From NCBI RefSeq assembly GCF_003435815.1, contig NZ_QTUV01000001.1, positions 386,581-450,580 on the forward strand: a DNA stretch of 64,000 nucleotides, in the 5' to 3' direction. Within the stretch, counting starts at the first letter, position 1. Each line of letters opens with the position of its first letter. This stretch comes from Dorea sp. AM10-31. GTDB taxonomy: Bacteria > Bacillota > Clostridia > Lachnospirales > Lachnospiraceae. Positions 1 to 64,000 of this stretch are shown in pieces. Made by a program: the position numbers and the translations under genes. Under the pieces are notes generated by a model that ran no database searches, was not told where the DNA came from, and was given only the letters and a program-made list of their open reading frames with translations.

Positions 1-1788
1 AAAAATATTTTCACATTAACGGGTGGAATGAAAAAAGATGCCGGTGGATGGGATTATGACAATTACTGTGTTAAATCTTACACATCTGACAAGAGTAAAA
101 CAGATTTTACTCACGGTATGACTGTTAATCAGTTAAAAGCTAATATTGACGATGGAAAAACTCCATTCGTAGTATTCGATCTGCGTGACGTTGCATCTTA
201 CGCAACAGGACACATCAAACCTTCTATCTCCACTCCTCTTCGTGAGAGTGTAGATGGTGCTTTAAAAGATCTGTCTGATGATCAGTCTAAAGCAAATCTG
301 CAGGCTGCTGTAAATGCTAACCCGAATAAATTCTATGTTGTTGAGTGTTATTCTGGTAACAACTACGCTGCAAAGGCTGTAAACTACTTAAAAGAGATTG
401 GTGTGAGCGAAAGCAAGATTATCGTTCTTGAAGGCGGCGCTAAAGCATGGAAGGATGCAAATCATTCAACAATTGTTGGACTTACTGTATCTGCTGCTGA
501 TTTAAAAGCTGATATTGACAGCACACAGTCTTATAAATTAATCGATGCACGTAAAGCTGAAGATTATGCAAAAAGCCACATCGTTGGCGCTGTTTCTGCT
601 GATCAGGCTGGTGCTGTTTCCGGAAGCGACAAAGCTACTGCAGCTGCCAACGTTGAAAAAGCAATCGCAGGTGACTCCGCAGATCAGAAATATACAATCA
701 TCTGCTACTCAGGTAACAGATACGCTGAAGCCGCTGCTTCTACTCTCGTAGAAAAAGGTGTGAATCCATCTAACATTTACACATTAAAAGGTGGTATGGG
801 CGGCTGGACAGAAGCAAACTACCTCGTTAAATCTTACAAATCAACAAGTGGATTTGATTTTGTAAATGGTATGACTGTTGACCAGTTAAAAGCAAATCTG
901 GAAGCTGGAAATACTCCATTTGTAGTATTTGACCTGCGTGACGCTGTAACTTATGCTGCAGGACATATTGACGGTGCTGTTTCTACACCACTGCGTGAGA
1001 ACAACGGTGCTGATCTTTCTGATGAAACATCAAAAGCTAACCTTGAAGCAGCAGTAAAAGCGAACCCGAATAAATTCTATGTTGTAGAATGCTACTCTGG
1101 TAACAAATATGCAAACAAATCTGTAAACTACTTAAAAGCACTTGGTGTAAGCGAAGGCAAGATCATTGTTCTTGAAGGTGGTGCTTCTGCATGGAACGCT
1201 GCCGGAAATACAGTTGTTAAAAGCACTGTTCCGGTAAGCGTAGACAAAGCTAACAAGACAATCTCTGTATATGGTGTACTGAACGGTAAATACTTAGAAG
1301 AGCCAACAAAACACTATATGTCCACAACAGGATGCTCACTTGGAAATCAGTGCCTGTTCGAAGGATTATGCGATCGTCTTGACTTTGCTGACGCAATGGC
1401 AGAGCTTGGCGGAACACCATGGAATACAACTCCTGGTGGACACAAAATCAAATCTGGTGAATATATTACCCCGGAAAATGGTGACAACAAAGACTACACT
1501 CATGTAGACGTTAACGTATCATGGGGAGACAAAACAGTTTCCATGGCTGATACTTTAACATCTGTAGATGGCAGCCCGGTTACAATCGATGAAGTATTCT
1601 CTAACAGCAAAGACGTATCTGCTTCTTACAAATCAGGATGCCTGCTCTGCACATGCAGCTGCTACGCAGGTGTTGTAACAAACGAAGATATGCCATTTGT
1701 TTCCGGTGCTGATATTAAAACAATGGGTAACAAAGACGTACTTCCTAAAGCAGGAACAGTTGTAAAAATCACTGTAACATTAAAATAA
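1..1788 (+). CDS. Rhodanese-repeat protein with Cys-rich C-terminal domain (5' end cut by window)
   Basis: The frame is open from base 1, and the ATG at 28 lies inside a repeat unit (it matches the later NIYTLKGGMGGW motif), so the true start is upstream of the window. Three rhodanese-like domains are visible, with catalytic-loop cysteines at bases 346, 703 and 1090 in CYSGN-x-Y loops. Domains 1 and 3 are near copies, which indicates recent internal duplication. The last ~190 residues hold a different domain with TTGCSLGNQC and GCLLCTCSC clusters, resembling YdjY-type domains (tentative). Rhodaneses move sulfane sulfur through the loop Cys; the C-terminal cluster could bind metal or Fe-S (inference). 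A terminator follows directly. Confidence 0.85.
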   Translation, partial: KNIFTLTGGMKKDAGGWDYDNYCVKSYTSDKSKTDFTHGMTVNQLKANIDDGKTPFVVFDLRDVASYATGHIKPSISTPLRESVDGALKDLSDDQSKANLQAAVNANPNKFYVVECYSGNNYAAKAVNYLKEIGVSESKIIVLEGGAKAWKDANHSTIVGLTVSAADLKADIDSTQSYKLIDARKAEDYAKSHIVGAVSADQAGAVSGSDKATAAANVEKAIAGDSADQKYTIICYSGNRYAEAAASTLVEKGVNPSNIYTLKGGMGGWTEANYLVKSYKSTSGFDFVNGMTVDQLKANLEAGNTPFVVFDLRDAVTYAAGHIDGAVSTPLRENNGADLSDETSKANLEAAVKANPNKFYVVECYSGNKYANKSVNYLKALGVSEGKIIVLEGGASAWNAAGNTVVKSTVPVSVDKANKTISVYGVLNGKYLEEPTKHYMSTTGCSLGNQCLFEGLCDRLDFADAMAELGGTPWNTTPGGHKIKSGEYITPENGDNKDYTHVDVNVSWGDKTVSMADTLTSVDGSPVTIDEVFSNSKDVSASYKSGCLLCTCSCYAGVVTNEDMPFVSGADIKTMGNKDVLPKAGTVVKITVTLK

Positions 1789-1835
1789 TCAAATACATGA
1801 AATTATAAGCAAGTCTTATATATTGAAGTATTTTG

Positions 1836-1870
1836 AACGGTCTTGCCTTTCTGGCAGGACCGTTTTTTTT
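1836..1870 (+). terminator. Rho-independent terminator
   Basis: A 12-bp stem (AACGGTCTTGCC with GGCAGGACCGTT, one G-U pair) is followed by eight T. It ends the rhodanese gene and abuts the ribosome binding site of the next gene. Confidence 0.9.
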
Positions 1871-1881
1871 AAGGAGGATTT

Positions 1882-3237
1882 ATGCACATACTAAAAAAAA
1901 TAAATCATCTTTCCCGGCTCGTCATGATTGCGATTACTGCACTGTTCTTAAGCGCAGGTATGATTTTATTTGCGAAGCCGGTTCACGTAATGGCAGCCAC
2001 TTCAATCAGCGATAAAACCGGTCTGGAAAATTTCATTACCCAAAATGGCGGTACATACATCTCGCCGGATGATTCAACGGTAAAACTTACAAGTGATCTG
2101 ACCTGCTCGGATTATCTGATCACTTATCTGACTCAGGATCTGACACTGGATCTTAACAACCATTCCATTTTATTTGAAAAAGCAAATGGATTTTCTGTGC
2201 GTGGCTCCGGAGCAGATAACCTTGCCGTTTTCCGGATTACAAATTCCGGCGAAGACATATCGAAGGCAATTATCTCTACCTCCGGTCAATATCCGAACAC
2301 ACAGGAGATCACTACCCTCAATGTTGCCGGGGCATTGGAACTTTCTGATATAACTATCGCCAACCAGGCAACCGGTGGTTCCGGCAATCCAATGGCAATT
2401 CAGCAGTCTGTGAAAGGCTCTGATCTTAAAATAACTGACTGTACGGTCACAAGCACAGGTTCCTGCTATTATATGCTCTACGGAAATGCAGCATTTCATA
2501 ACTGCAGTGCCATTTCCTCCGGAAAATATGCAACTGTTCTTCTGGAAAACCAGGGAACACTGACACTGGATGACGGCACGTACTCGCAAACCGTCTCTGC
2601 ACCTGCCGTAAAGGTAAATGGCGGCGCAATTGAAGGTGATGCCACTCTTTCCATTGAATGTGGCACTTATCAGGGTGCTCCTGCTCTTGATATTTCCGGT
2701 GAAAGAGCGGTCACAAGTATTGCATGTGGAACTTTTATTTCTACCAGCTCTGAAATCGAACCGATTCAGCTTACAAATAATGCTCCGGAGATCAAATGGG
2801 GCTTTGATTCTACTAAATACGAGCTTGCGAAAAATGGTTCTACATGGAAAATTGCATCAAAACCGAAAAATCCTGCTGACAATTCAAATGACAAACCGTC
2901 AAAGCCATCTACACCGTTGAAACCTTCTACACCAGCAAAGCCGAAGGTTGTTTCTACAAAGCCGAAAATTGCGAAACTGACTCCTAAGAAGAAATCTCTT
3001 TCTGTCAAATTTGCAAAGAAGCCGTCCGGCTACTACGGCAAAGCATATCAGGTTGCCTACCGTGTAAAGGGTACAAAAAAATGGAAAACTATTACGACGG
3101 GCAAGCAGATCAAAACACTGAAATCTCTGAAAAAAGGAAAGAAATATCAGGTTCGCGTCCGTGCTTATAAAAAGGTGAGTAAAAAGACCTATTTCAGTAA
3201 ATGGAGCAGCATTAAGACTTCTGGAAAAATTAAGTGA
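1882..3237 (+). CDS. Secreted beta-helix protein with C-terminal FnIII-like domain
   Basis: The ATG lies 5 nt after AAGGAGG. The first ~38 residues form a signal peptide (KK, a hydrophobic stretch, then a site like VMAAT). Residues ~40-310 have repeated short beta-strand text (LDLNNHSILF, LELSDITIANQ, LTLDDGTYS) typical of right-handed beta-helix (pectate-lyase-like) surface proteins. A Pro/Lys linker (~315-350) of KPSTP units leads to a C-terminal fibronectin type III-like domain (YQVAYRVKGTKKW, YQVRVRAYKK), common in Lachnospiraceae exported proteins. No LPxTG or transmembrane anchor is seen, so it is probably released or held by wall interactions. The substrate is unknown. Confidence 0.8.
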   Translation: MHILKKINHLSRLVMIAITALFLSAGMILFAKPVHVMAATSISDKTGLENFITQNGGTYISPDDSTVKLTSDLTCSDYLITYLTQDLTLDLNNHSILFEKANGFSVRGSGADNLAVFRITNSGEDISKAIISTSGQYPNTQEITTLNVAGALELSDITIANQATGGSGNPMAIQQSVKGSDLKITDCTVTSTGSCYYMLYGNAAFHNCSAISSGKYATVLLENQGTLTLDDGTYSQTVSAPAVKVNGGAIEGDATLSIECGTYQGAPALDISGERAVTSIACGTFISTSSEIEPIQLTNNAPEIKWGFDSTKYELAKNGSTWKIASKPKNPADNSNDKPSKPSTPLKPSTPAKPKVVSTKPKIAKLTPKKKSLSVKFAKKPSGYYGKAYQVAYRVKGTKKWKTITTGKQIKTLKSLKKGKKYQVRVRAYKKVSKKTYFSKWSSIKTSGKIK

Positions 3238-3300
3238 TAAGGAACATCCGTTCTGTATTTCCTGTCATACTTACCTGGGAACTTAATACAGATATTATAA

Positions 3301-3340
3301 ATGAGCCAGTGTAACATCAATTATTATACTGGCTCATTTT
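3301..3340 (+). terminator. Rho-independent terminator
   Basis: ATGAGCCAGT pairs with ACTGGCTCAT around a ~15-nt loop, followed by TTTTCGTTC. It ends the beta-helix gene. Confidence 0.75.
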
Positions 3341-3411
3341 CGTTCTCTTTTATTTATTAAAAAATCAATTCCAAATCACCTAATCTTGTTCTGGCTTCAC
3401 CCAGTTCTCGA

Positions 3412-3822
3412 CTAAATCAATATCCCTTCACAGTGGTCTACTTCATGCTGAATGATCTGTGCGATCCAGCCAGAATATTTCTGCTTTTGTTTCTTCATAT
3501 TTATATCCTGATATTCCACTTCTATTTCCTGATATCTTGTGCAGCTTCTCACTCCAGGCAGCGAAAGACACCCCTCCTCTGTGTCATATCTCCCTGATTT
3601 TTTTATGATTTTCGGATTGAACATTGCCACATTCATAAATCCCATATTCACTGCAATTATCCGTTTCTTCTCACCGATCATATTTGCAGCCATGCCAACA
3701 CAGCCTTCTTCGTGTGCTTTTAAAGTATCCAGCAGATCGACTGCGATCTGTCTGTCCTTTTCTGTTGCCGGCTCTGATTTCTGACTCAAAAACACCGGAT
3801 CATGCATTATCATTCGTACCAT
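3412..3822 (-). CDS. def: Peptide deformylase, divergent class
   Basis: 136 aa. Removes the N-formyl group from nascent proteins at the ribosome exit. Motif 2 (EGCLS) and the metal-binding motif 3 (QHEVDH) are intact. Motif 1, usually GxGxAAxQ, reads CVGMAANM, so the catalytic Gln is Met. This altered motif occurs in a group of short clostridial deformylases (recalled family knowledge), so it is probably a real subclass and not decay. The start ATG follows GGGGAATAAAAA. It is monocistronic as far as can be seen. Whether it is the main or an accessory deformylase cannot be told here. Confidence 0.88.
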   Translation of the reverse strand: MVRMIMHDPVFLSQKSEPATEKDRQIAVDLLDTLKAHEEGCVGMAANMIGEKKRIIAVNMGFMNVAMFNPKIIKKSGRYDTEEGCLSLPGVRSCTRYQEIEVEYQDINMKKQKQKYSGWIAQIIQHEVDHCEGILI

Positions 3823-3924
3823 TTTTTATTCCCCGCTTTCTTAAAATTCCTCTGTAACGCTTCCATACATATTCTGATTATAATAACTTATATAATGTTG
3901 AAACTAAAACATCTAACTATTTTT

Positions 3925-4257
3925 TTATAAAAAGCTCGTCTTCCAGATTGGAATTGCGTTGATGACTGGTTCTTCATACGGATGCACTTCCTTGATTGCC
4001 TGAATCGTCCGCTCCGCCGCTTCTGCATAGATTGTCACTTCTACTTTTGCCTCCGGTTCGCTGCTTATTTTCCCATTCTCGCCAATATACGGATCACATC
4101 CATCTAACGGTCTCCAATATCCCGTCACCTGACTTACTGACATGCAGGAATCATAATTCCCAATATGTCCGGCGTCCACTTTCTGTAACGCTTTCTGTAG
4201 TTCCAATATTTTCGTTTCCGGAATAAAAATCTCTAATTTGCAATATTTAAATTCCAT
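3925..4257 (-). CDS. Stand-alone YqfO/NIF3 insert-domain (CutA-like fold) protein
   Basis: 110 aa. The text KLEIFIPE, AGHIGNYDSC, GYWRPLDG and HPYEEPVINA matches the middle domain of NIF3/YqfO family proteins, here without the flanking metal-binding NIF3 halves. Similar single-domain proteins are annotated as NIF3-like or divalent-cation-tolerance-like, and their function is unknown. It lies between the deformylase and the acetyltransferase, each separated by AT-rich gaps, so an operon is not evident. Confidence 0.75.
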   Translation of the reverse strand: MEFKYCKLEIFIPETKILELQKALQKVDAGHIGNYDSCMSVSQVTGYWRPLDGCDPYIGENGKISSEPEAKVEVTIYAEAAERTIQAIKEVHPYEEPVINAIPIWKTSFL

Positions 4258-4427
4258 AATTTTTTACCTGCTTTCCTGATTTTATTTATCACTAAATCTA
4301 AATAAAACCATAATATAAATTATTTTATGATCTGCCTATATTATTTCAAATTTTAATCCATTTCCCCGTGAATGTATTTTCCATCCTAAACCACCCGGCA
4401 AAATTTTTGCTATTTTCAAAAAATCTA

Positions 4428-4949
4428 TTATTTTTCCAAAACTACACTCATCTCGTGCCACTCTTCGCCACCCCAGACAGAGTCAGATATGCCACGGTCA
4501 ATAAAGCCAAATTTTTCATACATCTCTACTTTCGCATCCAGGCAGGTAAGAATAATCTCGCTGCGCCCTTTCGCCTGTTCTCTCTGCAAATACACGGCAA
4601 CCAGTTCTCTTGCAAGTCCTTGTCTACGATATTCCGGCAAAACATCCAGTCCCAGCAGCATAATATTTTTCCCGTTCGGGTTATGTAAACCGGCGTCAGT
4701 AAAAAATTCATCCCGAAGTTTTGGCTCGTCTGTCGCAAGTCCGTTCAAAAATCCAACAATCTTTCCATTTCCCTTATCTACTGCAACGAGAAATAGTTCC
4801 GAAATATCCCTGACTCTGTCACACATGTTTTTCTCAGAGCAGGCTTCATTTGGTGGAAAACAGATTCGTTCAATCTCTGCTGCCTGTTCCGCTTCTCCTT
4901 GTTCTATATTCCGAAATTCAAATCTTTCATAAAGTGCTTTTTTATCCAT
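4428..4949 (-). CDS. GNAT-family N-acetyltransferase
   Basis: 173 aa. The acetyl-CoA-binding motif A is LGLDVLPEYRRQGLARELV (R/Q-x-x-G-x-A), followed by a C-terminal motif B region (YEKFGF). The early ICFPPNEACSE segment resembles the arylalkylamine N-acetyltransferase-like branch. The likely role is acetylation of a small amine or protein N-terminus; the substrate cannot be inferred. The start ATG follows AAGGAAAGG. Confidence 0.82.
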   Translation of the reverse strand: MDKKALYERFEFRNIEQGEAEQAAEIERICFPPNEACSEKNMCDRVRDISELFLVAVDKGNGKIVGFLNGLATDEPKLRDEFFTDAGLHNPNGKNIMLLGLDVLPEYRRQGLARELVAVYLQREQAKGRSEIILTCLDAKVEMYEKFGFIDRGISDSVWGGEEWHEMSVVLEK

Positions 4950-4996
4950 TGTTTTCCTTTCCTTCTCTTATTCATTATATAATTACACTGGCAATG

Positions 4997-6316
4997 TTAA
5001 ATATTTCTTTCTTCTATAAGCAAAACTGTAACATCATTTACATTCGTTCCGGTCGGACCTGTTTTTATCAGTCCATCACATTTCTCCAAAGTTGCGTACG
5101 CGTTGTTATTACGCAGCTCGTGGTAAATATCTGTCTTATGTTTTCGCAACATTTCGCAAGTCTTTCCATCCACATAACCGCCTGCGGCATCCGTCGGGCC
5201 ATCAGTTCCGTCACTTCCAATGCTGAAAAGTGCTACGCCTTCCATTCCATCTAAACCGATTGCCGCCGACAGCGCCAGCTCCTGATTGCGTCCACCTTTT
5301 CCGGTACCATGTAAATGTACAACCGTCTCACCGCCTGCAATAAATGCAAGCTTATTTGTATTCTTCTGCTGTTCATTTTGCTGCATATTCTGCGGAATAT
5401 CTCCACACCTATTTCCTTGCATATTACAACAGTGTGTTTTCGCAATCGATGCGAGAAACGCCCCTGCTTCTTTCGCTTCGCAGTCCAGCCGGTCTGTTAA
5501 AATGACCGACTCATAGCCCAGTTCCTCACAAGCCTCTTTTGCAGCTGTGCAAAGCGCACTCACACTTCCACTGATGACCGTCTCGACATTGTACAATTCT
5601 TTCGGCGTTTCCTTTTTCAGCAGCTCCTTTATGGAATCCTTCAGCTTTAATCCATACCTGTCTGCAATCTCCAGTGTTTCCTCACAGGTACTCTGATCCG
5701 CACATGCCGGACCGGATGCAATCATATCCAGCGGATCACCGATAATATCACTGAGCACAATCGAAAATATCTTCGCCGGTGCGACATGCTGAGCAAATCG
5801 ACCACCTTTTACCGCCGACAGGCGTTTCCGTATCGTATTCATTTCTTTAATATTTGCGCCACTGGCAAGAAGCTGCTTTGTAACATCTTCCAGCTCTTTG
5901 CCGGATACAAGCGGCTTCTCAAATAATGCCGATCCACCACCGGAAATCAGAAATAATACTACATCTTCCGGACTCAGCCCTGCCGTCATGTCAAGTATCT
6001 TCTGCGTTCCTTCAAACGAATTCTCATCCGGAACCGGATGCCCTGCTTCCAGGCATTCTACGTGCGGGATTTCTCCCTTTACATGGTCATATTTTGTCAA
6101 AACGATTCCGCCATCCAGCCGATCATCCAATATTTCTACTGCCGCCTGCGCCATCTGCCATGCGGCTTTCCCGATTGCAACAAGATATAGTTTTCCACTA
6201 TCATCCACAACCGAACGGAATCTATCCCCGGTCAGAACAGCTTTTACCGCCTCATCCGGGAGAACGCTGTGGAGTGCATGACGGATGATATACTCGGATT
6301 GTTGTCTAAGTGTCAT
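4997..6316 (-). CDS. Glycerate 2-kinase (MOFRL/GckA family)
   Basis: Transfers phosphate from ATP to D-glycerate in the cytosol. Family motifs: AIGKAAWQMA near the N-terminus, LISGGGSALFEKP (nucleotide/phosphate loop), NTIRKRLSAVKGGR, SDIIGDPLDMIASGPA, and in the C-terminal MOFRL domain GGRNQELALSAA and SIGSDGTDGPTDAAGG. The start at 6316 is chosen because AGAGGAG sits 8 nt upstream; the frame stays open to a GTG at 6406 but without a ribosome site. An internal Gln/Asn-rich stretch (QNMQQNEQQKN) is a low-complexity insertion. A promoter-like repeat lies upstream at 6517-6565. Confidence 0.88.
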   Translation of the reverse strand: MTLRQQSEYIIRHALHSVLPDEAVKAVLTGDRFRSVVDDSGKLYLVAIGKAAWQMAQAAVEILDDRLDGGIVLTKYDHVKGEIPHVECLEAGHPVPDENSFEGTQKILDMTAGLSPEDVVLFLISGGGSALFEKPLVSGKELEDVTKQLLASGANIKEMNTIRKRLSAVKGGRFAQHVAPAKIFSIVLSDIIGDPLDMIASGPACADQSTCEETLEIADRYGLKLKDSIKELLKKETPKELYNVETVISGSVSALCTAAKEACEELGYESVILTDRLDCEAKEAGAFLASIAKTHCCNMQGNRCGDIPQNMQQNEQQKNTNKLAFIAGGETVVHLHGTGKGGRNQELALSAAIGLDGMEGVALFSIGSDGTDGPTDAAGGYVDGKTCEMLRKHKTDIYHELRNNNAYATLEKCDGLIKTGPTGTNVNDVTVLLIEERNI

Positions 6317-6516
6317 AATATTGGCTCCTCTGTCCTTGCTTTCTCTTAAGTATTTTTCTATATTAAATTCGTTAATGCTCTTCAATTCATGGCTCAAAAC
6401 TAACACCTCATATATTATCTTTAATTTAAATTTGTTTTTACAAATTTTGCCTCTCCAATATTATACAGGAAATTATTTATAATTAATACATCAATAGAAA
6501 AAACGTTTTTCGTTTA

Positions 6517-6565
6517 TGTTTCTTTGATAGTTATAGCATAGCAAAATAGGTATACGATAAAGCGA
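6517..6565 (-). promoter_or_regulatory. Promoter-like direct repeat, copy 1
   Basis: About 48 bp matching 15022-15070 at roughly 85% identity (shared TGTTTCTTTGATAG block and GTATACGATAAA/GTGTACAATAAA block). Read on the minus strand it offers TCGTAT-16-TATAAC ahead of glycerate kinase; copy 2 offers TTGTAC-16-TATAGC ahead of the 33-aa gene. It could be a shared promoter or the remnant of a recombination repeat flanking the CRISPR locus. Confidence 0.5.
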
Positions 6566-6602
6566 CTTTTGTAAGCTTTAAAACAAATAAAGACAGCAAA
6601 AA

Positions 6603-7610
6603 ACTTGCCGCCTTTAACCTTTTACATCATTCTCAAATATAAATAGATTACATTGATTTTAGTTTCCATATATATTAACTTTACAATCTTTCTCAAACAT
6701 CCACGCACCCAAATTGGGGACAATTGTACTTTTAATTCCGTATTCTTTTACATCACTCTCAAACTTAATGGGGAGAATCTTAATGTATGCTATAGTTTAT
6801 ATGTTTTCACATCAATTTCAAGTTCCTTTTTTTATAACCGATTACTTATCAGTTTTAGTACCATACATTTTTACATCATTTTCAAACACCAGTGGATACT
6901 GTAACTGTCGAATCTGTGTTTCAGTACCATACATTTTCACATCATTCTCAAACATGCCGGAACGTATTGTATCGGCTGAAGAGTTTCAGTTCCATACATT
7001 TTTACATCATTCTCAAACGCTTGATAAATCTTTAAAGTAACTATCTGTGTTTCAGTACCATACGTTTTTACATCATTCTCAAACAGTTGTTCACAGTTGG
7101 ATAACATTATACCGTTTCAGTACCATACGTTTTTACATCATTCTCAAACAACATTTCCTGATAAGTAACCACCCACTGTGTTTCAGTACCATACGTTTTT
7201 ACATCATTCTCAAACAATTGCGACAGACGTATCACTCGGAGTCGTGTTTCAGTACCATACGTTTTTACATCATTCTCAAACTTATCTACAAGTCTGTATG
7301 CTTTTATTTGCGTTTCAGTACCATACGTTTTTACATCATTCTCAAACCCGGGATATACGGTAGTAGATGTGATTCAGTTTCAGTACCATACGTTTTTACA
7401 TCATTCTCAAACACCACGGAGAAGATGTCCGTCAAGTGTATCGTTTCAGTACCATACGTTTTTACATCATTCTCAAACAAATGGTCGTTCTTTAATAGAA
7501 ATACCTTCGTTTCAGTACCATACGTTTTTACATCATTCTCAAACAGCTCTTTTACATATTCCGGGCAGTCGCTTGTTTCAGTACCATACGTTTTTACATC
7601 ATTCTCAAAC
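6603..7610 (-). CRISPR. Type II-A CRISPR array, 12 intact repeats plus ~4 degenerate trailer repeats
   Basis: 36-bp repeats start at 6852, 6918, 6983, 7049, 7114, 7180, 7246, 7312, 7377, 7443, 7509 and 7575, with 29-30-bp spacers. In crRNA sense (minus strand) the repeat begins GTTTGAGAATGATG and ends GGTACTGAAAC. The nine repeats nearest csn2 (7049-7610) are identical; 6983, 6918 and 6852 carry 1-3 changes; around 6788-6823, 6729-6764, 6662-6698 and 6603-6638 only eroded copies remain. This gradient puts the leader at 7611 and the old end at ~6600. Spacers are all different. No spacer match inside the window was noticed, but no systematic search was possible. Confidence 0.98.
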
Positions 7611-7666
7611 CTCAAATTCAAAAATGAACCGCCATCATTTGCGCAAAACAAGGTACTCAAACACAT
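7611..7666 (-). promoter_or_regulatory. CRISPR leader with leader-anchoring sequence
   Basis: 56 bp between the csn2 stop and the first repeat. In array orientation it ends ATTTGAG directly before the first GTTTGAG repeat. ATTTGAG is the known type II-A leader-anchoring sequence that directs Cas1-Cas2-Csn2 integration. No clear promoter is visible in this short leader, so pre-crRNA may start inside csn2 or in spacers. Confidence 0.75.
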
Positions 7667-8338
7667 TTAATAGATTTCACATTGATCTCTATCTATAATA
7701 TACCTTAATCCCTCTCCCATGCAATCTTTTACACAATTTTCCACAAATATCAGTTTTACTTCCTGATGAATTGCTTCTTGGATAAGTTTTTGCATTTGCA
7801 AATCTGACAAATAGCTCCGGAGATTTACAAATACAAAAATCTTATACTTCATGACTACCGCTGCAACTTTAATATAACGAATCAGTTTTTCAAAATAATC
7901 TTCCTCTATTATTTCATGCTGTACCTGTAATGCTTTAAATATTGCCATCCAGTCAACATCTTCTGTAAATGTAAGTATATAATCTGTTTCCTGTTCTAAT
8001 TCTAAAATATATTTTTGTATACTTTGTGCTATCTCTTGCGTTTTTACATACAACTTTTCAGAATAGGCAACTTGTTGCATTTCCTCATATAATTTATTCA
8101 CTATCTTTTTACTGTTGATATCTATGCTGAAAATATCAAATACAATATCCATATTTTTTGATATTCCCAGTTCTTTATCGGCATCAGATAGTACATACCT
8201 TCCATCATTTCCGTCACATTGATTCTTCAGTTCATATACAAATGCCGCGAATCTTTCTGTTGCCTCAATTATCCATTCTGTATAATCAACAGTATCATCA
8301 ATGATTGCTCTGCTTAATTCCGGATGAACTAATTTCAC
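7667..8338 (-). CDS. csn2: Csn2, type II-A adaptation protein
   Basis: 223 aa, the last gene of the cas operon. Csn2 forms a tetrameric ring on DNA ends and works with Cas1-Cas2 and Cas9 in spacer acquisition. It is recognised by length, place between cas2 and the leader, and the Csn2-like pattern: N-terminal MKLVHPEL, a central helical part with DIFSIDINSKKIVNKLYEE, and the core strand text YKIFVFVNLRSYLS near the C-terminus. The ATG overlaps the cas2 stop by 4 nt (ATGA), implying translational coupling. Its presence assigns the locus to subtype II-A. Confidence 0.93.
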   Translation of the reverse strand: MKLVHPELSRAIIDDTVDYTEWIIEATERFAAFVYELKNQCDGNDGRYVLSDADKELGISKNMDIVFDIFSIDINSKKIVNKLYEEMQQVAYSEKLYVKTQEIAQSIQKYILELEQETDYILTFTEDVDWMAIFKALQVQHEIIEEDYFEKLIRYIKVAAVVMKYKIFVFVNLRSYLSDLQMQKLIQEAIHQEVKLIFVENCVKDCMGEGLRYIIDRDQCEIY

Positions 8339-8640
8339 AAAACCACTAACCTTTCATCGGTATCTAAAACCTCACTCTTTAAATCTCCAACAACAATATC
8401 CATCTTAGCATATTGCTTTTCTGTAACTGTAAGAAGCTGAATCAACCCTTCCTCTGGTTTATTCTTATGTACATTATCTACAATTGCGTTAACTGCCGTT
8501 CCATTTAAAGCTAATTTACAATATACCGATTCCTGTAACATCAGAAAGCCATTTTTAAGTAAGAATTTTCGGAATCTGGTATACGCTCTTCTATTCTCTG
8601 CTGTTAATACCGGCAGATCAAAAAATACTAATACTCGCAT
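8335..8640 (-). CDS. cas2: Cas2
   Basis: About 101 aa from the ATG at 8640 (MRVLVFFDLP). The frame extends upstream to 8691 but that would overlap cas1, and Cas2 proteins start at this beta-strand. The first strand RVLVFFDLP carries the conserved Asp; YTRFRKFLLKNGFLMLQESVYCK is the following helix-strand unit of the ferredoxin-like fold. Cas2 dimerises and bridges two Cas1 dimers in the integrase. It starts 4 bp after the cas1 stop and overlaps csn2 by 4 nt. Confidence 0.95.
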   Translation of the reverse strand: MRVLVFFDLPVLTAENRRAYTRFRKFLLKNGFLMLQESVYCKLALNGTAVNAIVDNVHKNKPEEGLIQLLTVTEKQYAKMDIVVGDLKSEVLDTDERLVVL

Positions 8641-8644
8641 AAAC

Positions 8645-9517
8645 CTATAACTCAAACCTGTAAAACCGAACCAGAGAACTATCATCATCATTTAAAGCAT
8701 CAAACACACTTTTACAGTAAATCTTTATTGCATTGTTTACATACTGTATTCTTCCATCTATTGATACTTCTTGATTCAAAATGTTTACCAACTGCATTTT
8801 CTCATCATGCTCAAAACTGTCCAATTTCATCTGTTTTACTTCACGATCAACCAGAACACGAAACGGCTCCATCAAATCGGACGCTAAATTAAATTGATTA
8901 AACATATTATCATGAAATAATCCCAACTGCGTAATATATCCATTGGCAACTATTTCTCTTGTAAATGTCGACAAGATAATAGAATACCCGTAATTTAATG
9001 CAGCATTAATATTATTGTCTTCTGTCCTTGTAAAATCCAGTCCGAATAATGCATTAAAATAAACCTTGGCAGCATGTCCTTCTCTGTTAGTTGTATCATT
9101 CCAGACTATTTTCTTTAAATAAGATAATAAAAGCTCCGCTTCTTCCTTTCCCAACATTTCTAACAATTCTTTCTGTTTCCGGATCTTTTCTGTTACTATT
9201 TCCGTCCATACTGCCTCCTTTGTGTTCTTTTTCCAGGCAATCTGTTTCCGGATTTTATTGCTTGTATCATGACTACCGTAATAGCCGATTAATTCTGACG
9301 AAGGATTCTTCTTCTCATCACAGAATATCACTTTGATTTTTCTTCTCGTCAATTCTGCCAATAAACTGGTAGTCAATGATACAGCTGTTGATTCTATTAG
9401 AATTGTTGATATTTCACTTAATACTACTTTTGTTACTTCTTCACTTCGTACAACCATGTATCCCAATTGCAGATCCAGTTTTGCCCGTTTAGAAATAACA
9501 ATTATACGCCAGCTCAT
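8645..9517 (-). CDS. cas1: Cas1, CRISPR integrase
   Basis: 290 aa, usual for type II Cas1. It catalyses prespacer integration at the leader-repeat junction. Metal-site residues are visible: Glu146 in NREGHAAK, His202 in LGLFHDNMF and Asp214 in NLASDLMEPF. The N-terminal beta domain (MSWRIIVISKRAKLDL) and helical catalytic domain are both full length. It overlaps the cas9 stop by 4 nt, so cas9-cas1-cas2-csn2 form one tightly coupled operon. Confidence 0.97.
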   Translation of the reverse strand: MSWRIIVISKRAKLDLQLGYMVVRSEEVTKVVLSEISTILIESTAVSLTTSLLAELTRRKIKVIFCDEKKNPSSELIGYYGSHDTSNKIRKQIAWKKNTKEAVWTEIVTEKIRKQKELLEMLGKEEAELLLSYLKKIVWNDTTNREGHAAKVYFNALFGLDFTRTEDNNINAALNYGYSIILSTFTREIVANGYITQLGLFHDNMFNQFNLASDLMEPFRVLVDREVKQMKLDSFEHDEKMQLVNILNQEVSIDGRIQYVNNAIKIYCKSVFDALNDDDSSLVRFYRFEL

Positions 9518-12500
9518 AGTTTTAATAAATCAATCTCTTTTTCATATATTCCAGTTACAGATTGATTTATAATAGAAATTTGTTTACATTTTGTTATATT
9601 ATTATTTATTTTTATTGATCCAGCCTTCGCCGGTCCTGAAATCAATGTTAAATTAGCCATCGTACTTTGACATTGGAATAAATGTAATATTTCTGCTAAT
9701 ACAGTACATTTATCTTCCAGACTCAGTTTTTCGAACTTCCCTTTATTGTCTATCAAGGTTGATGCCTGCAATCCAAGTCTGATTTTGTAAATTGTATTCT
9801 GTAATTTACTCACAAATACATCATACAAATGTGTAAGTTCTGCTTCGTTTATACCATCAAACGCCACAATCTTCACATTTTTATTTTCTATTTTCCGATT
9901 TATGAATTTTATAACCTTTTTTAGTATTTTAGTTTCTTCATCTGATAATAATAATTCATTTGCACCTTTAAAAATCAATTGTTTTCCTGTTCTTCCGGAC
10001 AACCACATATAAAATCCATCTACTTTAAATAAAGTATCAATTTTGATCTTATTAATCAGAATAACCGGCTTTGACAATTTCCGTTCTTTCATAATCTCAC
10101 GCAAATATTCCAGTGCATTTTCTTTACTCCGTTCTATATAATCTTTTTTATAAATCGGAACAAATTCTATCGTCCTTTGTTCATTTCCTTTTGCATCTGT
10201 AGATTTGACAAGCATAAAATATGCACCAGCCGCCTTATTATAGCCACCATATTTATTAATGTCGTGTAACCGCTCATCACTCGTTTTAACCGGAACCTGT
10301 CCTTTTCCTTTCTTCATAATCTGCTGGTCAAACAGTCCACCCTTTTCTTCATAAGATCTTCTGGTTACAAGAATATTATTTTTATTCATTACATTTCGAA
10401 CAGTTTTTATCGTTCCCTTATCTCCTGCTTTCCATGCTACTTTTCCATTTCTGGAAATATCATGGATAAACATTTTCTCTAAATTATATGATCTGCCCGG
10501 ATTTTCTTTTATAAACCAAACCGCATTTTTGGTAAATTTCGTATAATATGCATTTCCTACTACAATATTTAAATATGCATCTTTTGCATGATGCAAATCG
10601 TTCATATCACGCACTTTAACAAAATCATAATCCTGTCGGAATTTAGATACACTTCTGCCTTTCACATACACAATTTCTGAATCCGGCATAACTTTTTTTA
10701 ATAGATCTGCAACAACTTTTGTACTCTGTCTTGTTTCAACAATCTGTCTCTCAATAAACCCAGCCAGTTCATCCGAAGTAAGTTCTGTTTTTCTGACTAA
10801 ACGTTTATATTTTTCTTTTGTAATAAAATTACCATCTAACAAACTTTTCCAGAATCCACCTTGTTTTTTCTGTATATCGGAATTTATTGGATAATCATCA
10901 GATTTCTTAGAATTATATTCCTTTTTTACAAGTACGCGGTTATTTAAACTATCATCCATTGTTTTGGACTGCGGATATATATGATCAATATCATATTTCG
11001 TATTATCCCACAGATCATCAAATTCAATGCGTTCTCCAGAATACATACAGTGTCCTCTCTGAGTATAATACAAAAATAATTTATCTTTCCTAAGCTGTTG
11101 TTCTTCATGCTTTTCTAATTTCTCATATATTTCCTTTTCTTCCTCTTTACATACTTTATAGAGATCCATCAAATGTTTTTTTCTAGACTCCGTCCGTTTA
11201 CTCTCCTGCGATTCTCTTGCCATTTCAACAAAAATTCTCTCCGGCTCTTTTCCCATTACTTTCTTTATTTCTTTTATCACTTGTAACGTCTGCCATATCT
11301 GACGTTTTACTGCCGGAGATACATATTGTTCCTCTACAGTTTTATACGACAATGTTGGATTATTTTGTTCCTCATTATACTCTTTGATTTGATCACTGAA
11401 TTGATACTTCTTCCCTAATAACTGACTCAGGTTTTCATTTGTTTCCCATAATGCAGTTATAAGATTCCATACTTCGCCTGTTTCCGGCGCTGGTATGGTT
11501 ATCTCCTCTAAAAATTTTTTTGAAAATCTTCCCCAGCCATGATAAGACAAAGCTGCTATACTGCTTTTCTGTTTATCTGTCAGCTTTGGAAATAGTTTCC
11601 CTAATCTTTGTTTTAATAGCTTTTTATCATCTCCAAATAATACAATATTCTGTATTATCTCTTCCTTTTCACTTTGTTTTAAATCTATTCCGCTTAATTT
11701 TTCTTTAAAATCATGGTAAGCCGTCAGCGATGCCTTAAAATCTCCATCAATTCCAGTAATATCAACATCTCTTTCTGCAATTCCTTCCCTAAGCAGAAAG
11801 TTCTTTAAATCTTTTTGACGTACTTTTCTTCTTTTACAGAATACACCTTCATAGATTTTTTGCTTTAATTCTACTGATATTTCTTTTCCATCCAAGCGAA
11901 CATTATTCAATTCATTCAATACCCTGTATTTACTATACAGTAATGAATCTTTCGGAAGTACATCCTCGCCAATCAAATATGTACACTTATTAGTCATTCT
12001 TTTTATAAACTTTTCTGCACTTGCCTCAACATCTATGATATCCGTAAAATTCCACGGATAAATTTTATCTTCACTCTTTCTTACAGCCCAGGTATACTTC
12101 TGTTCATTTTCTTCTTTTACTTTATTTAACGGTCCGACATAATATGGAATTCTGAAAGTAAATAGCTGTATTAATTTCTCTTTATTTTCAGCAATCACCG
12201 GGATACGAGCACTAAGGTTATCCAAAATCTTCTGTAATTCATACTTATGAATCTGGTATGGCAATACTCCATTATCTTTTGTAACCTGTCTCGGCAAAAA
12301 TTGATCCGTCTCTATTTCATTTTTCAAATATGTCTTTTCTTCACTCTCTGGCAGTTTTTCCACAATTGTTTTATTCAGATATTTCAAAAAGTCTTCCCGA
12401 CTGCATTGCTTCCCTCCCAATGCAGTCTTTTTACCATTCACTTTCGTCATTCCAATGTAGGCTGGATAATTGGCAAGTTTGGCATCTGACACAACAAATA

Positions 12501-13539
12501 TTTTCTTATAAATATCTTTAGAAAAATTTTCTCTTACCACTTCCTTTAATAAGCGAAGGTCTGCTTTATGTTTTTCATATACTTTAATCTTTGCTTCGGA
12601 AATAGAAGTGCATCTATCCAGAATATCTGTTAATACAGACCAATCATAGACAGCTTTTGCCGATGCAATAATATAAAACTGTTCTCCAAGTTCTGCCTCT
12701 ACAGAATCTATATACTCATCGTATCCATTGTCAGCAAATGAGATTTTAGGTCGTTCATTTTCATCCAACTCTTCATTTGCAAAAATGTCGCTCAATTTAG
12801 CTGTTCCACCAGTCAGAAGAGTAATCACCGCCTTTTCGCACTTTGTCCTGGCACCAAGTTCTTTTACCAGTCTGCTTTTCTTTGTTGATTTTAATATATT
12901 CTTATTACTTAAAACTTCCTCAATATACGATATTTTCTCTTCTGTTATTTCTAAATTAAAGTCCAGTTCTTCATCCTTAACATTCTGGATAAATGTTTCA
13001 AATGTATTTTTAAACTCTTTAACCTGCTCTATGTCTCCCGATAACAAGAAATGTCCCCTGTGTTTCATCATATGATGCAGTGCCAGATAAACCAATCGAA
13101 CATCTGGTACTTCTTTTGTCTCCATCAGCCATTTTCTCAAATGGTAAATCGTTGGAAACTTTCTATGATAATCTTTATCTGTGAACTCAGGATCAACAAA
13201 TAATGCATATGGAAGCTCTGGACGCTCCCCGTTTATGTCTCTTTTATCTTCCGGATAATACTTACTTTCTTTCATTCTCAAAAAAAATCCCGGATCGATC
13301 TTACTGACTTCTTCTGCAAATAACTCCTGCAGTATATTAATTCTCCAACCTCGTCTGTCCAGTCTTCTTCTGCCTGTCCTGTGCATACGCCTTTCTTCTG
13401 CTGTCTTAGCACCTTCAAATAGACGCACTCCCCATAATGCTTTCCCATGTCTTCTTAAAACATGGTATTCTTCATCTGTAACACTCCATCCGCAAGAACT
13501 AGTACCCATGTCCAGACCTAAATAGTAATTACCATCCAT
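9514..13539 (-). CDS. cas9: Cas9 RNA-guided DNA endonuclease, type II-A
   Basis: 1341 aa. All nuclease motifs are intact: RuvC-I LGLDMGTSSCGWSV with Asp10; an Arg-rich bridge helix (RRMHRTGRRRLDRRGWRI); RuvC-II FVEMARES with Glu772; HNH YDIDHIYPQSKTMDDS with His853; RuvC-III LHHAKDAYLN with His984 and Asp987. The helical recognition lobe spans ~80-730 and the PAM-interacting domain ~1100-1341. Length and order match the SpCas9-like II-A branch. The start follows GGGAGGAAAACA. The RuvC-III motif has Lys where HHAHDAY usually has a third His, a non-catalytic position. The PAM is unknown. The protein should use the crRNA and tracrRNA found on either side. Confidence 0.98.
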   Translation of the reverse strand: MDGNYYLGLDMGTSSCGWSVTDEEYHVLRRHGKALWGVRLFEGAKTAEERRMHRTGRRRLDRRGWRINILQELFAEEVSKIDPGFFLRMKESKYYPEDKRDINGERPELPYALFVDPEFTDKDYHRKFPTIYHLRKWLMETKEVPDVRLVYLALHHMMKHRGHFLLSGDIEQVKEFKNTFETFIQNVKDEELDFNLEITEEKISYIEEVLSNKNILKSTKKSRLVKELGARTKCEKAVITLLTGGTAKLSDIFANEELDENERPKISFADNGYDEYIDSVEAELGEQFYIIASAKAVYDWSVLTDILDRCTSISEAKIKVYEKHKADLRLLKEVVRENFSKDIYKKIFVVSDAKLANYPAYIGMTKVNGKKTALGGKQCSREDFLKYLNKTIVEKLPESEEKTYLKNEIETDQFLPRQVTKDNGVLPYQIHKYELQKILDNLSARIPVIAENKEKLIQLFTFRIPYYVGPLNKVKEENEQKYTWAVRKSEDKIYPWNFTDIIDVEASAEKFIKRMTNKCTYLIGEDVLPKDSLLYSKYRVLNELNNVRLDGKEISVELKQKIYEGVFCKRRKVRQKDLKNFLLREGIAERDVDITGIDGDFKASLTAYHDFKEKLSGIDLKQSEKEEIIQNIVLFGDDKKLLKQRLGKLFPKLTDKQKSSIAALSYHGWGRFSKKFLEEITIPAPETGEVWNLITALWETNENLSQLLGKKYQFSDQIKEYNEEQNNPTLSYKTVEEQYVSPAVKRQIWQTLQVIKEIKKVMGKEPERIFVEMARESQESKRTESRKKHLMDLYKVCKEEEKEIYEKLEKHEEQQLRKDKLFLYYTQRGHCMYSGERIEFDDLWDNTKYDIDHIYPQSKTMDDSLNNRVLVKKEYNSKKSDDYPINSDIQKKQGGFWKSLLDGNFITKEKYKRLVRKTELTSDELAGFIERQIVETRQSTKVVADLLKKVMPDSEIVYVKGRSVSKFRQDYDFVKVRDMNDLHHAKDAYLNIVVGNAYYTKFTKNAVWFIKENPGRSYNLEKMFIHDISRNGKVAWKAGDKGTIKTVRNVMNKNNILVTRRSYEEKGGLFDQQIMKKGKGQVPVKTSDERLHDINKYGGYNKAAGAYFMLVKSTDAKGNEQRTIEFVPIYKKDYIERSKENALEYLREIMKERKLSKPVILINKIKIDTLFKVDGFYMWLSGRTGKQLIFKGANELLLSDEETKILKKVIKFINRKIENKNVKIVAFDGINEAELTHLYDVFVSKLQNTIYKIRLGLQASTLIDNKGKFEKLSLEDKCTVLAEILHLFQCQSTMANLTLISGPAKAGSIKINNNITKCKQISIINQSVTGIYEKEIDLLKL

Positions 13540-13579
13540 TGTTTTCCTCCCTTTTGCTTTATTAATTGTTTATTTTATA

Positions 13580-13608
13580 TTGACTTTATTTCCAATATTC
13601 TCTATACT
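13580..13608 (+). promoter_or_regulatory. Promoter of tracrRNA
   Basis: TTGACT (13580-13585), 17-bp spacer, TATACT (13603-13608): a near-consensus sigma-A promoter firing away from cas9. The predicted start (~13613-13616) is exactly where the anti-repeat begins. It lies only 40-70 bp from the cas9 start, so tracrRNA and cas9 promoters probably overlap. Confidence 0.85.
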
Positions 13609-13614
13609 AAAGAC

Positions 13615-13728
13615 AAGTTTAGTACCATATTAGACTTTACATCATAAGTTCAAATAAGAATTTATTCAAATCGTCACTTTGATGTGACCCACAGTGTGTG
13701 GATGAGCTTGCTATGCAAGCTCTTTTTT
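13615..13728 (+). ncRNA. tracrRNA
   Basis: The anti-repeat (13617-13655) is complementary to the crRNA repeat: GTTT-AGTACCATA and TTTACATCAT match the repeat on the + strand, and TTCAAAT pairs with the 5' GTTTGA after an AAG bulge, the classical II-A duplex. Downstream are a nexus hairpin (GAATTTATTC), GTCAC-TTTGAT-GTGAC, CCACA-GTG-TGTGG, and a terminator GAGCTTGC-TAT-GCAAGCTC with six T (13704-13728). Predicted length is ~114 nt. It guides RNase III processing and Cas9 loading. Confidence 0.93.
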
Positions 13729-13739
13729 ATTTATCAATA

Positions 13740-13792
13740 GCAGAACGGAGAGTAAAAACTGCTATAACTGCTGTTTTTACTCTCCGTTCTGC
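13740..13792. repeat. Perfect 20-bp inverted repeat
   Basis: Arms 13740-13759 and 13773-13792 are exact reverse complements (GCAGAACGGAGAGTAAAAAC) around a 13-nt loop. It sits 12 bp after the tracrRNA terminator and ~100 bp downstream of the acidic-protein gene transcribed towards it. There is no long T-run on either side, so it is not a standard terminator. Confidence 0.85.
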
Positions 13793-13893
13793 CCAAATAG
13801 CAAATTTGTTTTCGTAAATAAATTATATTATATATTTCTATTTTTATGCAAGCACTTTATTTATTAAAAACTTATCACAAAATAATAATTCCC

Positions 13894-14850
13894 CTACCTG
13901 TTCTTCTCCTCCCAGTAATCATATGCATCATCATACCCATTGTCGTAATCTTCATCTCCAAATTCTTCTGCCCACTCATCAGCAAAATCGTCTGGATCAT
14001 CATAATCATACACGTCATACGGATCATATTTTTTCTTCTTTTGTGTGTTCTTAGAACTCGTCGTATCATTATCGCTGTCAGACGTGTCTTTCGAATCAGA
14101 TTCTCCCATGAGTCTTCCTCCAGCTTTTATAACAGGACCGCCGCTCGCGTCACTGGCATCTTCATCATTCTCATCTGTATCCTCGTACTCATCTGCATCG
14201 TCATAATCATCTTCTTCTGCCTCATCTGCATACAACTGCTGTCTCTTTGAATCTGTCAAAATGTACTCATCGTCTCCCTCTTTCGTAAGAATATACCATC
14301 CAGCTTTCGTCTTTATGTCCATCTTATCAGAGACGTTCGTATACACAACCACATTCCTGTCGTTTTTGTAGTTAAGAAACTGTCGCTCTACCTGGGATGT
14401 TTGCAGTATATCATATGCCGGCTTCATATAATTACAGACTTCTTTATAGCTTTTGTTTTCATTATAAATTTCATCCAACTTCACACATTTAAACTCAACA
14501 CTGTACGAAAATGGATAATCACCATCTTCATCGCAGATAGCACTGTCTTCATCCTCATCATCTTCTATTTCTCTGCCATATTCATCATACTCCGGCGTCG
14601 ATCCCGAATATTTGTCATACTGATACAAAACCTCCACACCTTCCAGTCCGGCTTTTTCAAGTGTCTTCTGCAGCTTCTCTGTATAAGATGACATATATTG
14701 TTCTGCCATCTGCTCTCTTGCGTGCTGCTCCTGCTGCGCTTTCTTTTCCTGCCACTGGCTGTAATATCCGGAAAATACATACACTCCCCAAAGAAATAAC
14801 ACTGCAAAAATACTTGCACCAATCAATTTTATTATCTGTTTCTCATTCAT
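13894..14850 (-). CDS. Membrane-anchored, highly acidic protein of unknown function
   Basis: 318 aa. One N-terminal transmembrane helix (residues ~10-28) is followed by a Gln/Glu-rich coiled segment (QEKKAQQEQHAREQ), a central domain (~60-210), and a very acidic C-terminal half with Asp/Tyr runs (DEAEEDDYDDADEYEDTDE). No family is recognised. The start follows GAGGAAAATATT. The gene is 25 bp downstream of the 33-aa gene, probably one transcript, and ends ~100 bp from the inverted repeat next to tracrRNA. Position alone does not show any CRISPR role. Confidence 0.7.
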   Translation of the reverse strand: MNEKQIIKLIGASIFAVLFLWGVYVFSGYYSQWQEKKAQQEQHAREQMAEQYMSSYTEKLQKTLEKAGLEGVEVLYQYDKYSGSTPEYDEYGREIEDDEDEDSAICDEDGDYPFSYSVEFKCVKLDEIYNENKSYKEVCNYMKPAYDILQTSQVERQFLNYKNDRNVVVYTNVSDKMDIKTKAGWYILTKEGDDEYILTDSKRQQLYADEAEEDDYDDADEYEDTDENDEDASDASGGPVIKAGGRLMGESDSKDTSDSDNDTTSSKNTQKKKKYDPYDVYDYDDPDDFADEWAEEFGDEDYDNGYDDAYDYWEEKNR

Positions 14851-14874
14851 AATATTTTCCTCAACGCTTTCCTT

Positions 14875-14976
14875 TTATCCTTCTACATATTCCAAATAAT
14901 CGTCCTCACTTGCGAATAACATATAACTTCCGTCTACATATCCCATATATCCCTGTGCTGTTGTATAACCTTTCAT
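14875..14976 (-). CDS. Small 33-aa aromatic/acidic protein
   Basis: The ATG at 14976 is preceded by AAGGAGAG at a good distance. The product is MKGYTTAQGYMGYV followed by a Gly/Tyr/Glu-rich tail ending EYVEG, with GY repeats. Similar short proteins occur in Lachnospiraceae genomes (impression only). It stops 24 nt before the acidic membrane protein, and promoter-like repeat copy 2 lies upstream. Function unknown. Confidence 0.6.
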   Translation of the reverse strand: MKGYTTAQGYMGYVDGSYMLFASEDDYLEYVEG

Positions 14977-15021
14977 ATTTGCCACTCTCCTTGCTATTGT
15001 GACCGGCTCTCCGGCATGTCG

Positions 15022-15070
15022 TGTTTCTTTGATAGCTATAGAATAACAAAAGAGGTGTACAATAAAAGCA
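15022..15070 (-). promoter_or_regulatory. Promoter-like direct repeat, copy 2
   Basis: Matches 6517-6565. On the minus strand TTGTAC-16-TATAGC would drive the 33-aa gene and the acidic protein. Together the two copies bracket the CRISPR-Cas locus (8.5 kb). Confidence 0.5.
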
Positions 15071-15080
15071 CCTGCTGGTT

Positions 15081-15117
15081 TATTTAAGTTTATTTAAAGT
15101 TATTTAAGTTTCTTTAA
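15081..15117. repeat. AT-rich tandem repeat
   Basis: Three imperfect copies of a ~11-nt TATTTAAGTT unit. This is low-complexity sequence between the copy-2 promoter repeat and the araC terminator. Confidence 0.5.
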
Positions 15118-15164
15118 TTGCCTGATTATTTATTGATTGAGCAGACTGATAATAGCTCTATACA

Positions 15165-15213
15165 ACAAAAGGTTAGGAAACTCCCTTTCAGTTGTTCCCT
15201 AACCTTTTGTTTG
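15165..15213 (-). terminator. Terminator of the MATE-araC operon
   Basis: ACAAAAGGTTAGG pairs with CCTAACCTTTTGT around a 20-nt loop; on the minus strand it is followed by TTGT. It lies 31 bp after the AraC-type gene. Confidence 0.75.
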
Positions 15214-15243
15214 TAACATCGTTTATGTTTCTTTCACACTCCG

Positions 15244-16113
15244 CTAAATCCATGTACTCGGCTCATTTTTTCTATATTTTAACGGAGACACTCCGTATGT
15301 TTTTTTGAAGCTTCTGATAAAATAACTTACATTCTGATAGCCACTGAGCATTGCAACCTCTGTAACTGGAATGTCCGAATTTTGTAACAACTGTTTTGCA
15401 TGCTCCAACCGCAAATATGTAACATATTTTGAAAGCGTAATATGAAAATGTTCTTTAAAATATTGCGATACATATTTTTCAGAAAGATGGAACTGTTCCC
15501 CAAATCTCTTTAATGATATCTCCCCTGTAAAACTCTGCTGTATGTATGAAATCATCTCTTTTTCTACAGTATTTCTTCCACTTTTATCATTTTCGATTAT
15601 AAATCCATTCTCCCACATGTGAAGAATAAATTGTAAAAGAATTATTTTTGTCTTTATCTGAACAGCTATTTCCAACTTCTTTTCATCATTTTTTGCCATA
15701 TATATTTCGGCCAACTGCTCACACAACTCTTTTGCTGCATCCTTGATCCTCGGTCTTATCATCAAATGACCATTTTTTAATGGAGTAAGCAATTTATCAT
15801 CTAACATGTCATCTGTGCAAAAAGAGATATATTCAAGTGGAAAAAGGAAAGTAAAATAATCCACTTCTCCAGCCTGTGAACCCATGAAATGCAGATTGCT
15901 CGGCGACACTACAAAAGCATCCCCGGGGGTTCCAATATAATTTTCTCCTGATATACTTACAGTCAAAAACCCACTTTTTACATATATAATTTCCAGTTCA
16001 TCATGCCAATGTACCGGTATCTGAAATGATCGTCCCTCATTTTTTATATGATATGTACTAAACGGATCATCCTTTGTACCATGCGGTTTATTTTCCTTTA
16101 ATTCAAAGTACAT
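15244..16113 (-). CDS. AraC-family transcriptional regulator
   Basis: 289 aa. Residues ~1-150 form a cupin-type sensor domain (IPVHWHDELEIIYVKSG is the usual sugar/effector-binding strand text). Residues ~185-285 are two HTH motifs ending in the AraC signature region (AMLSGYQNVSYFIRSFKKTYGVSPLKYR). It starts 8 bp after the MATE exporter on the same strand, so the two probably form an operon in which the regulator responds to the exporter's substrate. The effector is unknown. Confidence 0.9.
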   Translation of the reverse strand: MYFELKENKPHGTKDDPFSTYHIKNEGRSFQIPVHWHDELEIIYVKSGFLTVSISGENYIGTPGDAFVVSPSNLHFMGSQAGEVDYFTFLFPLEYISFCTDDMLDDKLLTPLKNGHLMIRPRIKDAAKELCEQLAEIYMAKNDEKKLEIAVQIKTKIILLQFILHMWENGFIIENDKSGRNTVEKEMISYIQQSFTGEISLKRFGEQFHLSEKYVSQYFKEHFHITLSKYVTYLRLEHAKQLLQNSDIPVTEVAMLSGYQNVSYFIRSFKKTYGVSPLKYRKNEPSTWI

Positions 16114-16121
16114 AATCTCTC

Positions 16122-17444
16122 CTATACTTCTATAAGACCTTTACTTTTCCATTTTCCACTCTTCCATCTAAGTACCATTCCCACAGCTCTCGCACATTCG
16201 TCACCTGCCATAGCAATATATGATCCTACAGCCAGAAGTCCCATGTGTATTCCGAGAAAATAAGTTCCGCCAACTGCAAACAAATACATAAATATTGCAC
16301 CTAGTATAACCTGGAAAAGTGCGTCTCCACTCGTTTTTAATGCCTGGCCATATACAAGGTTTGTTACCCTTCCAAATTCAAGAAAGACATCTACTATTAA
16401 CAACTTTACCACAAGATTTATCATCTGTGTATCATCAGTAAATATATGCACGATAAAATGTCCTGCCAATGCAAATGTCACGGAAAAACAGGTCGCTGTG
16501 ATGATACCGTATATCGCAGCTTTTCTCGTTCCCCTGTTACATTCCTCAAACTCTTTTGCTCCAATTCTCCAACCGGTCATAATTGCATTTGCCTGAGCAA
16601 GGGCAGCTCCCACACAATATGAGAAATTTGCAATCTGTACAGCATATGAGCGTGCTGTAACATTCATTCCATCCACATCCATCTGATTCATAAAACGCAC
16701 AATAAAGGTCATTGCGATGTTGTAAAGTGCTGTTTCAAGCGCAGAAGGAAAACCAATCTTAACAATCTGCGCAAATATCTTTCTTGATGCAATTCGCTCA
16801 GGACTTTGTTTTGCTTTTATAAGCACAGCCCCCATACCTGCTACAATAATAAGATTTACAACTCTTGAAATAACCGTGGCAACAGCAACTCCCATTACAC
16901 CCCAGTTGAATACAAATAAGAATACTGAATTAAGTATTATATTGAGAACATTTCCAACAACAGTTCCTATCAAAGAATGTTTTGTATATCCAAACACTCG
17001 CAAATAACTGGAGAAAATAGGAATCAGTGCATTTAGAAAACATGCGCCGCCAACAATTCTAAGATATATTTCAGCCGGCTCAAGCAAAGCCGGAGCAATA
17101 CTTACAATTCGAAGTATCCCACCAGAAAAAGTAGCAAGAATGACAGACATTACGATACCTATCAATGCGTTGAATATAAGTCCAAGTTGTCTTGCCTGAT
17201 ACGCTATCCCCAGTCTTCCGGCTCCGATATTTTGTGACATAACAGCTATCATACCCGACGATATTACGCCGAACATGATAATAAAAACACCTATATATGT
17301 ATTTGCTGTTCCCACTGCTCCTACAGCCTGGTCGCTTACAGATGATAGCATAAGCGTATCGACCATACCTGAAAGCATATAAAATAAAGTTTCTAAGCAT
17401 ATTGGCACAGATAACTGTGTTAATGTTTTTCTTTCAGCTGCCAT
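16122..17444 (-). CDS. MATE-family multidrug/metabolite exporter
   Basis: 440 aa, about 12 hydrophobic segments, the usual MATE length. It opens with LTQLSVPICLETLFYMLSGMVDTLML, the first MATE helices, and carries the duplicated MatE architecture (SIAPALLEPAEIYLRIV at the end of the first half). Na+- or H+-coupled export from the inner membrane is the family role. The start follows GAGGAGAAAACT. The gene is upstream of the AraC regulator in a two-gene operon. Confidence 0.88.
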   Translation of the reverse strand: MAAERKTLTQLSVPICLETLFYMLSGMVDTLMLSSVSDQAVGAVGTANTYIGVFIIMFGVISSGMIAVMSQNIGAGRLGIAYQARQLGLIFNALIGIVMSVILATFSGGILRIVSIAPALLEPAEIYLRIVGGACFLNALIPIFSSYLRVFGYTKHSLIGTVVGNVLNIILNSVFLFVFNWGVMGVAVATVISRVVNLIIVAGMGAVLIKAKQSPERIASRKIFAQIVKIGFPSALETALYNIAMTFIVRFMNQMDVDGMNVTARSYAVQIANFSYCVGAALAQANAIMTGWRIGAKEFEECNRGTRKAAIYGIITATCFSVTFALAGHFIVHIFTDDTQMINLVVKLLIVDVFLEFGRVTNLVYGQALKTSGDALFQVILGAIFMYLFAVGGTYFLGIHMGLLAVGSYIAMAGDECARAVGMVLRWKSGKWKSKGLIEV

Positions 17445-17561
17445 AGTTTTCTCCTCACATACAATTCAAGAATACTATATCAATAATACAATATATTTCT
17501 ATGTAATTCTTGTATAATATCCTGTGAAAATTGCACTATTTCTACTTTATCTTAAAAAGTA

Positions 17562-17660
17562 CTAAATCGTGTTACTGAAAAATGGACCGCAAAATACCCG
17601 AATTCTATGAAACGCTGGTATGATAACTGGGATGCTCCCAATGAACTACCAAAACAGTAA
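17562..17660 (+). pseudogene. Fragment of an IS256-type transposase
   Basis: A short open stretch encodes KWTAKYPNSMKRWYDNWD, which resembles the C-terminal part of IS256/Mutator-family transposases, then reaches a stop. No start, no inverted repeats and no other part of the gene are visible, so it is a relic of an old insertion at the left edge of the decayed mobile region. Confidence 0.55.
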
Positions 17661-17679
17661 CTTCCATTCCTTTTTTCAA

Positions 17680-18255
17680 TTATCTCACACCAAAATCAGC
17701 TCCTCTCTCCGGCTTATCTTTTCCCTGTTTTTCTTGAATAATCTTCTTATTGATTTCAAGCCGTTCATGAATGGATAATTTCTTATCTTTTCCATCTACC
17801 GTCTGCTTCTGCTGTGCCGTTTTTCTATCTGTCTTTCCTGCCTCCTTAACCACTGCATTCGCTCCGGTACTTATTACTCGCTCATCTGCTCTTCCTTCAT
17901 TTCTTTCCGCTACCTGCTGTTCTCGTCTCTCCTTCACACCTTTTTCTTCCAGACTGCAAAAGCTCTGCAAATCCAACATCACCTCTTGTACCGTATTTTC
18001 TCTCGGCTCCACATTATCTCGATACTCATACGGATCAAAAGCTTCTGCAATCTCATCCAGTGCCTCTGCCAGCTGTTCTGTGGTCATCTTCTCTGGATAC
18101 ATTGCTTCTCGAACATCCCTCATCGGTACATACTTATAATCCGGCAATGCTTCATGAATTTTCTCAATCCCTTCCCGTACCAGTGCAAGCTCTCCATAAA
18201 ACCGAACATCATCCATCAGATTTCCAAGCCGGATTAACTCCGGTAAGCATGTTTC
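17680..18255 (-). pseudogene. 3' fragment of a large ICE accessory (LPD/YodL-type) protein
   Basis: The coding text begins without a start signal just after a stop at ~18258 (ELIRLGNLMDDVRF...); the first Met is at 18216. It has helical text VREAMYPEKMTTEQLAEAL and AFDPYEYRDNVEP, then a charged Lys/Gln/Glu tail, typical of the end of very large conjugative-element proteins. Lack of a ribosome site and of the N-terminal bulk suggests truncation. Family assignment is tentative. Confidence 0.5.
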
Positions 18256-18524
18256 TCAAGATATATCAGCTCCTTCAATTGTCAAGGTGCAATCGGAAGA
18301 ACTGTCTGAACCTCTTTTACGTTTGTGATTTTTGGAAATCAGAGGATTTTCAATTTGCCTTCCATATACTCTGTATTGGGAGCGACAAAATCGGACATGA
18401 TTTTAGAAATTTTTTGAAATTATTTTTTGAAGTGTAAAAAGATATAAAAAAAGATGCCAGGATTTCTCCTGACACCATAGTGACTATGCCAACTTCGTGT
18501 CCACTTGGCACAAGGTTGATTGTA
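18256..18524. other. Gene-free relic region with a diverged repeat
   Basis: No supported gene. Bases 18363-18413 match 20530-20580 at ~80%, and on the minus strand both read like the same protein tail (KIMSDFVAPNTEYMEG and KMMSDFASASTEYMKR). This is probably the 3' end of a duplicated, decayed mobile-element gene. Confidence 0.5.
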
Positions 18525-18734
18525 TTATTCTTCATTTCCTAATGATATTGGTTCTTTCTTTGTTTTCTTGTTTTTAGACATCATCTTATGACCTGTATAA
18601 ATAGCCATAATCATACAAAGCAAAGAACTTGCCGCAAAATATTTATAGCTTGATTTTGAACCTTTATATCCGCTATAAAAAGTTCCTAGCATCGTTATCA
18701 ATGCTCCGACAGACCAATATTCATGAGCTTTCAT
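18525..18734 (-). CDS. Small two-helix membrane protein (DUF6219-like)
   Basis: 69 aa. Two hydrophobic segments (~7-24 and ~31-47) follow the N-terminus MKAHEYWSVGALITML, and the C-terminus is Lys-rich and cytosolic. Such small proteins are annotated as DUF6219 in related bacteria (recalled, not checked). It sits alone between mobile-element relics. Function unknown. Confidence 0.6.
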   Translation of the reverse strand: MKAHEYWSVGALITMLGTFYSGYKGSKSSYKYFAASSLLCMIMAIYTGHKMMSKNKKTKKEPISLGNEE

Positions 18735-18809
18735 TCTAACATCTCCTTTTGTGTTAATTTTAATATGTGCCTTTTAATGAAATATGCAAACAGGAATTTG
18801 GAACGTGCT

Positions 18810-19334
18810 TTATAAATTTTTTCCGATTTCCTCTAGTTCGTTCATGGAATCCTTGTTTTTTTCAAGTTCATCTCTGGCTGTTGCGTAATATGATTTTTTG
18901 AAAAGCATATCCCAAGAAAGATATTTTGCCATACAGTCAAACTGCTTATCAATCAGCTCATACTGGATACTGTCTACAGGAGAACCGCCTACAACAATCG
19001 TGCCAACTTTTTTATTTTTTAACTGCAATCCACGGCAGTAGCACTTATCAATGATAAGTTTCAATTGTGCTGACATTCCCCACCAATAAACTGGTGTAGC
19101 AAAAAGAATCATATCTGCGGCAGCAATTTTATCAATTGTAGGATTTGTATCATCCTTATCGACGCATCCCTTAGAGCATTGACAGACACCACATCCCTTG
19201 CATGGTGCAATGTTGAGTTTGTCAGGTTCAATGATTTCAATTTCATTCTTTTCTGATGCTCCTTTTATAAATGCATTGATTGCTGTCAGCGTGTTTCCTT
19301 TTCTGGCACTTCCATTAATGATTACAATTTTCAT
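18810..19334 (-). CDS. Flavodoxin-fold NAD(P)H-dependent oxidoreductase
   Basis: 174 aa from the ATG at 19334, which has GGAGGG 7 nt upstream (a longer frame to 19349 has no such site). The FMN phosphate loop is NGSARKGNT; the Cys-rich loop CKGCGVCQCSKGC precedes FATPVYWWGMSAQLK, the second flavin loop of the iron-sulfur flavoprotein/flavodoxin_2-like group. It probably reduces quinones, nitro compounds or a partner using NAD(P)H. The four cysteines may hold an Fe-S cluster, but spacing alone does not prove it. Confidence 0.85.
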   Translation of the reverse strand: MKIVIINGSARKGNTLTAINAFIKGASEKNEIEIIEPDKLNIAPCKGCGVCQCSKGCVDKDDTNPTIDKIAAADMILFATPVYWWGMSAQLKLIIDKCYCRGLQLKNKKVGTIVVGGSPVDSIQYELIDKQFDCMAKYLSWDMLFKKSYYATARDELEKNKDSMNELEEIGKNL

Positions 19335-19358
19335 GCGTGTACCCTCCAACTTCCGATT

Positions 19359-19775
19359 TCATGATATCATTTCTAATATAGATTTTACCGTATTTTTCAA
19401 ATTCAGTCCATCTTTTAATCCCAGTCGATAGAAAAATTCTTCTGTTTCTGCTCCACTGCTAAAAATTGCATTACAGTATTCCGTAATCACTCCTTCCTGT
19501 TCTTGGGATAACGTTTCCAGTAATTTCTGGTATTTCTTAGCAATCTCACTTACTGACTCTTTATCCTGCTTTAACTTCCATTCTGAATATGCTTTCCCCA
19601 TACGCTCTATAATTGTCAGATCCACAAATTCCTGCACTTCCTCGGATATGGCGCTCGCAGATTCCTGTTTATCTTTCTTTTTATCATTTGATTTTTCAAG
19701 TGTCGTGTCATCAATATAACGAATGATTTCTCGAATATTTGACTTCATCGACTGCAGATATCCTTTCATCAGCAC
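19359..19775 (-). CDS. Helical protein of unknown function, possibly frameshifted at its start
   Basis: 138 aa from a GTG at 19775, rich in charged helices (SEEVQEFVDLTIIERMGKAY), with an aromatic C-terminal motif (EEFFYRLGLKDGLN). The frame stays open further upstream (LQRRKLEEFYILEKETEKS...), and an ATG at 19858 would join it if the adjacent run of six G had seven. So the real protein may be ~165 aa with a 1-nt frameshift at a G run. It follows the three HTH genes, probably in one transcript. Confidence 0.55.
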   Translation of the reverse strand: MLMKGYLQSMKSNIREIIRYIDDTTLEKSNDKKKDKQESASAISEEVQEFVDLTIIERMGKAYSEWKLKQDKESVSEIAKKYQKLLETLSQEQEGVITEYCNAIFSSGAETEEFFYRLGLKDGLNLKNTVKSILEMIS

Positions 19776-19860
19776 AGCTACTTTTCTAGCATCCGATTTT
19801 TCGGTTTCTTTTTCCAGAATATAAAACTCTTCCAGTTTCCTTCTTTGTAACCCCCCATTA

Positions 19861-20058
19861 CTAATCCTCGACTTTCATGCCATAAATCTTTTCTGCCAGG
19901 AATTTCGTAGAGATTTTTCCAGCTACTACAATATATCCTTTTGCCTTCAATTCTTTGTTGTATTCTCGCATCAGACTATATGCATAAGTCTTTGAAACTC
20001 CAAGAATTGCACACACATCATCCACATCCATATACATTTTTTCCTGCACCATACTCAT
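19861..20058 (-). CDS. Excisionase-like HTH protein, third of a tandem trio
   Basis: 65 aa. HTH text DVDDVCAILGVSKTYAYSLM, then a short wing (GYIVVAGKISTKFLAEKIYG). Its ATG overlaps the previous stop (ATGA). It is paralogous to the two genes upstream and to the excisionase-like gene at 36943-37131. Such proteins act as recombination directionality factors or small regulators in integrative elements. No integrase remains beside it. Confidence 0.75.
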   Translation of the reverse strand: MSMVQEKMYMDVDDVCAILGVSKTYAYSLMREYNKELKAKGYIVVAGKISTKFLAEKIYGMKVED

Positions 20059-20273
20059 ACCGCTTTATCCTCCTTCAAATACTGCTCAACATGTTCCAGA
20101 CCATAGATCTTGTCCTCTACATAACGGGTTGGTACCCGACCGAGAATCACATAATAGTTCTTGCTTGCTAGATCGGCATTCATTCTTTCCACCACCCGGT
20201 AAGCAAACGAAACTGATACTCCAAAGAGTTCTGCAATGTCTTCCACTGATAAATACATTTTTCTCTTACGCAT
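20055..20273 (-). CDS. Excisionase-like HTH protein, second of a tandem trio
   Basis: 72 aa from the ATG at 20273 (MRKRKMYLSVEDIAELFG); it overlaps the upstream gene by 8 nt. HTH text VEDIAELFGVSVSFAYRVVE, then YYVILGRVPTRYVEDKIYG, the same plan as its neighbours, with an extra acidic tail (HVEQYLKEDKAV). A longer frame to 20327 lies wholly inside the upstream gene and lacks a ribosome site. Confidence 0.72.
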   Translation of the reverse strand: MRKRKMYLSVEDIAELFGVSVSFAYRVVERMNADLASKNYYVILGRVPTRYVEDKIYGLEHVEQYLKEDKAV

Positions 20274-20493
20274 GAAACCATTCCTTTCCCTCTTCCTGTG
20301 GAATCTCACAAGTATCTTCCACTCCATAGAAACGCTTCACAAAATACTTTGTCGGAACTTTTCCTCTAAGCGTCAGATAGCCCTGTTCTTCCAGTTCCTT
20401 GTTCAGATTTCCGATGATCTCATAAGCCGATGTTTGTTTTACTTTCAGAAGTTCACATATATCGGCTGCCTTTAAAAATAATTTGTTCTGCAT
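20266..20493 (-). CDS. Excisionase-like HTH protein, first of a tandem trio
   Basis: 75 aa. MQNKLFLKAADICELLKV begins the HTH, followed by GYLTLRGKVPTKYFVKRFYG. AGGAGGTACTGATT precedes the ATG, giving the only strong ribosome site of the trio, so this gene leads a translationally coupled set of three. Confidence 0.75.
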   Translation of the reverse strand: MQNKLFLKAADICELLKVKQTSAYEIIGNLNKELEEQGYLTLRGKVPTKYFVKRFYGVEDTCEIPQEEGKEWFHA

Positions 20494-21057
20494 AATCAGT
20501 ACCTCCTGTGTTTTGAATATTTATCTCTTCATATACTCTGTACTGGCAGATGCAAAATCGGACATCATTTTCCGAAATTTATCAAATTTTCTTGTTTTTA
20601 ATTCTCCATCAGTGTGATTACTGTGTCATGGAGTTTAAGCTCATCGAAAGTAAAGAACCTTTCTGTGGTATCTGTTTTCTAAATGCAGGCAACAAAAAAA
20701 CAGTCTGCCTTGACGAAAATCACTTCAATCAAAACAAACTGTTCTTATATTTACTCTAATTTTATTTTATGAGAATAACTGATTTCACGAAATTTGCAGG
20801 TGAATCTGGAATATAAACAAGAGAAAAAAATAATTTTTAAACTCCATTTGCACTCCATTTGGTCTTTTCGACACCCCGCAAAGCCTTTATTTATGGGCTT
20901 TTCCGCGATTTTTCAAGCTACTCAAACTCGGGTGCGGATAGGATAATCCAGGCATCTTTCAGTACACATTTGTGTCGTTTTGTGTTCATATTCTCCAAAT
21001 TTTATCTGATATTTTTCTCGTACCAAATTATTAGAGTCAAAATAGAGCCAGTACAAA
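20494..21057. other. Gene-free end of the decayed element
   Basis: Holds the second copy of the relic repeat (20530-20580), a stretch with paired TTTGCACTCCATTTG motifs at ~20848-20870 that resemble integrase arm-type sites, and an att-like core at 20919-20929. A possible 23-codon minus-strand frame (MNTKRHKCVLKD...) ends at this core. No supported gene. Confidence 0.5.
20919..20929. repeat. att-like core, site A
   Basis: TACTCAAACTC, one mismatch from the TATTCAAACTC cores at 29674 and 38404. Arm-like repeats lie on its left, suggesting this is the right end of the decayed element to the left. Confidence 0.4.
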
Positions 21058-21528
21058 CTATTTTTTCTGCTTTAATTTTTCCAATATCGATAACACATCC
21101 GGTTGAGTAGGCATGAACTTCACACCACGCTTTAACATTCCTAACACTTTTCTTGCTTTTTGTTCGATTACCTTTGCCGTATGTTCACTGGTCAGCATCA
21201 AATGATTTCCGGCAATCGTATACTCACGTTCTATGTATTCCTCCGTAATCGGGAACATATCTTGTATTAAAAATACACTTTCTCTGCTATCATCCAACTT
21301 CACAATATGAAGAATATCGCAATGCTTCCCTAATTGTTCTTTCTTCTCTATTATTTTCCGAAACTTATCTATTCTGCTAGAAAGCGGTATCATCCAATAA
21401 ATTCCTGTAGTAGTATCCTCAAAGCAATAATAATGTGGTCTATTTCCTGCCTTATTTCCCTTGAGATACGGATCAGGCATATCTTCAAAAAATCTGTCCT
21501 TTATGATATAAAATCCCGTTTTTTTCAT
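21058..21528 (-). CDS. Type III toxin (CptN/ToxN-family endoribonuclease)
   Basis: 156 aa from the ATG at 21528 (MKKTGFYIIKDRFFED), with GAGAGGA upstream; upstream in-frame codons only translate the antitoxin repeats. Family text: GFYIIKDRFFEDMPDPYLKG, NRPHYYCFED, IYWMIPLSSRIDKFRKI, then a helical C-terminus. ToxN/AbiQ/CptN proteins cut RNA, including their own antitoxin repeats, and are inhibited by pseudoknots of that RNA; several abort phage infection. The tandem 45-nt repeats and terminator directly upstream fit the CptIN class (about two long repeats). Confidence 0.9.
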   Translation of the reverse strand: MKKTGFYIIKDRFFEDMPDPYLKGNKAGNRPHYYCFEDTTTGIYWMIPLSSRIDKFRKIIEKKEQLGKHCDILHIVKLDDSRESVFLIQDMFPITEEYIEREYTIAGNHLMLTSEHTAKVIEQKARKVLGMLKRGVKFMPTQPDVLSILEKLKQKK

Positions 21529-21555
21529 TCGTTCTATCCTCTCTGCGGAAATATG

Positions 21556-21690
21556 GAAAAAGTCCCTCGCCTTTCGGCGAAGGACTAAACTTACAACCCA
21601 ACCATTTATATACCGCATATTGGTCAGCGGTAAACTTACAACCCGACCATTTATATACCACATATCGGTCAGTGGTAAACTTTCTTTCTA
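21556..21690 (-). ncRNA. Type III antitoxin RNA (CptI-like), 2 repeats of 45 nt plus a partial
   Basis: Two tandem 45-bp units at 21638-21682 and 21593-21637 (each beginning AAGTTTACC on the minus strand, 4 differences) and a partial AAGTTTA at 21586-21592. An intrinsic hairpin TCCTTCGCC-GAAA-GGCGAGGGA with T-run (21556-21586) separates them from the toxin, the usual type III layout where the terminator sets the RNA-to-mRNA ratio. The repeats should be cut by the toxin and then bind it. Confidence 0.88.
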
Positions 21691-21695
21691 CTAAT

Positions 21696-21724
21696 ATACT
21701 AACAAGTACAAAGCAGAAAGTCAA
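21696..21724 (-). promoter_or_regulatory. Promoter of the type III TA operon
   Basis: On the minus strand: TTGACT (21724-21719), 17-bp spacer, TAGTAT (21701-21696). The predicted start is ~7 nt before the first antitoxin repeat. Confidence 0.8.
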
Positions 21725-21763
21725 TGCACTATCCATTAAAATTATATGCTGTTTTTAATAAAT

Positions 21764-21774
21764 CATTCGAACTC
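21764..21774. repeat. att-like core, site B
   Basis: CATTCGAACTC, similar to the cores at 20919, 29674 and 38404. Paired GTTGCCAAATCGTTGCCA motifs at ~21880 resemble arm-type sites of an element extending to the right (to ~29.68 kb). No gene lies in 21730-21911. Confidence 0.35.
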
Positions 21775-21911
21775 CACCTTTTCTTAGGTGACATCAAACA
21801 TTTTTATTCAAGTTTTGTGTGCTTTTAACGTCTTTTTTATTTTAATTGCATAGCTTGTTTTGCCGTATTGATTTTACGTTGCCAAATCGTTGCCATTATA
21901 CTGCCCTTAAT

Positions 21912-23915
21912 TTATTGTATTGGTAAATTTAAAATTTCCTTCACAATTTTAAATAACGGCAAAAAACTACTGAAGTCAAACTTATCAAATGGTGCTTTCT
22001 GTTCAAAAATTTTAGTTGCAAATTCCATTTTTGACAGTGCCAAATTAGGTCCTGATGAATCTGATAACTGTACAACTCTCTCTCCACTACTTCCTTCAAT
22101 AATATTTATTTTTTCTGGTCCACAGACATTTCTCTTTTCACAAAAAATATCTTTGCTATAATTAATACCTTTTTCGTCAAACTCATTTCCCATATACAGT
22201 CTTCTTTCAATCCCATCAATATCAATAGTGGTTTTTATTTCTTCATCTTTATAATAATGTTCAATGCATATCTCAGGTGTCGACTCTCTATGTTTAGGCA
22301 ATGGAAGAATCAAAGAATATACGTTGTTTCCCCAATTTTTAAATTTCAAATCACCATCTTGAAACTTCTTATTGGTATTTTTATCATCTCTATCTGCTAT
22401 AAAAATCAGTTTTCTAGATTGTTTCAATTTAGCATAATTCTCACACATTGTACATAATTGCGAACATCCCATTTCTAATTTCAATGCATTTTTATCTTTA
22501 CTATTTTTGGGCTCATATTCCAAAAATTCAAATTCCATGTTCTCAAAAATTTCTGAATATTCTTCTATTGCACTAAGCATTCGATATGCCGATAACATAT
22601 GTTTCCAATCAGTAGATCCTTCTGTAATAAGCAATGCCTTAGAACAATTGTTATCTATCGCATCTCTTACTTCTTGTTGATATGTCTGTGTTTCTGTAAA
22701 ATATTTATATGCCTTACGAAATTCAACAAAAGATTCAACATTTATTTTAGTTGCTGTTGGCATTTGATATATTTCGTAATTATCTGTTCCAAGCAAATCT
22801 TCCATTCCTAATAAAAATAGTGGAGCATGAGTCGTAATAATAAACTGCACTTTAGGGAAAAGTTTTATTAACTCCGGAACAACCTCTCTTTGCAAAGATG
22901 TATGCAAATGTAATTCTATTTCATCTACAACAACAATCCCTGTTATATTTTCTAACCGAATACTCTTGTTCAAATCATTTCTATCAGCATATCTTACAAT
23001 CGTCGAAAACATATTAAAAAGAGCGATTTGACCTGTGGACAACGAATCTAATGTTGGTACAATTATGGAATTATCAGCTTTTAATCTTATATTAAATCTA
23101 GAAGATCCTTGACTTCTTAAATTAAGCCCAAAATATACTTCTTTTCCTAAGATTTTACTCATTATAGTTTCTAGATTTTTTCTTGCAGTACTTAATAACA
23201 ATAAATCATTAACCGTTATATGTGCTATTTGCAAATTACCTATATTACCTTCTATATCCGCTCGTGAATCTGCAATCACATCCATTAGCCATTGCAAATT
23301 CGTAGCTGTAACATTTTTAACAACGATTGGATTTTGCAATTGTCTGGACCATTTTTCATGTATAGAAAGATGTTCATATTCAGATGATATATAATATTTT
23401 TCTCCCATCCAATTAGGCTTTTCATATCGATCAGGACCAAAAAAACATATTACATCTTTATTGTAAATATTTTTACTTTTCTTTTCTTCAATATCTACAT
23501 TTTTGTAATTTTCATTTTCCTCCCACGAAATACCACTATTTGCTGCATATCCACTTAATACAGTAAAATTATCTGTAGACAATTTACCAGATTTCAAAAC
23601 ATAATTTATCGTTTTTTCATCATCAAAAGAAATATATGAATACATATACTCATTTCCAACAGTAATTTGGGAAGTACTAATTGCTTTGTAATATTGATGC
23701 CCTCCATTTTCAGTTGTCTCCCAAGCATTGTCAAAAGCTTTACCAGCCATTTCATAAAAGGCATCCACAATATTTGATAAGAGAGTTGATTTCCCGCTTC
23801 CATTTTCTCCTACAAGCACTATCGGTTTAGGCGTTCCATCACTATTAAATGCAAAAGAAATGTTTATATTTTTTATAGGTCCAATGTTTTCATCAACAAT
23901 TTTTCTTATGTACAT
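21912..23915 (-). CDS. AAA ATPase-TOPRIM protein (OLD/PARIS-like candidate defence nuclease)
   Basis: 667 aa. N-terminal ABC-type ATPase: Walker A VGENGSGKST (~36-45), signature-like LDSLSTGQIALFN, Walker B GIVVVDEIELHLH, and ITTHAP H-loop. From ~420 a TOPRIM-like nuclease fold: LLITEGSTDW with acidic Glu, later LIFIADRDD. The plan matches OLD-family nucleases and fused AriA-AriB-type (PARIS) proteins, which sense phage or foreign DNA factors. No UvrD-like partner is present, so it may act alone. A frameshifted zinc-ribbon gene lies just upstream. The substrate and defence role are inferred. Confidence 0.8.
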   Translation of the reverse strand: MYIRKIVDENIGPIKNINISFAFNSDGTPKPIVLVGENGSGKSTLLSNIVDAFYEMAGKAFDNAWETTENGGHQYYKAISTSQITVGNEYMYSYISFDDEKTINYVLKSGKLSTDNFTVLSGYAANSGISWEENENYKNVDIEEKKSKNIYNKDVICFFGPDRYEKPNWMGEKYYISSEYEHLSIHEKWSRQLQNPIVVKNVTATNLQWLMDVIADSRADIEGNIGNLQIAHITVNDLLLLSTARKNLETIMSKILGKEVYFGLNLRSQGSSRFNIRLKADNSIIVPTLDSLSTGQIALFNMFSTIVRYADRNDLNKSIRLENITGIVVVDEIELHLHTSLQREVVPELIKLFPKVQFIITTHAPLFLLGMEDLLGTDNYEIYQMPTATKINVESFVEFRKAYKYFTETQTYQQEVRDAIDNNCSKALLITEGSTDWKHMLSAYRMLSAIEEYSEIFENMEFEFLEYEPKNSKDKNALKLEMGCSQLCTMCENYAKLKQSRKLIFIADRDDKNTNKKFQDGDLKFKNWGNNVYSLILPLPKHRESTPEICIEHYYKDEEIKTTIDIDGIERRLYMGNEFDEKGINYSKDIFCEKRNVCGPEKINIIEGSSGERVVQLSDSSGPNLALSKMEFATKIFEQKAPFDKFDFSSFLPLFKIVKEILNLPIQ

Positions 23916-24130
23916 ATATCTCTTCCTTCCCCGTTCCTACTAGAACAATATTTTTACGTTGGATAAAAGTCATCAGAATTTTTACTGTTACAATCTAAAA
24001 ACATATAATTAAAATACAGCAGGCAACCCTATAGACCACCTGCCATATAAAATAAGTTGTGTACTCTCGTACTATTCGAATTCACAAAATCAAATTGAGT
24101 TCTATACAGTTTTGTATAGGAGATTTGGTT

Positions 24131-24510
24131 CTATTTGATTTTATTTGTTTCCAACTCATCTATAAGCTGAGGGGTTCTCATATTTTGAATTTGTTGCCAT
24201 GATACAATTTCTTCTAAAGGACGTCTTTCTATTTCTTGTTTACGATCATTATACCAATAATATGGGATCATTTCACAAGAAAACACCCGACTTTCTTTGC
24301 ACTTAGGACAATAAATATCTTTTTTCACATGTCCTCCTACCAAATCAGTTAATTCAAAAATGTTGCTTTTGGTAATTTCTATTTCATCGTATAAACCTTT
24401 ATTTGCAAGAAAATCTCCACATTATCTATACTTTTTATTTCTCTTTGTGATTGTCCATAAAACACATTGCTCACCAAAGGCATTGCTGTTCTCTTTTTTT
24501 CATTTCCCAT
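24131..24510 (-). pseudogene. Zinc-ribbon protein, probably frameshifted
   Basis: The minus-strand frame from 24510 reads MGNEKKRTAMPLVSNVF... and stops after KVYTMK at ~24380. An overlapping frame continues smoothly as YDEIEITKSNIFEL... into DIYCPKCKESRVFSC, with a CPKC knuckle, and ends at 24131. The two parts together look like one ~125-aa protein broken by a 1-nt shift near 24390-24410. It may have been an accessory gene of the AAA-TOPRIM gene downstream; only the C-terminal 60-70 aa could be made from an internal GTG after AGGAGG. Confidence 0.5.
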
Positions 24511-24665
24511 CAAATCTTTTGAAAATACTTAAATTATCATATACAGTTTTCTCAAAGTTTATCAACTAAACGAATCCTCGTTTGTATCTTTATCCATAAT
24601 TATACACAAACTAATATCTTTGTAAAGAAAAAGCAAGCCCCATTTAAGAACTTGCCCTCCCATTT

Positions 24666-24946
24666 CTAAGCATATATAATCTCTTTATCCACAATCTCCC
24701 TTACACACACTTGTATATTGTTCATTCTCCCTACCCATTCCATCTGATTTTCTGATTTTCTGCCTTTAACCGTTCCGTGATCCCATGTGCCTGTTTCATC
24801 TGCTCTACAATCCTTTCAAAGCGTTCCTGTGCCTGTTCTTCTATATCTGCAAGATAACTATTCAGCCTGCCACTTGTAAGCAAAGTAATATAAACTGCTT
24901 CCTTATGTTCTTTCAAATAACGTTTATGTCTTTGTCCCCATTCCAT
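24666..24946 (-). pseudogene. tnpV: TnpV remnant
   Basis: WGQRHKRYLKEHKEAVYITLLTSGRLNSYLAD aligns with the intact TnpV at 32483-32860. The N-terminal ~35 residues are missing, and a frameshift near 24735 separates IRWNG from the continuing tail RMNNIQVCVREIVDKE, which runs to 24666. It marks an old Tn4451-like insertion. Confidence 0.75.
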
Positions 24947-25100
24947 TGTACGGGTCAGATGTACTTGATATAATGTACTAAATACCCAATCGTAATATGC
25001 GGGTAAAATTTTTATTAGATAAAAATTTAGATTATGATATGACTATTAGGAAACGTGAGTAGAACTATCATATTCTCAATGTATAAGGAGGCAATGAAGC

Positions 25101-26111
25101 ATGTTGGGAAAAGTATACAAGGATATTCTTAGTTGTGAATTAGAATCAGAAAATGGAAGACTTTCGGAGTTGCCAGTTGGAACTACCATGGTCTTAGAGT
25201 CATTTCCAGATATAGATGATGAAGTGTGGCCAGATGCATATATTGATAGGGTTGAAGAAAACGTATGGATATTAACAGATGTTACACGGAAATATATGGA
25301 AGAATCTGATATACCACAATCTGTTTATGAACAGATGAGTTTAGAAATGAATTCTAGTGAAGATTATGAGATTGAAATTCCAAATTCAAACTATAGAATA
25401 ATAATACGTAAAGATGAAGATTTTAAGATTATATCAGTATTATGGGATGAAGTAAGAGAAGATTTCTTTGAATATTTTTCCGCGGTTACAGGCAAAAATT
25501 TAGTTAAAAAAACAAGAAAAAGGATAAGTCAAATCTTACCTGTCTATGAAAGAGCTAAAAATGTTATTATCCTTGAACTAGAGAGCTTTTCTAAGGAAGT
25601 TGAAATTGACCAATGCAGAATTATTGACATTAGTGGACGAGTGAAAAGTGTAGATAGTATAGAAGAAAAAGTCTATAGAAAAGGTATCTTGAGTAGTCAG
25701 ATATACGAAAGATTTGATGATATTGCAGGTGTAAGAGTAGTCTGTGAGTATATTTCAGATGTTTATTACTTATTGGATTATATAAAAGAAAATCCGCTTA
25801 TTCGGGTTATAGAAATCGATGACAAGATTGAAAAACCTACACAGGAGGGGTATAGAGGTATTCATGTCATTGTAGAAGTAGATGTATATTATAACAAACA
25901 GCTTTATAAAGATGTGAAAGTTGAGATTCAATTACGTACATCATTTCAAAATGGTTGGGCAATGAAGACACATGAACTTACTTATAAACGAAAAAGCGAT
26001 TTATCAAAAGAAATATCGAATCAAATGAAAATATTAAGTGATTCGTTATATGAGGCAGATTCAAAAGCACAGAAACTTCGCAATATGATAAGCGAGAATA
26101 AAGAAGTATAA
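25101..26111 (+). CDS. RelA/SpoT-domain protein (putative alarmone synthetase or toxSAS-like)
   Basis: 336 aa. The C-terminal half (~150-330) carries nucleotidyl-synthetase text: ISGRVKSVDSIEEK, YERFDDIAGVRVVCEYISDVY, GYRGIHVIVEV and VEIQLRTSFQNGWAMKTHEL, as in small alarmone synthetases. The HD hydrolase domain and ACT/TGS domains are absent. The N-terminal ~145 residues are not recognised (VWPDAYIDRVEENVWILTDV). Single-domain synthetases in mobile elements are often toxins or anti-phage proteins (toxSAS, CapRel), but no antitoxin gene is adjacent. AAGGAGG lies before the ATG. Product and role are not proven. Confidence 0.8.
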   Translation: MLGKVYKDILSCELESENGRLSELPVGTTMVLESFPDIDDEVWPDAYIDRVEENVWILTDVTRKYMEESDIPQSVYEQMSLEMNSSEDYEIEIPNSNYRIIIRKDEDFKIISVLWDEVREDFFEYFSAVTGKNLVKKTRKRISQILPVYERAKNVIILELESFSKEVEIDQCRIIDISGRVKSVDSIEEKVYRKGILSSQIYERFDDIAGVRVVCEYISDVYYLLDYIKENPLIRVIEIDDKIEKPTQEGYRGIHVIVEVDVYYNKQLYKDVKVEIQLRTSFQNGWAMKTHELTYKRKSDLSKEISNQMKILSDSLYEADSKAQKLRNMISENKEV

Positions 26112-26137
26112 GGGAGCATTTAATATTTATATTCACA

Positions 26138-26170
26138 AAGCAGTTAGTCTACACGATTGACTGCTTTTCT
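26138..26170 (+). terminator. Terminator after the RelA/SpoT gene
   Basis: AAGCAGT pairs with ACTGCTT around a 15-nt loop, followed by TTCTT. Confidence 0.55.
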
Positions 26171-26193
26171 TACGTCCAAAGAAAGGAGTTTAT

Positions 26194-26550
26194 ATGAAAG
26201 TATGGAAAAAATCTAAAGGTAACAGGATTCGTGCCAGTGATAAATCGCTGGTCTATCACTTCTGTATCGGTTGGCTGTTACTCCTGTTCGTTGCGGTGTT
26301 CCTGCTACTGAACCTGCGACAGCTTCTTGTTACCGACTGGACAGATTTTAACTTGCTCCATGCTGGAATCACATGGACTGCCTACAATTCCATTACGGTT
26401 CTGATAGCGACTGGTGTTTGTGCATTGGTCGCTTTTCTCTACTATCGTTACGGATATGACAGTATCAAGCGGTTGCTACACAGACAAAAACTGGCTCGTA
26501 TCGCTCATTATTTTTCAAATCTTTATGAAATCCACAAAATTAACATATAG
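26194..26550 (+). pseudogene. N-terminal fragment of a Tn916 Orf21-type FtsK/TcpA transfer ATPase
   Basis: 118 aa with start signal AAAGGAG. RIRASDKSLVYHFCIGWLLLL and LNLRQLLVTDWTDFN followed by a second membrane segment match the N-terminus of Tn916 Orf21-like coupling proteins. The text stops at LHRQKLARIAHYFSNLYEIHK, where the full ~460-aa protein would continue into its ATPase domain, so the transfer function is lost. It shows that the element is a deleted Tn916-like ICE. Confidence 0.75.
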
Positions 26551-27021
26551 CATATAAGTAAAGAATAAAAATGCAATCTGCCGGACGACGGCAAAAGAAA
26601 AAAAGCCGTCGTGGAGCAGACATATTTTCATGCGCGTATGAAACGGCGACTTTGATTTTCAGAGCCGCCGTTTCTTTGCGTTTACAGAAACCTATGACGA
26701 CTTGCAGGGACACGGTAGCCGATTGGAGGTTGATTTACCGTGTCTGTTTTGGTTATTCATAGTGTACATGAGTTACATCAATTAAAAAAAGCGTAGCTCC
26801 CTCTCCGGGTAATTTCGACTATAAATACGAACTGACAATTCAATATACTGGCTTTTTTATTTCCTATGCGTTTACTTGCGTTCTGCGAGCAGACGCATTT
26901 TGTCTTTTTTATAACATAAAGAATTTTTTTGATTCTGCAACAAATCACACCCTGCTGTACAGATATGGTGCGGAAAGAGGGATACATACTTTTCACTTCA
27001 TAACGGAAAGGGGGTGTGATT
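26551..27021. other. Intergenic stretch with three hairpins
   Basis: Three perfect stems: ACGACGGC/GCCGTCGT (26585-26612), AAACGGCG/CGCCGTTT (26641-26673) and GACACGGTA/TACCGTGTC (26709-26744). The rest, up to the sigma-like gene, is AT-rich with no supported gene. Tn916-type elements carry similar structured leaders here. Confidence 0.5.
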
Positions 27022-27453
27022 GTGAAACCGTCAGACTTCCAAAAGACGATACAGTGTCAGTTCGACTGTAAGCTCAAAAAAGTTGTGAAAGGAATTGTCC
27101 GTAATTACCGCAAGGAATTAGCCAGACGACAGGCAAAGGAAGTATCCTTTTGTGAACTTCCAGAGATTGTTGTTGAAAAATTGATTGTATGGGACGATTA
27201 CGAAAGTGAATATACAACGTTCGATGTGTGCGGTACAGAAATCCGTGTACTTGATGAAGAACTTGCAGAAGCACTGAAACAGTTGCCGGAGCAGAGCCGG
27301 AACATTGTATTGATGTTTTTCTTCTTGGATATGAGTGATTCGGAGATAGGCGAAAAGCTGAACATCAACCGAAGTACATCATACAGGCACAGAAGAAATT
27401 CACTTGAAGAAATCAGAAAACAATTAAAGGAGAAAAAACAAGATGAAGAATAA
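27022..27453 (+). CDS. Tn916 Orf7-type sigma-70-like regulator
   Basis: 143 aa from the GTG at 27022 (MKPSDFQKTIQCQFD), 7 nt after AAGGGGG. The C-terminal half has a sigma region 4 HTH (LKQLPEQSRNIVLMFFFLDMSDSEIGEKLNINRSTSYRHRR is split by helices as in Orf7). In Tn916, Orf7 and Orf8 control element transcription and excision. It overlaps the next gene by 11 nt. Confidence 0.85.
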   Translation: MKPSDFQKTIQCQFDCKLKKVVKGIVRNYRKELARRQAKEVSFCELPEIVVEKLIVWDDYESEYTTFDVCGTEIRVLDEELAEALKQLPEQSRNIVLMFFFLDMSDSEIGEKLNINRSTSYRHRRNSLEEIRKQLKEKKQDEE

Positions 27454-27682
27454 GCAACATACACTTCCATCTTTCTACCTCATATCATCAGCCGTAGACG
27501 GTAACGGAAACGCCATAGTGAAGCTGTTGCTGTTCTATGAAGCGTACATATCAAAATGCTGTTTACGCCCATTCTACGATGAATACGGCAACGTATACAT
27601 TGTGATTGATATGGAATTAAAGGGACGTATCAGAGAAGCCCTTTTGAAAATGATATGTGAATTTGAAATAGACGAACATTAA
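27443..27682 (+). CDS. Tn916 Orf8-type small regulator
   Basis: 79 aa. PSFYLISSAVDGNGNAIVKL and YFLRP-like text match the Orf8 helix-turn-helix family that follows orf7 in Tn916-like elements. The start follows AAAGGAG inside the end of the sigma-like gene, so the two are coupled. Confidence 0.8.
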   Translation: MKNKQHTLPSFYLISSAVDGNGNAIVKLLLFYEAYISKCCLRPFYDEYGNVYIVIDMELKGRIREALLKMICEFEIDEH

Positions 27683-27692
27683 GTAATATTTG

Positions 27693-27739
27693 AGCGGAGC
27701 ATGATTTAACAAACTCCCCTCTTTCCTGTTCCGCTTTTT
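27693..27739 (+). terminator. Possible terminator after orf8
   Basis: AGCGGAgCA pairs with TGtTCCGCT across a wide loop, followed by TTTTTC. Confidence 0.4.
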
Positions 27740-28176
27740 CTTATCATTCTGTATCAGTCCATTTGTAAAAATGAATTGATACAGGCTGACAAGAGCCTAA
27801 CAGTTCTTTGACAAGTGAATAAAGCAGTCAGATACGTTTGTGCTTGCAGTGAGCCATCAGAGGTTGTACGCCGTGACTTTTCCAATCGGGAGATAGCGAT
27901 TCATGCAATGATCTGGGAGTGACCGTTGGAAAAGTCGTTCTGCCATGACCTGCAACACAGGATAATGATACACCCGTATGACACGGTTCAGCCCACAGGA
28001 ATGGGAATGGTTGAGATACCAGCGGAGCTTGCCGAAGCCGTCTGATTGCTTGTAAAACTATCTAACAACGATTTTGCAAGAAAAAATCATCTTAATAGAG
28101 CTTTTTTGTTCATCATTTGATATACTGATAGACAAGATATTGAGATTTCCTTATCTGGTCTATGGAAAGGAGGATT
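27740..28176. other. Structured or decayed interval between orf8 and DUF3173
   Basis: A long stem, GACTTTTCCAA (27875-27885) with TTGGAAAAGTC (27926-27936), encloses a 40-nt loop. One + frame reads VRRDFSNREIAIHAMIWE, a stop, then PLEKSFCHDLQHRIMIHP and VQPTGMGMVEIPAELAEAV to a second stop at 28048, protein-like but broken. Either a relic gene or a structured RNA; not resolved. Confidence 0.4.
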
Positions 28177-28371
28177 ATGATTACCGTAACAAAAAAAGAC
28201 CTCATAGCACTAGGTTATGGAACTTCTTTCTCGGCAGACATCATAAGAAAAGCAAAAAAACTTATGATTGAAAAAGGGCATACTTATTACCAATCCCGTA
28301 AATTGGACAGAGTACCCAAAGAAGCCGTGGAAGAATTATTAGGGATTACATTATCAGACACAAACGATTGA
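28177..28371 (+). CDS. DUF3173 protein, excisionase-like
   Basis: 64 aa from the ATG at 28177, with AAAGGAGG upstream (a longer frame from 28162 lacks this). MITVTKKDLIALGYGTSFSA is the DUF3173 signature; the rest (KKLMIEKGHTYYQSRKLDRVPKEAVEELLG) is HTH-like. These proteins lie directly before tyrosine integrases of Gram-positive ICEs and probably act in excision. The integrase starts 35 bp downstream. Confidence 0.85.
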   Translation: MITVTKKDLIALGYGTSFSADIIRKAKKLMIEKGHTYYQSRKLDRVPKEAVEELLGITLSDTND

Positions 28372-28406
28372 TTGTACTTCTTGCATATCATGTAAGGAGT
28401 GAAATT

Positions 28407-29597
28407 ATGGCAAAAGACCCTATTAAGAAAGCAGATAACGGAACTTATTATTTCAGAGCTAATTTAGGCTACAATCCCATTACCGGAAAACAGATACAGA
28501 AATACCGAAGTGGATTCAGAACGAAAAAAGAAGCAAAGGAAGAATATTCAAAACTGGTGTTAGCTTCTACCGAAGAATTAACAACAAAAAAAGATGGCGT
28601 TTCTTTTCAGCAATTTATAGAAGAAACCTACCTGCCATGGTATAAAACACAGGTAAAAGAAAGCACTTATCTTAATCGTGCTACTACCATCAAGAAACAT
28701 TTTTCCTATTTCTACAAAATGGAAACAAACGAAATCGAACCTATCCATGTTCAAAACTGGCAGTTGAAACTTGCAAAAGATTTTAGTCCTAATTACATCC
28801 GTATTGTACAGGGAATGCTTTCCATTGCATTTGACAGAGCGATCGTGCTTGGGATTGCAAAGAAAAACCCCTCTCGAATGATAGGAAATATCAAAAGCAA
28901 GAAAACCAAAGTTGATTTCTGGACATTAGAAGAATTTCAAAAGGTTATTTCCTTACTCTGTAAGAAAGACTATTATGAACATTATCTGTTTATATCGTTC
29001 TGGTTATTATTTATGACTGGTATGCGAATTGGCGAAGCGTCAGCATTACATTGGTCAGACATAGATTTTGAAACAGGCTTGCTTAGCATTACCAAAACAT
29101 TATATTACCGAACAATGACGGACTATAAATTCGTTGAGCCGAAAACACAGGCAAGTATCCGTACTTTTTATATTGATTCAGATACACTCAATGAGCTAAA
29201 GGCTTGGCAAAGTGTTCAACAACAGGTTCTTCCCGATTGTCCACTTGTACTAAGTTATAACGGAACTCCAACCAGTAAAACAACTCTTCCCAGAGCTTTG
29301 GAAAAGTTGTCAAATTTAGCAGGTGTTCATCGTATTAAAATTCATGCCTTGCGACATTCACACGCTTCATTGCTTATCAGCATGGGCGAAAATCCTTTAC
29401 TTATTAAGGAACGTTTAGGACATGAAAAAATACAGACAACACTCGGCACTTATGGTCATCTGTATCCAAATACGAATCTTGAAGTTGCTAAAAAACTGAC
29501 TGGAATATTACAAGTACAATCTGCTACTGAAAGCATTGCTAATTATACCAGCAATCAACATACAGCAATCTATCACAGAACAGTTGAAGAAAAATAA
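28407..29597 (+). CDS. int: Tyrosine integrase of the Tn916-like element
   Basis: 396 aa from the ATG at 28407 after AAGGAGTG. An N-terminal AP2-like arm-binding part (ADNGTYYFRANLGYNPITGK), a SAM-like core-binding domain (VSFQQFIEETYLPWY), and a catalytic domain with Arg in MTGMRIGEA, HALRHSH, GHEK, and Tyr in TTLGTYGHLYP. Paired ATGCAAT motifs at 29600-29620 and the att core at 29674 follow directly, as expected for an integrase at the end of its element. It looks intact. Confidence 0.92.
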   Translation: MAKDPIKKADNGTYYFRANLGYNPITGKQIQKYRSGFRTKKEAKEEYSKLVLASTEELTTKKDGVSFQQFIEETYLPWYKTQVKESTYLNRATTIKKHFSYFYKMETNEIEPIHVQNWQLKLAKDFSPNYIRIVQGMLSIAFDRAIVLGIAKKNPSRMIGNIKSKKTKVDFWTLEEFQKVISLLCKKDYYEHYLFISFWLLFMTGMRIGEASALHWSDIDFETGLLSITKTLYYRTMTDYKFVEPKTQASIRTFYIDSDTLNELKAWQSVQQQVLPDCPLVLSYNGTPTSKTTLPRALEKLSNLAGVHRIKIHALRHSHASLLISMGENPLLIKERLGHEKIQTTLGTYGHLYPNTNLEVAKKLTGILQVQSATESIANYTSNQHTAIYHRTVEEK

Positions 29598-29902
29598 TGC
29601 AATGAAAATGCAATCCTATAAAGGAAAAGCTGTAAAACCCTTGTAAACAAAGGCTTTACAGCTTAGCTCCAACTATTCAAACTCTACAAAGACTAACGCT
29701 TTTTGTTTAGGAATTATTCTCTGTAATGTTTCTCGTTCTTTTGATTATTTGATATATCCATATTATCCTGCCTATACGAGCTAATGTTATCATTTTGTTA
29801 TCGGCATTGATAACACCTACTCGATAACTGTGGATAATAACTATATGTAGCATGTCAAATTATAAGCTATTTTGCTTAGAGATTCAACACAAAACTGAAA
29901 TT
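29598..29902. other. Element junction: arm-like repeats and att region
   Basis: Contains ATGCAATGAAAATGCAAT (29600-29620), a small AAAGCC/GGCTTT hairpin-like stretch (~29635-29660), the att core, and TGTTATCATTTTGTTATC (~29788), which recurs as TGTTATCAATTTGTTATC at ~38327 near the other end of the neighbouring element. No gene seen. Confidence 0.5.
29674..29684. repeat. att core, site C
   Basis: TATTCAAACTC, exactly repeated in direct orientation at 38404-38414. The two copies bracket the 8.7-kb mobilizable element carrying lnu-like, ABC-F, mob, rep and int genes. Confidence 0.6.
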
Positions 29903-30400
29903 TTACTTTTCCTTATATTCATCTGGTATTGCTATTTGAAATGTTTCACACAACAGCATCACATCATGCACATCATTTTTATCGTGTTCATATCCCAAAT
30001 GAAGCATTACCTGACTCAATGGTTCAATACAAGAAACAGTTATATCTCCAACTTTTCCAATACCGGAAAAAGTTTTTGATGGAAATATATCTCCCTCATA
30101 AACAATTCCGTCATCTGTAAATTCAAAACAATGTAAATCAATGATTCTTTGTTTATCATCTTTCCAGACAGTATGACCATCCGTTGTATAATCAGTATTT
30201 ACTTCCTCAAATCCATGCTGCTTAATCACATAAATATAATCATGATAATGTTTCAGTTCAACAAACAAATCAATATCATTGTGTATTCTTGATTCTCTTT
30301 TAAGAAGTGCATCAACACCCCATCCGCCATCTAAATATACTTTAATTTCGTTTTGCAAAGCATATTTTATAATTTCACATGCATCTTCTGTACGTACCAT
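29903..30400 (-). CDS. Lincosamide nucleotidyltransferase-like enzyme
   Basis: 165 aa, the length of LnuC/LnuP-type enzymes. The nucleotidyltransferase core reads VYLDGGWGVDALL then RIHNDIDLFVE with the metal-binding Asp pair; a later CFEFTDDGIVYEG strand is typical. Such enzymes adenylylate lincosamides; relatives act on aminoglycosides, so the substrate is inferred. The start follows GGAGGATAG. It lies 84 bp downstream of the ABC-F gene on the same strand, so the attenuated promoter at 32.3 kb probably serves both. Confidence 0.8.
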   Translation of the reverse strand: MVRTEDACEIIKYALQNEIKVYLDGGWGVDALLKRESRIHNDIDLFVELKHYHDYIYVIKQHGFEEVNTDYTTDGHTVWKDDKQRIIDLHCFEFTDDGIVYEGDIFPSKTFSGIGKVGDITVSCIEPLSQVMLHLGYEHDKNDVHDVMLLCETFQIAIPDEYKEK

Positions 30401-30484
30401 AATCTATCCTCCAAATTCAAATCTTTGTATGCTTTCCAACTCACTAAAAGCCTGAAATTTGTCAGTCTTTCATCCTTTTTGTTA

Positions 30485-32029
30485 TCAATCACCAATTAGC
30501 TGTAATCCATTAGGATTTAGCTGATATATTTTATCGCACACCTCTTCAATATACTTTCTATCGTGAGAAATGCTAATGACAGCCCCCGGAAATTCTCGGA
30601 GCATTTTTCTTATTACCGGACCGGACAATGGTGAAAAATTTCTTGTCGGTTCATCCAGAATAAGAACATTTGCACCACTTAAGCTCATCCTCAAGAGAAG
30701 CACTTTCGCCTTTTGTCCGCCTGATAACTCCCGAATCGGATGCTCCATTTCATCTGGTGTGTATTTAAGTGAACCAAGGTATGTTCTAATTCTTGTACGC
30801 TCTTCTTTATCTCCTGTTTTATCAAGGTAATCAACCGGTGTAACATCCAAATCCAGCAGGTCTTCATAAGTTTGAGGCATATATTCTGCTTTAATGTCAT
30901 TCCGATTTAGGAGTTCTTCCGCTATCTTTTTTAGAAGAGTCGTTTTTCCTGCCCCGTTGGCTCCTATCATACAGATTTTTTCTGAACCTTTTATTTTTAA
31001 ATGAATTCCTTCTGCTAAAATTCTTTTGCCATCCGGAGTCACAAGCTTTGAAAGTTCATATTCTATGACCGTTTTTCCTGCGGGAATGTGTGAGTTTTCA
31101 TCCCCTAATTTGACAAAGATTGCTTCTTCCTGTTCCGGCATCTGAGTCATATTTTCATCTTCTTTTTCAAATCTTCGTTCCATTGCCTTAACCGTATGCA
31201 TTTTGTCCTTTAAGTTTTTGGCAACAGACGGTGCTTGTCTGGTACAACTTCTTAATGCACCTTGTACACTCTGCATAACTCTTTGATATTTTTCATCGCG
31301 AATCTTTTTCTCCCTACGGTCACTCAGTGCCCGCTGTTTTTGGATTTCAAATTTATGAAGCCGTTCTTCCACATAGCGTCTATAGGGAAGCTTTGCCACG
31401 GTATATCTCGCCTTTGTTTTTCGTATAATCTGCTCGATATGTATCACCATGTTGGCAGTACGCTCTATCAGCGTTTCATCGTGTGAAATAAAAAGCACAA
31501 TGTGCTTCCAGTCATTTATGATTTTTTCCAGTAATGTAAGCGTCGCAATGTCGATGTCATTGGAAGGTTCGTCCAACAACAGCACAGAAACATCGCGAAT
31601 GAAAAGCCTCATAAGTTGTGTCTTGACTTTTTCGCCTCCTGAAAGACTACCCATTGTCTGGTTACTGTAGAAAAAATCATTTTTCATTCCAAATTTTCCC
31701 GCAATAACAGACAATTCTTTAGGCGTTTTCTCCCAGAATATTTCCTCTTCAGAAAAATATTCGTATATTGTTTTTTCCTTATCTTCATCGAGCATCTCCT
31801 GCGGAAGATAACCAAGACGTTCGTGTCCCATTATCCTTTCCCCATCTGCTTCTATATAGTTTTCTACAAGCGACGGATTGTATATCCACTTCATTAATGT
31901 CGATTTCCCATTTCCCTCTTCTCCAATAATAACTGCCTTATCTCCATCATTTAGCACAAGGTTGAAATCATTAAGAATTATTCTCAGGTCTTTTTTATGT
32001 GTTAAATTTAATTTTTTTATCTGCAACAT
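30485..32029 (-). CDS. ABC-F ribosome-protection protein (antibiotic resistance type)
   Basis: 514 aa from the ATG at 32029 (AAAGGAG upstream). No membrane helices. Two ABC domains: Walker A GEEGNGKST and GANGAGKTT, signatures LSGGEKVK and LSGGQKAK, Walker B LLLDEPSND and LILDEPTRN, H-loops SHDE and SHDR. A ~90-residue basic interdomain linker (RRYVEERLHKFEIQKQRAL) is the part that reaches the peptidyl-transferase centre in ABC-F proteins. Members displace macrolides, lincosamides, pleuromutilins or phenicols. Pairing with an Lnu-like enzyme suggests lincosamide/pleuromutilin-type resistance. The second Walker B has ARG-ASN after Thr, a mild variant. Confidence 0.88.
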   Translation of the reverse strand: MLQIKKLNLTHKKDLRIILNDFNLVLNDGDKAVIIGEEGNGKSTLMKWIYNPSLVENYIEADGERIMGHERLGYLPQEMLDEDKEKTIYEYFSEEEIFWEKTPKELSVIAGKFGMKNDFFYSNQTMGSLSGGEKVKTQLMRLFIRDVSVLLLDEPSNDIDIATLTLLEKIINDWKHIVLFISHDETLIERTANMVIHIEQIIRKTKARYTVAKLPYRRYVEERLHKFEIQKQRALSDRREKKIRDEKYQRVMQSVQGALRSCTRQAPSVAKNLKDKMHTVKAMERRFEKEDENMTQMPEQEEAIFVKLGDENSHIPAGKTVIEYELSKLVTPDGKRILAEGIHLKIKGSEKICMIGANGAGKTTLLKKIAEELLNRNDIKAEYMPQTYEDLLDLDVTPVDYLDKTGDKEERTRIRTYLGSLKYTPDEMEHPIRELSGGQKAKVLLLRMSLSGANVLILDEPTRNFSPLSGPVIRKMLREFPGAVISISHDRKYIEEVCDKIYQLNPNGLQLIGD

Positions 32030-32078
32030 TAAAGTTTCTCCTTTTCGAAGTCTGAGCCAATTATTATTTTGAACACAC

Positions 32079-32117
32079 AAAAACGAGTCTTTTTTGCATA
32101 CGCAAAAATAGACTCGC
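32079..32117 (-). promoter_or_regulatory. Transcription attenuator before the ABC-F gene
   Basis: On the minus strand GCGAGTC (32117-32111) pairs with GACTCG (32089-32084) around an A/T-rich loop, followed by TTTTTG. It lies ~200 nt into a long leader. Ribosome stalling on drug would be expected to block this terminator, as for other ABC-F genes. A 4-codon frame MINR (32264-32250) is a possible leader peptide, but its ribosome site is too close to be convincing. Confidence 0.75.
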
Positions 32118-32308
32118 TAAATAGACCCTTATTTCTTTTCCAAAAGGAAAACAAAGGAAATGCCTCTTGCGATAATCCAACTTAAGCGTACACAAAACAA
32201 ACCTATTCTCTACAGGCTCAATAACTATATGTGTCTTACTTAAATCAAATTATCTATTAATCATTTCCTCACCTTACACAAAATGTGCCTTTCTTTCTTC
32301 TAATGGCA

Positions 32309-32337
32309 ATACTATCATACTGTATTTTTTTTGTCAA
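32309..32337 (-). promoter_or_regulatory. Promoter of the ABC-F/lnu operon
   Basis: Minus strand TTGACA (32337-32332), 17-bp spacer, TAGTAT (32314-32309). It gives a leader of ~270 nt before the ABC-F start. Bases 32338-32482 upstream hold no gene. Confidence 0.85.
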
Positions 32338-32482
32338 TACATTTCACCTTATGGAAGTGCAAATTAAAATTTTCACTTCCTAATTATACATCCAACCATT
32401 ACGAAATTCAATCTTTCACAACCTCTTTACAACCACAACCACAGCACTCCAGCAAACGCAGGAGCACCATACCGTAAAACGC

Positions 32483-32860
32483 TTATGTGTAAATCAACTC
32501 CGTTCCTACAACTTCCCTCACACAAGCCTGAATATTATTCATTCTTCCAATCCATTCGTAGGGATTATCTTTCTTTAATTGTTCCGTCACATCTTGTCTG
32601 TCGGCATATTCCTTTACCAGTCGAAGAAACATATCCTCTGCTTGCTTATCGACTTCTGCAAGATAACTATGCAGCTTTCCGCTTGTCAGCAGGTTCATAT
32701 ATAACACTTTATAGTGTTCCTTTAAATGCCTTGCATGTCGTTTCCCCCATAAACCAATCGGCTCTATTTCTTCTTCGGCTGGTACTGTGATGTTCGGCAA
32801 TAAATAATCACCCACCTGTCTATAAGTTCCGCCCATTTCTTCAAAAATTGTCTTTGTCAT
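32483..32860 (-). CDS. tnpV: TnpV, transposon-encoded protein
   Basis: 125 aa. GGTYRQVGDYLLPNI, IGLWGKRHARHLKEHYK, LLTSGKLHSYLAEVD and a C-terminal MNNIQACVREVV match the TnpV family of Tn4451/Tn4453-type elements; function is unknown. It is 26 bp downstream of the relaxase gene and co-directional. A truncated copy lies at 24666-24946. Confidence 0.85.
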   Translation of the reverse strand: MTKTIFEEMGGTYRQVGDYLLPNITVPAEEEIEPIGLWGKRHARHLKEHYKVLYMNLLTSGKLHSYLAEVDKQAEDMFLRLVKEYADRQDVTEQLKKDNPYEWIGRMNNIQACVREVVGTELIYT

Positions 32861-32886
32861 TTTCCTTTTCCTCCTGTGATTTTTGT

Positions 32887-34047
32887 CTATCGTGATCGTG
32901 TATTATCACGCTTGCGACCTTTAACTGTTCTTGCCTGCTCCAACAAATCATCTATCTGTTTGCGACCAAAAACCTTACGGAGCAGGCTGTAATCTTTATT
33001 TTCTGCTTTTAGGATTTTGTTTTCTTCGGTCAATCTTTCATTGACTTTCTCCAAACGCTGATTGGTGCGGTATAACTGTGCATTCGCTGTATTCAGCCTA
33101 TGATAGTTGTCCCACCCCTCAAAGCAGCGGGCAAGCACCGTTTTGACAAGTTGCTTCAATTTCCTTACAACCGGCTCTGCCATTTTGGTTTTATATGCCT
33201 TTGCAGTCATAAATTTCTCTGGTTCTGGCAACTGATATTTCGGTGCAGTATCAAGCTCTATTTCAAGATTTGACAGCTCGTCTTTTGCCTTATCATAGTT
33301 CAATACTCGTTCCGACAACACATCAAATTCAATCTGTTTCTGCTCGATTTTCGCACCTAATGCCGCCACTTCTTTTTCTCTTTCCTGCTTTTTATAATCC
33401 AAAACAGAAAGATGTTTTTCGTGTGTGCCTAAATGTTCCCACTCAATCCCATAACGTTCCATCACCGCCGCAAGCTGTTCTTTTTCGGACTGTATCCATT
33501 GCGACCACTCCGTATCGCCACGACTGCCGCCCTTAAAACCTTGCGTTGCAAGAGCCTGCTTTAGTGACACTCTTGTATCAAGTCCACGCTTGCTGCCTGT
33601 GGTAAAAGGTACAAAATCTATGTGCAGATGTGGTGTAGCTTCATCCATATGCAGATGAGCCGAGAACACCCGAAGCTGTGGATTTCGCTCCTGAAAACCC
33701 TGATAGTATTCATCTAAAATCTGCTTTGCCAGTTCTCCGTTTTCCGTATCGGCGTTCATATTTCCCTTACCGCCCACCTGTAAAATGATTTCGTGGAACG
33801 GTTTTTCCTGCTTGGAACTTCGGATTTTTTCATAATAATCTTTTATCTTTCGGTCTGACCTTATCTGCTTGGCATTGTATCTTTCCAATGCTTCATCAAA
33901 CAATTCGTGATAAACTGTCTTTATATTTTCATTGCAGTAGTCGATATTGAGATGAGTACGAGTTCCGTCTACATTTTCTGCTCGGAACTTTCGGCTATTG
34001 TGATTGACCGAGCCTTTACCGACCATTGCACTTATCGTTCTCTGCAT
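32887..34047 (-). CDS. mobV: MobV-family relaxase (Mob/Pre)
   Basis: 386 aa from the ATG at 34047 (MQRTISAMVGKG), with GGGAG 9 nt upstream. Mob/Pre signature: N-terminal NHNSRKFRAENVDGTRTHLN and metal motif AHLHMDEATPHLHIDFVP (HxDExxPHxH). The C-terminal half is a long coiled coil (EKVNERLTEENKILKAEN). It nicks oriT and pilots the strand through a helper conjugation machine such as the ICE T4SS at 44-60 kb. The IR-rich stretch directly upstream is the likely oriT. Confidence 0.92.
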   Translation of the reverse strand: MQRTISAMVGKGSVNHNSRKFRAENVDGTRTHLNIDYCNENIKTVYHELFDEALERYNAKQIRSDRKIKDYYEKIRSSKQEKPFHEIILQVGGKGNMNADTENGELAKQILDEYYQGFQERNPQLRVFSAHLHMDEATPHLHIDFVPFTTGSKRGLDTRVSLKQALATQGFKGGSRGDTEWSQWIQSEKEQLAAVMERYGIEWEHLGTHEKHLSVLDYKKQEREKEVAALGAKIEQKQIEFDVLSERVLNYDKAKDELSNLEIELDTAPKYQLPEPEKFMTAKAYKTKMAEPVVRKLKQLVKTVLARCFEGWDNYHRLNTANAQLYRTNQRLEKVNERLTEENKILKAENKDYSLLRKVFGRKQIDDLLEQARTVKGRKRDNTRSR

Positions 34048-34062
34048 TTTTTCATCTCCCAT

Positions 34063-34301
34063 CTGTAAATTTCAACATTCTCAGGTTTTGTTACTTTTGT
34101 CAAAAGTAACGCAAAAGCACTTTTGACGGGTACACCCATCAAAAATGCGACCTGTAAACAGGTTTTGCGTTCTCCGAAGGCTCTCCGAGGGGTGAGCGTG
34201 TGCCGGTGGCACACACGCCTGCGAACCGACCGAGCCAGCAGGCGAGACCAAAGAGCCGCCTTTGAAAAGGCACTCTCTGCACACTCCCCTAAACTTTATC
34301 C
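34063..34301. other. Candidate oriT region
   Basis: Directly upstream of the relaxase: GTTACTTTTG-T-CAAAAGTAAC (34090-34110, perfect 10-bp arms), CAAAAG-CA-CTTTTG (34112-34125), CCTGTAAACAGG (34151-34162) and GTGTGCC-GGT-GGCACAC (34198-34214). MobV oriTs are small inverted repeats next to mob. No gene here. Confidence 0.55.
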
Positions 34302-34376
34302 GGTGTCAAAGTGTGACGATGGTGACAATGTTTTTCACAGCGTGCTGCTCTCAAAAACATTGACACCTTTGACACC
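34302..34376. repeat. Nested inverted repeats, candidate replication origin
   Basis: GGTGTCAAAG (34302) pairs with CTTTGACACC (34367-34376), and inside it GGTGACAATGTTTTT (34321) pairs with AAAAACATTGACACC (34353-34367, one mismatch). It abuts the end of the RepA-like gene, so it may be oriV/oriT of the excised circle, or an elaborate terminator. Confidence 0.5.
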
Positions 34377-34381
34377 GTTTG

Positions 34382-35536
34382 TCACGCCGTCTGCTCGGTT
34401 TCTTTCCAAAGTGAAACCTTTCTTCCGTCGTGTGTGCGGCTGTTCTGATAACGGATACCGTAATCACGAAACAGCCTGCTTGCGTTGATACTGAGCCTTA
34501 AAGAAAGTACATTCGGCTTTATATCCACCGCAAGCCTTTCGCAAAGTTCCGAAGCAGTTCCTTCCCATCTGTCACTTTCCGAAAAGAGCGTATCCGCTAT
34601 CTTCTCAAGCAGAGGTTCGGGCGGTTCTTTCCACATCTCCGTTTCCGATTTTGCAAAGTTCCACACCAATCGCTCGCTGTCCCTTACAAGATGGATTTTC
34701 ATATCCTGCTGGTCTCTGCCAGCAACATCAAGTGTGGCATTGTTGGAAGTACGCTTGTCCTTACTGAGAACAAATGCACCGTCTGCCGCACCCATCAGAC
34801 CATTCGTGCCTGAAATCATATCGAATATATCTTCCGATTTTTGTTTGCGTGTATGATGAACAATAAGCATTGAAACCTTGTAACTGTCTGCCAACGCTTT
34901 CAGCCTTGCCACAACATCATAATCACTTGCGTAGCTGTAATCTGCTCCGCCTGCTTCACGCACACGCTTTAAGGTGTCTATGATAATCAAGCCTGTGTCT
35001 GGGTGTTCCCTCATAAACCCTCTTATCTGTTCTTCCAGTCCGCCATTGACCGTTTTACATTCCGTTGCGAAATACAGATTGCCTGTCTCCTTTGCACCGA
35101 ACATCTGAAACAATCGCTTCTGCAAACGTGGGTAATCATCTTCAAGGGCAAAATAAAGCACCGTTGCCTTACGCACCTTATACTCCCAAAGCGGTGTGCC
35201 TGTGCTGATATGATAGGCAAGCTGTGCCATCATAAAGCTCTTTCCCACTTTCGGGGAACCTACGAAAAGGTAAGTTCCCCTTTGGAGCAGACCGTCGATA
35301 AGTGGTGTCTGAACCTCAAACACCGTATCATACAGCGTTGTCATTGATACTGTTTTCAGATAGGAAGGGTCTAACTGTCTGAGTATTTCCCTTTGCATTT
35401 CTTCAAAAGATTGCTCGTACCCCTTGAAATCCGTATCCTGATTGACTATACTATTGTCAGTACATTTGGAAAGTGACTGTTCCGCATCTGTTGCCGCAGA
35501 TACATTTGGAATAGTCATTTCTTTTTTATTCTCCAT
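34382..35536 (-). CDS. RepA-like hexameric helicase (AAA_25)
   Basis: 384 aa from the ATG at 35536 (AAGGAG 9 nt upstream). Walker A FVGSPKVGKSFMM, Walker B GLIIIDTLKR, then MLIVHHTRK and SGTNGLMGAADGAFVLSK, as in RSF1010 RepA/DnaB-like helicases. A C-terminal winged-helix-like part follows (~300-384). It would support replication of the excised element. It overlaps mobC by 11 nt. Confidence 0.85.
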   Translation of the reverse strand: MENKKEMTIPNVSAATDAEQSLSKCTDNSIVNQDTDFKGYEQSFEEMQREILRQLDPSYLKTVSMTTLYDTVFEVQTPLIDGLLQRGTYLFVGSPKVGKSFMMAQLAYHISTGTPLWEYKVRKATVLYFALEDDYPRLQKRLFQMFGAKETGNLYFATECKTVNGGLEEQIRGFMREHPDTGLIIIDTLKRVREAGGADYSYASDYDVVARLKALADSYKVSMLIVHHTRKQKSEDIFDMISGTNGLMGAADGAFVLSKDKRTSNNATLDVAGRDQQDMKIHLVRDSERLVWNFAKSETEMWKEPPEPLLEKIADTLFSESDRWEGTASELCERLAVDIKPNVLSLRLSINASRLFRDYGIRYQNSRTHDGRKVSLWKETEQTA

Positions 35537-35861
35537 TCGCATCCTCTCCTTTCAAACCGCCGAGAATAATGGAAATCAGTTCTATTACACTCAGCAGTTC
35601 ATCATCCACACCTTTTCCTGCTTCAATCCTTTTCAGTTCCGCAAGGACTGTGGCAAATTCCGTTTTCAACGCCTTATACACTCTCGGATTGCCCTGTACC
35701 ACCACATCCTGATTTAAGCAACGGCGGTAACAATACTCCTGTTTTGGCAATCCTGATAGAGCTACAGCTCTGTTAATGAGTTCGTTTTCTTCGGGCGATA
35801 CTCGAAACCCTACTGTGATATTCCTCCAACGATTTTTGTTATCTCTGTTCTTAGCTGACAT
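35526..35861 (-). CDS. MobC-like relaxosome protein
   Basis: 111 aa from the ATG at 35861, with AAAGGAG 9 nt upstream. RNITVGFRVSPEENELINRAVALSGLPKQEY is the ribbon-helix-helix type DNA-binding start of plasmid mobilization proteins; the C-terminus is helical and acidic. It probably helps the MobV relaxase open oriT. It overlaps both the integrase end and the RepA start, so int-mobC-repA form one operon. Confidence 0.8.
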   Translation of the reverse strand: MSAKNRDNKNRWRNITVGFRVSPEENELINRAVALSGLPKQEYCYRRCLNQDVVVQGNPRVYKALKTEFATVLAELKRIEAGKGVDDELLSVIELISIILGGLKGEDANGE

Positions 35862-36942
35862 TTTCAAAATCTCCTTTCCCTAAATCATCTAATTTTTCTG
35901 CCATCTCAATCTGCTTTGACGGAAAGAGGTGTGCGTACTGATAAGTAATATCAATACTTTCGTGACCAACTCGGTCAGCAATCGCCACCGCAGAAAAGCC
36001 CATATCAATCAAGAGTGAAATGTGGCTGTGACGGAGATCGTGAATGCGGATACGCTTCACGCCTGCCGCCTTTGCCCCTCTGTCCATCTCGTGATGAAGA
36101 TAGCTTTTCGTCACCGTAAAGATACGGTCTTTCTTCTTCAATCCGTAAAGCATACCGAGATATTCTTTCATTTCCTCACACAGAAACTTCGGCATTTTAA
36201 TCGTGCGGTTGCTCTTTTTCGTTTTCGGAGAAGTAATCACATCCTGCCCTTTCAAACGCTGATAGGATTTATTGATTGTGACTGTTTCCTTATCAAAGTT
36301 GAAATCTGCCGGAGTCAAAGCTAACAGCTCGCCCTCTCGGATACCGCACCAGTAAAGCATTTCAAACGCATAAAAGGAAACAGGCTTGTCCATCATCTCA
36401 AAAGAGAATTTCTTGTATTCTTCCTTTGTCCAGAACAGCATTTCCTTGTGTTCCTCACGTCCCATATTTCCCACCTTTGCCGCAGGATTGGAACGCAGTT
36501 CATAGTAGCGGACAGCGTGATTGAAAATGGCGGACAACTGATTGTGCAGCGTTTTCAGATACGTCTGTGAATAAGGCTTTTTCTTCTCATCACGATAGGC
36601 AAGCATTTCATTCTGCCAAGTAATAATCTCCTTTGTGGAAATCTCGCTGATTTTCAGTTTCCCGAAATACGGAAGTATCTTTGTGCGTATGATATGCTCT
36701 TTGGTAAGCCACGTGTTTTCCTTCAAACGGTTCTTCACATCATTGATATAAAGCTCCGTAAAGGCTTCAAAACTCATATCAAGGTCTGAAGAAGTCTGCA
36801 ATTTGAACATTCTTTCCCATTCCTGTGCTTCTCGTTTGGTAGCAAAGCCACGCTTGCATTTCTGCTTGCGTTCCCCTTTCCAGTTCACATACCTTGCCAT
36901 CACATACCAAGTACCGTTATCTTCATTCTTAAATACCGGCAT
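35851..36942 (-). CDS. int: Tyrosine integrase of the mobilizable element
   Basis: 363 aa. N-terminal arm-binding strand text (EDNGTWYVMARYVNWKGERKQK), core-binding domain (MSFEAFTELYINDVK), catalytic residues Arg in YWCGIREGEL, HDLRHSH, GHES, and Tyr in ITYQYAHLFP. The ATG directly follows the stop of the excisionase gene. It should act on the TATTCAAACTC cores at 29674 and 38404 (inference from position). Confidence 0.93.
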   Translation of the reverse strand: MPVFKNEDNGTWYVMARYVNWKGERKQKCKRGFATKREAQEWERMFKLQTSSDLDMSFEAFTELYINDVKNRLKENTWLTKEHIIRTKILPYFGKLKISEISTKEIITWQNEMLAYRDEKKKPYSQTYLKTLHNQLSAIFNHAVRYYELRSNPAAKVGNMGREEHKEMLFWTKEEYKKFSFEMMDKPVSFYAFEMLYWCGIREGELLALTPADFNFDKETVTINKSYQRLKGQDVITSPKTKKSNRTIKMPKFLCEEMKEYLGMLYGLKKKDRIFTVTKSYLHHEMDRGAKAAGVKRIRIHDLRHSHISLLIDMGFSAVAIADRVGHESIDITYQYAHLFPSKQIEMAEKLDDLGKGDFENVS

Positions 36943-37131
36943 TTACATTTCCCCCTTTCCTGCTCCGTAGAGCCTTTCGTAAAAATACTGGCGATTTACA
37001 CGCCCTGCAATCGTAATAAAGCCCTTTGCTTTCAATTCCTCATTTAATTGTCTGATGAGTTTATATGCATAAGGTTTTGATACGTTTAGTTCCTGAGCCA
37101 CATCTTCGGCTCGGATAAATCTGTTTTCCAT
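36943..37131 (-). CDS. xis: Excisionase-like HTH protein
   Basis: 62 aa. RAEDVAQELNVSKPYAYKLI is the HTH, then KGFITIAGRVNRQYFYERLYG. Its place immediately before int fits a recombination directionality factor. It is paralogous to the three tandem genes at 19861-20493. Confidence 0.82.
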   Translation of the reverse strand: MENRFIRAEDVAQELNVSKPYAYKLIRQLNEELKAKGFITIAGRVNRQYFYERLYGAGKGEM

Positions 37132-37418
37132 ATCCTTTTTCTTCCTTTCTTAAAATAATTTTTTGCTTGCCGCTTTCTCCGTGTTAAAGTTCCAACAGGC
37201 ACTCCTGCTTGTCGGCAGGCGCTGTGCTGTCCCAATGCACCGCAGTACATCAGGCGCTCGCTCGTATAGGGGTTCCCGAAAAGTCGGAGACTTTTGGGGA
37301 AGAGGAGGAGCAGTGCAGCGAATGAGCTTTTGTGCTTGCACACAAGCGAACGATACGGAACTTGCTCCGACGAGGTCTTGGCGGTTTGGCTTTTCGGACG
37401 GTCATTCAGTTGTCGCAT
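37132..37418. other. GC-richer gap with a 13-bp inverted repeat
   Basis: No gene. TTCCCGAAAAGTC (37273-37285) and GACTTTTGGGGAA (37289-37301) form a hairpin with a 3-nt loop and one mismatch. It lies in the leader of the xis-int operon; a second oriT candidate or a regulatory stem. Confidence 0.45.
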
Positions 37419-37547
37419 TAAGCATATTTGTTTAATTCGTAATTTATTTTACTAAACATATTTGCTATTGTCAAGTGGTTGCAAAGAAAATATTAAACAT
37501 TTTTGTTTCGGTTTTTCTTGACTTCCACTAAACATTTCTGCTATACT
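37419..37547. promoter_or_regulatory. Divergent promoter switch with four operators
   Basis: Four copies of a 16-bp motif (consensus YTAAACATWTTTGYT) at 37419-37434, 37452-37467, 37493-37508 and 37528-37543. The rightward promoter TTGACT (37518) -18- TATACT (37542) has copy 4 in its spacer; the leftward promoter TTGACA (37474-37469) -17- TAAAAT (37451-37446) has copy 2 in its spacer. The HTH protein at 37580 probably binds these to repress itself and xis-int-mob-rep. Confidence 0.75.
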
Positions 37548-37579
37548 TATTTCACTAAATATAAAAGGAGCGTATCATT

Positions 37580-38110
37580 ATGGCTATCAGCGAAAGAATA
37601 CATTTTTTCAGACTAATGCGTGGTATGACACAAAAGTATCTCGGTACAGCAATCGGTTTTCCAGAAAAGAGTGCTGATGTGCGTTTGGCACAGTACGAAA
37701 CTGGTACACGCAAACCGAAAGCAGACCTTACAAATGCATTGGCACAGGTGCTTGATGTTTCTCCACAGGCTCTTGATGTTCCTGACATAGACAGCTATAT
37801 CGGTCTTATGCACACTCTGTTTACCCTTGAAGATATTTACGGTCTTACTGTCAGTGAAGCAGACGGAGAGGTATGCTTAAAGGTCAACAAGGACAAAGGC
37901 AGAGAAGCATATGAACTCCTCAAAATGCTGTATGCTTGGAAAGAACAGGCAGACAAGCTATCTTCCGAAGAAATCAACAGAGAAGAATACGATAACTGGC
38001 GTTACCATTATCCAGAGTTCGACACCACACAGCGTTGGGCAAAAGTTCCATCACAGGAATTAAGTGACGCTCTCGTGGAAGCATTCAAAGACCACTTGAA
38101 AGATAAATAA
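37580..38110 (+). CDS. Cro/CI-type repressor of the mobilizable element
   Basis: 176 aa, with AAAAGGAG upstream. N-terminal HTH_3: RIHFFRLMRGMTQKYLGTAIG and ADVRLAQYETGTRKPKADL. The C-terminal ~100 residues are helical and charged, with no protease or metal motif. Divergently oriented to xis-int-mobC-repA-mobV and preceded by four operator-like repeats, it is the likely master switch of excision and mobilization. Confidence 0.85.
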   Translation: MAISERIHFFRLMRGMTQKYLGTAIGFPEKSADVRLAQYETGTRKPKADLTNALAQVLDVSPQALDVPDIDSYIGLMHTLFTLEDIYGLTVSEADGEVCLKVNKDKGREAYELLKMLYAWKEQADKLSSEEINREEYDNWRYHYPEFDTTQRWAKVPSQELSDALVEAFKDHLKDK

Positions 38111-38166
38111 GCACCTACAGGACCTGCCACTGGCAGCTCCCTACAGATGCTTTGGCAACGACAAAA

Positions 38167-38205
38167 AAGCCCTTAACTATGGTTATTAACCACAGCTAAG
38201 GGCTT
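38167..38205 (+). terminator. Bidirectional terminator after the repressor gene
   Basis: AAGCCCTTA pairs with TAAGGGCTT, with inner CTATGG/CCACAG pairing; A-run before and TAGTTT after. Confidence 0.75.
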
Positions 38206-38628
38206 AGTTTATAATATGGAATTTGTTCAGAGTCAAGCTCCGAACTTTAGTCTGCAAGCCACCTGTTAATTGTTCCGTTACCCATAAACCACTGGATAAC
38301 AAGAATAATGGCACTTGCTATGACTGTTATCAATTTGTTATCAAAAGACTAATCGAAATCGCTGAAACCCGCATAAACACTGGCTTTTTTAAGCAACTCG
38401 ATTTATTCAAACTCCAGATTGACAGTACGGAGTATTAACGCATATAGACGATTTTAAAGGCTTTTTAACCAGTTAAGAGCAACATAGCCACATAATCTAA
38501 ATTTTAAAAATGCAATAAAAATGCAATGAGTGAAACGACTACTTGCTATACTTCCATCGGCTTCTTCTTGATACCAACACTATGAAAAGTCCGATTACAA
38601 TTAAATATACTTTGAAAGGAAGATCACC
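38206..38628. other. Element junction without genes
   Basis: Contains TGTTATCAATTTGTTATC (~38327), the att core at 38404, and ATGCAATAAAAATGCAAT (~38512), arm-like repeats pointing to an element on the right. A 71-codon frame across the core (38223-38438) has no ribosome site and is not called. Confidence 0.5.
38404..38414. repeat. att core, site D
   Basis: TATTCAAACTC, identical to site C. It is the right end of the mobilizable element and, with the arm-like ATGCAAT repeats at ~38512, also the likely left end of the large conjugative element. Confidence 0.6.
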
Positions 38629-39804
38629 ATGAATTACAAATTAGAACTCAAACAAATCGTGGAATTTCCACGCTGTCGCATTTACCGTGACTTCATACAA
38701 ACTTTAATCACTACCAAGAGCATCCGAACTACCGGGGGCTCTTTTCTTTTTTATTATCTGGTATTATGCTCCTATGCAAATTACCGCACATCCTACCGCC
38801 GGATGGAACACATTACCTATACCATTGGTCCAGGAGAGTGGATCTGCACAGTCACAGATCTTCAGGAATGGTTTCGCTGCCGTTTCCAACATCAAGCGTT
38901 GTCCATCCTTCGATTTTTTGAAGAGCAGAATTACATTACCTACTCTCTTCTCGGCAAAAAGCGCCTGGTCAAATTCAAAATATCAGACTGGCCCAAAGAC
39001 AATACCGTATTGGAATACAACTATCCCTGTAAAAAAGATACAGGGTTTTTCTTTTTCCCGATTGCCAAAGTTCACGAACTAATTGGCATTGGAAAATGCT
39101 CGGAAATGGATGTTATTCTGGATCTGTGGATTCATGCAGTTTACAACGATTCCTCTGTCCTGGGATCTGATTCCGGTCCCATTGTCTATTACCGGGATAA
39201 TACCGGAAATCCCCTTACCAGCTTTAATGAACTGGGTGAAAGGTGGAGTCTGTCAAAGGCATCGGTATCACGACTCTTGAAGAAACTGGAGGAAAAAGAA
39301 TACATTACACTTATCTCATTTACAGGAAAACACGGAAGCGTAATTTATCTCAACAATTACCTGTCCGTGATGTTTAATATCAGCGACGTTATGATTGACA
39401 AGGAGGAGATCGCTATGAAGATGCAATTACCAATCCATGTACCTGAAGAAATCACTATTGAGGATTCTGCTTCTGTTAGCGTTTCAGAAACTGTCACAGA
39501 CTCACAAATCACCGTTACAAAAAATGATTCCTGCGTTCCAGATTCACACATGAAATTTATCGTGCAAAAAGTCGCAGAACTATTGGATTCACAAGGGATT
39601 CCATGTTGCCACTGCTCCAAAACCCGCTATATATTATCTCCATTATCAGCCTGCAAAGATATATTTAATACATTTACTCTAAATATTATCTGTCCCTACG
39701 GAAATGCCGCTTATCGGTTTGAGTTGTCCGTAAGTCCGGGGGATGAGTCTGCCCAAAAGATGCCTGCCGTGGCAGAGCCTTCTGCACTGAAAGGGGGGGA
39801 ATAG
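38629..39804 (+). CDS. ICE-encoded winged-helix protein, possible replication initiator
   Basis: 391 aa, after AAAGGAAG. Two winged-helix-like parts are visible: VTDLQEWFRCRFQHQALSIL and SFNELGERWSLSKASVSRLL, followed by KLEEKEYITLISFTGKHGS. A C-terminal domain (~300-391) contains CCHCSKT and a strand-rich end. This plan resembles plasmid/ICE replication-initiation or regulatory proteins of Lachnospiraceae elements, but no named family is recognised. It is the first gene of the large ICE and is 2 nt before the next. Confidence 0.65.
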   Translation: MNYKLELKQIVEFPRCRIYRDFIQTLITTKSIRTTGGSFLFYYLVLCSYANYRTSYRRMEHITYTIGPGEWICTVTDLQEWFRCRFQHQALSILRFFEEQNYITYSLLGKKRLVKFKISDWPKDNTVLEYNYPCKKDTGFFFFPIAKVHELIGIGKCSEMDVILDLWIHAVYNDSSVLGSDSGPIVYYRDNTGNPLTSFNELGERWSLSKASVSRLLKKLEEKEYITLISFTGKHGSVIYLNNYLSVMFNISDVMIDKEEIAMKMQLPIHVPEEITIEDSASVSVSETVTDSQITVTKNDSCVPDSHMKFIVQKVAELLDSQGIPCCHCSKTRYILSPLSACKDIFNTFTLNIICPYGNAAYRFELSVSPGDESAQKMPAVAEPSALKGGE

Positions 39805-39806
39805 AC

Positions 39807-40337
39807 ATGGCAAACCGCAATACACAGGGATTTCCTTCACCCGAAGAAGATCCACGTTTTCACGACACCTATCAGTTTTTACGCAGATACCGGGATGCAA
39901 CCTACAGCCTGAAGGTAGTCGTACACCAGATGGAGCACCAGTTTAAGCTCCAATACGACAATGACATCGACAAATTTCTGGACTCCATCTATGCTGCCGG
40001 GGCTGATCTTACCGGAAGCGACATCGAACAACGGGCAAAAAGTATTGCCAGAAGCAACCAGATGCTGAAGCTTTTGGAATCATCCATCGATCTCCTCCGG
40101 AACAATCACAAGCATGGGGAACAGTATTACTGGATTCTCTACTACGCTTTTCTCTCTCCACAGGAAATGAAAAATACAGATGAGATATTGGATAAGCTGG
40201 CTCACCACATCACCAATATTTCCTACCGCACCTATTACCGGAAACGCAGGGCTGCGATTGAAGCACTCAGTACCATCCTTTGGGGATTTACTGCAAAAGA
40301 GACATTGGATACGCTCAACAAGTTCTTTCCAGAGTAA
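39807..40337 (+). CDS. ICE regulatory protein with sigma-4/ArpU-like HTH
   Basis: 176 aa. The helical N-terminus (FHDTYQFLRRYRDATYSLKVVVHQMEHQF) and C-terminal HTH (ITNISYRTYYRKRRAAIEAL) resemble ArpU/RinA-type phage activators and sigma region 4. It follows the previous gene by 2 nt (AAAGGGGGGG ribosome site), so the two are co-expressed. Target unknown. Confidence 0.6.
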   Translation: MANRNTQGFPSPEEDPRFHDTYQFLRRYRDATYSLKVVVHQMEHQFKLQYDNDIDKFLDSIYAAGADLTGSDIEQRAKSIARSNQMLKLLESSIDLLRNNHKHGEQYYWILYYAFLSPQEMKNTDEILDKLAHHITNISYRTYYRKRRAAIEALSTILWGFTAKETLDTLNKFFPE

Positions 40338-40408
40338 TACATATCGCCTATCTTCTCGGCTTTTCGTAATATCATAAAAATGTTATACTAAAAAATGCAA
40401 AATATATA

Positions 40409-40439
40409 TTGACTCTCACGGAACGTCATAGCGTACAGT
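40409..40439 (+). promoter_or_regulatory. MerR-type promoter with 19-bp spacer
   Basis: TTGACT-19-TACAGT with a CTCACG..CGTCATAG near-palindrome in the spacer, the stretched geometry that MerR-family activators untwist. It lies 30 bp before the merR gene, so the gene probably regulates itself. Confidence 0.85.
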
Positions 40440-40469
40440 TATCTTATCAGGAACAGGAGGTCAGCAACT

Positions 40470-41318
40470 ATGAGGACAGTCAAAGAAATATCAGGACTTA
40501 CAGGTATCAGCGTTCGCACGCTTCACTATTACGATGAAATCGGGCTTTTAAAACCAACACAAAAAAGTGATGCGGGATACCGGTTTTATGACGATAGGGC
40601 ATTGGAAATATTACAGCAGATTCTGTTTTTCCGTGAGTTTGACATTCCTTTGAAAGAAATCAAAGCTGTTCTGGAGAATCCTGCTCTTGAAAGGAACCAG
40701 ATCTTGCAAATGCAGAGAAAAATGTTGGTAGCAAAGAAAGAACGTATGGAACATCTGATTGCCAGCATTGATGATATCCTGAAAGGAGAGAATAAAATGG
40801 ATTTTGCGATTTTTAGTAAAACGGAAGTTGAAGAAATGTTCCAAACTATGTTTGAACATATGCCTGACAATATGAAAGAACTTGCTGTAAAAGAGTTTGG
40901 AAGCATTGAAGAATGGAAAAAGCATTATATTAAAACAGTTTCATCAGAAGAAATGCAGAAAGGCTATGCTAAAGTTGTTGAGTGGTATGGAGGAAAAGAG
41001 CAATTCCTGTCTGTTGCCAACAATCCTATTAGCAAAGAGGCTGCAGAAAGTTACAACCAACAATTTGACAATCTTTTATACAAATTAGCAGCTAAAAAAG
41101 TATGTTCACCAGATTCTTCTGAAGTAAGAGAACTTGTTTCCGAATACGGTTTTCTTATGAAACAACTTTCACAGATAAAGAAAGAACACGGTCTGATGGT
41201 TGCACAGGCTCAATATTACCGTAATGAAAAAATCAAACCTATGATAGATGAAAAATACGGCAATGGTACAGCCGAATTCTTCGCACAAGCTTTCGAAGCA
41301 TTTTATAAAGACAAGTAA
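40470..41318 (+). CDS. MerR-family regulator with TipAS-type drug-sensing domain
   Basis: 282 aa. N-terminal MerR wHTH: MRTVKEISGLTGISVRTLHYYDEIGLLKP, then coiled coil (~75-110) and a C-terminal TipAS-like helical domain (MPDNMKELAVKEFGSIEEWKK, AQAFEAFYKDK). TipA proteins bind thiopeptides and other compounds and switch on their own and neighbouring genes. The AGGAGG ribosome site and the 19-bp-spacer promoter upstream agree. No obvious efflux gene is adjacent, so its target inside the ICE is unclear. Confidence 0.9.
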   Translation: MRTVKEISGLTGISVRTLHYYDEIGLLKPTQKSDAGYRFYDDRALEILQQILFFREFDIPLKEIKAVLENPALERNQILQMQRKMLVAKKERMEHLIASIDDILKGENKMDFAIFSKTEVEEMFQTMFEHMPDNMKELAVKEFGSIEEWKKHYIKTVSSEEMQKGYAKVVEWYGGKEQFLSVANNPISKEAAESYNQQFDNLLYKLAAKKVCSPDSSEVRELVSEYGFLMKQLSQIKKEHGLMVAQAQYYRNEKIKPMIDEKYGNGTAEFFAQAFEAFYKDK

Positions 41319-41354
41319 TCATTAGAACTACACAAAAGCACAACAATACACCAT

Positions 41355-41387
41355 GCAGGGAATCAAAATGGTTTCCTGCTTTTTTTA
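41355..41387 (+). terminator. Terminator after the MerR gene
   Basis: GCAGGGAA and TTTCCTGC stem with a short loop followed by seven T. Confidence 0.8.
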
Positions 41388-41430
41388 TGCCAACCAGTGA
41401 AAATGGCACAGAAATGACCTGCTTCTGCGA

Positions 41431-41459
41431 TTGAAGCGTAAAATTACCCATGCTACAAT
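41431..41459 (+). promoter_or_regulatory. ICE operon promoter P1
   Basis: TTGAAG-17-TACAAT, preceded by CTGCGA and with TTACCCATG in the spacer. Nearly the same unit recurs at 52126-52154. Confidence 0.75.
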
Positions 41460-41488
41460 AGGTATTGCTTATAGTTTTCCTTATTTCC

Positions 41489-41513
41489 AGCACCCATAGA
41501 TGGTGCTTTTTTT
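41489..41513 (+). terminator. Promoter-proximal terminator/attenuator downstream of P1
   Basis: AGCACC-CATAGAT-GGTGCT followed by seven T, only 30 nt after P1 and before any gene. Read-through or antitermination is needed to express the operon. The remaining 130 bp to the next gene contain TACGTACA repeats. Confidence 0.8.
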
Positions 41514-41646
41514 GTACCTGTAAATTCAATCGCTGACAGCAGGTTCTATGTACTTTGTACGTACACTATACCTACAATACCAAACGTATTCTGTACGTAC
41601 AGCCATACGTATAAAGTTTCCTATTATATATAGAAGGGAGTCAATC

Positions 41647-42174
41647 ATGAAAACAAGGAACGAAATCTATCAAGGAGAGGGAGCCAAGCTCTTACGGTTC
41701 ATTACCACTTACCATACTCTGAAGTATGACCAGGTTTTACAACTTTTCTCCCGACATGAGCAGTCTATCAAGTCATTGGTTACCAGCCTCATCAAACAAG
41801 GGCGCATCATTTACGATAAAGAGCATGACCTTCTTTGTGACAGCCAGCAGTCTGCTGAGAATCCTGACTATGCTATAATTACATGCTTTTGGGTACTGCT
41901 GGATTTTAAGAAAGGTATTGTATACCACACCAGTGGCGAATTTCCAATCAAGCTCAATTTCTTTTCGCAAGATGAACAATACGAAATCATCTATATCGGT
42001 GAAGAACAGGAGGCTCTGATCAATCATGTGATGGAAAGTATCCCATCAAATGGTTCCAAACGCCTGATTGTCTTAGAATCCGAAAGCCAGGCTGCCAAAA
42101 TCACCATTGATGATGTAGCCGCTTACTGCCTTGTAAATGAATCCGGTGCTGTCAGTTACTACATGAGAAAGTAG
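41647..42174 (+). CDS. ICE protein, DUF5697-like
   Basis: 175 aa from the ATG at 41647 (AGAAGGGAG upstream; the longer frame has no such site). KTRNEIYQGEGAKLLRFITTYHTLKYDQVLQLFSRHE is a winged-helix-type start that I recall from the DUF5697 family of Lachnospiraceae conjugative elements. It lies upstream of DUF6100 and VirD4-type genes. A regulatory or relaxosome role is possible but unproven. Confidence 0.7.
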   Translation: MKTRNEIYQGEGAKLLRFITTYHTLKYDQVLQLFSRHEQSIKSLVTSLIKQGRIIYDKEHDLLCDSQQSAENPDYAIITCFWVLLDFKKGIVYHTSGEFPIKLNFFSQDEQYEIIYIGEEQEALINHVMESIPSNGSKRLIVLESESQAAKITIDDVAAYCLVNESGAVSYYMRK

Positions 42175-42180
42175 GTTATT

Positions 42181-42882
42181 ATGACGCAAAATACACCAAC
42201 CATTTACCAGCGGCTTGAAAAACTGGAAGGGGAGCTGCAAAAACTGACGAATACCGTTTACGCTCTGAAGGTCACTGATATCCAGAATTATGATAAAAAT
42301 TTTGAGGAACTAAGCGTCAGTGCTGCTCTTCGGGCGGAGCGGATTGCCTGCCAGATGCGTAACCTTGTCTGTCCGGCTCTCTCCCCAAATCAAGCAGTTT
42401 ATCTTCCCAAAGCGGCAGATGCACAGGGAATGCGGATTGCAGAACAGCAGGGGATTCTCACCATTACGCTTCCCGGACTGCTTCCGAAACGAAGAGTCCA
42501 CACAAACACTGCATTTCTCCATGAACCGCTTAATTATATGCTTCGGGAGTATGTAAAACAAAATGCCCTGCCCCTCTATCGTGACTGCGTGATATGTTTC
42601 AGTCAAATATATGACAGGGAACTTCCTCAAAGACGTATCCGGGATTATGACAATCTGGAGTTTAAACAGATTCTGGATACACTTTGTACTTATGTTCTGA
42701 CAGATGACAGCGGCTTTTTCTGTGATTCCTACTACACGACACAGCTTGGCTTAAAGGACTGTACACTAGTATCGGTTATGGAAAAAGCTGACTTTCCGAA
42801 ATGGCTGCAGAACCAGAAAAATCATCACGAAAGCATGTCGGAAAATCTCCTGACTTCTCAGGCAGAAATCCGACATCGGTAA
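42181..42882 (+). CDS. ICE protein, DUF6100-like
   Basis: 233 aa, starting 7 nt after the previous stop. A helical start (IYQRLEKLEGELQKLTNTVYALKVTDIQNYD) is followed by ITLPGLLPKRRVHTNT and the motif YDRELPQRRIRDYDNLEFKQILD, which I recall from DUF6100 proteins of Gram-positive ICEs. The RDYDN motif resembles RusA/Holliday-resolvase dimer-core text, but no fold can be assigned safely. Confidence 0.7.
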   Translation: MTQNTPTIYQRLEKLEGELQKLTNTVYALKVTDIQNYDKNFEELSVSAALRAERIACQMRNLVCPALSPNQAVYLPKAADAQGMRIAEQQGILTITLPGLLPKRRVHTNTAFLHEPLNYMLREYVKQNALPLYRDCVICFSQIYDRELPQRRIRDYDNLEFKQILDTLCTYVLTDDSGFFCDSYYTTQLGLKDCTLVSVMEKADFPKWLQNQKNHHESMSENLLTSQAEIRHR

Positions 42883-42888
42883 GAACCA

Positions 42889-42967
42889 CCGCAGGGAACT
42901 TTGTTTTCTTGCTTTTTTTATCTCCAAACCACCAGAGATTTACCCAAGTATAGGCTTGCATGGGTAA
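42889..42967. promoter_or_regulatory. Hairpin pair before the replication-relaxation-like gene
   Basis: A weak stem with seven T (42891-42918) is followed by TTACCC...GGGTAA arms (42940-42945 and 42962-42967, with AAG/CTT inside). TTACCC is the same word found in promoter spacers P1 and P2, so it may be an operator of the same regulator. Confidence 0.45.
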
Positions 42968-42991
42968 GAACTGAATTGAGGTGATGCTTAT

Positions 42992-44098
42992 TTGATAAGA
43001 CCTGACACTACGAAATACCGCTTACTGGAAATGATAGGGATGTGCGGGGAATTTCCCGCAGACCAGCTAAACAGACTCATCCCAAGTGCCTCCTATGCGG
43101 AAAAACTCATTACGGATTTGAAGGCGGAACACCTCATCCGTACCCACTACCGGGATGCTCTCAGAGGCTACCGTCTTACAAAAGCTGCGAAAGAAATGCT
43201 GTTATCTGTCTCGCCGTTACGCTTCCAGTGCTATCTGACCGGCAATACCGAGACGAACCTCATCCGAAGTGAAGTATCCCGACGTATCCGCTTACATCAG
43301 AAAGCCGAAACGTATCTGACACTCCTTCATGCCGGGATTCCCTTTTATCCGGATGTAAAACCTGACATCTTCTGTAATCACCGCGAAGCTGGTTCCATCG
43401 GTATGCGAAGCCTTCCTCTTTTTTACGCTTCCAGAGAAATTAAGGAACTAGGCCCGGAGACCACGAAGATTAGGAACTCCCGCAGCATGGGCATCCTGAT
43501 GGCACCGCAATGTGTCTATGTCCTTTACAACACGGGAAACGGAGTCCTGAAATGGGAATATCGAACGGAAGTCCGCTTAAACGCCTTCCTGCAGCATTAC
43601 CTGCAAGGCTACCCTTACAACGGACATCCACAGATCCGGGCAATCATGACCGGAACCGACATGGAAATGGCTTTCCGGCTGTTTACCAGTACAGGAGGCT
43701 ACAAAAAGAGCCTGTTTATGCTGGACACTTCCTTCGAGCATTTCCATTACCTTCCCAATACTCCGGAAGGGGAAGTGCTTTTAAAACTGCTGGTTCACCC
43801 TGAGATCATGGAAAAGCTGGACAACCTCCTGCTGTCCGATCTGGGCTGCCGCAACGATTCAATTCCACTGGAACATGATGCCACGGATGCTTCCGGGAAC
43901 CCCATCCTTCTTGCTTATGATTTTGACATGCAGCGAATCAACCGGTTCAATACCGGCTTAAATGTATACGGCAGATCCGGGAACCTGATCTGTTTCGATT
44001 TTCAGATTCCGGTCCTGAAAAAATACTTAACTGCCACAATCCATTTCTCCAGTATTGACCTTTGCAAATTCAAAAGGGGGTTTTTACATGAACCGTAA
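42992..44098 (+). CDS. ICE winged-helix protein (replication-relaxation-like)
   Basis: 368 aa from a TTG start with GAGGTG 8 nt upstream. The N-terminal ~75 residues are a wHTH (YRLLEMIGMCGEFPADQLNRLI, IRTHYRDALRGYRLTKAAKEM); the rest is mixed alpha/beta (VLYNTGNGVLKWEYRTEVRLN). The arrangement resembles replication-relaxation proteins that precede VirD4 genes in such elements. The stop overlaps the VirD4 start by 11 nt. Confidence 0.65.
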   Translation: MIRPDTTKYRLLEMIGMCGEFPADQLNRLIPSASYAEKLITDLKAEHLIRTHYRDALRGYRLTKAAKEMLLSVSPLRFQCYLTGNTETNLIRSEVSRRIRLHQKAETYLTLLHAGIPFYPDVKPDIFCNHREAGSIGMRSLPLFYASREIKELGPETTKIRNSRSMGILMAPQCVYVLYNTGNGVLKWEYRTEVRLNAFLQHYLQGYPYNGHPQIRAIMTGTDMEMAFRLFTSTGGYKKSLFMLDTSFEHFHYLPNTPEGEVLLKLLVHPEIMEKLDNLLLSDLGCRNDSIPLEHDATDASGNPILLAYDFDMQRINRFNTGLNVYGRSGNLICFDFQIPVLKKYLTATIHFSSIDLCKFKRGFLHEP

Positions 44099-46058
44099 AT
44101 GGTGGAAGCTCATTTATATGCTTCCGATCACCTTCTGCACCCTCTATGCAGGAGGCTATGTTGCTCAATTTATCCGCAACTATCAGACCTGGGAATCTGC
44201 CGGCAATTTTGCTGGAAACGGAACTGCCCCGCAGATTCCCTCCCCGCACCCGCTCGCCTGTCTGGATGCCCTGACTGCTTTCCCGTACAATCTGTATGGG
44301 ATTTTTCTATGTCTGGCAGCTTTTGGACTCCTGACCTTCCTTCTCATGCGTATGGGATTTGACCGAAACGGGGAAATAACAGACCGGGACCGGAACCTGA
44401 ATTATTCCACAAAGGGAACCTATGGGACTTCCGGTTTTATGACTTTGGAGGAAATGCATCAGGTACTGGAGCTTACGAATGATGTCAAGAAACACAAGGG
44501 AACCATTCTTGGAAAACTGAACGGAAAAGCCGTTTGTCTCCCGAAGGATACCCGCATGAACCGGAATATTGCCGTTTACGGTGCCAGCGGTTCCATGAAA
44601 AGCCGGGCCTTTGCACGCAACATGATCTTCCAGTGTGTTGCCCGCGGGGAAAGCCTCATCATCACCGATCCAAAATCGGAATTGTACGAAAGTACAGCCA
44701 CTTACCTTGAGAATGCCGGATATATCGTGAAATCCTTTAATCTTGTAAACCCGGAAAACTCGGATAGCTGGAATTGTCTGGGTGAAATTGGCGGACAGGA
44801 AACCATGGCACAAGTATTTGCTGATGTCATCATCCAGAATACCGGTTCTGCCAAAGGCGATCACTTCTGGGACAATGCCGAGATGAACTTATTAAAAGCT
44901 CTGATTCTCTATGTGGATCAGGGATTCCCACCGGAGGCAAAGAATATCGGACAGGTATACAAACTCCTGACCATGAGTTCTGAAAAAGAACTGAACAGCC
45001 TCTTTGACCTGCTTCCGGTCTCCCATCCGGCAAAAGTCCCCTACTGCATCTATAAGCAGGCAAGTGACACGGTACGTTCCGGCGTCATCATCGGACTCGG
45101 TTCCAGACTTCAGGTATTCCAGAACAAGCTGATCCGCCAAATCACTTCCTATGATGAGATCAACCTGACGCTGCCGGGAAAAGAAAAATGTGCATACTTC
45201 TGCATCACTTCGGATCAAGACAGCACTTTTGATTTTCTTTCTTCCCTGTTTATGACCTTCGTATTTATCAAACTGGTCCGTTATGCAGACACCTATGGGG
45301 AAGATGGAAAACTGCCGGTTCCGGTACATATCCTGGCTGATGAGCTGGCGAATACGGGAGCAATCCTATCGCTCAACAAAAAGATTTCCGTGATCCGAAG
45401 TCGAAACCTCAGTATTTCCTGCATTTTCCAGAACCTGCCTCAGATGCAGAACCGGTATCCCTTAAACCAATGGCAGGAAATCATCGGGAACTGCGACACT
45501 CAGCTATTTTTAGGCTGTACGGATGAGGTAACTGCTACATTTATCTCTAACCGCTCCGGTGATGTGACCGTTGGTGTCAGCAGCGAAGCCAAACAATTAA
45601 ATAGCTGGAGGGTATCCGATTATACACCAGAATACCGCCAGACCAGATCCATCGGGAAACGAAAGCTCTTAACTCCGGATGAGATCCTACGCCTGCCTCT
45701 GGATACCGCACTGATTATCCTGCGTGGCCAGAAAGTCCTGCAGGTAGAAAAATACGATTACACCCTGCACCCGGATGCCAAAAAACTCATTTCCCGGAAG
45801 GCTTCCGAGCATATTCCGGAATGGAGAAAAGGAGCATGTAGTGAAGAATATACGTACACTCCAACTATTCCTGCTTCCCACCCGAAAAAAACCGCTTCTT
45901 ATGGAAAGCAGAAAAAGAAAAAAGCTGAGCCTCTCTTTGACCAGCAAAGCGTTTATCAGGAACCTGGCTATCACGATTTCCCGGATGACTTCTCAGCAGA
46001 TAACTATCCGGATCACACAGACATGGTTCCTTTAGATAAAGATTCTATCATGTCATAA
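44088..46058 (+). CDS. virD4: VirD4/TraG-type coupling protein
   Basis: 656 aa from the ATG at 44088 (AAAGGGGG upstream). Two N-terminal membrane segments (~8-30 and ~60-85), Walker A GASGSMKSR (~165, Met in place of the usual Gly), IITDPKSELYE, and Walker B HILADELANTG (~418). The C-terminal ~70 residues are charged. It hands the relaxase-DNA complex to the T4SS and could also mobilize the MobV element next door. Confidence 0.92.
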   Translation: MNRKWWKLIYMLPITFCTLYAGGYVAQFIRNYQTWESAGNFAGNGTAPQIPSPHPLACLDALTAFPYNLYGIFLCLAAFGLLTFLLMRMGFDRNGEITDRDRNLNYSTKGTYGTSGFMTLEEMHQVLELTNDVKKHKGTILGKLNGKAVCLPKDTRMNRNIAVYGASGSMKSRAFARNMIFQCVARGESLIITDPKSELYESTATYLENAGYIVKSFNLVNPENSDSWNCLGEIGGQETMAQVFADVIIQNTGSAKGDHFWDNAEMNLLKALILYVDQGFPPEAKNIGQVYKLLTMSSEKELNSLFDLLPVSHPAKVPYCIYKQASDTVRSGVIIGLGSRLQVFQNKLIRQITSYDEINLTLPGKEKCAYFCITSDQDSTFDFLSSLFMTFVFIKLVRYADTYGEDGKLPVPVHILADELANTGAILSLNKKISVIRSRNLSISCIFQNLPQMQNRYPLNQWQEIIGNCDTQLFLGCTDEVTATFISNRSGDVTVGVSSEAKQLNSWRVSDYTPEYRQTRSIGKRKLLTPDEILRLPLDTALIILRGQKVLQVEKYDYTLHPDAKKLISRKASEHIPEWRKGACSEEYTYTPTIPASHPKKTASYGKQKKKKAEPLFDQQSVYQEPGYHDFPDDFSADNYPDHTDMVPLDKDSIMS

Positions 46059-46074
46059 TTTGAAAGGAGACACT

Positions 46075-47001
46075 ATGATGCCAAACGAAACAACCAACAC
46101 ATCTATTTTAACTCTGGATTCCGATGCAAAGCTGGAAACAGCCCAGTCCATTTCAGACCTTACCTGGCATGAGATCCAGAATGCCTACCGTACCCGCCGT
46201 ATCTTAACCGGAATGCTTGGCGGTATCGAGAAAACAGAAAACGGCAGCCTCATTGCCGTGGTTTACTACAAAGATTTCCGTGCTGTCATCCCGGTAACTG
46301 AGATGATGATTCATCTCATGCAGGATGAAGCACACGATTATGGGGAGCTTGCTCTGCGGCAGAACAAAATCCTCAACAATATGCTTGGATGTGAGATTGA
46401 TTTTCTGATTAAAGGATTGGATTCCAAAACACGCAGCATTGTTGCCAGCCGCAAAGAAGCGATGCTAAAGAAACGCCAGATTTTCTATCTGGATAAAGAC
46501 GCAAACGGAATGCCAAAGGTCTATGAAGACCGTATCGTACAGGCAAGAGTCATTGCCGTTGCTGAAAAAGTAGTCCGTGCTGAAATTTTCGGTGTGGAAA
46601 CCTCCATTCTTGCCAGAGATTTGTCTTTTGACTGGATGGGCGATGCTAGAGAACGCTTTCAGGTGGGCGACCACATCCTGGTACGCATCCTGGATGTGGA
46701 GGCTGACTCACCAGAGCAGATTACGGTTCACGTAGATGTAAAAAGCGTGGAAGGTAATACCAGCAAAGAGAATATGAAAAAATGTAAGATTCAGGGAAAA
46801 TACGCCGGAACTGTGGAAGACATCCATAAAGGCACCGTCTTTGTCCGGCTCTCCATCGGTGTCAATGCCATTGCTCACTCCTGCTATGACAGCCGGACAG
46901 TCGGGAAAAAGGATCAGGTATCCTTTGTGGTGACGCATATTGATGAGGAACGGAACGTTGCCCTCGGCATCATCACCCGCATCATCAAGCAGACCATTTA
47001 A
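46075..47001 (+). CDS. ICE protein with C-terminal S1 RNA-binding domain
   Basis: 308 aa from the ATG at 46075, 5 nt after AAAGGAG. Residues ~15-215 are unassigned alpha/beta; ~230-305 read as an OB-fold S1 domain (GKYAGTVEDIHKGTVFVRL, AHSCYDSRTVGKKDQVSFVV). Such proteins follow virD4 in many clostridial ICEs and may bind RNA or ssDNA during transfer or control. It is the last + strand gene before the cargo block. Confidence 0.75.
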   Translation: MMPNETTNTSILTLDSDAKLETAQSISDLTWHEIQNAYRTRRILTGMLGGIEKTENGSLIAVVYYKDFRAVIPVTEMMIHLMQDEAHDYGELALRQNKILNNMLGCEIDFLIKGLDSKTRSIVASRKEAMLKKRQIFYLDKDANGMPKVYEDRIVQARVIAVAEKVVRAEIFGVETSILARDLSFDWMGDARERFQVGDHILVRILDVEADSPEQITVHVDVKSVEGNTSKENMKKCKIQGKYAGTVEDIHKGTVFVRLSIGVNAIAHSCYDSRTVGKKDQVSFVVTHIDEERNVALGIITRIIKQTI

Positions 47002-47010
47002 AATTATAGG

Positions 47011-47039
47011 TTGTTCCATAAAAAGGAACGTGGTATACT
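47011..47039 (+). promoter_or_regulatory. Promoter of type I toxin mRNA
   Basis: TTGTTC-17-TATACT; predicted start ~47046, 68 nt before the toxin ATG. Confidence 0.75.
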
Positions 47040-47113
47040 GATTCGGTATTATTGAACTGGAAAGACGGATGCATTTCGATTTTGCCCTCTAGTATCCAAG
47101 GAGGGTGATGCCC

Positions 47114-47194
47114 ATGAATACAATGGAAGTATTGACTTTACTATTGGTAATTTTTGCGGCTTTGACTTATATAGATCGACATAATAAGAAATAG
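47114..47194 (+). CDS. Type I toxin, holin-like membrane peptide
   Basis: 26 aa, MNTMEVLTLLLVIFAALT then YIDRHNKK: one transmembrane helix with a short charged tail, as in the putative holin-like toxin/Fst-TxpA group. AAGGAGG lies 9 nt upstream of the ATG at 47114, and that ribosome site is buried in a stem (CCCTC 47085-47089 with GAGGG 47101-47105, flanked by GCAT/ATGC), a usual brake on such toxins. An antisense RNA is encoded opposite its 3' end. Confidence 0.85.
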   Translation: MNTMEVLTLLLVIFAALTYIDRHNKK

Positions 47195-47291
47195 CATCCA
47201 CGACCCTAGGAAAGTTTTGGATGCTATGACTTATACATAGAATATAAAATTTAACTGAGGGCATCAGATTTTGCATCTGAATACCTTTCTT
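47185..47291 (-). ncRNA. Antisense RNA antitoxin of the type I system
   Basis: Starts at ~47291 from a strong minus-strand promoter and ends at a perfect 9-bp stem TAGCATCCA/TGGATGCTA (47192-47226) followed by TTTCTTATT. It overlaps the toxin's last codons and 3' UTR by ~100 nt, the convergent layout of txpA/ratA-type systems. Confidence 0.8.
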
Positions 47292-47297
47292 GAGTTC

Positions 47298-47326
47298 ATT
47301 ATACACTGGGGGATTTGAGAAATCAA
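47298..47326 (-). promoter_or_regulatory. Promoter of the antisense antitoxin RNA
   Basis: Minus strand TTGATT (47326-47321), 17-bp spacer, TATAAT (47303-47298). Confidence 0.85.
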
Positions 47327-47340
47327 GTCCCCCTTTTATT
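47308..47340 (+). terminator. Terminator of the toxin mRNA
   Basis: GGGGGATTTGA pairs with TCAAGTCCCCC around a 4-nt loop, followed by TTTTATTTT. It overlaps the antitoxin promoter, so the toxin transcript would span the whole antisense RNA. Confidence 0.8.
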
Positions 47341-47698
47341 TTAATCTCTGCATCGGATACCTTTTCAGGAATGTATCAATCCACTTCTGATTCACCCCAT
47401 TTAGTACACCAAGCCCGGATAATAGCTGCATACAGTCAAGATATCCCTGCACATAACTGAAAAGCTCCGTCTGATATCCCCAATGCTCGTAGGCATTATA
47501 ATGCTCCTCAAACAGATCTGCCATTTCAGCATTCACATTCCGGAGTGCTTCCACTGCCTCATCAAACTTCTTTTCCAGTTCGCCGCATACACTTCTGCCT
47601 TCCTCAAACACCGGATTCTGCTCCCGCAGCCTTGTTCTGGTCGGCTCCATCAGTTCCATTGCACTCTGCATCAAAAGTTCCATCATCTCTTCATTCAT
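47336..47698 (-). CDS. Helical protein of unknown function
   Basis: 120 aa. It starts MNEEMMELLMQSAMELM and contains a long charged helix (VCGELEKKFDEAVEALRNVNAEMADLFEEHYNAYEHW) and the closing pattern YVQGYLDCMQLLSGLGVL, seen in small clostridial ICE proteins of unnamed families. No ribosome site stands out (GAAAAATG context). It ends at the terminator of the toxin mRNA. Role unknown. Confidence 0.55.
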   Translation of the reverse strand: MNEEMMELLMQSAMELMEPTRTRLREQNPVFEEGRSVCGELEKKFDEAVEALRNVNAEMADLFEEHYNAYEHWGYQTELFSYVQGYLDCMQLLSGLGVLNGVNQKWIDTFLKRYPMQRLK

Positions 47699-47811
47699 TT
47701 TTCAGATACCTCTCTTTGCTTTTTCATTTGCCGTTGGCATAAATAAAGCATAGCAAATATCTGCTTTTCTGAAAACGATGTGACAGTTCCTACGATGATA
47801 GATTATAGTTC

Positions 47812-48219
47812 CTATTCTCCTGCCTGCTTACCAAAGAACAACTCTCTATGCGGATGCAGCGCATCTGCATGATAAATGTTGATCCGGTGCTCATCCCCAC
47901 TCCGGTCTTTAAACGCCGGAAACAGGAACCCATATTCCGGTTTCCCCGGCTCATAATCTCCTGAAACCGGACAGATGGCGCACATAAGGAACGGATAGAC
48001 TTCCTCCGATTCCCACAGCTCTGCTTTATCACTCGCCATTGCGATTGCCAGATTTCTCGTCTGATCTGAAGCAGATAATTTCAGGAAATGTGTATTGAAT
48101 GTTCCATCCACAAATCCTTCCTCATCCATGTATGCTCCGGCAATCCTGCTGAAACAGTTTCTCTTGATTGTCATACGTCTAGTCAGTTCCAGCATATCTT
48201 CTCTGTTAATTTTTCCCAT
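47812..48219 (-). CDS. Short DUF4317-like protein
   Basis: 135 aa from the ATG at 48219 (GAGGAAG upstream). INREDMLELTRRMTIKRNCFSRIAGAYMD and VYPFLMCAICPVSGDY, YGFLFPAFKDRSGDEH match the start, middle and end of DUF4317 proteins, which are usually ~350-400 aa, so this is a compact version lacking the central region. Function unknown. It is 12 nt downstream of the next gene and probably co-transcribed. Confidence 0.65.
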   Translation of the reverse strand: MGKINREDMLELTRRMTIKRNCFSRIAGAYMDEEGFVDGTFNTHFLKLSASDQTRNLAIAMASDKAELWESEEVYPFLMCAICPVSGDYEPGKPEYGFLFPAFKDRSGDEHRINIYHADALHPHRELFFGKQAGE

Positions 48220-48230
48220 ATTCTTCCTCG

Positions 48231-48647
48231 CTACCCATCTAAGCACGCATTATAAAAAGAGGTAAAATCCCCGTCAAATTCCATTTCAATAATATGTAGG
48301 CTGTCCATTGTGTGCTCCAGATAAGTCAGTGTTCCTCTGTCCAAATCTATACTCGGCTTTCCCAGTGAGTTCGCTATTACATCTGGATTTGTAATTCCAA
48401 ACATCTCCTTTATATCCGGCATAAGATAATCCACGATATCCGGAAGCCTTTTTTCATACACCTGTGCCAGTTCAACTGCACGTTTTTTATAATCTGAATG
48501 TATCCTGTTGCATGTAAATTCAATTCCGTTTATTTCCATCTTATAGTAATCATTATTCTCATCATAGACAAACGCTGTACCCTTACTTTTTTTATTTTTT
48601 TCCAAAATCCCCATGATATATCTACACTTTCCCGGTTCTTCCGCCAT
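48231..48647 (-). CDS. Protein of unknown function
   Basis: 138 aa if started at the ATG at 48647 (MAEEPGKCRY); the frame extends to 48695 but that part overlaps the preceding pseudogene, and no strong ribosome site marks any start. The text GTAFVYDENNDYYKMEINGIEF and LPDIVDYLMPDIKEMFGI with an acidic C-terminus suggests a small alpha/beta protein. It precedes the DUF4317-like gene. Confidence 0.5.
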   Translation of the reverse strand: MAEEPGKCRYIMGILEKNKKSKGTAFVYDENNDYYKMEINGIEFTCNRIHSDYKKRAVELAQVYEKRLPDIVDYLMPDIKEMFGITNPDVIANSLGKPSIDLDRGTLTYLEHTMDSLHIIEMEFDGDFTSFYNACLDG

Positions 48648-48669
48648 ACACAGTCTAAAAAACTGTAAC

Positions 48670-48890
48670 TTAATGCTTACGTTTGTATAAAACAATTCCT
48701 GCTAAAATCAACAAAGTAATACCAATTACAATCAGAAAACTAAAACTATCCCGTTCAATTTCCCTGCTATGTAAATAGAAGTCGGACCATCCGCACCGCC
48801 TATCACGGATACTGCCGCATTTTCTTTCTGCTTCAGTACAATGCCAATGACAGCCAATACAATTCCTAAAATTCCTGCTATGATTCCCAA
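48670..48890 (-). pseudogene. Frameshifted small membrane protein with IGGADGPTSI motif
   Basis: One frame encodes a membrane helix (GIIAGILGIVLAVIGIVLKQ) and SVIGGADGPTSIYIAGKLN, then stops; a second frame resumes with DSFSFLIVIGITLLILAGIV and ends YKRKH. Together they make a plausible two-helix protein of ~70 aa broken by one or two 1-nt shifts, and no good start codon is in frame. IGGADGPT is the signature loop of Na+-translocating decarboxylase beta subunits, also seen in orphan small membrane proteins. Confidence 0.5.
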
Positions 48891-48950
48891 ACATTTTTAT
48901 GTAACTACCTTCTCCTCAAATCACATACTTCTTTACGGGAAGAATACATG

Positions 48951-49805
48951 TCATAAAATGTATGAATATATTAACTCCATTATTTTTTCTATTCCCATAT
49001 CCTCTTTGTCATCACTATCCTGATTTATATGTTCTTCAAATTTTTTACATATTCTCAGATGTTCCATATATGCTTCATCTGACAGTTCACCTCCTTCAGA
49101 TATTACCAAAGTTAAATATTCCACAAGATCCTTAAAATTCTCAACAACTCCTAAAAGAATAGTAAATAACACTTGAAGATCAACCCCTGTATTAGGAATT
49201 ATCGACTCTCGCCCACTCATATTTTTCTTCTGCCATTGTTTTTCCTCACCTAACGGTGCATTATAAAACTGATATTCACCATTTCTTCCAAATGAATATC
49301 TCGCAAAATCAAAATGTGCATTTACACGTTTTAATTCCTCGATCAGTACGCTCAATTCTGATAGTGCGATTTCTATTGATTTGTTCATATTTAGTCTACT
49401 CAATTCACACTTTAAAATATTTAAATACTCATAAATACCGTGATTATTTTTTAATTTCTCTCCAGAATGAATAAGAAAATGAATTGCATTTATACTACTT
49501 TTCAGCCACAATTCTACGCCATGCCATACGTCAAATAAAATAGGAAAAACAAGCATATCTGCCACACAATAACGATTTCTATTATACAAAATTGAATACA
49601 GCCCTAATACTGCATTGGCCATATATGCTTTGCCCATTTCAAAATTATCATTTATAGTTTGAACCGGATTACTTTTATCATTTCCCCCCATAGCGTCATC
49701 AAAACACCAGTTCAAAAAAGCATAATTATTTGATTGATTATAATTTATCTCGTCTTCACTACAAAAAATTTTCATTTCATTATTCTTCTCCACTCTATTG
49801 GTCAT
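48951..49805 (-). CDS. All-helical protein paired with the Ntn-hydrolase (HEPN-like?)
   Basis: 284 aa from the ATG at 49805, 7 nt after GGAGGGG. Mostly alpha-helical: GKAYMANAVLGLYSILYNRNRYCVADMLVFPILFDVWHGVELWLKSSI reads like the paired helices of HEPN/AbiU2-type proteins (HGVELWLK), but no Rx4-6H ribonuclease motif is clear. It ends with an acidic C-terminus. It starts 28 bp after the Ntn-hydrolase-like gene, so the two form a likely operon and complex. Function unknown. Confidence 0.6.
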   Translation of the reverse strand: MTNRVEKNNEMKIFCSEDEINYNQSNNYAFLNWCFDDAMGGNDKSNPVQTINDNFEMGKAYMANAVLGLYSILYNRNRYCVADMLVFPILFDVWHGVELWLKSSINAIHFLIHSGEKLKNNHGIYEYLNILKCELSRLNMNKSIEIALSELSVLIEELKRVNAHFDFARYSFGRNGEYQFYNAPLGEEKQWQKKNMSGRESIIPNTGVDLQVLFTILLGVVENFKDLVEYLTLVISEGGELSDEAYMEHLRICKKFEEHINQDSDDKEDMGIEKIMELIYSYIL

Positions 49806-49832
49806 ATCTATCCCCTCCACAAAATAGAATTT

Positions 49833-50681
49833 TTATATACTTCTCAATTCATCATGTTCTTCAATCTTATTACATGGATTAGTTCGTAGCGTGACTGGAT
49901 CTATAAACCAATATTTTGTATCTTCATAGTCAAATAACCTTCTTCCTAATAATGTGCGATTTGAAAACATATCTTTCTTTTCTGGCCAGTATACTCCCAC
50001 AGGGCGACAATTCATATACTGATACGACTTGATCATCTGCGGAGCTCCTCCTATTGTATCTCTTTTATCTGTTTTTTGAAGCATTCTGCATAATGCTTCA
50101 AAAGGCTCCATATCTAAAACAATCCCTTTTTGTTTCTCGATATCGTTTCCATACTTTTTCCTTAATAAATCCCTTAATTCTCTTTTAAAATTTTCTCTCT
50201 GATCACCAATTGCCACAAAGTTGCCACTCACACTAGATATTATTCTATGGTTCTTTCCGTCCTTTGCAAAAGACTTATCATGTTTATCATAATAATATCT
50301 CCAAATTTTAAATTTCTTCTCCACCCACGAATATCCTCCAAAAACGAATTCATTATCGGGAACATAATTTGGATCAGCCAAATCATACACTGAATTCATT
50401 AGATGATTTGCATGATTTAAAAGGTGTCCATTAATATCGGTTATATCCATTGCCCGTGTTTCTATTCTTGTATATCCCGTCATTGCCTGCCTAATTTGCA
50501 TCATCATTGGATATGCATATTCAGTATCTCCTGCAAACGCTAGTGCACATGTATTTCCCGGCAAAGTTGTAAGTTTTGGACACTCGTCCCAGCGATGTCC
50601 TCCACATAATCTACTATCAGAAATAAAAATTAATTCTTCACAATTATGAATTTTTCTCACCCACGATGCCGCTATTGTCAT
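49833..50681 (-). CDS. Proteasome/HslV-like Ntn-hydrolase
   Basis: 282 aa. MTIAASWVRK would expose Thr1 after Met removal, the nucleophile position of proteasome beta/HslV subunits. FISDSRLCGG provides the Asp equivalent to D17, CPKLTTL the Lys equivalent to K33, and LAFAGDTEYAYPMM the conserved Gly-rich segment before the helix pair. A C-terminal extension (~190-282) is not found in HslV. No HslU/ClpX-type ATPase is adjacent. The partner gene follows directly. It may be a protease or amidase in a cargo/defence operon; this is inference. Confidence 0.65.
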   Translation of the reverse strand: MTIAASWVRKIHNCEELIFISDSRLCGGHRWDECPKLTTLPGNTCALAFAGDTEYAYPMMMQIRQAMTGYTRIETRAMDITDINGHLLNHANHLMNSVYDLADPNYVPDNEFVFGGYSWVEKKFKIWRYYYDKHDKSFAKDGKNHRIISSVSGNFVAIGDQRENFKRELRDLLRKKYGNDIEKQKGIVLDMEPFEALCRMLQKTDKRDTIGGAPQMIKSYQYMNCRPVGVYWPEKKDMFSNRTLLGRRLFDYEDTKYWFIDPVTLRTNPCNKIEEHDELRSI

Positions 50682-50762
50682 TGCTTTTCCTCCATCAACT
50701 TCAAATTTTTCTAATACATAAAACCTACTTACATTATACTCCTCCCCAATTCAAATCACAAT

Positions 50763-51476
50763 TTATTCCCCAGCCTTTTTCCCGTTCACAAGCTTCGGAC
50801 AGTAAAACGCCTGGATCTTCATAGTCTCCTCATCTGATTCAATTTCCACATAATAATCCCGGATAAAGTATCCCGCATTATGCTCCTGAAGGGCGTACAG
50901 CTCCAATGTCTGAAAATCCACCAGTACCAGATCACGTGGCTTTGGCTTTTGTGTTTCCTCACAGAATACTTCCATGCTTTCCACCAGCTTATCCAGACAT
51001 TCCTGACACAGATGGTTCTGTACTTTTTTCACATCGAAGATACTATCTTCCCCGTAATCCACCGATACTTCGGAAATCCCGTAATCCGACATCTGCTCCG
51101 TATGGAAAAAGCAGCCGCCTTCTCCTGTCCCGGTATAACCCATATGCCCGTTTCCCTGCGGGCCGGTAAGATTCCCGTCTTCATCGTGATTCCGTATATG
51201 CATATCCATCACATACCATTGATTGGTACAGATGACTCCAAGATCATCAAACTTCCGAAAATATCCCATCATGCTCCGTTCATGACTCCCACACAGCCAG
51301 CACTGCTTGGGATCTTTCAGCTTGCTTTCTACTAATTCAGGCACCTTTCTTTCTACCGGGTGATATTCCTGCTCCTGTGTTTTTTCAAGATAACCTGTCA
51401 GATCCAGCCGGCTGATTCCCAGTCCGATCAGAATTCCTGCCGCACATGCCAATAATCCCACATATCCCTTTTTCAT
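50763..51476 (-). CDS. Membrane-anchored protein with Cys-pair domain, unknown function
   Basis: 237 aa. Signal-anchor helix at ~4-22 (YVGLLACAAGILIGLGI), then an extracellular part with CWLCGSHERSMMGY and HLCQECLDKL, two CxxC pairs that may bind zinc or form disulfides, and a strand-rich C-terminus. No family is recognised. It is transcribed with the other minus-strand cargo genes but separated from the Ntn-hydrolase gene by ~80 bp. Confidence 0.6.
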   Translation of the reverse strand: MKKGYVGLLACAAGILIGLGISRLDLTGYLEKTQEQEYHPVERKVPELVESKLKDPKQCWLCGSHERSMMGYFRKFDDLGVICTNQWYVMDMHIRNHDEDGNLTGPQGNGHMGYTGTGEGGCFFHTEQMSDYGISEVSVDYGEDSIFDVKKVQNHLCQECLDKLVESMEVFCEETQKPKPRDLVLVDFQTLELYALQEHNAGYFIRDYYVEIESDEETMKIQAFYCPKLVNGKKAGE

Positions 51477-51631
51477 ATCATAGTCATCCTTTAAGAATTA
51501 GTTTTATAATGCTTTTAGGATTACTATATCAAATCTTGCAATCACTTTCATCATAAATCGCATATTTTTATGTGTTTTATTGCATATACAACTTTCAAAA
51601 AAACTGCCTGCGGCAATTTCGCAGACAGCTT

Positions 51632-51952
51632 CTATTTCATCATCTCTTCAATTATCACATCCAGCATCCGAAGCACGCTTTCCTGCTTCTTCGGTGTGAG
51701 CCCTTCCAGCTTTCCTTCCACTACAGAAGTATGTTCCATTCTGGTAAGAGGAATCACTTCCTTCAGCACTTCATTCGGTTCCGCACCTAATACATTCAAC
51801 AGCTTTACAAATGTTTCCATCGTAGGTGTTTTCACTTCCCGCTCAATCGCACCCAGATGGTTGGTACTGATATCCACCAGTTCAGCCAGTTTCTCCTGCG
51901 TAATTCCTGCCTCTTCCCTGTACCTGCGGATTGCCTTTCCCATTCCTTTCAC
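51632..51952 (-). CDS. Cro/CI-type HTH regulator of the cargo/ICE
   Basis: About 106 aa; the start is ambiguous between GTG codons at 51958 and 51952 and the ATG at 51943, all behind AAGGAGGAGG; 51952 has the best spacing. HTH_3: IRRYREEAGITQEKLAELVDI and NHLGAIEREVKTPTMETFVKL. It sits ~170 bp upstream of, and divergent to, promoter P2 of the T4SS operon, so it may be the TTACCC-binding regulator (inference). Confidence 0.82.
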   Translation of the reverse strand: MKGMGKAIRRYREEAGITQEKLAELVDISTNHLGAIEREVKTPTMETFVKLLNVLGAEPNEVLKEVIPLTRMEHTSVVEGKLEGLTPKKQESVLRMLDVIIEEMMK

Positions 51953-52125
51953 ACGCACACCTCCTCCTTCCAGTATTCACTAACGCTTAAAGCATTAGTC
52001 ATGTAAATCCAGTATAATTGGTTGCAAATCACGCTTACAGTATCCATAAGGATTGCATTTACAACGCTTTTAGCGTTGGTCACGTTTTTGGCACTCCATC
52101 GTCTGTAACTGGCACATTCCTGCGA

Positions 52126-52154
52126 TTGTAGCGGTAATTTACCCATGTTAAAAT
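52126..52154 (+). promoter_or_regulatory. T4SS operon promoter P2
   Basis: TTGTAG-17-TAAAAT with CTGCGA just upstream and TTACCCATG in the spacer, closely matching P1 at 41431. Confidence 0.75.
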
Positions 52155-52182
52155 TGATATTGTCAAAATTATATGCAGAAGG

Positions 52183-52364
52183 AAACGCAGCACTGCCTTA
52201 TGGGAAGCCTCTCCTGCGGCAAATAAGCTGCGTTTTTTCTGTAAGATAGGAGGATCTTTACAATTTCATACTTTGATTTAGGACGCAGCCTGCATTGACC
52301 GGGCTGCGTCCTTTCTTGAGGCAGGAAAACCATAAGCAAAGGCAGGGGAGGTAATTCTCCTGCC
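52183..52364 (+). promoter_or_regulatory. Leader with three successive hairpins before the T4SS operon
   Basis: AAACGCAGC/GCTGCGTTT with T-run (52183-52238, terminator-like), GGACGCAGCC/GGCTGCGTCC with TTTCTT (52281-52311), and GGCAGGGGAG/CTCCTGCC (52341-52364). Hairpins 1 and 2 both carry the ACGCAGC/GCTGCGT core, so alternative pairing between them is possible. No gene lies in 51959-52391. Confidence 0.65.
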
Positions 52365-52391
52365 GCTCTTATAAAAAGGAGGTATCTTTAC

Positions 52392-52769
52392 GTGAAACAC
52401 AAACTGAAAAACGCTCCGCCGGACACAAAACGGCATGTCAATTATGGCAGATGCCTGTATGCTGCATTTCTGGCTGTCACAGTCCTCTGCGGATATACAC
52501 AGCCGGTTTTTGCCGCTACCATCTGGACCAAAGCCAATGAGATCATGAAGGATGTCTATAACCAGATTATCCTCATTTCCACCATTGCTGCAGTCGTAAC
52601 GGCATCGGTTGCCCTTCTGATGATGAATTTTTCCAAAAGCGGAAAAACCGTGGACGAATCACGTGCATGGCTCAAGCGTATCGTCATTACCTGGGCGATC
52701 TTAAACGGGCTTGGCTTTATCATGGCTTACATCACCCCGTTCTTTGCAGGCGGAAAATGGAACGGATAG
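52392..52769 (+). CDS. Pilin-like T4SS subunit (VirB2/TrbC type)
   Basis: 125 aa from a GTG after AAAAAGGAGG. A signal peptide ends near PVFAATIW, followed by two hydrophobic helices (IILISTIAAVVTASVALLMM and VITWAILNGLGFIMAYI) around a charged loop, the VirB2/TrbC layout. It leads the transfer operon. Confidence 0.75.
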   Translation: MKHKLKNAPPDTKRHVNYGRCLYAAFLAVTVLCGYTQPVFAATIWTKANEIMKDVYNQIILISTIAAVVTASVALLMMNFSKSGKTVDESRAWLKRIVITWAILNGLGFIMAYITPFFAGGKWNG

Positions 52770-52787
52770 ACGAAAGGAGATGCCACT

Positions 52788-53498
52788 ATGGGAATACTTG
52801 ACGGAATCGTGGAATGGATTGCCGAACAGGTCATGAACATTCTGGATCTGATCACCACTTCAGTCCTCGGTGCTCTGGGCTGTTCCATGGATACGTTTCT
52901 TCGCTACTTTCCTGCAGCCGAGACCATGTATCAGGTCTTTCTGGCACTGGGCATCGGGCTGATCCTCTTAAACTGGGTATGGCAGCTCTTTAAAAATTAC
53001 TTTATGGGAGCCGGTATCGAAGCGGAAGATCCCATTAAGCTGTCCATCCGTTCCTTCCTCTTTATCTTTCTCACCTTCTATGCGAAAGATATTGTGGATC
53101 TGCTCCTGAAGATTTCAGGAACACCGTACAACTGGATTTTGACGGAAGACCTGCCGCCTTTAAAATTTGCGGATTTTAACTCCGTAGTCACAGTCATCCT
53201 AGGAGTCTGTGCAAATGGGGCGGTAGCCATCATTGCACTGATTCTGGTACTGATTCTGGCGTGGAACTACATCAAGCTGCTCTTTGAAGCGGCAGAACGT
53301 TATATTCTTCTGGGGGTACTGGTCTACACAGCCCCGGCAGCTTTTTCCATGGGTGCCAGCCAGTCAACTGGAAATATCTTCAAAAGCTGGTGCCGGATGC
53401 TTGGCGGCCAGTTCTTTTTGCTGCTGATGAATGCGTGGTGCCTGCGGCTGTTTACTTCTATGGTCGGCACCTTCCTTGCCAATCCGTTATCCCTATAA
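52788..53498 (+). CDS. T4SS channel membrane protein (VirB6/TrbL-like)
   Basis: 236 aa, five to six hydrophobic segments, e.g. VFLALGIGLILLNWVWQLF and VAIIALILVLILAWNYIKLL, and the TrbL-like stretch AAERYILLGVLVYTAPAAF. It starts 18 bp after the pilin gene with GAAAGGAG. It forms part of the inner-membrane transfer channel. Confidence 0.8.
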   Translation: MGILDGIVEWIAEQVMNILDLITTSVLGALGCSMDTFLRYFPAAETMYQVFLALGIGLILLNWVWQLFKNYFMGAGIEAEDPIKLSIRSFLFIFLTFYAKDIVDLLLKISGTPYNWILTEDLPPLKFADFNSVVTVILGVCANGAVAIIALILVLILAWNYIKLLFEAAERYILLGVLVYTAPAAFSMGASQSTGNIFKSWCRMLGGQFFLLLMNAWCLRLFTSMVGTFLANPLSL

Positions 53499-53513
53499 GA
53501 AAGGAGGACCAAA

Positions 53514-54422
53514 ATGAAACTTAGAAAGAAACTCATACCATTCCTGGTATTAACTGCCTGTCTGGTACTGTTTTGCTCCATGCCGGTCTTTGCAGCGGAG
53601 CTTACGGAAGCAGACGTGGAAGCGGCAGTTGCCAGTCAGGGAAAGGAGGCGGTAACCGGAAATGTCTTCGTCTGGTTCCTGTGTGCCATTGCCTTTTTAA
53701 AGGTATCCCAGAAAATTGATTCTTTTCTGGCATCGCTTGGCATCAATGTCGGCAATACCGGAGGAAACATGATGGCTGAACTTCTGATTGCAGGACGGAG
53801 CCTGACCGGTTCCATGCGTTCCCATGGTGGTGGCGGCTACCGCAAAGCCTCTTCTCCCGGAAGTGCGGCTGTCGCAGGAAGCTTCCTATCCGGCGGGCTT
53901 GCCGGAGCAGTGGGAAGACAGGTACAAAGGGAAGCGGTCAATTCCGCAACCGGTTATACCGAACACAGCAGTATCGGGAACATGCTTTACCAATCATCCC
54001 TGAACAAAGGCGGAGACTTTGCCAATCAGGTCATCAGCAACATTGCACAGGGAAATTACGGTCAGGTGGGTTCCATCAAGGGAGCAGACGCACAGAAAGC
54101 CTTTACTTCCTATATGGGCATCAAGCCGGGCGGCGGTTCTTCCTATGATAATGTAGAAATCGGCGGCGGACGGATCACCGGTACCGAAACCGGAAGTTCC
54201 GGGAACCGGGATTTTGCCCTGTACCATGCCGACCAGTATGCAGCTCCGACTCAGGGCTCCTACTCTACGGTACAGTCCGTGGACGGTTCCACCTGGTACA
54301 AGCAGTATGCACAGGATACGGTCGAAAAAACACCATATACTTCCGGCAGCGGCAAAGTAGCCTACAATGAATCCATTGTCCAGAAACTACCGCCAGCCCC
54401 ACAGCGAAAGGAGCGTATGTAA
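53514..54422 (+). CDS. T4SS-associated exported/membrane protein
   Basis: 302 aa. An N-terminal signal segment (KKLIPFLVLTACLVLFCSMPVFAAE), one helix at ~45-60 (VFVWFLCAIAFLKVSQ), then a Gly/Ser-rich soluble tail with little predicted order. It lies between the TrbL-like and hydrolase genes in the same operon. Its ATG follows AAAGGAGG. No named family is recognised; similar Gly-rich proteins follow TrbL in these ICEs. Confidence 0.65.
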   Translation: MKLRKKLIPFLVLTACLVLFCSMPVFAAELTEADVEAAVASQGKEAVTGNVFVWFLCAIAFLKVSQKIDSFLASLGINVGNTGGNMMAELLIAGRSLTGSMRSHGGGGYRKASSPGSAAVAGSFLSGGLAGAVGRQVQREAVNSATGYTEHSSIGNMLYQSSLNKGGDFANQVISNIAQGNYGQVGSIKGADAQKAFTSYMGIKPGGGSSYDNVEIGGGRITGTETGSSGNRDFALYHADQYAAPTQGSYSTVQSVDGSTWYKQYAQDTVEKTPYTSGSGKVAYNESIVQKLPPAPQRKERM

Positions 54423-54423
54423 C

Positions 54424-56115
54424 ATGCCAAAAACAGCCTTGATGGGCAGTCCTCTTGCTGTCATCGGTACAGTATTCCGGCACAGGCGCACCCTTGCGAA
54501 AACCGGAGCAGCCGTCGGCGGTGTACTGATGCTTCCCATGCTGTTCCTTGTCATGCTTCCGGGACTCGTCTTCGGAGACCTCTCTGAAAATACCGGAGCA
54601 CTGACCAGCAACACGGTAATCAGTGAAAATATCCGGGCTTCCAATCAGGCAATCGTGGAGGTGCTTCAGGAAAGCCATGATGCACTGCTTGCTAAGATCA
54701 ATGCGGAAATTGCCAGACTCCCGGAAGGAGATACTGCCTCTATCAGCGATCCTTACGCTTCCAGTATCATCGTAAATGCGAACCAGCTCATCGCACAGTT
54801 TTGTGCCAGCCAGGATGACTATAAAAATATAAATATCAGCAAACTCAAAAGCCTTATCCGGGAAAACGAGGACGGGCTTTTTTCTTATGACGTTACTTCA
54901 GAAACGGTCACGGTGGAAGTTCCGGCAGAAGAGGAAAATGCACCACCCAGAAAGGTTACTTTTACCCGCCATACCTACACGGTCAGCTATGCCGGAGATG
55001 CCTACTTTGCAGATCACGTCTTTCATCTGACCGATAAGCAGAAAAAAACGGCAGACAGTTATGTGGAAAACCTGACCATGTTCTTTGGCTGCTCCGCTTC
55101 CGGTCTTGCCATGGCGGTGGGTGTCAGCGATGAGGTGCTGGCTTACCGGGCTACCATCCAGCAGGTCGCACAGAAATATGGCATGGAAGCTTATGTGGAA
55201 CTCCTCATGGCAGTCATGATGCAGGAAAGCGGCGGGCGTGGAAGCGATCCCATGCAGGCGGCAGAAGGCGGCTTTAATAAGAAATACCCCCATGTCCCCA
55301 ACGGCATCACCGATCCTGCTTATTCCATCGAATGTGGGATTCAGGAATTAAAGTATGCACTGGATAAAGCAGGATGTACCGGACCTACCGACCTGGACCG
55401 CATCAAGCTGGCGCTTCAGGGTTACAATTACGGCTCCGGCTATATCGACTGGGCAATGGAACGTGACGGCGGCTATACCAAAGAAAACGCCATTGCTTAT
55501 TCGGATATGATGTGTGCCCGTCCGAACTGGCATTATGACCGGTATGGGGACAAGGAATATGTGGAGCATGTTCTCCGGTATTATCAGATTACCAATACCG
55601 GCGGAAGCTATCCGGCAAATGGAATGCAGATTCCCCACTATCTCCAGACCGATTACGGAAACATCCCTTATGGCGGCGGCTCCATCGCATCTTCCGGATG
55701 CGGGCCTACCAGCTTTGCCATGATCGCCAGCTACCTGACCGGGAACACTATTACCCCTCCGGATGCAGTGGCATGGTGCGGGAATTCCTATTACAAGCCG
55801 GGAGTTGGAACCTACTGGAGCTACTTTCAGGCTGCAGCCAGTCATTTCGGCTGTGGCAGCGTCACACAGACCAGCAATGCCAATACGGTACTTCAGGCAC
55901 TCTCCGAAGGCCGTCCGGTCATCTCCTCTCAGCGGGCAGGACTTTTCACCAGCGGCGGGCACTTCATCGTGCTCCGGGGTGTTACGGCAAACGGCAAGGT
56001 ACTGGTCAATGATCCCAATGACAGTGACGCAAAGAACTATATTAACCGTGAATTTGATATGATGTCGGAAATCCATGCCACGGCAAATGCCTACTGGATC
56101 TTCGACAAAAAATAA
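54424..56115 (+). CDS. Conjugation cell-wall hydrolase: lysozyme-like plus C39-like peptidase
   Basis: 563 aa from the ATG at 54424 (GAAAGGAG; 2 nt after the previous stop). One N-terminal membrane helix (~30-48). Residues ~235-390: lysozyme-like domain (YGMEAYVELLMAVMMQESGGRG with catalytic Glu, LALQGYNYGSGY). Residues ~425-560: C39_2-type peptidase (GCGPTSFAMIASYLTG with catalytic Cys, GHFIVLRGV with His, NDPN with Asp). Opens peptidoglycan for the transfer channel, like Tn916 Orf14. Confidence 0.88.
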   Translation: MPKTALMGSPLAVIGTVFRHRRTLAKTGAAVGGVLMLPMLFLVMLPGLVFGDLSENTGALTSNTVISENIRASNQAIVEVLQESHDALLAKINAEIARLPEGDTASISDPYASSIIVNANQLIAQFCASQDDYKNINISKLKSLIRENEDGLFSYDVTSETVTVEVPAEEENAPPRKVTFTRHTYTVSYAGDAYFADHVFHLTDKQKKTADSYVENLTMFFGCSASGLAMAVGVSDEVLAYRATIQQVAQKYGMEAYVELLMAVMMQESGGRGSDPMQAAEGGFNKKYPHVPNGITDPAYSIECGIQELKYALDKAGCTGPTDLDRIKLALQGYNYGSGYIDWAMERDGGYTKENAIAYSDMMCARPNWHYDRYGDKEYVEHVLRYYQITNTGGSYPANGMQIPHYLQTDYGNIPYGGGSIASSGCGPTSFAMIASYLTGNTITPPDAVAWCGNSYYKPGVGTYWSYFQAAASHFGCGSVTQTSNANTVLQALSEGRPVISSQRAGLFTSGGHFIVLRGVTANGKVLVNDPNDSDAKNYINREFDMMSEIHATANAYWIFDKK

Positions 56116-56125
56116 AGGAGCCATT

Positions 56126-56746
56126 ATGAACAGAACAAAAGTGATTCTTTCCATTTTCCTAATGCTGTTTCTGCTGCTTGCCGGACTGGTTCTCCCCAGT
56201 TTCTGGAAAAGCCAGAAAAAAGAAGCTTCCGGAAACAAAGGCAGGGAACCGGCAAAGGAAACAACAGAAACAAATTCTGATACCCCCATGCCGGAATATC
56301 TGGATTTTGATGCTTTAAAAGCATTTTTCTCCGACAGCCAGATTGCTTCTCTCAAAGAGCAGTTTCCTGTCTACCTAAAAGAGTATGTCAAAAAAGAACA
56401 GACAAGCATCACCTTCCTGCCGGAAAAAACCAGCTACCCTACCGAAACAACCGTCTGCCTGATGTTTTCACTTTCCGATCAGGATACGCTTCCGGTTACC
56501 TACCACACCCCGACGGGTGTGTTTTTATTTGGAGAAGACGGGGTACAGGTCTCTGCAGATACAACTGTTTACGAAAAACAGACAGATGATTCCCTGCCGT
56601 CCCAGACTTCGCAGGACATCGAACACCTGCAGGAAGGCGGGTATCCGGATACTTCTGACAGCCCGGAAGCTCCGGACACAGAATCCGGCAGTGCCTCTGT
56701 GCCTTCCAAAGATGCGAAAGATACGAAAAAGGAGGTGCAGCCATGA
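56126..56746 (+). CDS. Exported/anchored T4SS accessory protein
   Basis: 206 aa from the ATG at 56126 (AAAGGAG). A membrane anchor (VILSIFLMLFLLLAGLVLPSF), a central domain (DALKAFFSDSQIASLKEQF; strand-rich VCLMFSLSDQDTLPVTYHT) and a Ser/Glu/Asp-rich disordered tail. It overlaps the VirB4 gene by 4 nt. A wall-spanning or VirB8-like role is possible, but no family is assigned. Confidence 0.6.
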   Translation: MNRTKVILSIFLMLFLLLAGLVLPSFWKSQKKEASGNKGREPAKETTETNSDTPMPEYLDFDALKAFFSDSQIASLKEQFPVYLKEYVKKEQTSITFLPEKTSYPTETTVCLMFSLSDQDTLPVTYHTPTGVFLFGEDGVQVSADTTVYEKQTDDSLPSQTSQDIEHLQEGGYPDTSDSPEAPDTESGSASVPSKDAKDTKKEVQP

Positions 56747-59700
56747 CACAGCCAGAAGAAACACCGGTTTCCTTTATCCCGCCCAACTTCATTGAGAAAG
56801 GCAAGATCCTAAACGGAACTTTTGACATCCGCAATGCCATAGAAAGCATTGTTCTTTCCCTGGCAATTGGTATCCCTGTTTCCCACCTGCCGCTGTCCCT
56901 GACTGCCCGCATCATCATTCTCTGCATGACCGCACTTCCGGCGGCAATGGTAGCCCTGATTGGAATCGGCGGAGAGAGCATCACTGCCTTTCTGATGAAT
57001 GCCTTGCGTTTTGTAGTGAACCGCAGGGTAATCTGGAGGTCCGACAGTCTTCCGGAAGGAAAGCCACGCAGGAACCCACGTTCCAAAGAGCCAAAGACAA
57101 AGAAACACCGGAAAGCAGAAAAAACGGCAGAGCCTTCCAAAGTAATGGCATCGGCTCCCCCGCAGTCTGAACCGGACGCACCAGCCCCGCCAAAAAGTAA
57201 AAAAAAAGAACACCGACAGTTTGATACCTCCACCAAGCGGGGCATCAAAAAACAGGCAAAGGAAGATATCCGTTATCTAAAGTGGGAGCAGAAAGAAGCC
57301 AGCCGACAGAAAAAAGAGGCGGCGAAACAGATAAAAATCCAGAAAAAAACGGAAGCCCGGAGACGAAAGGAGGAAGAAAAACGGGCAGTTTCCGAAAATC
57401 GGGCGGCAAAAAAAGAGCAGAAAAAGAAGGTGGTTTCCAAGAAGGACGCCTCATCTGCCACGGCAAACCCCGTTTCCCGGAAAAAGCGAAAGAAAGACCA
57501 GACCTTGGAGGATTATCTTCCGGTGGAAAAAATCGAAAACGGGATCGTCTATACCACAGACGGACGGTACGTGAAGATCCTGGAGATTGAACCAATCAAC
57601 TTCCTGCTTCGAAGTGCCAGAGAACAGCAGGGCATCATTTACAGCTTTATCAGCTACTTAAAGATCAGCCCGGTCAAACTCCAGATCAAGATGATCTCCA
57701 AAAAAGCAGACATCAATAAGCATTTGGAGCAGTCCCGGCTGGAGCTGGAGCGGGAAACCGATCCTCATTGTCAGGAGCTGCAGCGTGACTACATCCAGTT
57801 TGTCCAGAACTTAAGTTCCAGAGAAGCAGTATCCAGACGGTTCTTTCTGATTTTTGAGTATGAACCCTTCAATGCCAACCGGAAGGAGGAGGAACGGGAA
57901 ATCCTTGCCGCCCTTGAGACGGCATCCCAGACTGCCAAAACCTTTCTGTACCAGTGCGGGAATGAAGTGGTCACCCATGACAATGAGGATGAATTTACCA
58001 CAGATGTCCTGTACACACTGTTAAACCGTACCCTTTGTACGGAGGTTCCGCTTCCGGACCGGATCAGCACTGTACTGTCCGCCTATACAAAGGAAAACCG
58101 CATGGAGGAACTGGATCACATCCGGATCAACGAGTTTCTCGCACCGGAAAGTGTGGATTTCAAGCACTCCCATTATGTGCAGATCAATGGGCTTTACCAT
58201 TCCTACCTGCTTGTGCCGTCTGACGGCTACAAAAACCGGGTAACTCCCGGATGGCTGTCACTCCTTGTCAATGCCGGGGAAGGGATTGATATTGATTTCT
58301 TTCTCCAGAAACAGCCAAAGGACAAGATCCAGCAGCGTCTCGGTCAGCAGATCCGTATCAACCGTTCCAAATTAAAGGATGCGTCCGATACCAACACTGA
58401 CTATGATGACCTGAATTCTGCCATCCGCTCCGGATATTTTCTGAAGCAGGGACTTGCCAACAACGAAGATTTCTATTACATGAATCTTCTCATCACCATT
58501 ACCGCTTCCACTCTGGAAGAACTGCAGTGGCGGATTCAGGAAATGAAAAAGCTCCTGATTTCGCAGGATATGAACTTACACTCCTGCTACTTTTTGCAGG
58601 AGCAGGGCTTTCTCTCCTCTCTGCCGCTGGCAAATCTGGACAAGAAGCTTTTTAAGCTGTCCAAGCGGAACGTACTGACTTCCGGGGCGGCAAGCTGCTA
58701 TCCCTTCGTCAGCTACAGTATCTGCGATGATAACGGAATCCTCTTTGGGGTAAACAAGCATAACAATTCCCTGGTCATTGCGGATATCTTTGATTCCAGG
58801 CAGTACAAGAACAGCAACATCTGTATCTTAGGCTGTTCGGGAGCAGGAAAGACCTTCACCATGCAGACCATGGCACTAAGGATGCGAAGAAAAGGCATCC
58901 AGGTGTTCATCATCGCTCCCCTAAAGGGACACGAATTTTACCGGGCTGCAAGGAATGTCGGCGGAGAATTTATCCAGATCTCCCCTGCCAGTAAAAACTG
59001 TATCAACATCATGGAAATCCGGAAGGTAGACAATTCTGTAAATGAACTTTTAGACGGACCGACCCTCGATGCCTCCGCACTGGCTGGCAAGATTCAAAGG
59101 CTTCACATCTTCTTCAGTCTGCTGATCCCGGATATGTCCCATGAGGAGAAGCAGCTTCTGGATGAAGCCCTGATCAAAACCTATGCCTTAAAAGGGATTA
59201 CACATAAAAATGAATCCCTGACAGATCCGCAGCATCCGGAGCAGTACAAAAAGATGCCCATTCTGGAGGATGTCTACAATGTCCTGCTGGAAAGCGAAGA
59301 TACGAAGCGTCTGGCGCACATCTTAAACCGGCTGGTTCATGGTTCTGCTTCTTCCTTTAACCAGCAGACCAATGTGGACCTGACCAATAAATATACGGTA
59401 CTGGATATCTCCGAACTGACCGGTTCCAGCGATCTTTTAACGGTCGGCATGTTCGTAGCCCTGGATTATGTCTGGGATAAAGCGAAGGAAAACCGTACCG
59501 AAGAAAAAGCCATCTTTGTCGATGAGGTCTGGCAGCTCATCGGTGCATCCAGCAACCGGCTTGCAGCGGAATTCGTACTGGAAATTGCCAAGATCATCCG
59601 GGCTTACTCCGGAGCCGGCATATTTGCCACACAGGATCTGAACGACTTCTTTGCTCTGGATGACGGGAAGTACGGCAAGGGTATCATCAATAACTGCAAG

Positions 59701-59940
59701 ACCAAGATCATCCTGAACATGGAGGATGAAGAGGCACAGCGGGTGAAGACTATCCTGCATTTATCGGAAACAGAAGTAATGAACATCACCCATTTCCAGC
59801 GGGGCAACGGTCTGATCTCAACCAACAATAATAACATCACTGTGGAATTTAAGGCTTCCAATCTGGAAAAGGAGCTGATTACCACAGATCGGCAGGAGCT
59901 TCTGGAAATCCTTGCGAAACAGAAGAAACAGGCTGTGTAA
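56743..59940 (+). CDS. virB4: PrgI-VirB4 fusion ATPase of the T4SS
   Basis: 1065 aa. Residues ~1-95 are a PrgI-type membrane domain (IPPNFIEKGKILNGTFDIRN, two hydrophobic helices). Residues ~100-240 are a very basic Lys/Arg/Glu linker. From ~260 follows a VirB4 ATPase: Walker A GCSGAGKTFTM (~697), VFIIAPLKGHEFYRA, Walker B AIFVDEVWQLIG (Asp ~927) and ATQDLNDFFA. In most Gram-positive ICEs PrgI and VirB4 are separate genes; here one polypeptide anchors the ATPase to the membrane. It energises DNA/protein export. Confidence 0.92.
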   Translation: MTQPEETPVSFIPPNFIEKGKILNGTFDIRNAIESIVLSLAIGIPVSHLPLSLTARIIILCMTALPAAMVALIGIGGESITAFLMNALRFVVNRRVIWRSDSLPEGKPRRNPRSKEPKTKKHRKAEKTAEPSKVMASAPPQSEPDAPAPPKSKKKEHRQFDTSTKRGIKKQAKEDIRYLKWEQKEASRQKKEAAKQIKIQKKTEARRRKEEEKRAVSENRAAKKEQKKKVVSKKDASSATANPVSRKKRKKDQTLEDYLPVEKIENGIVYTTDGRYVKILEIEPINFLLRSAREQQGIIYSFISYLKISPVKLQIKMISKKADINKHLEQSRLELERETDPHCQELQRDYIQFVQNLSSREAVSRRFFLIFEYEPFNANRKEEEREILAALETASQTAKTFLYQCGNEVVTHDNEDEFTTDVLYTLLNRTLCTEVPLPDRISTVLSAYTKENRMEELDHIRINEFLAPESVDFKHSHYVQINGLYHSYLLVPSDGYKNRVTPGWLSLLVNAGEGIDIDFFLQKQPKDKIQQRLGQQIRINRSKLKDASDTNTDYDDLNSAIRSGYFLKQGLANNEDFYYMNLLITITASTLEELQWRIQEMKKLLISQDMNLHSCYFLQEQGFLSSLPLANLDKKLFKLSKRNVLTSGAASCYPFVSYSICDDNGILFGVNKHNNSLVIADIFDSRQYKNSNICILGCSGAGKTFTMQTMALRMRRKGIQVFIIAPLKGHEFYRAARNVGGEFIQISPASKNCINIMEIRKVDNSVNELLDGPTLDASALAGKIQRLHIFFSLLIPDMSHEEKQLLDEALIKTYALKGITHKNESLTDPQHPEQYKKMPILEDVYNVLLESEDTKRLAHILNRLVHGSASSFNQQTNVDLTNKYTVLDISELTGSSDLLTVGMFVALDYVWDKAKENRTEEKAIFVDEVWQLIGASSNRLAAEFVLEIAKIIRAYSGAGIFATQDLNDFFALDDGKYGKGIINNCKTKIILNMEDEEAQRVKTILHLSETEVMNITHFQRGNGLISTNNNNITVEFKASNLEKELITTDRQELLEILAKQKKQAV

Positions 59941-59996
59941 CTTTGGGCAGCACTGACGCTGCCCTTTTCATTTGAACTTCAAGAAGGAGGAGACTT

Positions 59997-62900
59997 ATGT
60001 TACAGACATACAAATCCTATACCAGACGGACGCTGGCTATGCTGCTGGCAGTCCTTGTCGCAGTCGGCGCATTGTTTTCCGGCAGTTTTCCGGTTCATGC
60101 AGCCGACGGCACCATCAGCTATAAGGCAGGTGCCAATATCCCTTACGGTAGCTATTTTACCTCCCGCATGAGCTTTGACGGGAGCAATACTGCCTACTGC
60201 GTGGAACCACTGAAGAAAACCCCTTCCTCCGGTTCCTATTCCTATGACCTTTTAAGCCAGAACTCCCCGCTCAGAAAAGCGCTCTACTACTTAAACGGCG
60301 GCTACGGCTACGATAAAGTCGTCAAGGATAAATATTTCAGTGGCTGGAGTGATGATAACAGCTATGTCATCGGACATCTGGTTGTCGCTTACATCTATGC
60401 CGGTAATTCCGCTGACACCGGAGCTTTCCATGGCGCTCCGCAGTCCTATATTGATAAAGCACTGGAAGTAGCCAGTGCCATCCCGGGACTTCCGAACCCG
60501 CCGGAAGACTTCCGGGCATTCATCGTTCCGGGACAGGGCAGCCAGACCATTGCCGGAAGCTGGTATCAGGTTCCAAACGGCTGGATCGAACTGAAAAAAT
60601 CTTCTGCCAACGGAAGTATATCGGACGGGAATCCGAATTACAGCTTAAAGGGTGCTGTGTATGGAATCTATCAGGGTGAGAAGCTCATCCAGAAACTGAC
60701 CACCGATGAAAACGGGTATGCCAGATCCGGCGAACTGGAGGAAGGCGATTATACCGTAAAAGAGCTCTCTGCTTCCAAAGGCTACATTGTAGACACCAAA
60801 GCTCACAAAGTCACTGTAAAAGCAGAACAGACTTCTGCTGCAAACGTAACAGAGATTCCGCAGAATAATCCTATGGATCTGGTGCTTGAAAAGCTGGATG
60901 CCGAAACAAAGAAAGCCTCCCCACAGGGAGCAGCTTCCCTTGCAGACGCAGAATTTACAGTCAAGTTCTATACCGAGCAGTCTGACAGTGATCCTGCGGA
61001 AGCTGGAAAGAAACCGGCACGTACCTGGGTATTAAAAACAGATGTTTCCGGAAAGATGCATTTTACCAAAGATTCCTTTGTAAGCGGCGATGCCTTTTAC
61101 TATACCAGTGATGGCAAGACCGTCTGTCTTCCGCTCGGTACCATAACGGTACAGGAAAGCAAAGCCCCTGCCGGATACCAGCTCAATCCAACTGTCTTCG
61201 TACAGAAAATTACAGGTGACGGTAAGCAGGAAACGGTTTCGGTATACCAGTCTTCTACCGTAGAAGAATCTGTCATCCGTGGCGGAGTGAAGATCCAGAA
61301 ACGTGACAGCGAGACCGGAGAAGCAAAACCGCAGGGTTCTGCCACATTGGAAGGTACTGTCTTTGCGATCACTACGTTAAATGAAAATCCGGTATTAGTA
61401 GACGGAACATCCTACACGAAAGATCAGGTTGTCCTTACACTTACTGCCGATAAATCCGGTTCTGCTGCAACTGCAAAAGATGCTCTCCCATTCGGACATT
61501 ACCGTGTGGATGAAACAACTGCACCTTCCGGTTATCTGAACAGCGGAAAGATCTCTGTAGAATTTGACATCACAGAACAGGGAAAAATCGTGGAACTGAC
61601 TGCAAAAGACAATTCCATCTCCAATCAGGTCATCCGCGGGGATCTGGAATTTGTCAAGATTGCTGACGGCAGCCAGAATCGTCTGGCAAATGTTCCATTT
61701 AAGATCACTTCCAAAACAACAAGTGAAAGCCATGTGATCGTAACAGATGCCAATGGTTATGCCAGCACTTCCTCAAAATGGAACAAACATACATCCAATA
61801 CCAACCGTGGCGAATCTCCAGAGGACGGCATCTGGTTCGGCACATCCAAACCGGATGATTCCAAAGGAGCATTGATTTACGATACTTACATCCTGGAGGA
61901 ACAGCGTTGCGACTCCAATAAAGGCATGGATCTCTTAAAATTTGAAGTTAAAGTTTATAAGGATTCTGTAACTGTACGGGTTGGAACTCTGACCGATGAT
62001 GCCATTGAGATCGGCACGACTGCTCTGGATGCCGAGACCGGTACACACATGAGCCAGCCGGCAAAAGAAGTGACGATTGAAGACGTTGTGGAATACAAAG
62101 GCTTGAAAAAAGGCCAGAAATACAAACTGACTGGAACGTTAATGGACAAAGAAACAGGCGAACCAATCCTTGTGGATGGAAAACCGGTGACTTCCAAAAC
62201 AGAATTTACTGCAAAGAAATCCTCTGGCTCCGTCAAAGTAACCTTTACCTTTGATGCAACTTCCTTAAAGGGCAAAACAACCGTTGTCTTCGAGGAATTA
62301 TATCAGGATGAGATGCAGCTTGCAGTCCATACCGACATCAACGATGAAGACCAGACCATCTATTTCCCGGAAATCAAGACTACTGCGAAAGATGCGGACA
62401 CGAACTCCAATATTTCCTGTGCAAAGAAAGAAATCACGCTGGTGGATACGGTTTCCTTTAAGGGGCTGGTTCCTAACCATAAATATGAAGTGACCGGAAC
62501 TCTGATGGATAAAGAAACAAAGAAACCAGTCGAAACAGACGGAAAACCGGTGACAGCAAAAGCATCCTTCAAGCCAAAAGAATCCGCTGGTACGATAGAG
62601 GTTACCTTTACCTTTGATGCCAGCTCCTTAAAAGGGAAAACGGTAGTTGTCTTTGAATCCCTGGCTTACAAAGACAAGGAAGTTGCCGTACACGCAGACA
62701 TTGCAGATGAAGGACAGACTATTTACTTCCCGGAAATCAAAACCACAGCCAAAGACGGCAGTGACGGGGATCAGGATGTCTCTGCTTCCAAGGAAGCGAC
62801 TATCGTAGATACGGTCACTTATCATGGTCTGATGCCTGGATCTGAGTACAAAGTCATCGGAACCCTGATGAATAAGGAAACCGAAGAGGCTTTGTTAAAA

Positions 62901-63266
62901 GACGGAAAACCAGTTACCGCTCAGGCAGAATTTAAAGCAGAAAAAGCTGGCGGCTCTGTGGAAGTTACCTTTACCTTCGACGCTTCTGCTCTTGCCGGAC
63001 AGGATGTGGTTGTCTTTGAAAAGCTCTACTATACAGACGGAAAAACCGAACATGAGATTGCTTCCCATGAGGATCTGAAGGATGAAGGTCAGACCGTACA
63101 CATGACGGAGCTTCCGAAAGAACCGGAGACGCCTCCGGTAGCTCCGCCTGTAAAGACCGGCGATGAGACGCCGCTTCTCCTATATGCCGGAATCGCCATA
63201 GCTGCACTTGCAGGTGCAAGTGTCCTGGGCATCGTTTACTTCAAACGCAAAAAGAAACATCAGTAA
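59997..63266 (+). CDS. Thioester-domain, SpaA/VaFE-repeat wall-anchored adhesin
   Basis: 1089 aa, after AAGGAGGAG. The signal peptide ends near VHAADG. Residues ~40-190 form a thioester (TQXA) domain with Cys68 (AYCVEPLK) and Gln183 (GSQTIAG), which could bond covalently to a target surface. Several SpaA/Cna-B domains (~190-650) have E-boxes such as YRVDETTAPSGYL. Three VaFE repeats (~660-1045) share VTFTFDA and VVFE. The C-terminus is VKTGDETPLLL, a helix and KRKKK, a pilin-type sortase signal instead of LPxTG. It probably promotes donor-recipient contact or host adhesion. Confidence 0.9.
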   Translation: MLQTYKSYTRRTLAMLLAVLVAVGALFSGSFPVHAADGTISYKAGANIPYGSYFTSRMSFDGSNTAYCVEPLKKTPSSGSYSYDLLSQNSPLRKALYYLNGGYGYDKVVKDKYFSGWSDDNSYVIGHLVVAYIYAGNSADTGAFHGAPQSYIDKALEVASAIPGLPNPPEDFRAFIVPGQGSQTIAGSWYQVPNGWIELKKSSANGSISDGNPNYSLKGAVYGIYQGEKLIQKLTTDENGYARSGELEEGDYTVKELSASKGYIVDTKAHKVTVKAEQTSAANVTEIPQNNPMDLVLEKLDAETKKASPQGAASLADAEFTVKFYTEQSDSDPAEAGKKPARTWVLKTDVSGKMHFTKDSFVSGDAFYYTSDGKTVCLPLGTITVQESKAPAGYQLNPTVFVQKITGDGKQETVSVYQSSTVEESVIRGGVKIQKRDSETGEAKPQGSATLEGTVFAITTLNENPVLVDGTSYTKDQVVLTLTADKSGSAATAKDALPFGHYRVDETTAPSGYLNSGKISVEFDITEQGKIVELTAKDNSISNQVIRGDLEFVKIADGSQNRLANVPFKITSKTTSESHVIVTDANGYASTSSKWNKHTSNTNRGESPEDGIWFGTSKPDDSKGALIYDTYILEEQRCDSNKGMDLLKFEVKVYKDSVTVRVGTLTDDAIEIGTTALDAETGTHMSQPAKEVTIEDVVEYKGLKKGQKYKLTGTLMDKETGEPILVDGKPVTSKTEFTAKKSSGSVKVTFTFDATSLKGKTTVVFEELYQDEMQLAVHTDINDEDQTIYFPEIKTTAKDADTNSNISCAKKEITLVDTVSFKGLVPNHKYEVTGTLMDKETKKPVETDGKPVTAKASFKPKESAGTIEVTFTFDASSLKGKTVVVFESLAYKDKEVAVHADIADEGQTIYFPEIKTTAKDGSDGDQDVSASKEATIVDTVTYHGLMPGSEYKVIGTLMNKETEEALLKDGKPVTAQAEFKAEKAGGSVEVTFTFDASALAGQDVVVFEKLYYTDGKTEHEIASHEDLKDEGQTVHMTELPKEPETPPVAPPVKTGDETPLLLYAGIAIAALAGASVLGIVYFKRKKKHQ

Positions 63267-63333
63267 CTCATAACGAAGACTCCTGCAGGCAGCTCCCACA
63301 TGGAACTGCCTGCTTCTTTAGTAGGTGATGAAT

Positions 63334-63696
63334 ATGAAACACCCCCACTGCAAGACAGATGCCAAGCACATCCGTCATTTTCTGAACCTCTGTGAAGGGA
63401 ACTGGCACTCCTGTATCTACGTCTGGTGCCGCACTTGTAACGCACAGGAAAGCTGTGAGAACTCCGGCTTTTTATTCCATCCGGATGAAACGGGAAGCCC
63501 CTGCATCCTCCCTCTTTCAGATGCAGCGCTTTTGTTTCCCCGGATACCGGAGCCAACCGAATGTACCGGAAGCATGAGCATTGCTGCTTTTACAGAGCTT
63601 TATCTGCCCTATCTGGCCGCTCAGAAGCTGCCATTAAAGCCATGCCCCATTCCGGCACTGCTCCGGCTTCAGGAGAACCAGCAATATGACTGGTAA
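63334..63696 (+). CDS. Small Cys-rich protein in the T4SS operon
   Basis: 120 aa from the ATG at 63334 (TAGGTGAT upstream). Cys/His pairs (HPHCKTDAKH, CRTCNAQESC) suggest a zinc site; the C-terminal half is helical. It lies 67 bp after the adhesin. No family is recognised. Confidence 0.6.
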   Translation: MKHPHCKTDAKHIRHFLNLCEGNWHSCIYVWCRTCNAQESCENSGFLFHPDETGSPCILPLSDAALLFPRIPEPTECTGSMSIAAFTELYLPYLAAQKLPLKPCPIPALLRLQENQQYDW

Positions 63697-63758
63697 CAAA
63701 AAGTTGCACTTTCAGGCTCTTATACGTACAGGATATGTAAAGAAAGGAGGCACTGCCT

Positions 63759-64000
63759 ATGTTAAACGTAATTTCAATCATCCAATGTATCGATCAGGTC
63801 TTTACGAACCTGATATTTATTCCCATGATTTTTGTCCTGTATGTGAAATTCCGTCCGAAAAAGCCATGGACCAGAAGGCGCAGGAACACTTACCTGCTCT
63901 GTCTGGTACTGATCAGCTTATTCCTGCTACGGATTTTCTGTGAGAAGTTCATCTTTACACCGGTTAATTATCCACGTTTCACAGACAGCGGCTTATTCCC
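63759..64000 (+). CDS. Membrane protein, 3' end cut by window
   Basis: The ATG at 63759 follows AAAGGAGG. The 80 visible residues show a first hydrophobic segment (TNLIFIPMIFVLYVKF), a basic loop (RPKKPWTRRRR), and a second helix (YLLCLVLISLFLLRIF). The frame is open to the end of the window. It continues the conjugation operon; function not recognised. Confidence 0.65.
   Translation, partial: MLNVISIIQCIDQVFTNLIFIPMIFVLYVKFRPKKPWTRRRRNTYLLCLVLISLFLLRIFCEKFIFTPVNYPRFTDSGLF

Follow-up and report, generated by a model that had tools for sequence, protein, structure and literature searches.

A proteasome-fold Ntn hydrolase family as putative defence-type cargo of conjugative elements, plasmids and prophages

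The proteasome, HslV, Anbu and BPH have been described as cellular proteases, and neither Anbu nor BPH has as yet been given a known substrate or partner (PMC5666114, PMC5777263). Removal of the initiator Met has been shown to expose the N-terminal Thr of Anbu (PMC5666114), in BPH a Ser can take the place of this residue (PMC5777263), and both are reported to display no activity on standard substrates. AbiJ, Swt1 and DUF4145 are HEPN families (survey, PMC3710099). In the literature searched (most subscription papers lie outside its scope), no paper links Ntn hydrolases with HEPN proteins or conflict systems, N-terminal nucleophile proteases with phage defence, bacterial anti-phage defence with both proteasome and HslV or with both proteasome and Ntn hydrolases, or proteasome beta subunits with defense islands; the main text of DefensePredictor (PMC13092281) and of PMC10799925 mentions no proteasome, Ntn hydrolase or HslV.

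The window (the whole stretch of 64,000 nucleotides of Dorea sp. AM10-31 that was analysed) carries two adjoining genes, P1 and P2 (Table 1), for whose composition the first-pass annotation knew of no named system; none was found in PADLOC, Pfam and the literature searched. The P1 reading frame is intact, with 282 codons, an ATG start and Thr as codon 2, and contains the three motifs on which its proteasome/HslV-like assignment was based, ISDSR (D22), PKL (K36) and FAGDTEYA (G51). In an alignment of 124 P1 sequences (window, 26 loci and 97 proteins), D22, S23, R24, D32, K36 and G51 are each present in 124/124, and residue 2 is T in 119, S in 2 and a gap in 3. D22, K36 and G51 occupy the Asp17, Lys33 and oxyanion Gly positions, in a register with HslV taken from a weak profile alignment. 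Foldseek ranks proteasome subunits first (E about 1e-8), and the predicted P1 model displays the four-layer Ntn fold. The structure matches listed are proteasome-type; one of the two lists covers 50 of 1000 chains with one row per entry, which leaves room for other Ntn families. Because the active-site residues are kept throughout and Foldseek returns a proteasome match, the pattern is more than chance; a chance reading frame is ruled out by 620 homologues. The predicted fold and the alignment thus bear out a proteasome/HslV-like Ntn fold with Thr at the place of the N-terminal nucleophile, and P1 is almost certainly an Ntn hydrolase. Judged from fold and residues, it is fairly likely that its chemistry is proteolysis.

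P2 (284 codons, ATG start) is almost wholly helical in its predicted model, with which chains of the HEPN superfamily (AbiJ, AbiV, Swt1, HepT, DUF4145; PMC3710099) align over 120-138 residues, in a structure comparison whose tool cautions on helical bundles. The earlier description of P2 as HEPN-like at best therefore stands as to the fold, for which this model alignment is suggestive, and fails as to the conserved HEPN RNase motif: the commonest R-x4-6-H column pair occurs in at most 3/42 sequences, so P2 as a canonical HEPN RNase is rejected. A HEPN fold is probable on the model; the odds given to it and to P1-P2 coupling are tempered because of the helical-bundle caution and because the exchange described below is a single comparison. 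Neither P1 nor P2 matches any PADLOC family, even at E up to 1.

Marginal P2-like helical proteins with the motif H-S-[IL]-E-x-x-LK were also seen at 4993-5664 and 5796-8750 of locus L053 and at 778-2010 of L054. One lies directly upstream of a large membrane P-loop protein and one has two such motif stretches; possibly they are other defence modules.

Table 1. Features of the pair and of the surrounding conjugative element (window positions)
Feature	Position	Strand	Description
Tyrosine integrase	28368-29597	+	conjugative element
Coupling protein	44055-46058	+	conjugative element
Exchange block	48924..50696	.	exactly P1+P2; edges are BLAST alignment ends
P2	48951..49805	-	284-aa helical protein, HEPN-like fold, no conserved R-x4-6-H
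Intergenic spacer	49806..49832	-	27 bp, GGAGGGG ahead of P2
P1	49833..50681	-	282-aa proteasome-beta/HslV/Anbu-fold Ntn hydrolase; Thr after start Met, D22, K36, G51
TATAAT box	50733..50738	-	upstream of P1; leader around box common to the G001 ICE, which is without the pair
HTH gene	51632-51958		HTH_3 (Pfam)
Lysozyme/C39 protein	54367-56115	+	conjugative element
TraG-type ATPase	56743-59940	+	conjugative element

The pair had been read as cargo inside a conjugative element, on the strand opposite to the conjugation genes and beside an HTH gene. All three statements agree with Table 1, the integrase, coupling protein and TraG-type ATPase being arranged around the pair; for the type I TA that was also placed beside the pair, no support was seen. 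No unfoldase gene was recognised nearby: seven nearby window proteins are without an AAA+ match in Pfam, and the remaining reading frames of 45000-54500, read by eye, yielded none. The close coupling of the two genes also holds, at a gap of 27 bp and not the 28 bp first given. This spacer with its GGAGGGG suggests that P1 and P2 share one transcript; a purine-rich ribosome-binding site precedes both genes, and the TATAAT box may be the promoter of P1. In the ICE of genome G001, 392 bp with an unrelated 123-aa reading frame stand in place of the exchange block, whose BLAST edges fall 27 bp outside P2 and 15 bp outside P1; identity to the window is 91% just left of the pair, and 97-98% farther left and on the right. 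Because the block is replaced whole, P1 and P2 look, in this single comparison, like one unit of cargo. Whether they are functionally coupled in this lineage is evenly balanced.

Four other stretches of the element deserve mention. A second swapped block (47341-48270) is replaced in G001 (L044) by about 5.5 kb holding, by eye, two-component and ABC-transporter genes. Within it, a 144-aa reading frame (47812-48246) has partial DUF4317 matches (E 1e-16, in three stretches, against a model of 370 positions) and is perhaps a remnant. Adjoining the pair is a small reading frame with a GGADGPTSI motif (48732-48890), which the G001 element also has. At 59997-63266 lies a 1089-aa surface protein with TED_2 thioester, SpaA-type and T-Q ester bond domains (Pfam), as if the ICE were bringing its own adhesin.

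The spacing and the exchange as one block, together with the HEPN-like fold of P2, would also fit a two-gene toxin-antitoxin or abortive-infection unit in this lineage, in which P2 is a toxin cleaved by P1 and cleavage either frees P2 on infection or destroys it in uninfected cells. Against it, the conserved RNase motif is missing from P2, and P1 occurs without P2 in 30/30 other loci (L001-L024, L026-L029, L099, L100; some end near P1). A P2 relative is likewise found in 0/18 P1 genomes, in a search without a positive control for P2. These counts rule out P2 as a universal partner and give no support to the pair as a widespread two-gene system, although the P1s concerned are distant, at about 45% identity or less. 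The first-pass annotation had named homologues that are never adjacent as evidence against the pairing; this holds for the distant P1 relatives, to which the result is limited. P1-P2 fusions were also sought and rejected: of the 20 proteins that a joined-sequence search gave, 18 matched P1 alone and the other 2 matched P2 alone, the latter with a tail that we take to be a recombinase C-terminus. When neighbours were compared with neighbours by BLAST (most rows being antisense reads of P1), no family recurred between loci besides integrases, GajA-like proteins, group II introns and a few weak pairs.

HEPN proteins of other kinds do lie beside distant P1s. An AbiJ/Abi_C gene stands 150 bp upstream of P1 in L001 and a HEPN_Swt1 gene 294 bp upstream in L011, both with a visible R-x4-6-H, which favours the toxin-antitoxin reading; an Abi_C gene lies 808 bp downstream in L003 and a DUF4145 gene 5.5 kb away in L014, while HEPN matches in L007 and L018 are not beside P1. 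Abi_C is presumably the HEPN domain of AbiJ. Across the 18 P1 genomes there are two copies of Abi_C, both adjoining P1, two of Swt1-HEPN, one adjoining it, and six of DUF4145, one within 6 kb, so that 4/10 HEPN genes are near P1 against about 0.02 expected at random (an estimate for 6 kb per side and about 6 Mb). This is far above random, yet weakened because defence genes cluster and because two of the three families, Abi_C and Swt1, were picked after being sighted beside P1 (DUF4145 was not), which makes the enrichment partly post hoc. The HEPN neighbours also belong to different families, and on balance a toxin-antitoxin unit is unlikely. The recurrent pattern is rather P1 with defence genes generally, among which are several for HEPN proteins from families other than that of P2.

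This setting was surveyed with the two nearest reading frames per side at 26 loci (without L021 and L028), giving 96 of the 197 reading frames of at least 120 aa within 5 kb; calls were mechanical, with false frames in GC-rich loci and proteins over 1500 aa dropped. At E up to 1e-5 the 96 neighbours hit 301 PADLOC families, whereas 4 models are hit by the 74 proteins that surround HslV/Anbu/proteasome genes (DolB with 6 members, PDC-M37B with 4 and two CasR models with 1 each); the contrast is not a rate, because families and not proteins are counted and many models overlap. The 25 listed for P1 neighbours are GajA, LeoA/LeoBC, Old and AriA models, with two members each; LeoA is named in the L022 record, and sequence comparison assigns the GajA-like proteins to L026 and L029. 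Scanned one at a time, ten neighbours yielded AbiJ (L001), PDC-M34A (L011), a SpbK/ThsB-like (L015) and an LmuA-like protein (L029) and a marginal match (L009); 5/10 were empty, including the Abi_C protein of L003. Pfam recognises integrases in 3 of the 96 neighbours, Abi_C in 2, dynamin in 2 and SEC-C in 2 (among the 25/92 families listed), and leaves 16 of 30 single neighbours without a family at E up to 0.01, with several others weak only. Many P1 loci show no known defence gene.

P1 might instead be ordinary mobile cargo, a housekeeping or metabolic hydrolase, for example of small-molecule amides, whose defence neighbours reflect the accumulation of mobile genes. Non-proteolytic amidases are numerous among Ntn hydrolases, integrases and transposases occur close to P1 genes, and cargo slots hold many unrelated genes. 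However, the structure matches listed for P1 are proteasome-type, the repeated presence of known defence genes is seen beside P1 but not beside HslV/Anbu genes, and divergent P1s have been exchanged in one prophage slot (see below), which leaves such a hydrolase distinctly improbable.

Peptide patterns locate P1 in 18 loci among 84,980 species genomes. P1 is present in 8/72,556 plasmid records (five typed conjugative, one chromosome-sized), the same 8 being returned by two further P1 queries; P1 was also found on 4 distinct viral contigs and in 0/50,697 phage records. By the organism names of its carriers, the family spans Bacillota, Balneolota, Bacteroidota, Planctomycetota, Myxococcota, Pseudomonadota, Actinomycetota and Cyanobacteria. 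Among sampled relatives of the window genome P1 is present in 0/195 and 0/391, in a search whose control found 4/4 known carriers, and P2 in 1/99 and 1/391, both partial distant matches; the search for P2 in viral contigs and phages led nowhere. P1 is split between frames in 4/30 loci (L016, L021, L028, L029). In E. coli, a copy at no less than 99% identity occurs in 126/5426 genomes; in both loci examined (L021 15001-15831, L043 10001-10831) it is in two pieces, adjoins an integrase and lies near ypjA. These copies were rejected as working members and look like a decayed remnant.

In three prophages (L019, L099, L100) P1 adjoins the tail-terminator gene, with a gp10-like gene (80% identical) on its other side in L019 and L099, whereas the L100 contig ends there. 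Identity among these prophages is 70-71% for the terminators and 64-80% for the tape measures. The P1 of L019 is 34-36% identical to those of L099 and L100, themselves 88% identical to each other; it is closest to L017 (61%), and the P1 of L099 to an Agrobacterium plasmid copy, L026 (70%). Since their closest relatives differ, the slot has been filled at least twice. Among related slot loci (the best 80 of 558 confirmed, L103-L182), 69 have both flanks, and all 69 hold 0.5-2.9 kb between the gp10-like and tail-terminator genes; P1 fills one of them (L103, the same contig as L019). A protein encoded in the L114 slot resembles the Abi_C protein beside P1 of L003 (30% identity, E 5e-31), and the L173 slot holds a reading frame with a FADD motif, read as a reverse transcriptase. 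Our reading is of a putative cargo site that is occupied in turn by P1 and by defence-type genes, most occupants being of no identified family; a slot with such varied occupants looks worth exploring for undescribed defence genes.

A position in the prophage tail module, where late expression is possible, and on conjugative elements would also suit a counter-defence or regulatory protease that degrades a defence protein of the host or of a rival, or the element's own repressor. P1 is, however, also present on chromosomes next to complete defence genes, and the scans made recognised no neighbour of antirestriction type; such a role is very unlikely.

Because its relatives occur among the defence genes of bacteria, plasmids and prophages, P1 may represent an anti-phage protein of a new kind, and a mobile defence-type role is reasonably probable. 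In the preferred model, methionine aminopeptidase would remove Met1, and since Thr directly follows the start codon this step alone would expose it as the N-terminal nucleophile. D22 and K36 would assist the Thr, with G51 at the oxyanion hole, the residues and the predicted fold being observed and the chemistry taken from the family. The target of P1 is most probably a protein, which it would cut with no AAA+ unfoldase dedicated to it, a mode of action already suggested for Anbu and BPH. In most lineages P1 would act alone as an effector, either stopping an incoming phage or element or arresting the cell. In the window ICE it is probably co-expressed with P2, which, because the usual RNase motif is absent, would more likely serve P1 as sensor, gate or substrate than act as a classical RNase toxin. 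Against this model count the lack of a constant partner, the many loci with no known defence gene, the IGD motif described below, and the absence of P1 from the phage records and from the sampled relatives of the window. An undescribed proteasome-fold hydrolase family carried as defence-type cargo has, as a whole, an even chance of being correct. More tentative is the wider proposal that proteasome-fold N-terminal-threonine proteases form a new bacterial immunity class on ICEs, plasmids and prophages, executing or licensing anti-phage defence and repeatedly found beside HEPN proteins of different families. If true, a prokaryotic proteasome relative would have turned immune effector, and another family whose active-site pattern is intact and which resides among defence genes on mobile DNA would tie proteasome chemistry to immunity.

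Among the described systems, HslV (ClpQ) and the proteasome beta subunits (PF00227) share the predicted fold, but the Proteasome model falls short of its Pfam cut-off in P1, with no match at E up to 1. A weak profile alignment sets IGD of P1 (D in 118/124) opposite the IGS of HslV, the Ser129-type position, which suggests a change in one accessory residue of the active site; no HslU was seen near P1, and its C-terminus extends about 70 residues beyond the needs of the aligned core, unlike HslV or proteasome beta. Anbu (PDB 5nyw, 5nyj, 5lox; PMC5666114) aligns with P1 in hhalign at E 0.002 with a probability of only 13%. P1 differs from it in being mobile and in its own signatures (FGGYSW, MEPFE, IGGAPQ), and Anbu operon partners, not sought by name, were recognised neither beside the pair nor among the 25/92 Pfam families listed for the 96 neighbours. 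BPH resembles P1 in having no known unfoldase, and its Ser recurs in place of Thr in 2/124 P1s (PMC5777263). By description, the two are set apart: BPH is presented there as a descendant of HslV (PMC5777263), whereas P1 is longer and mobile.
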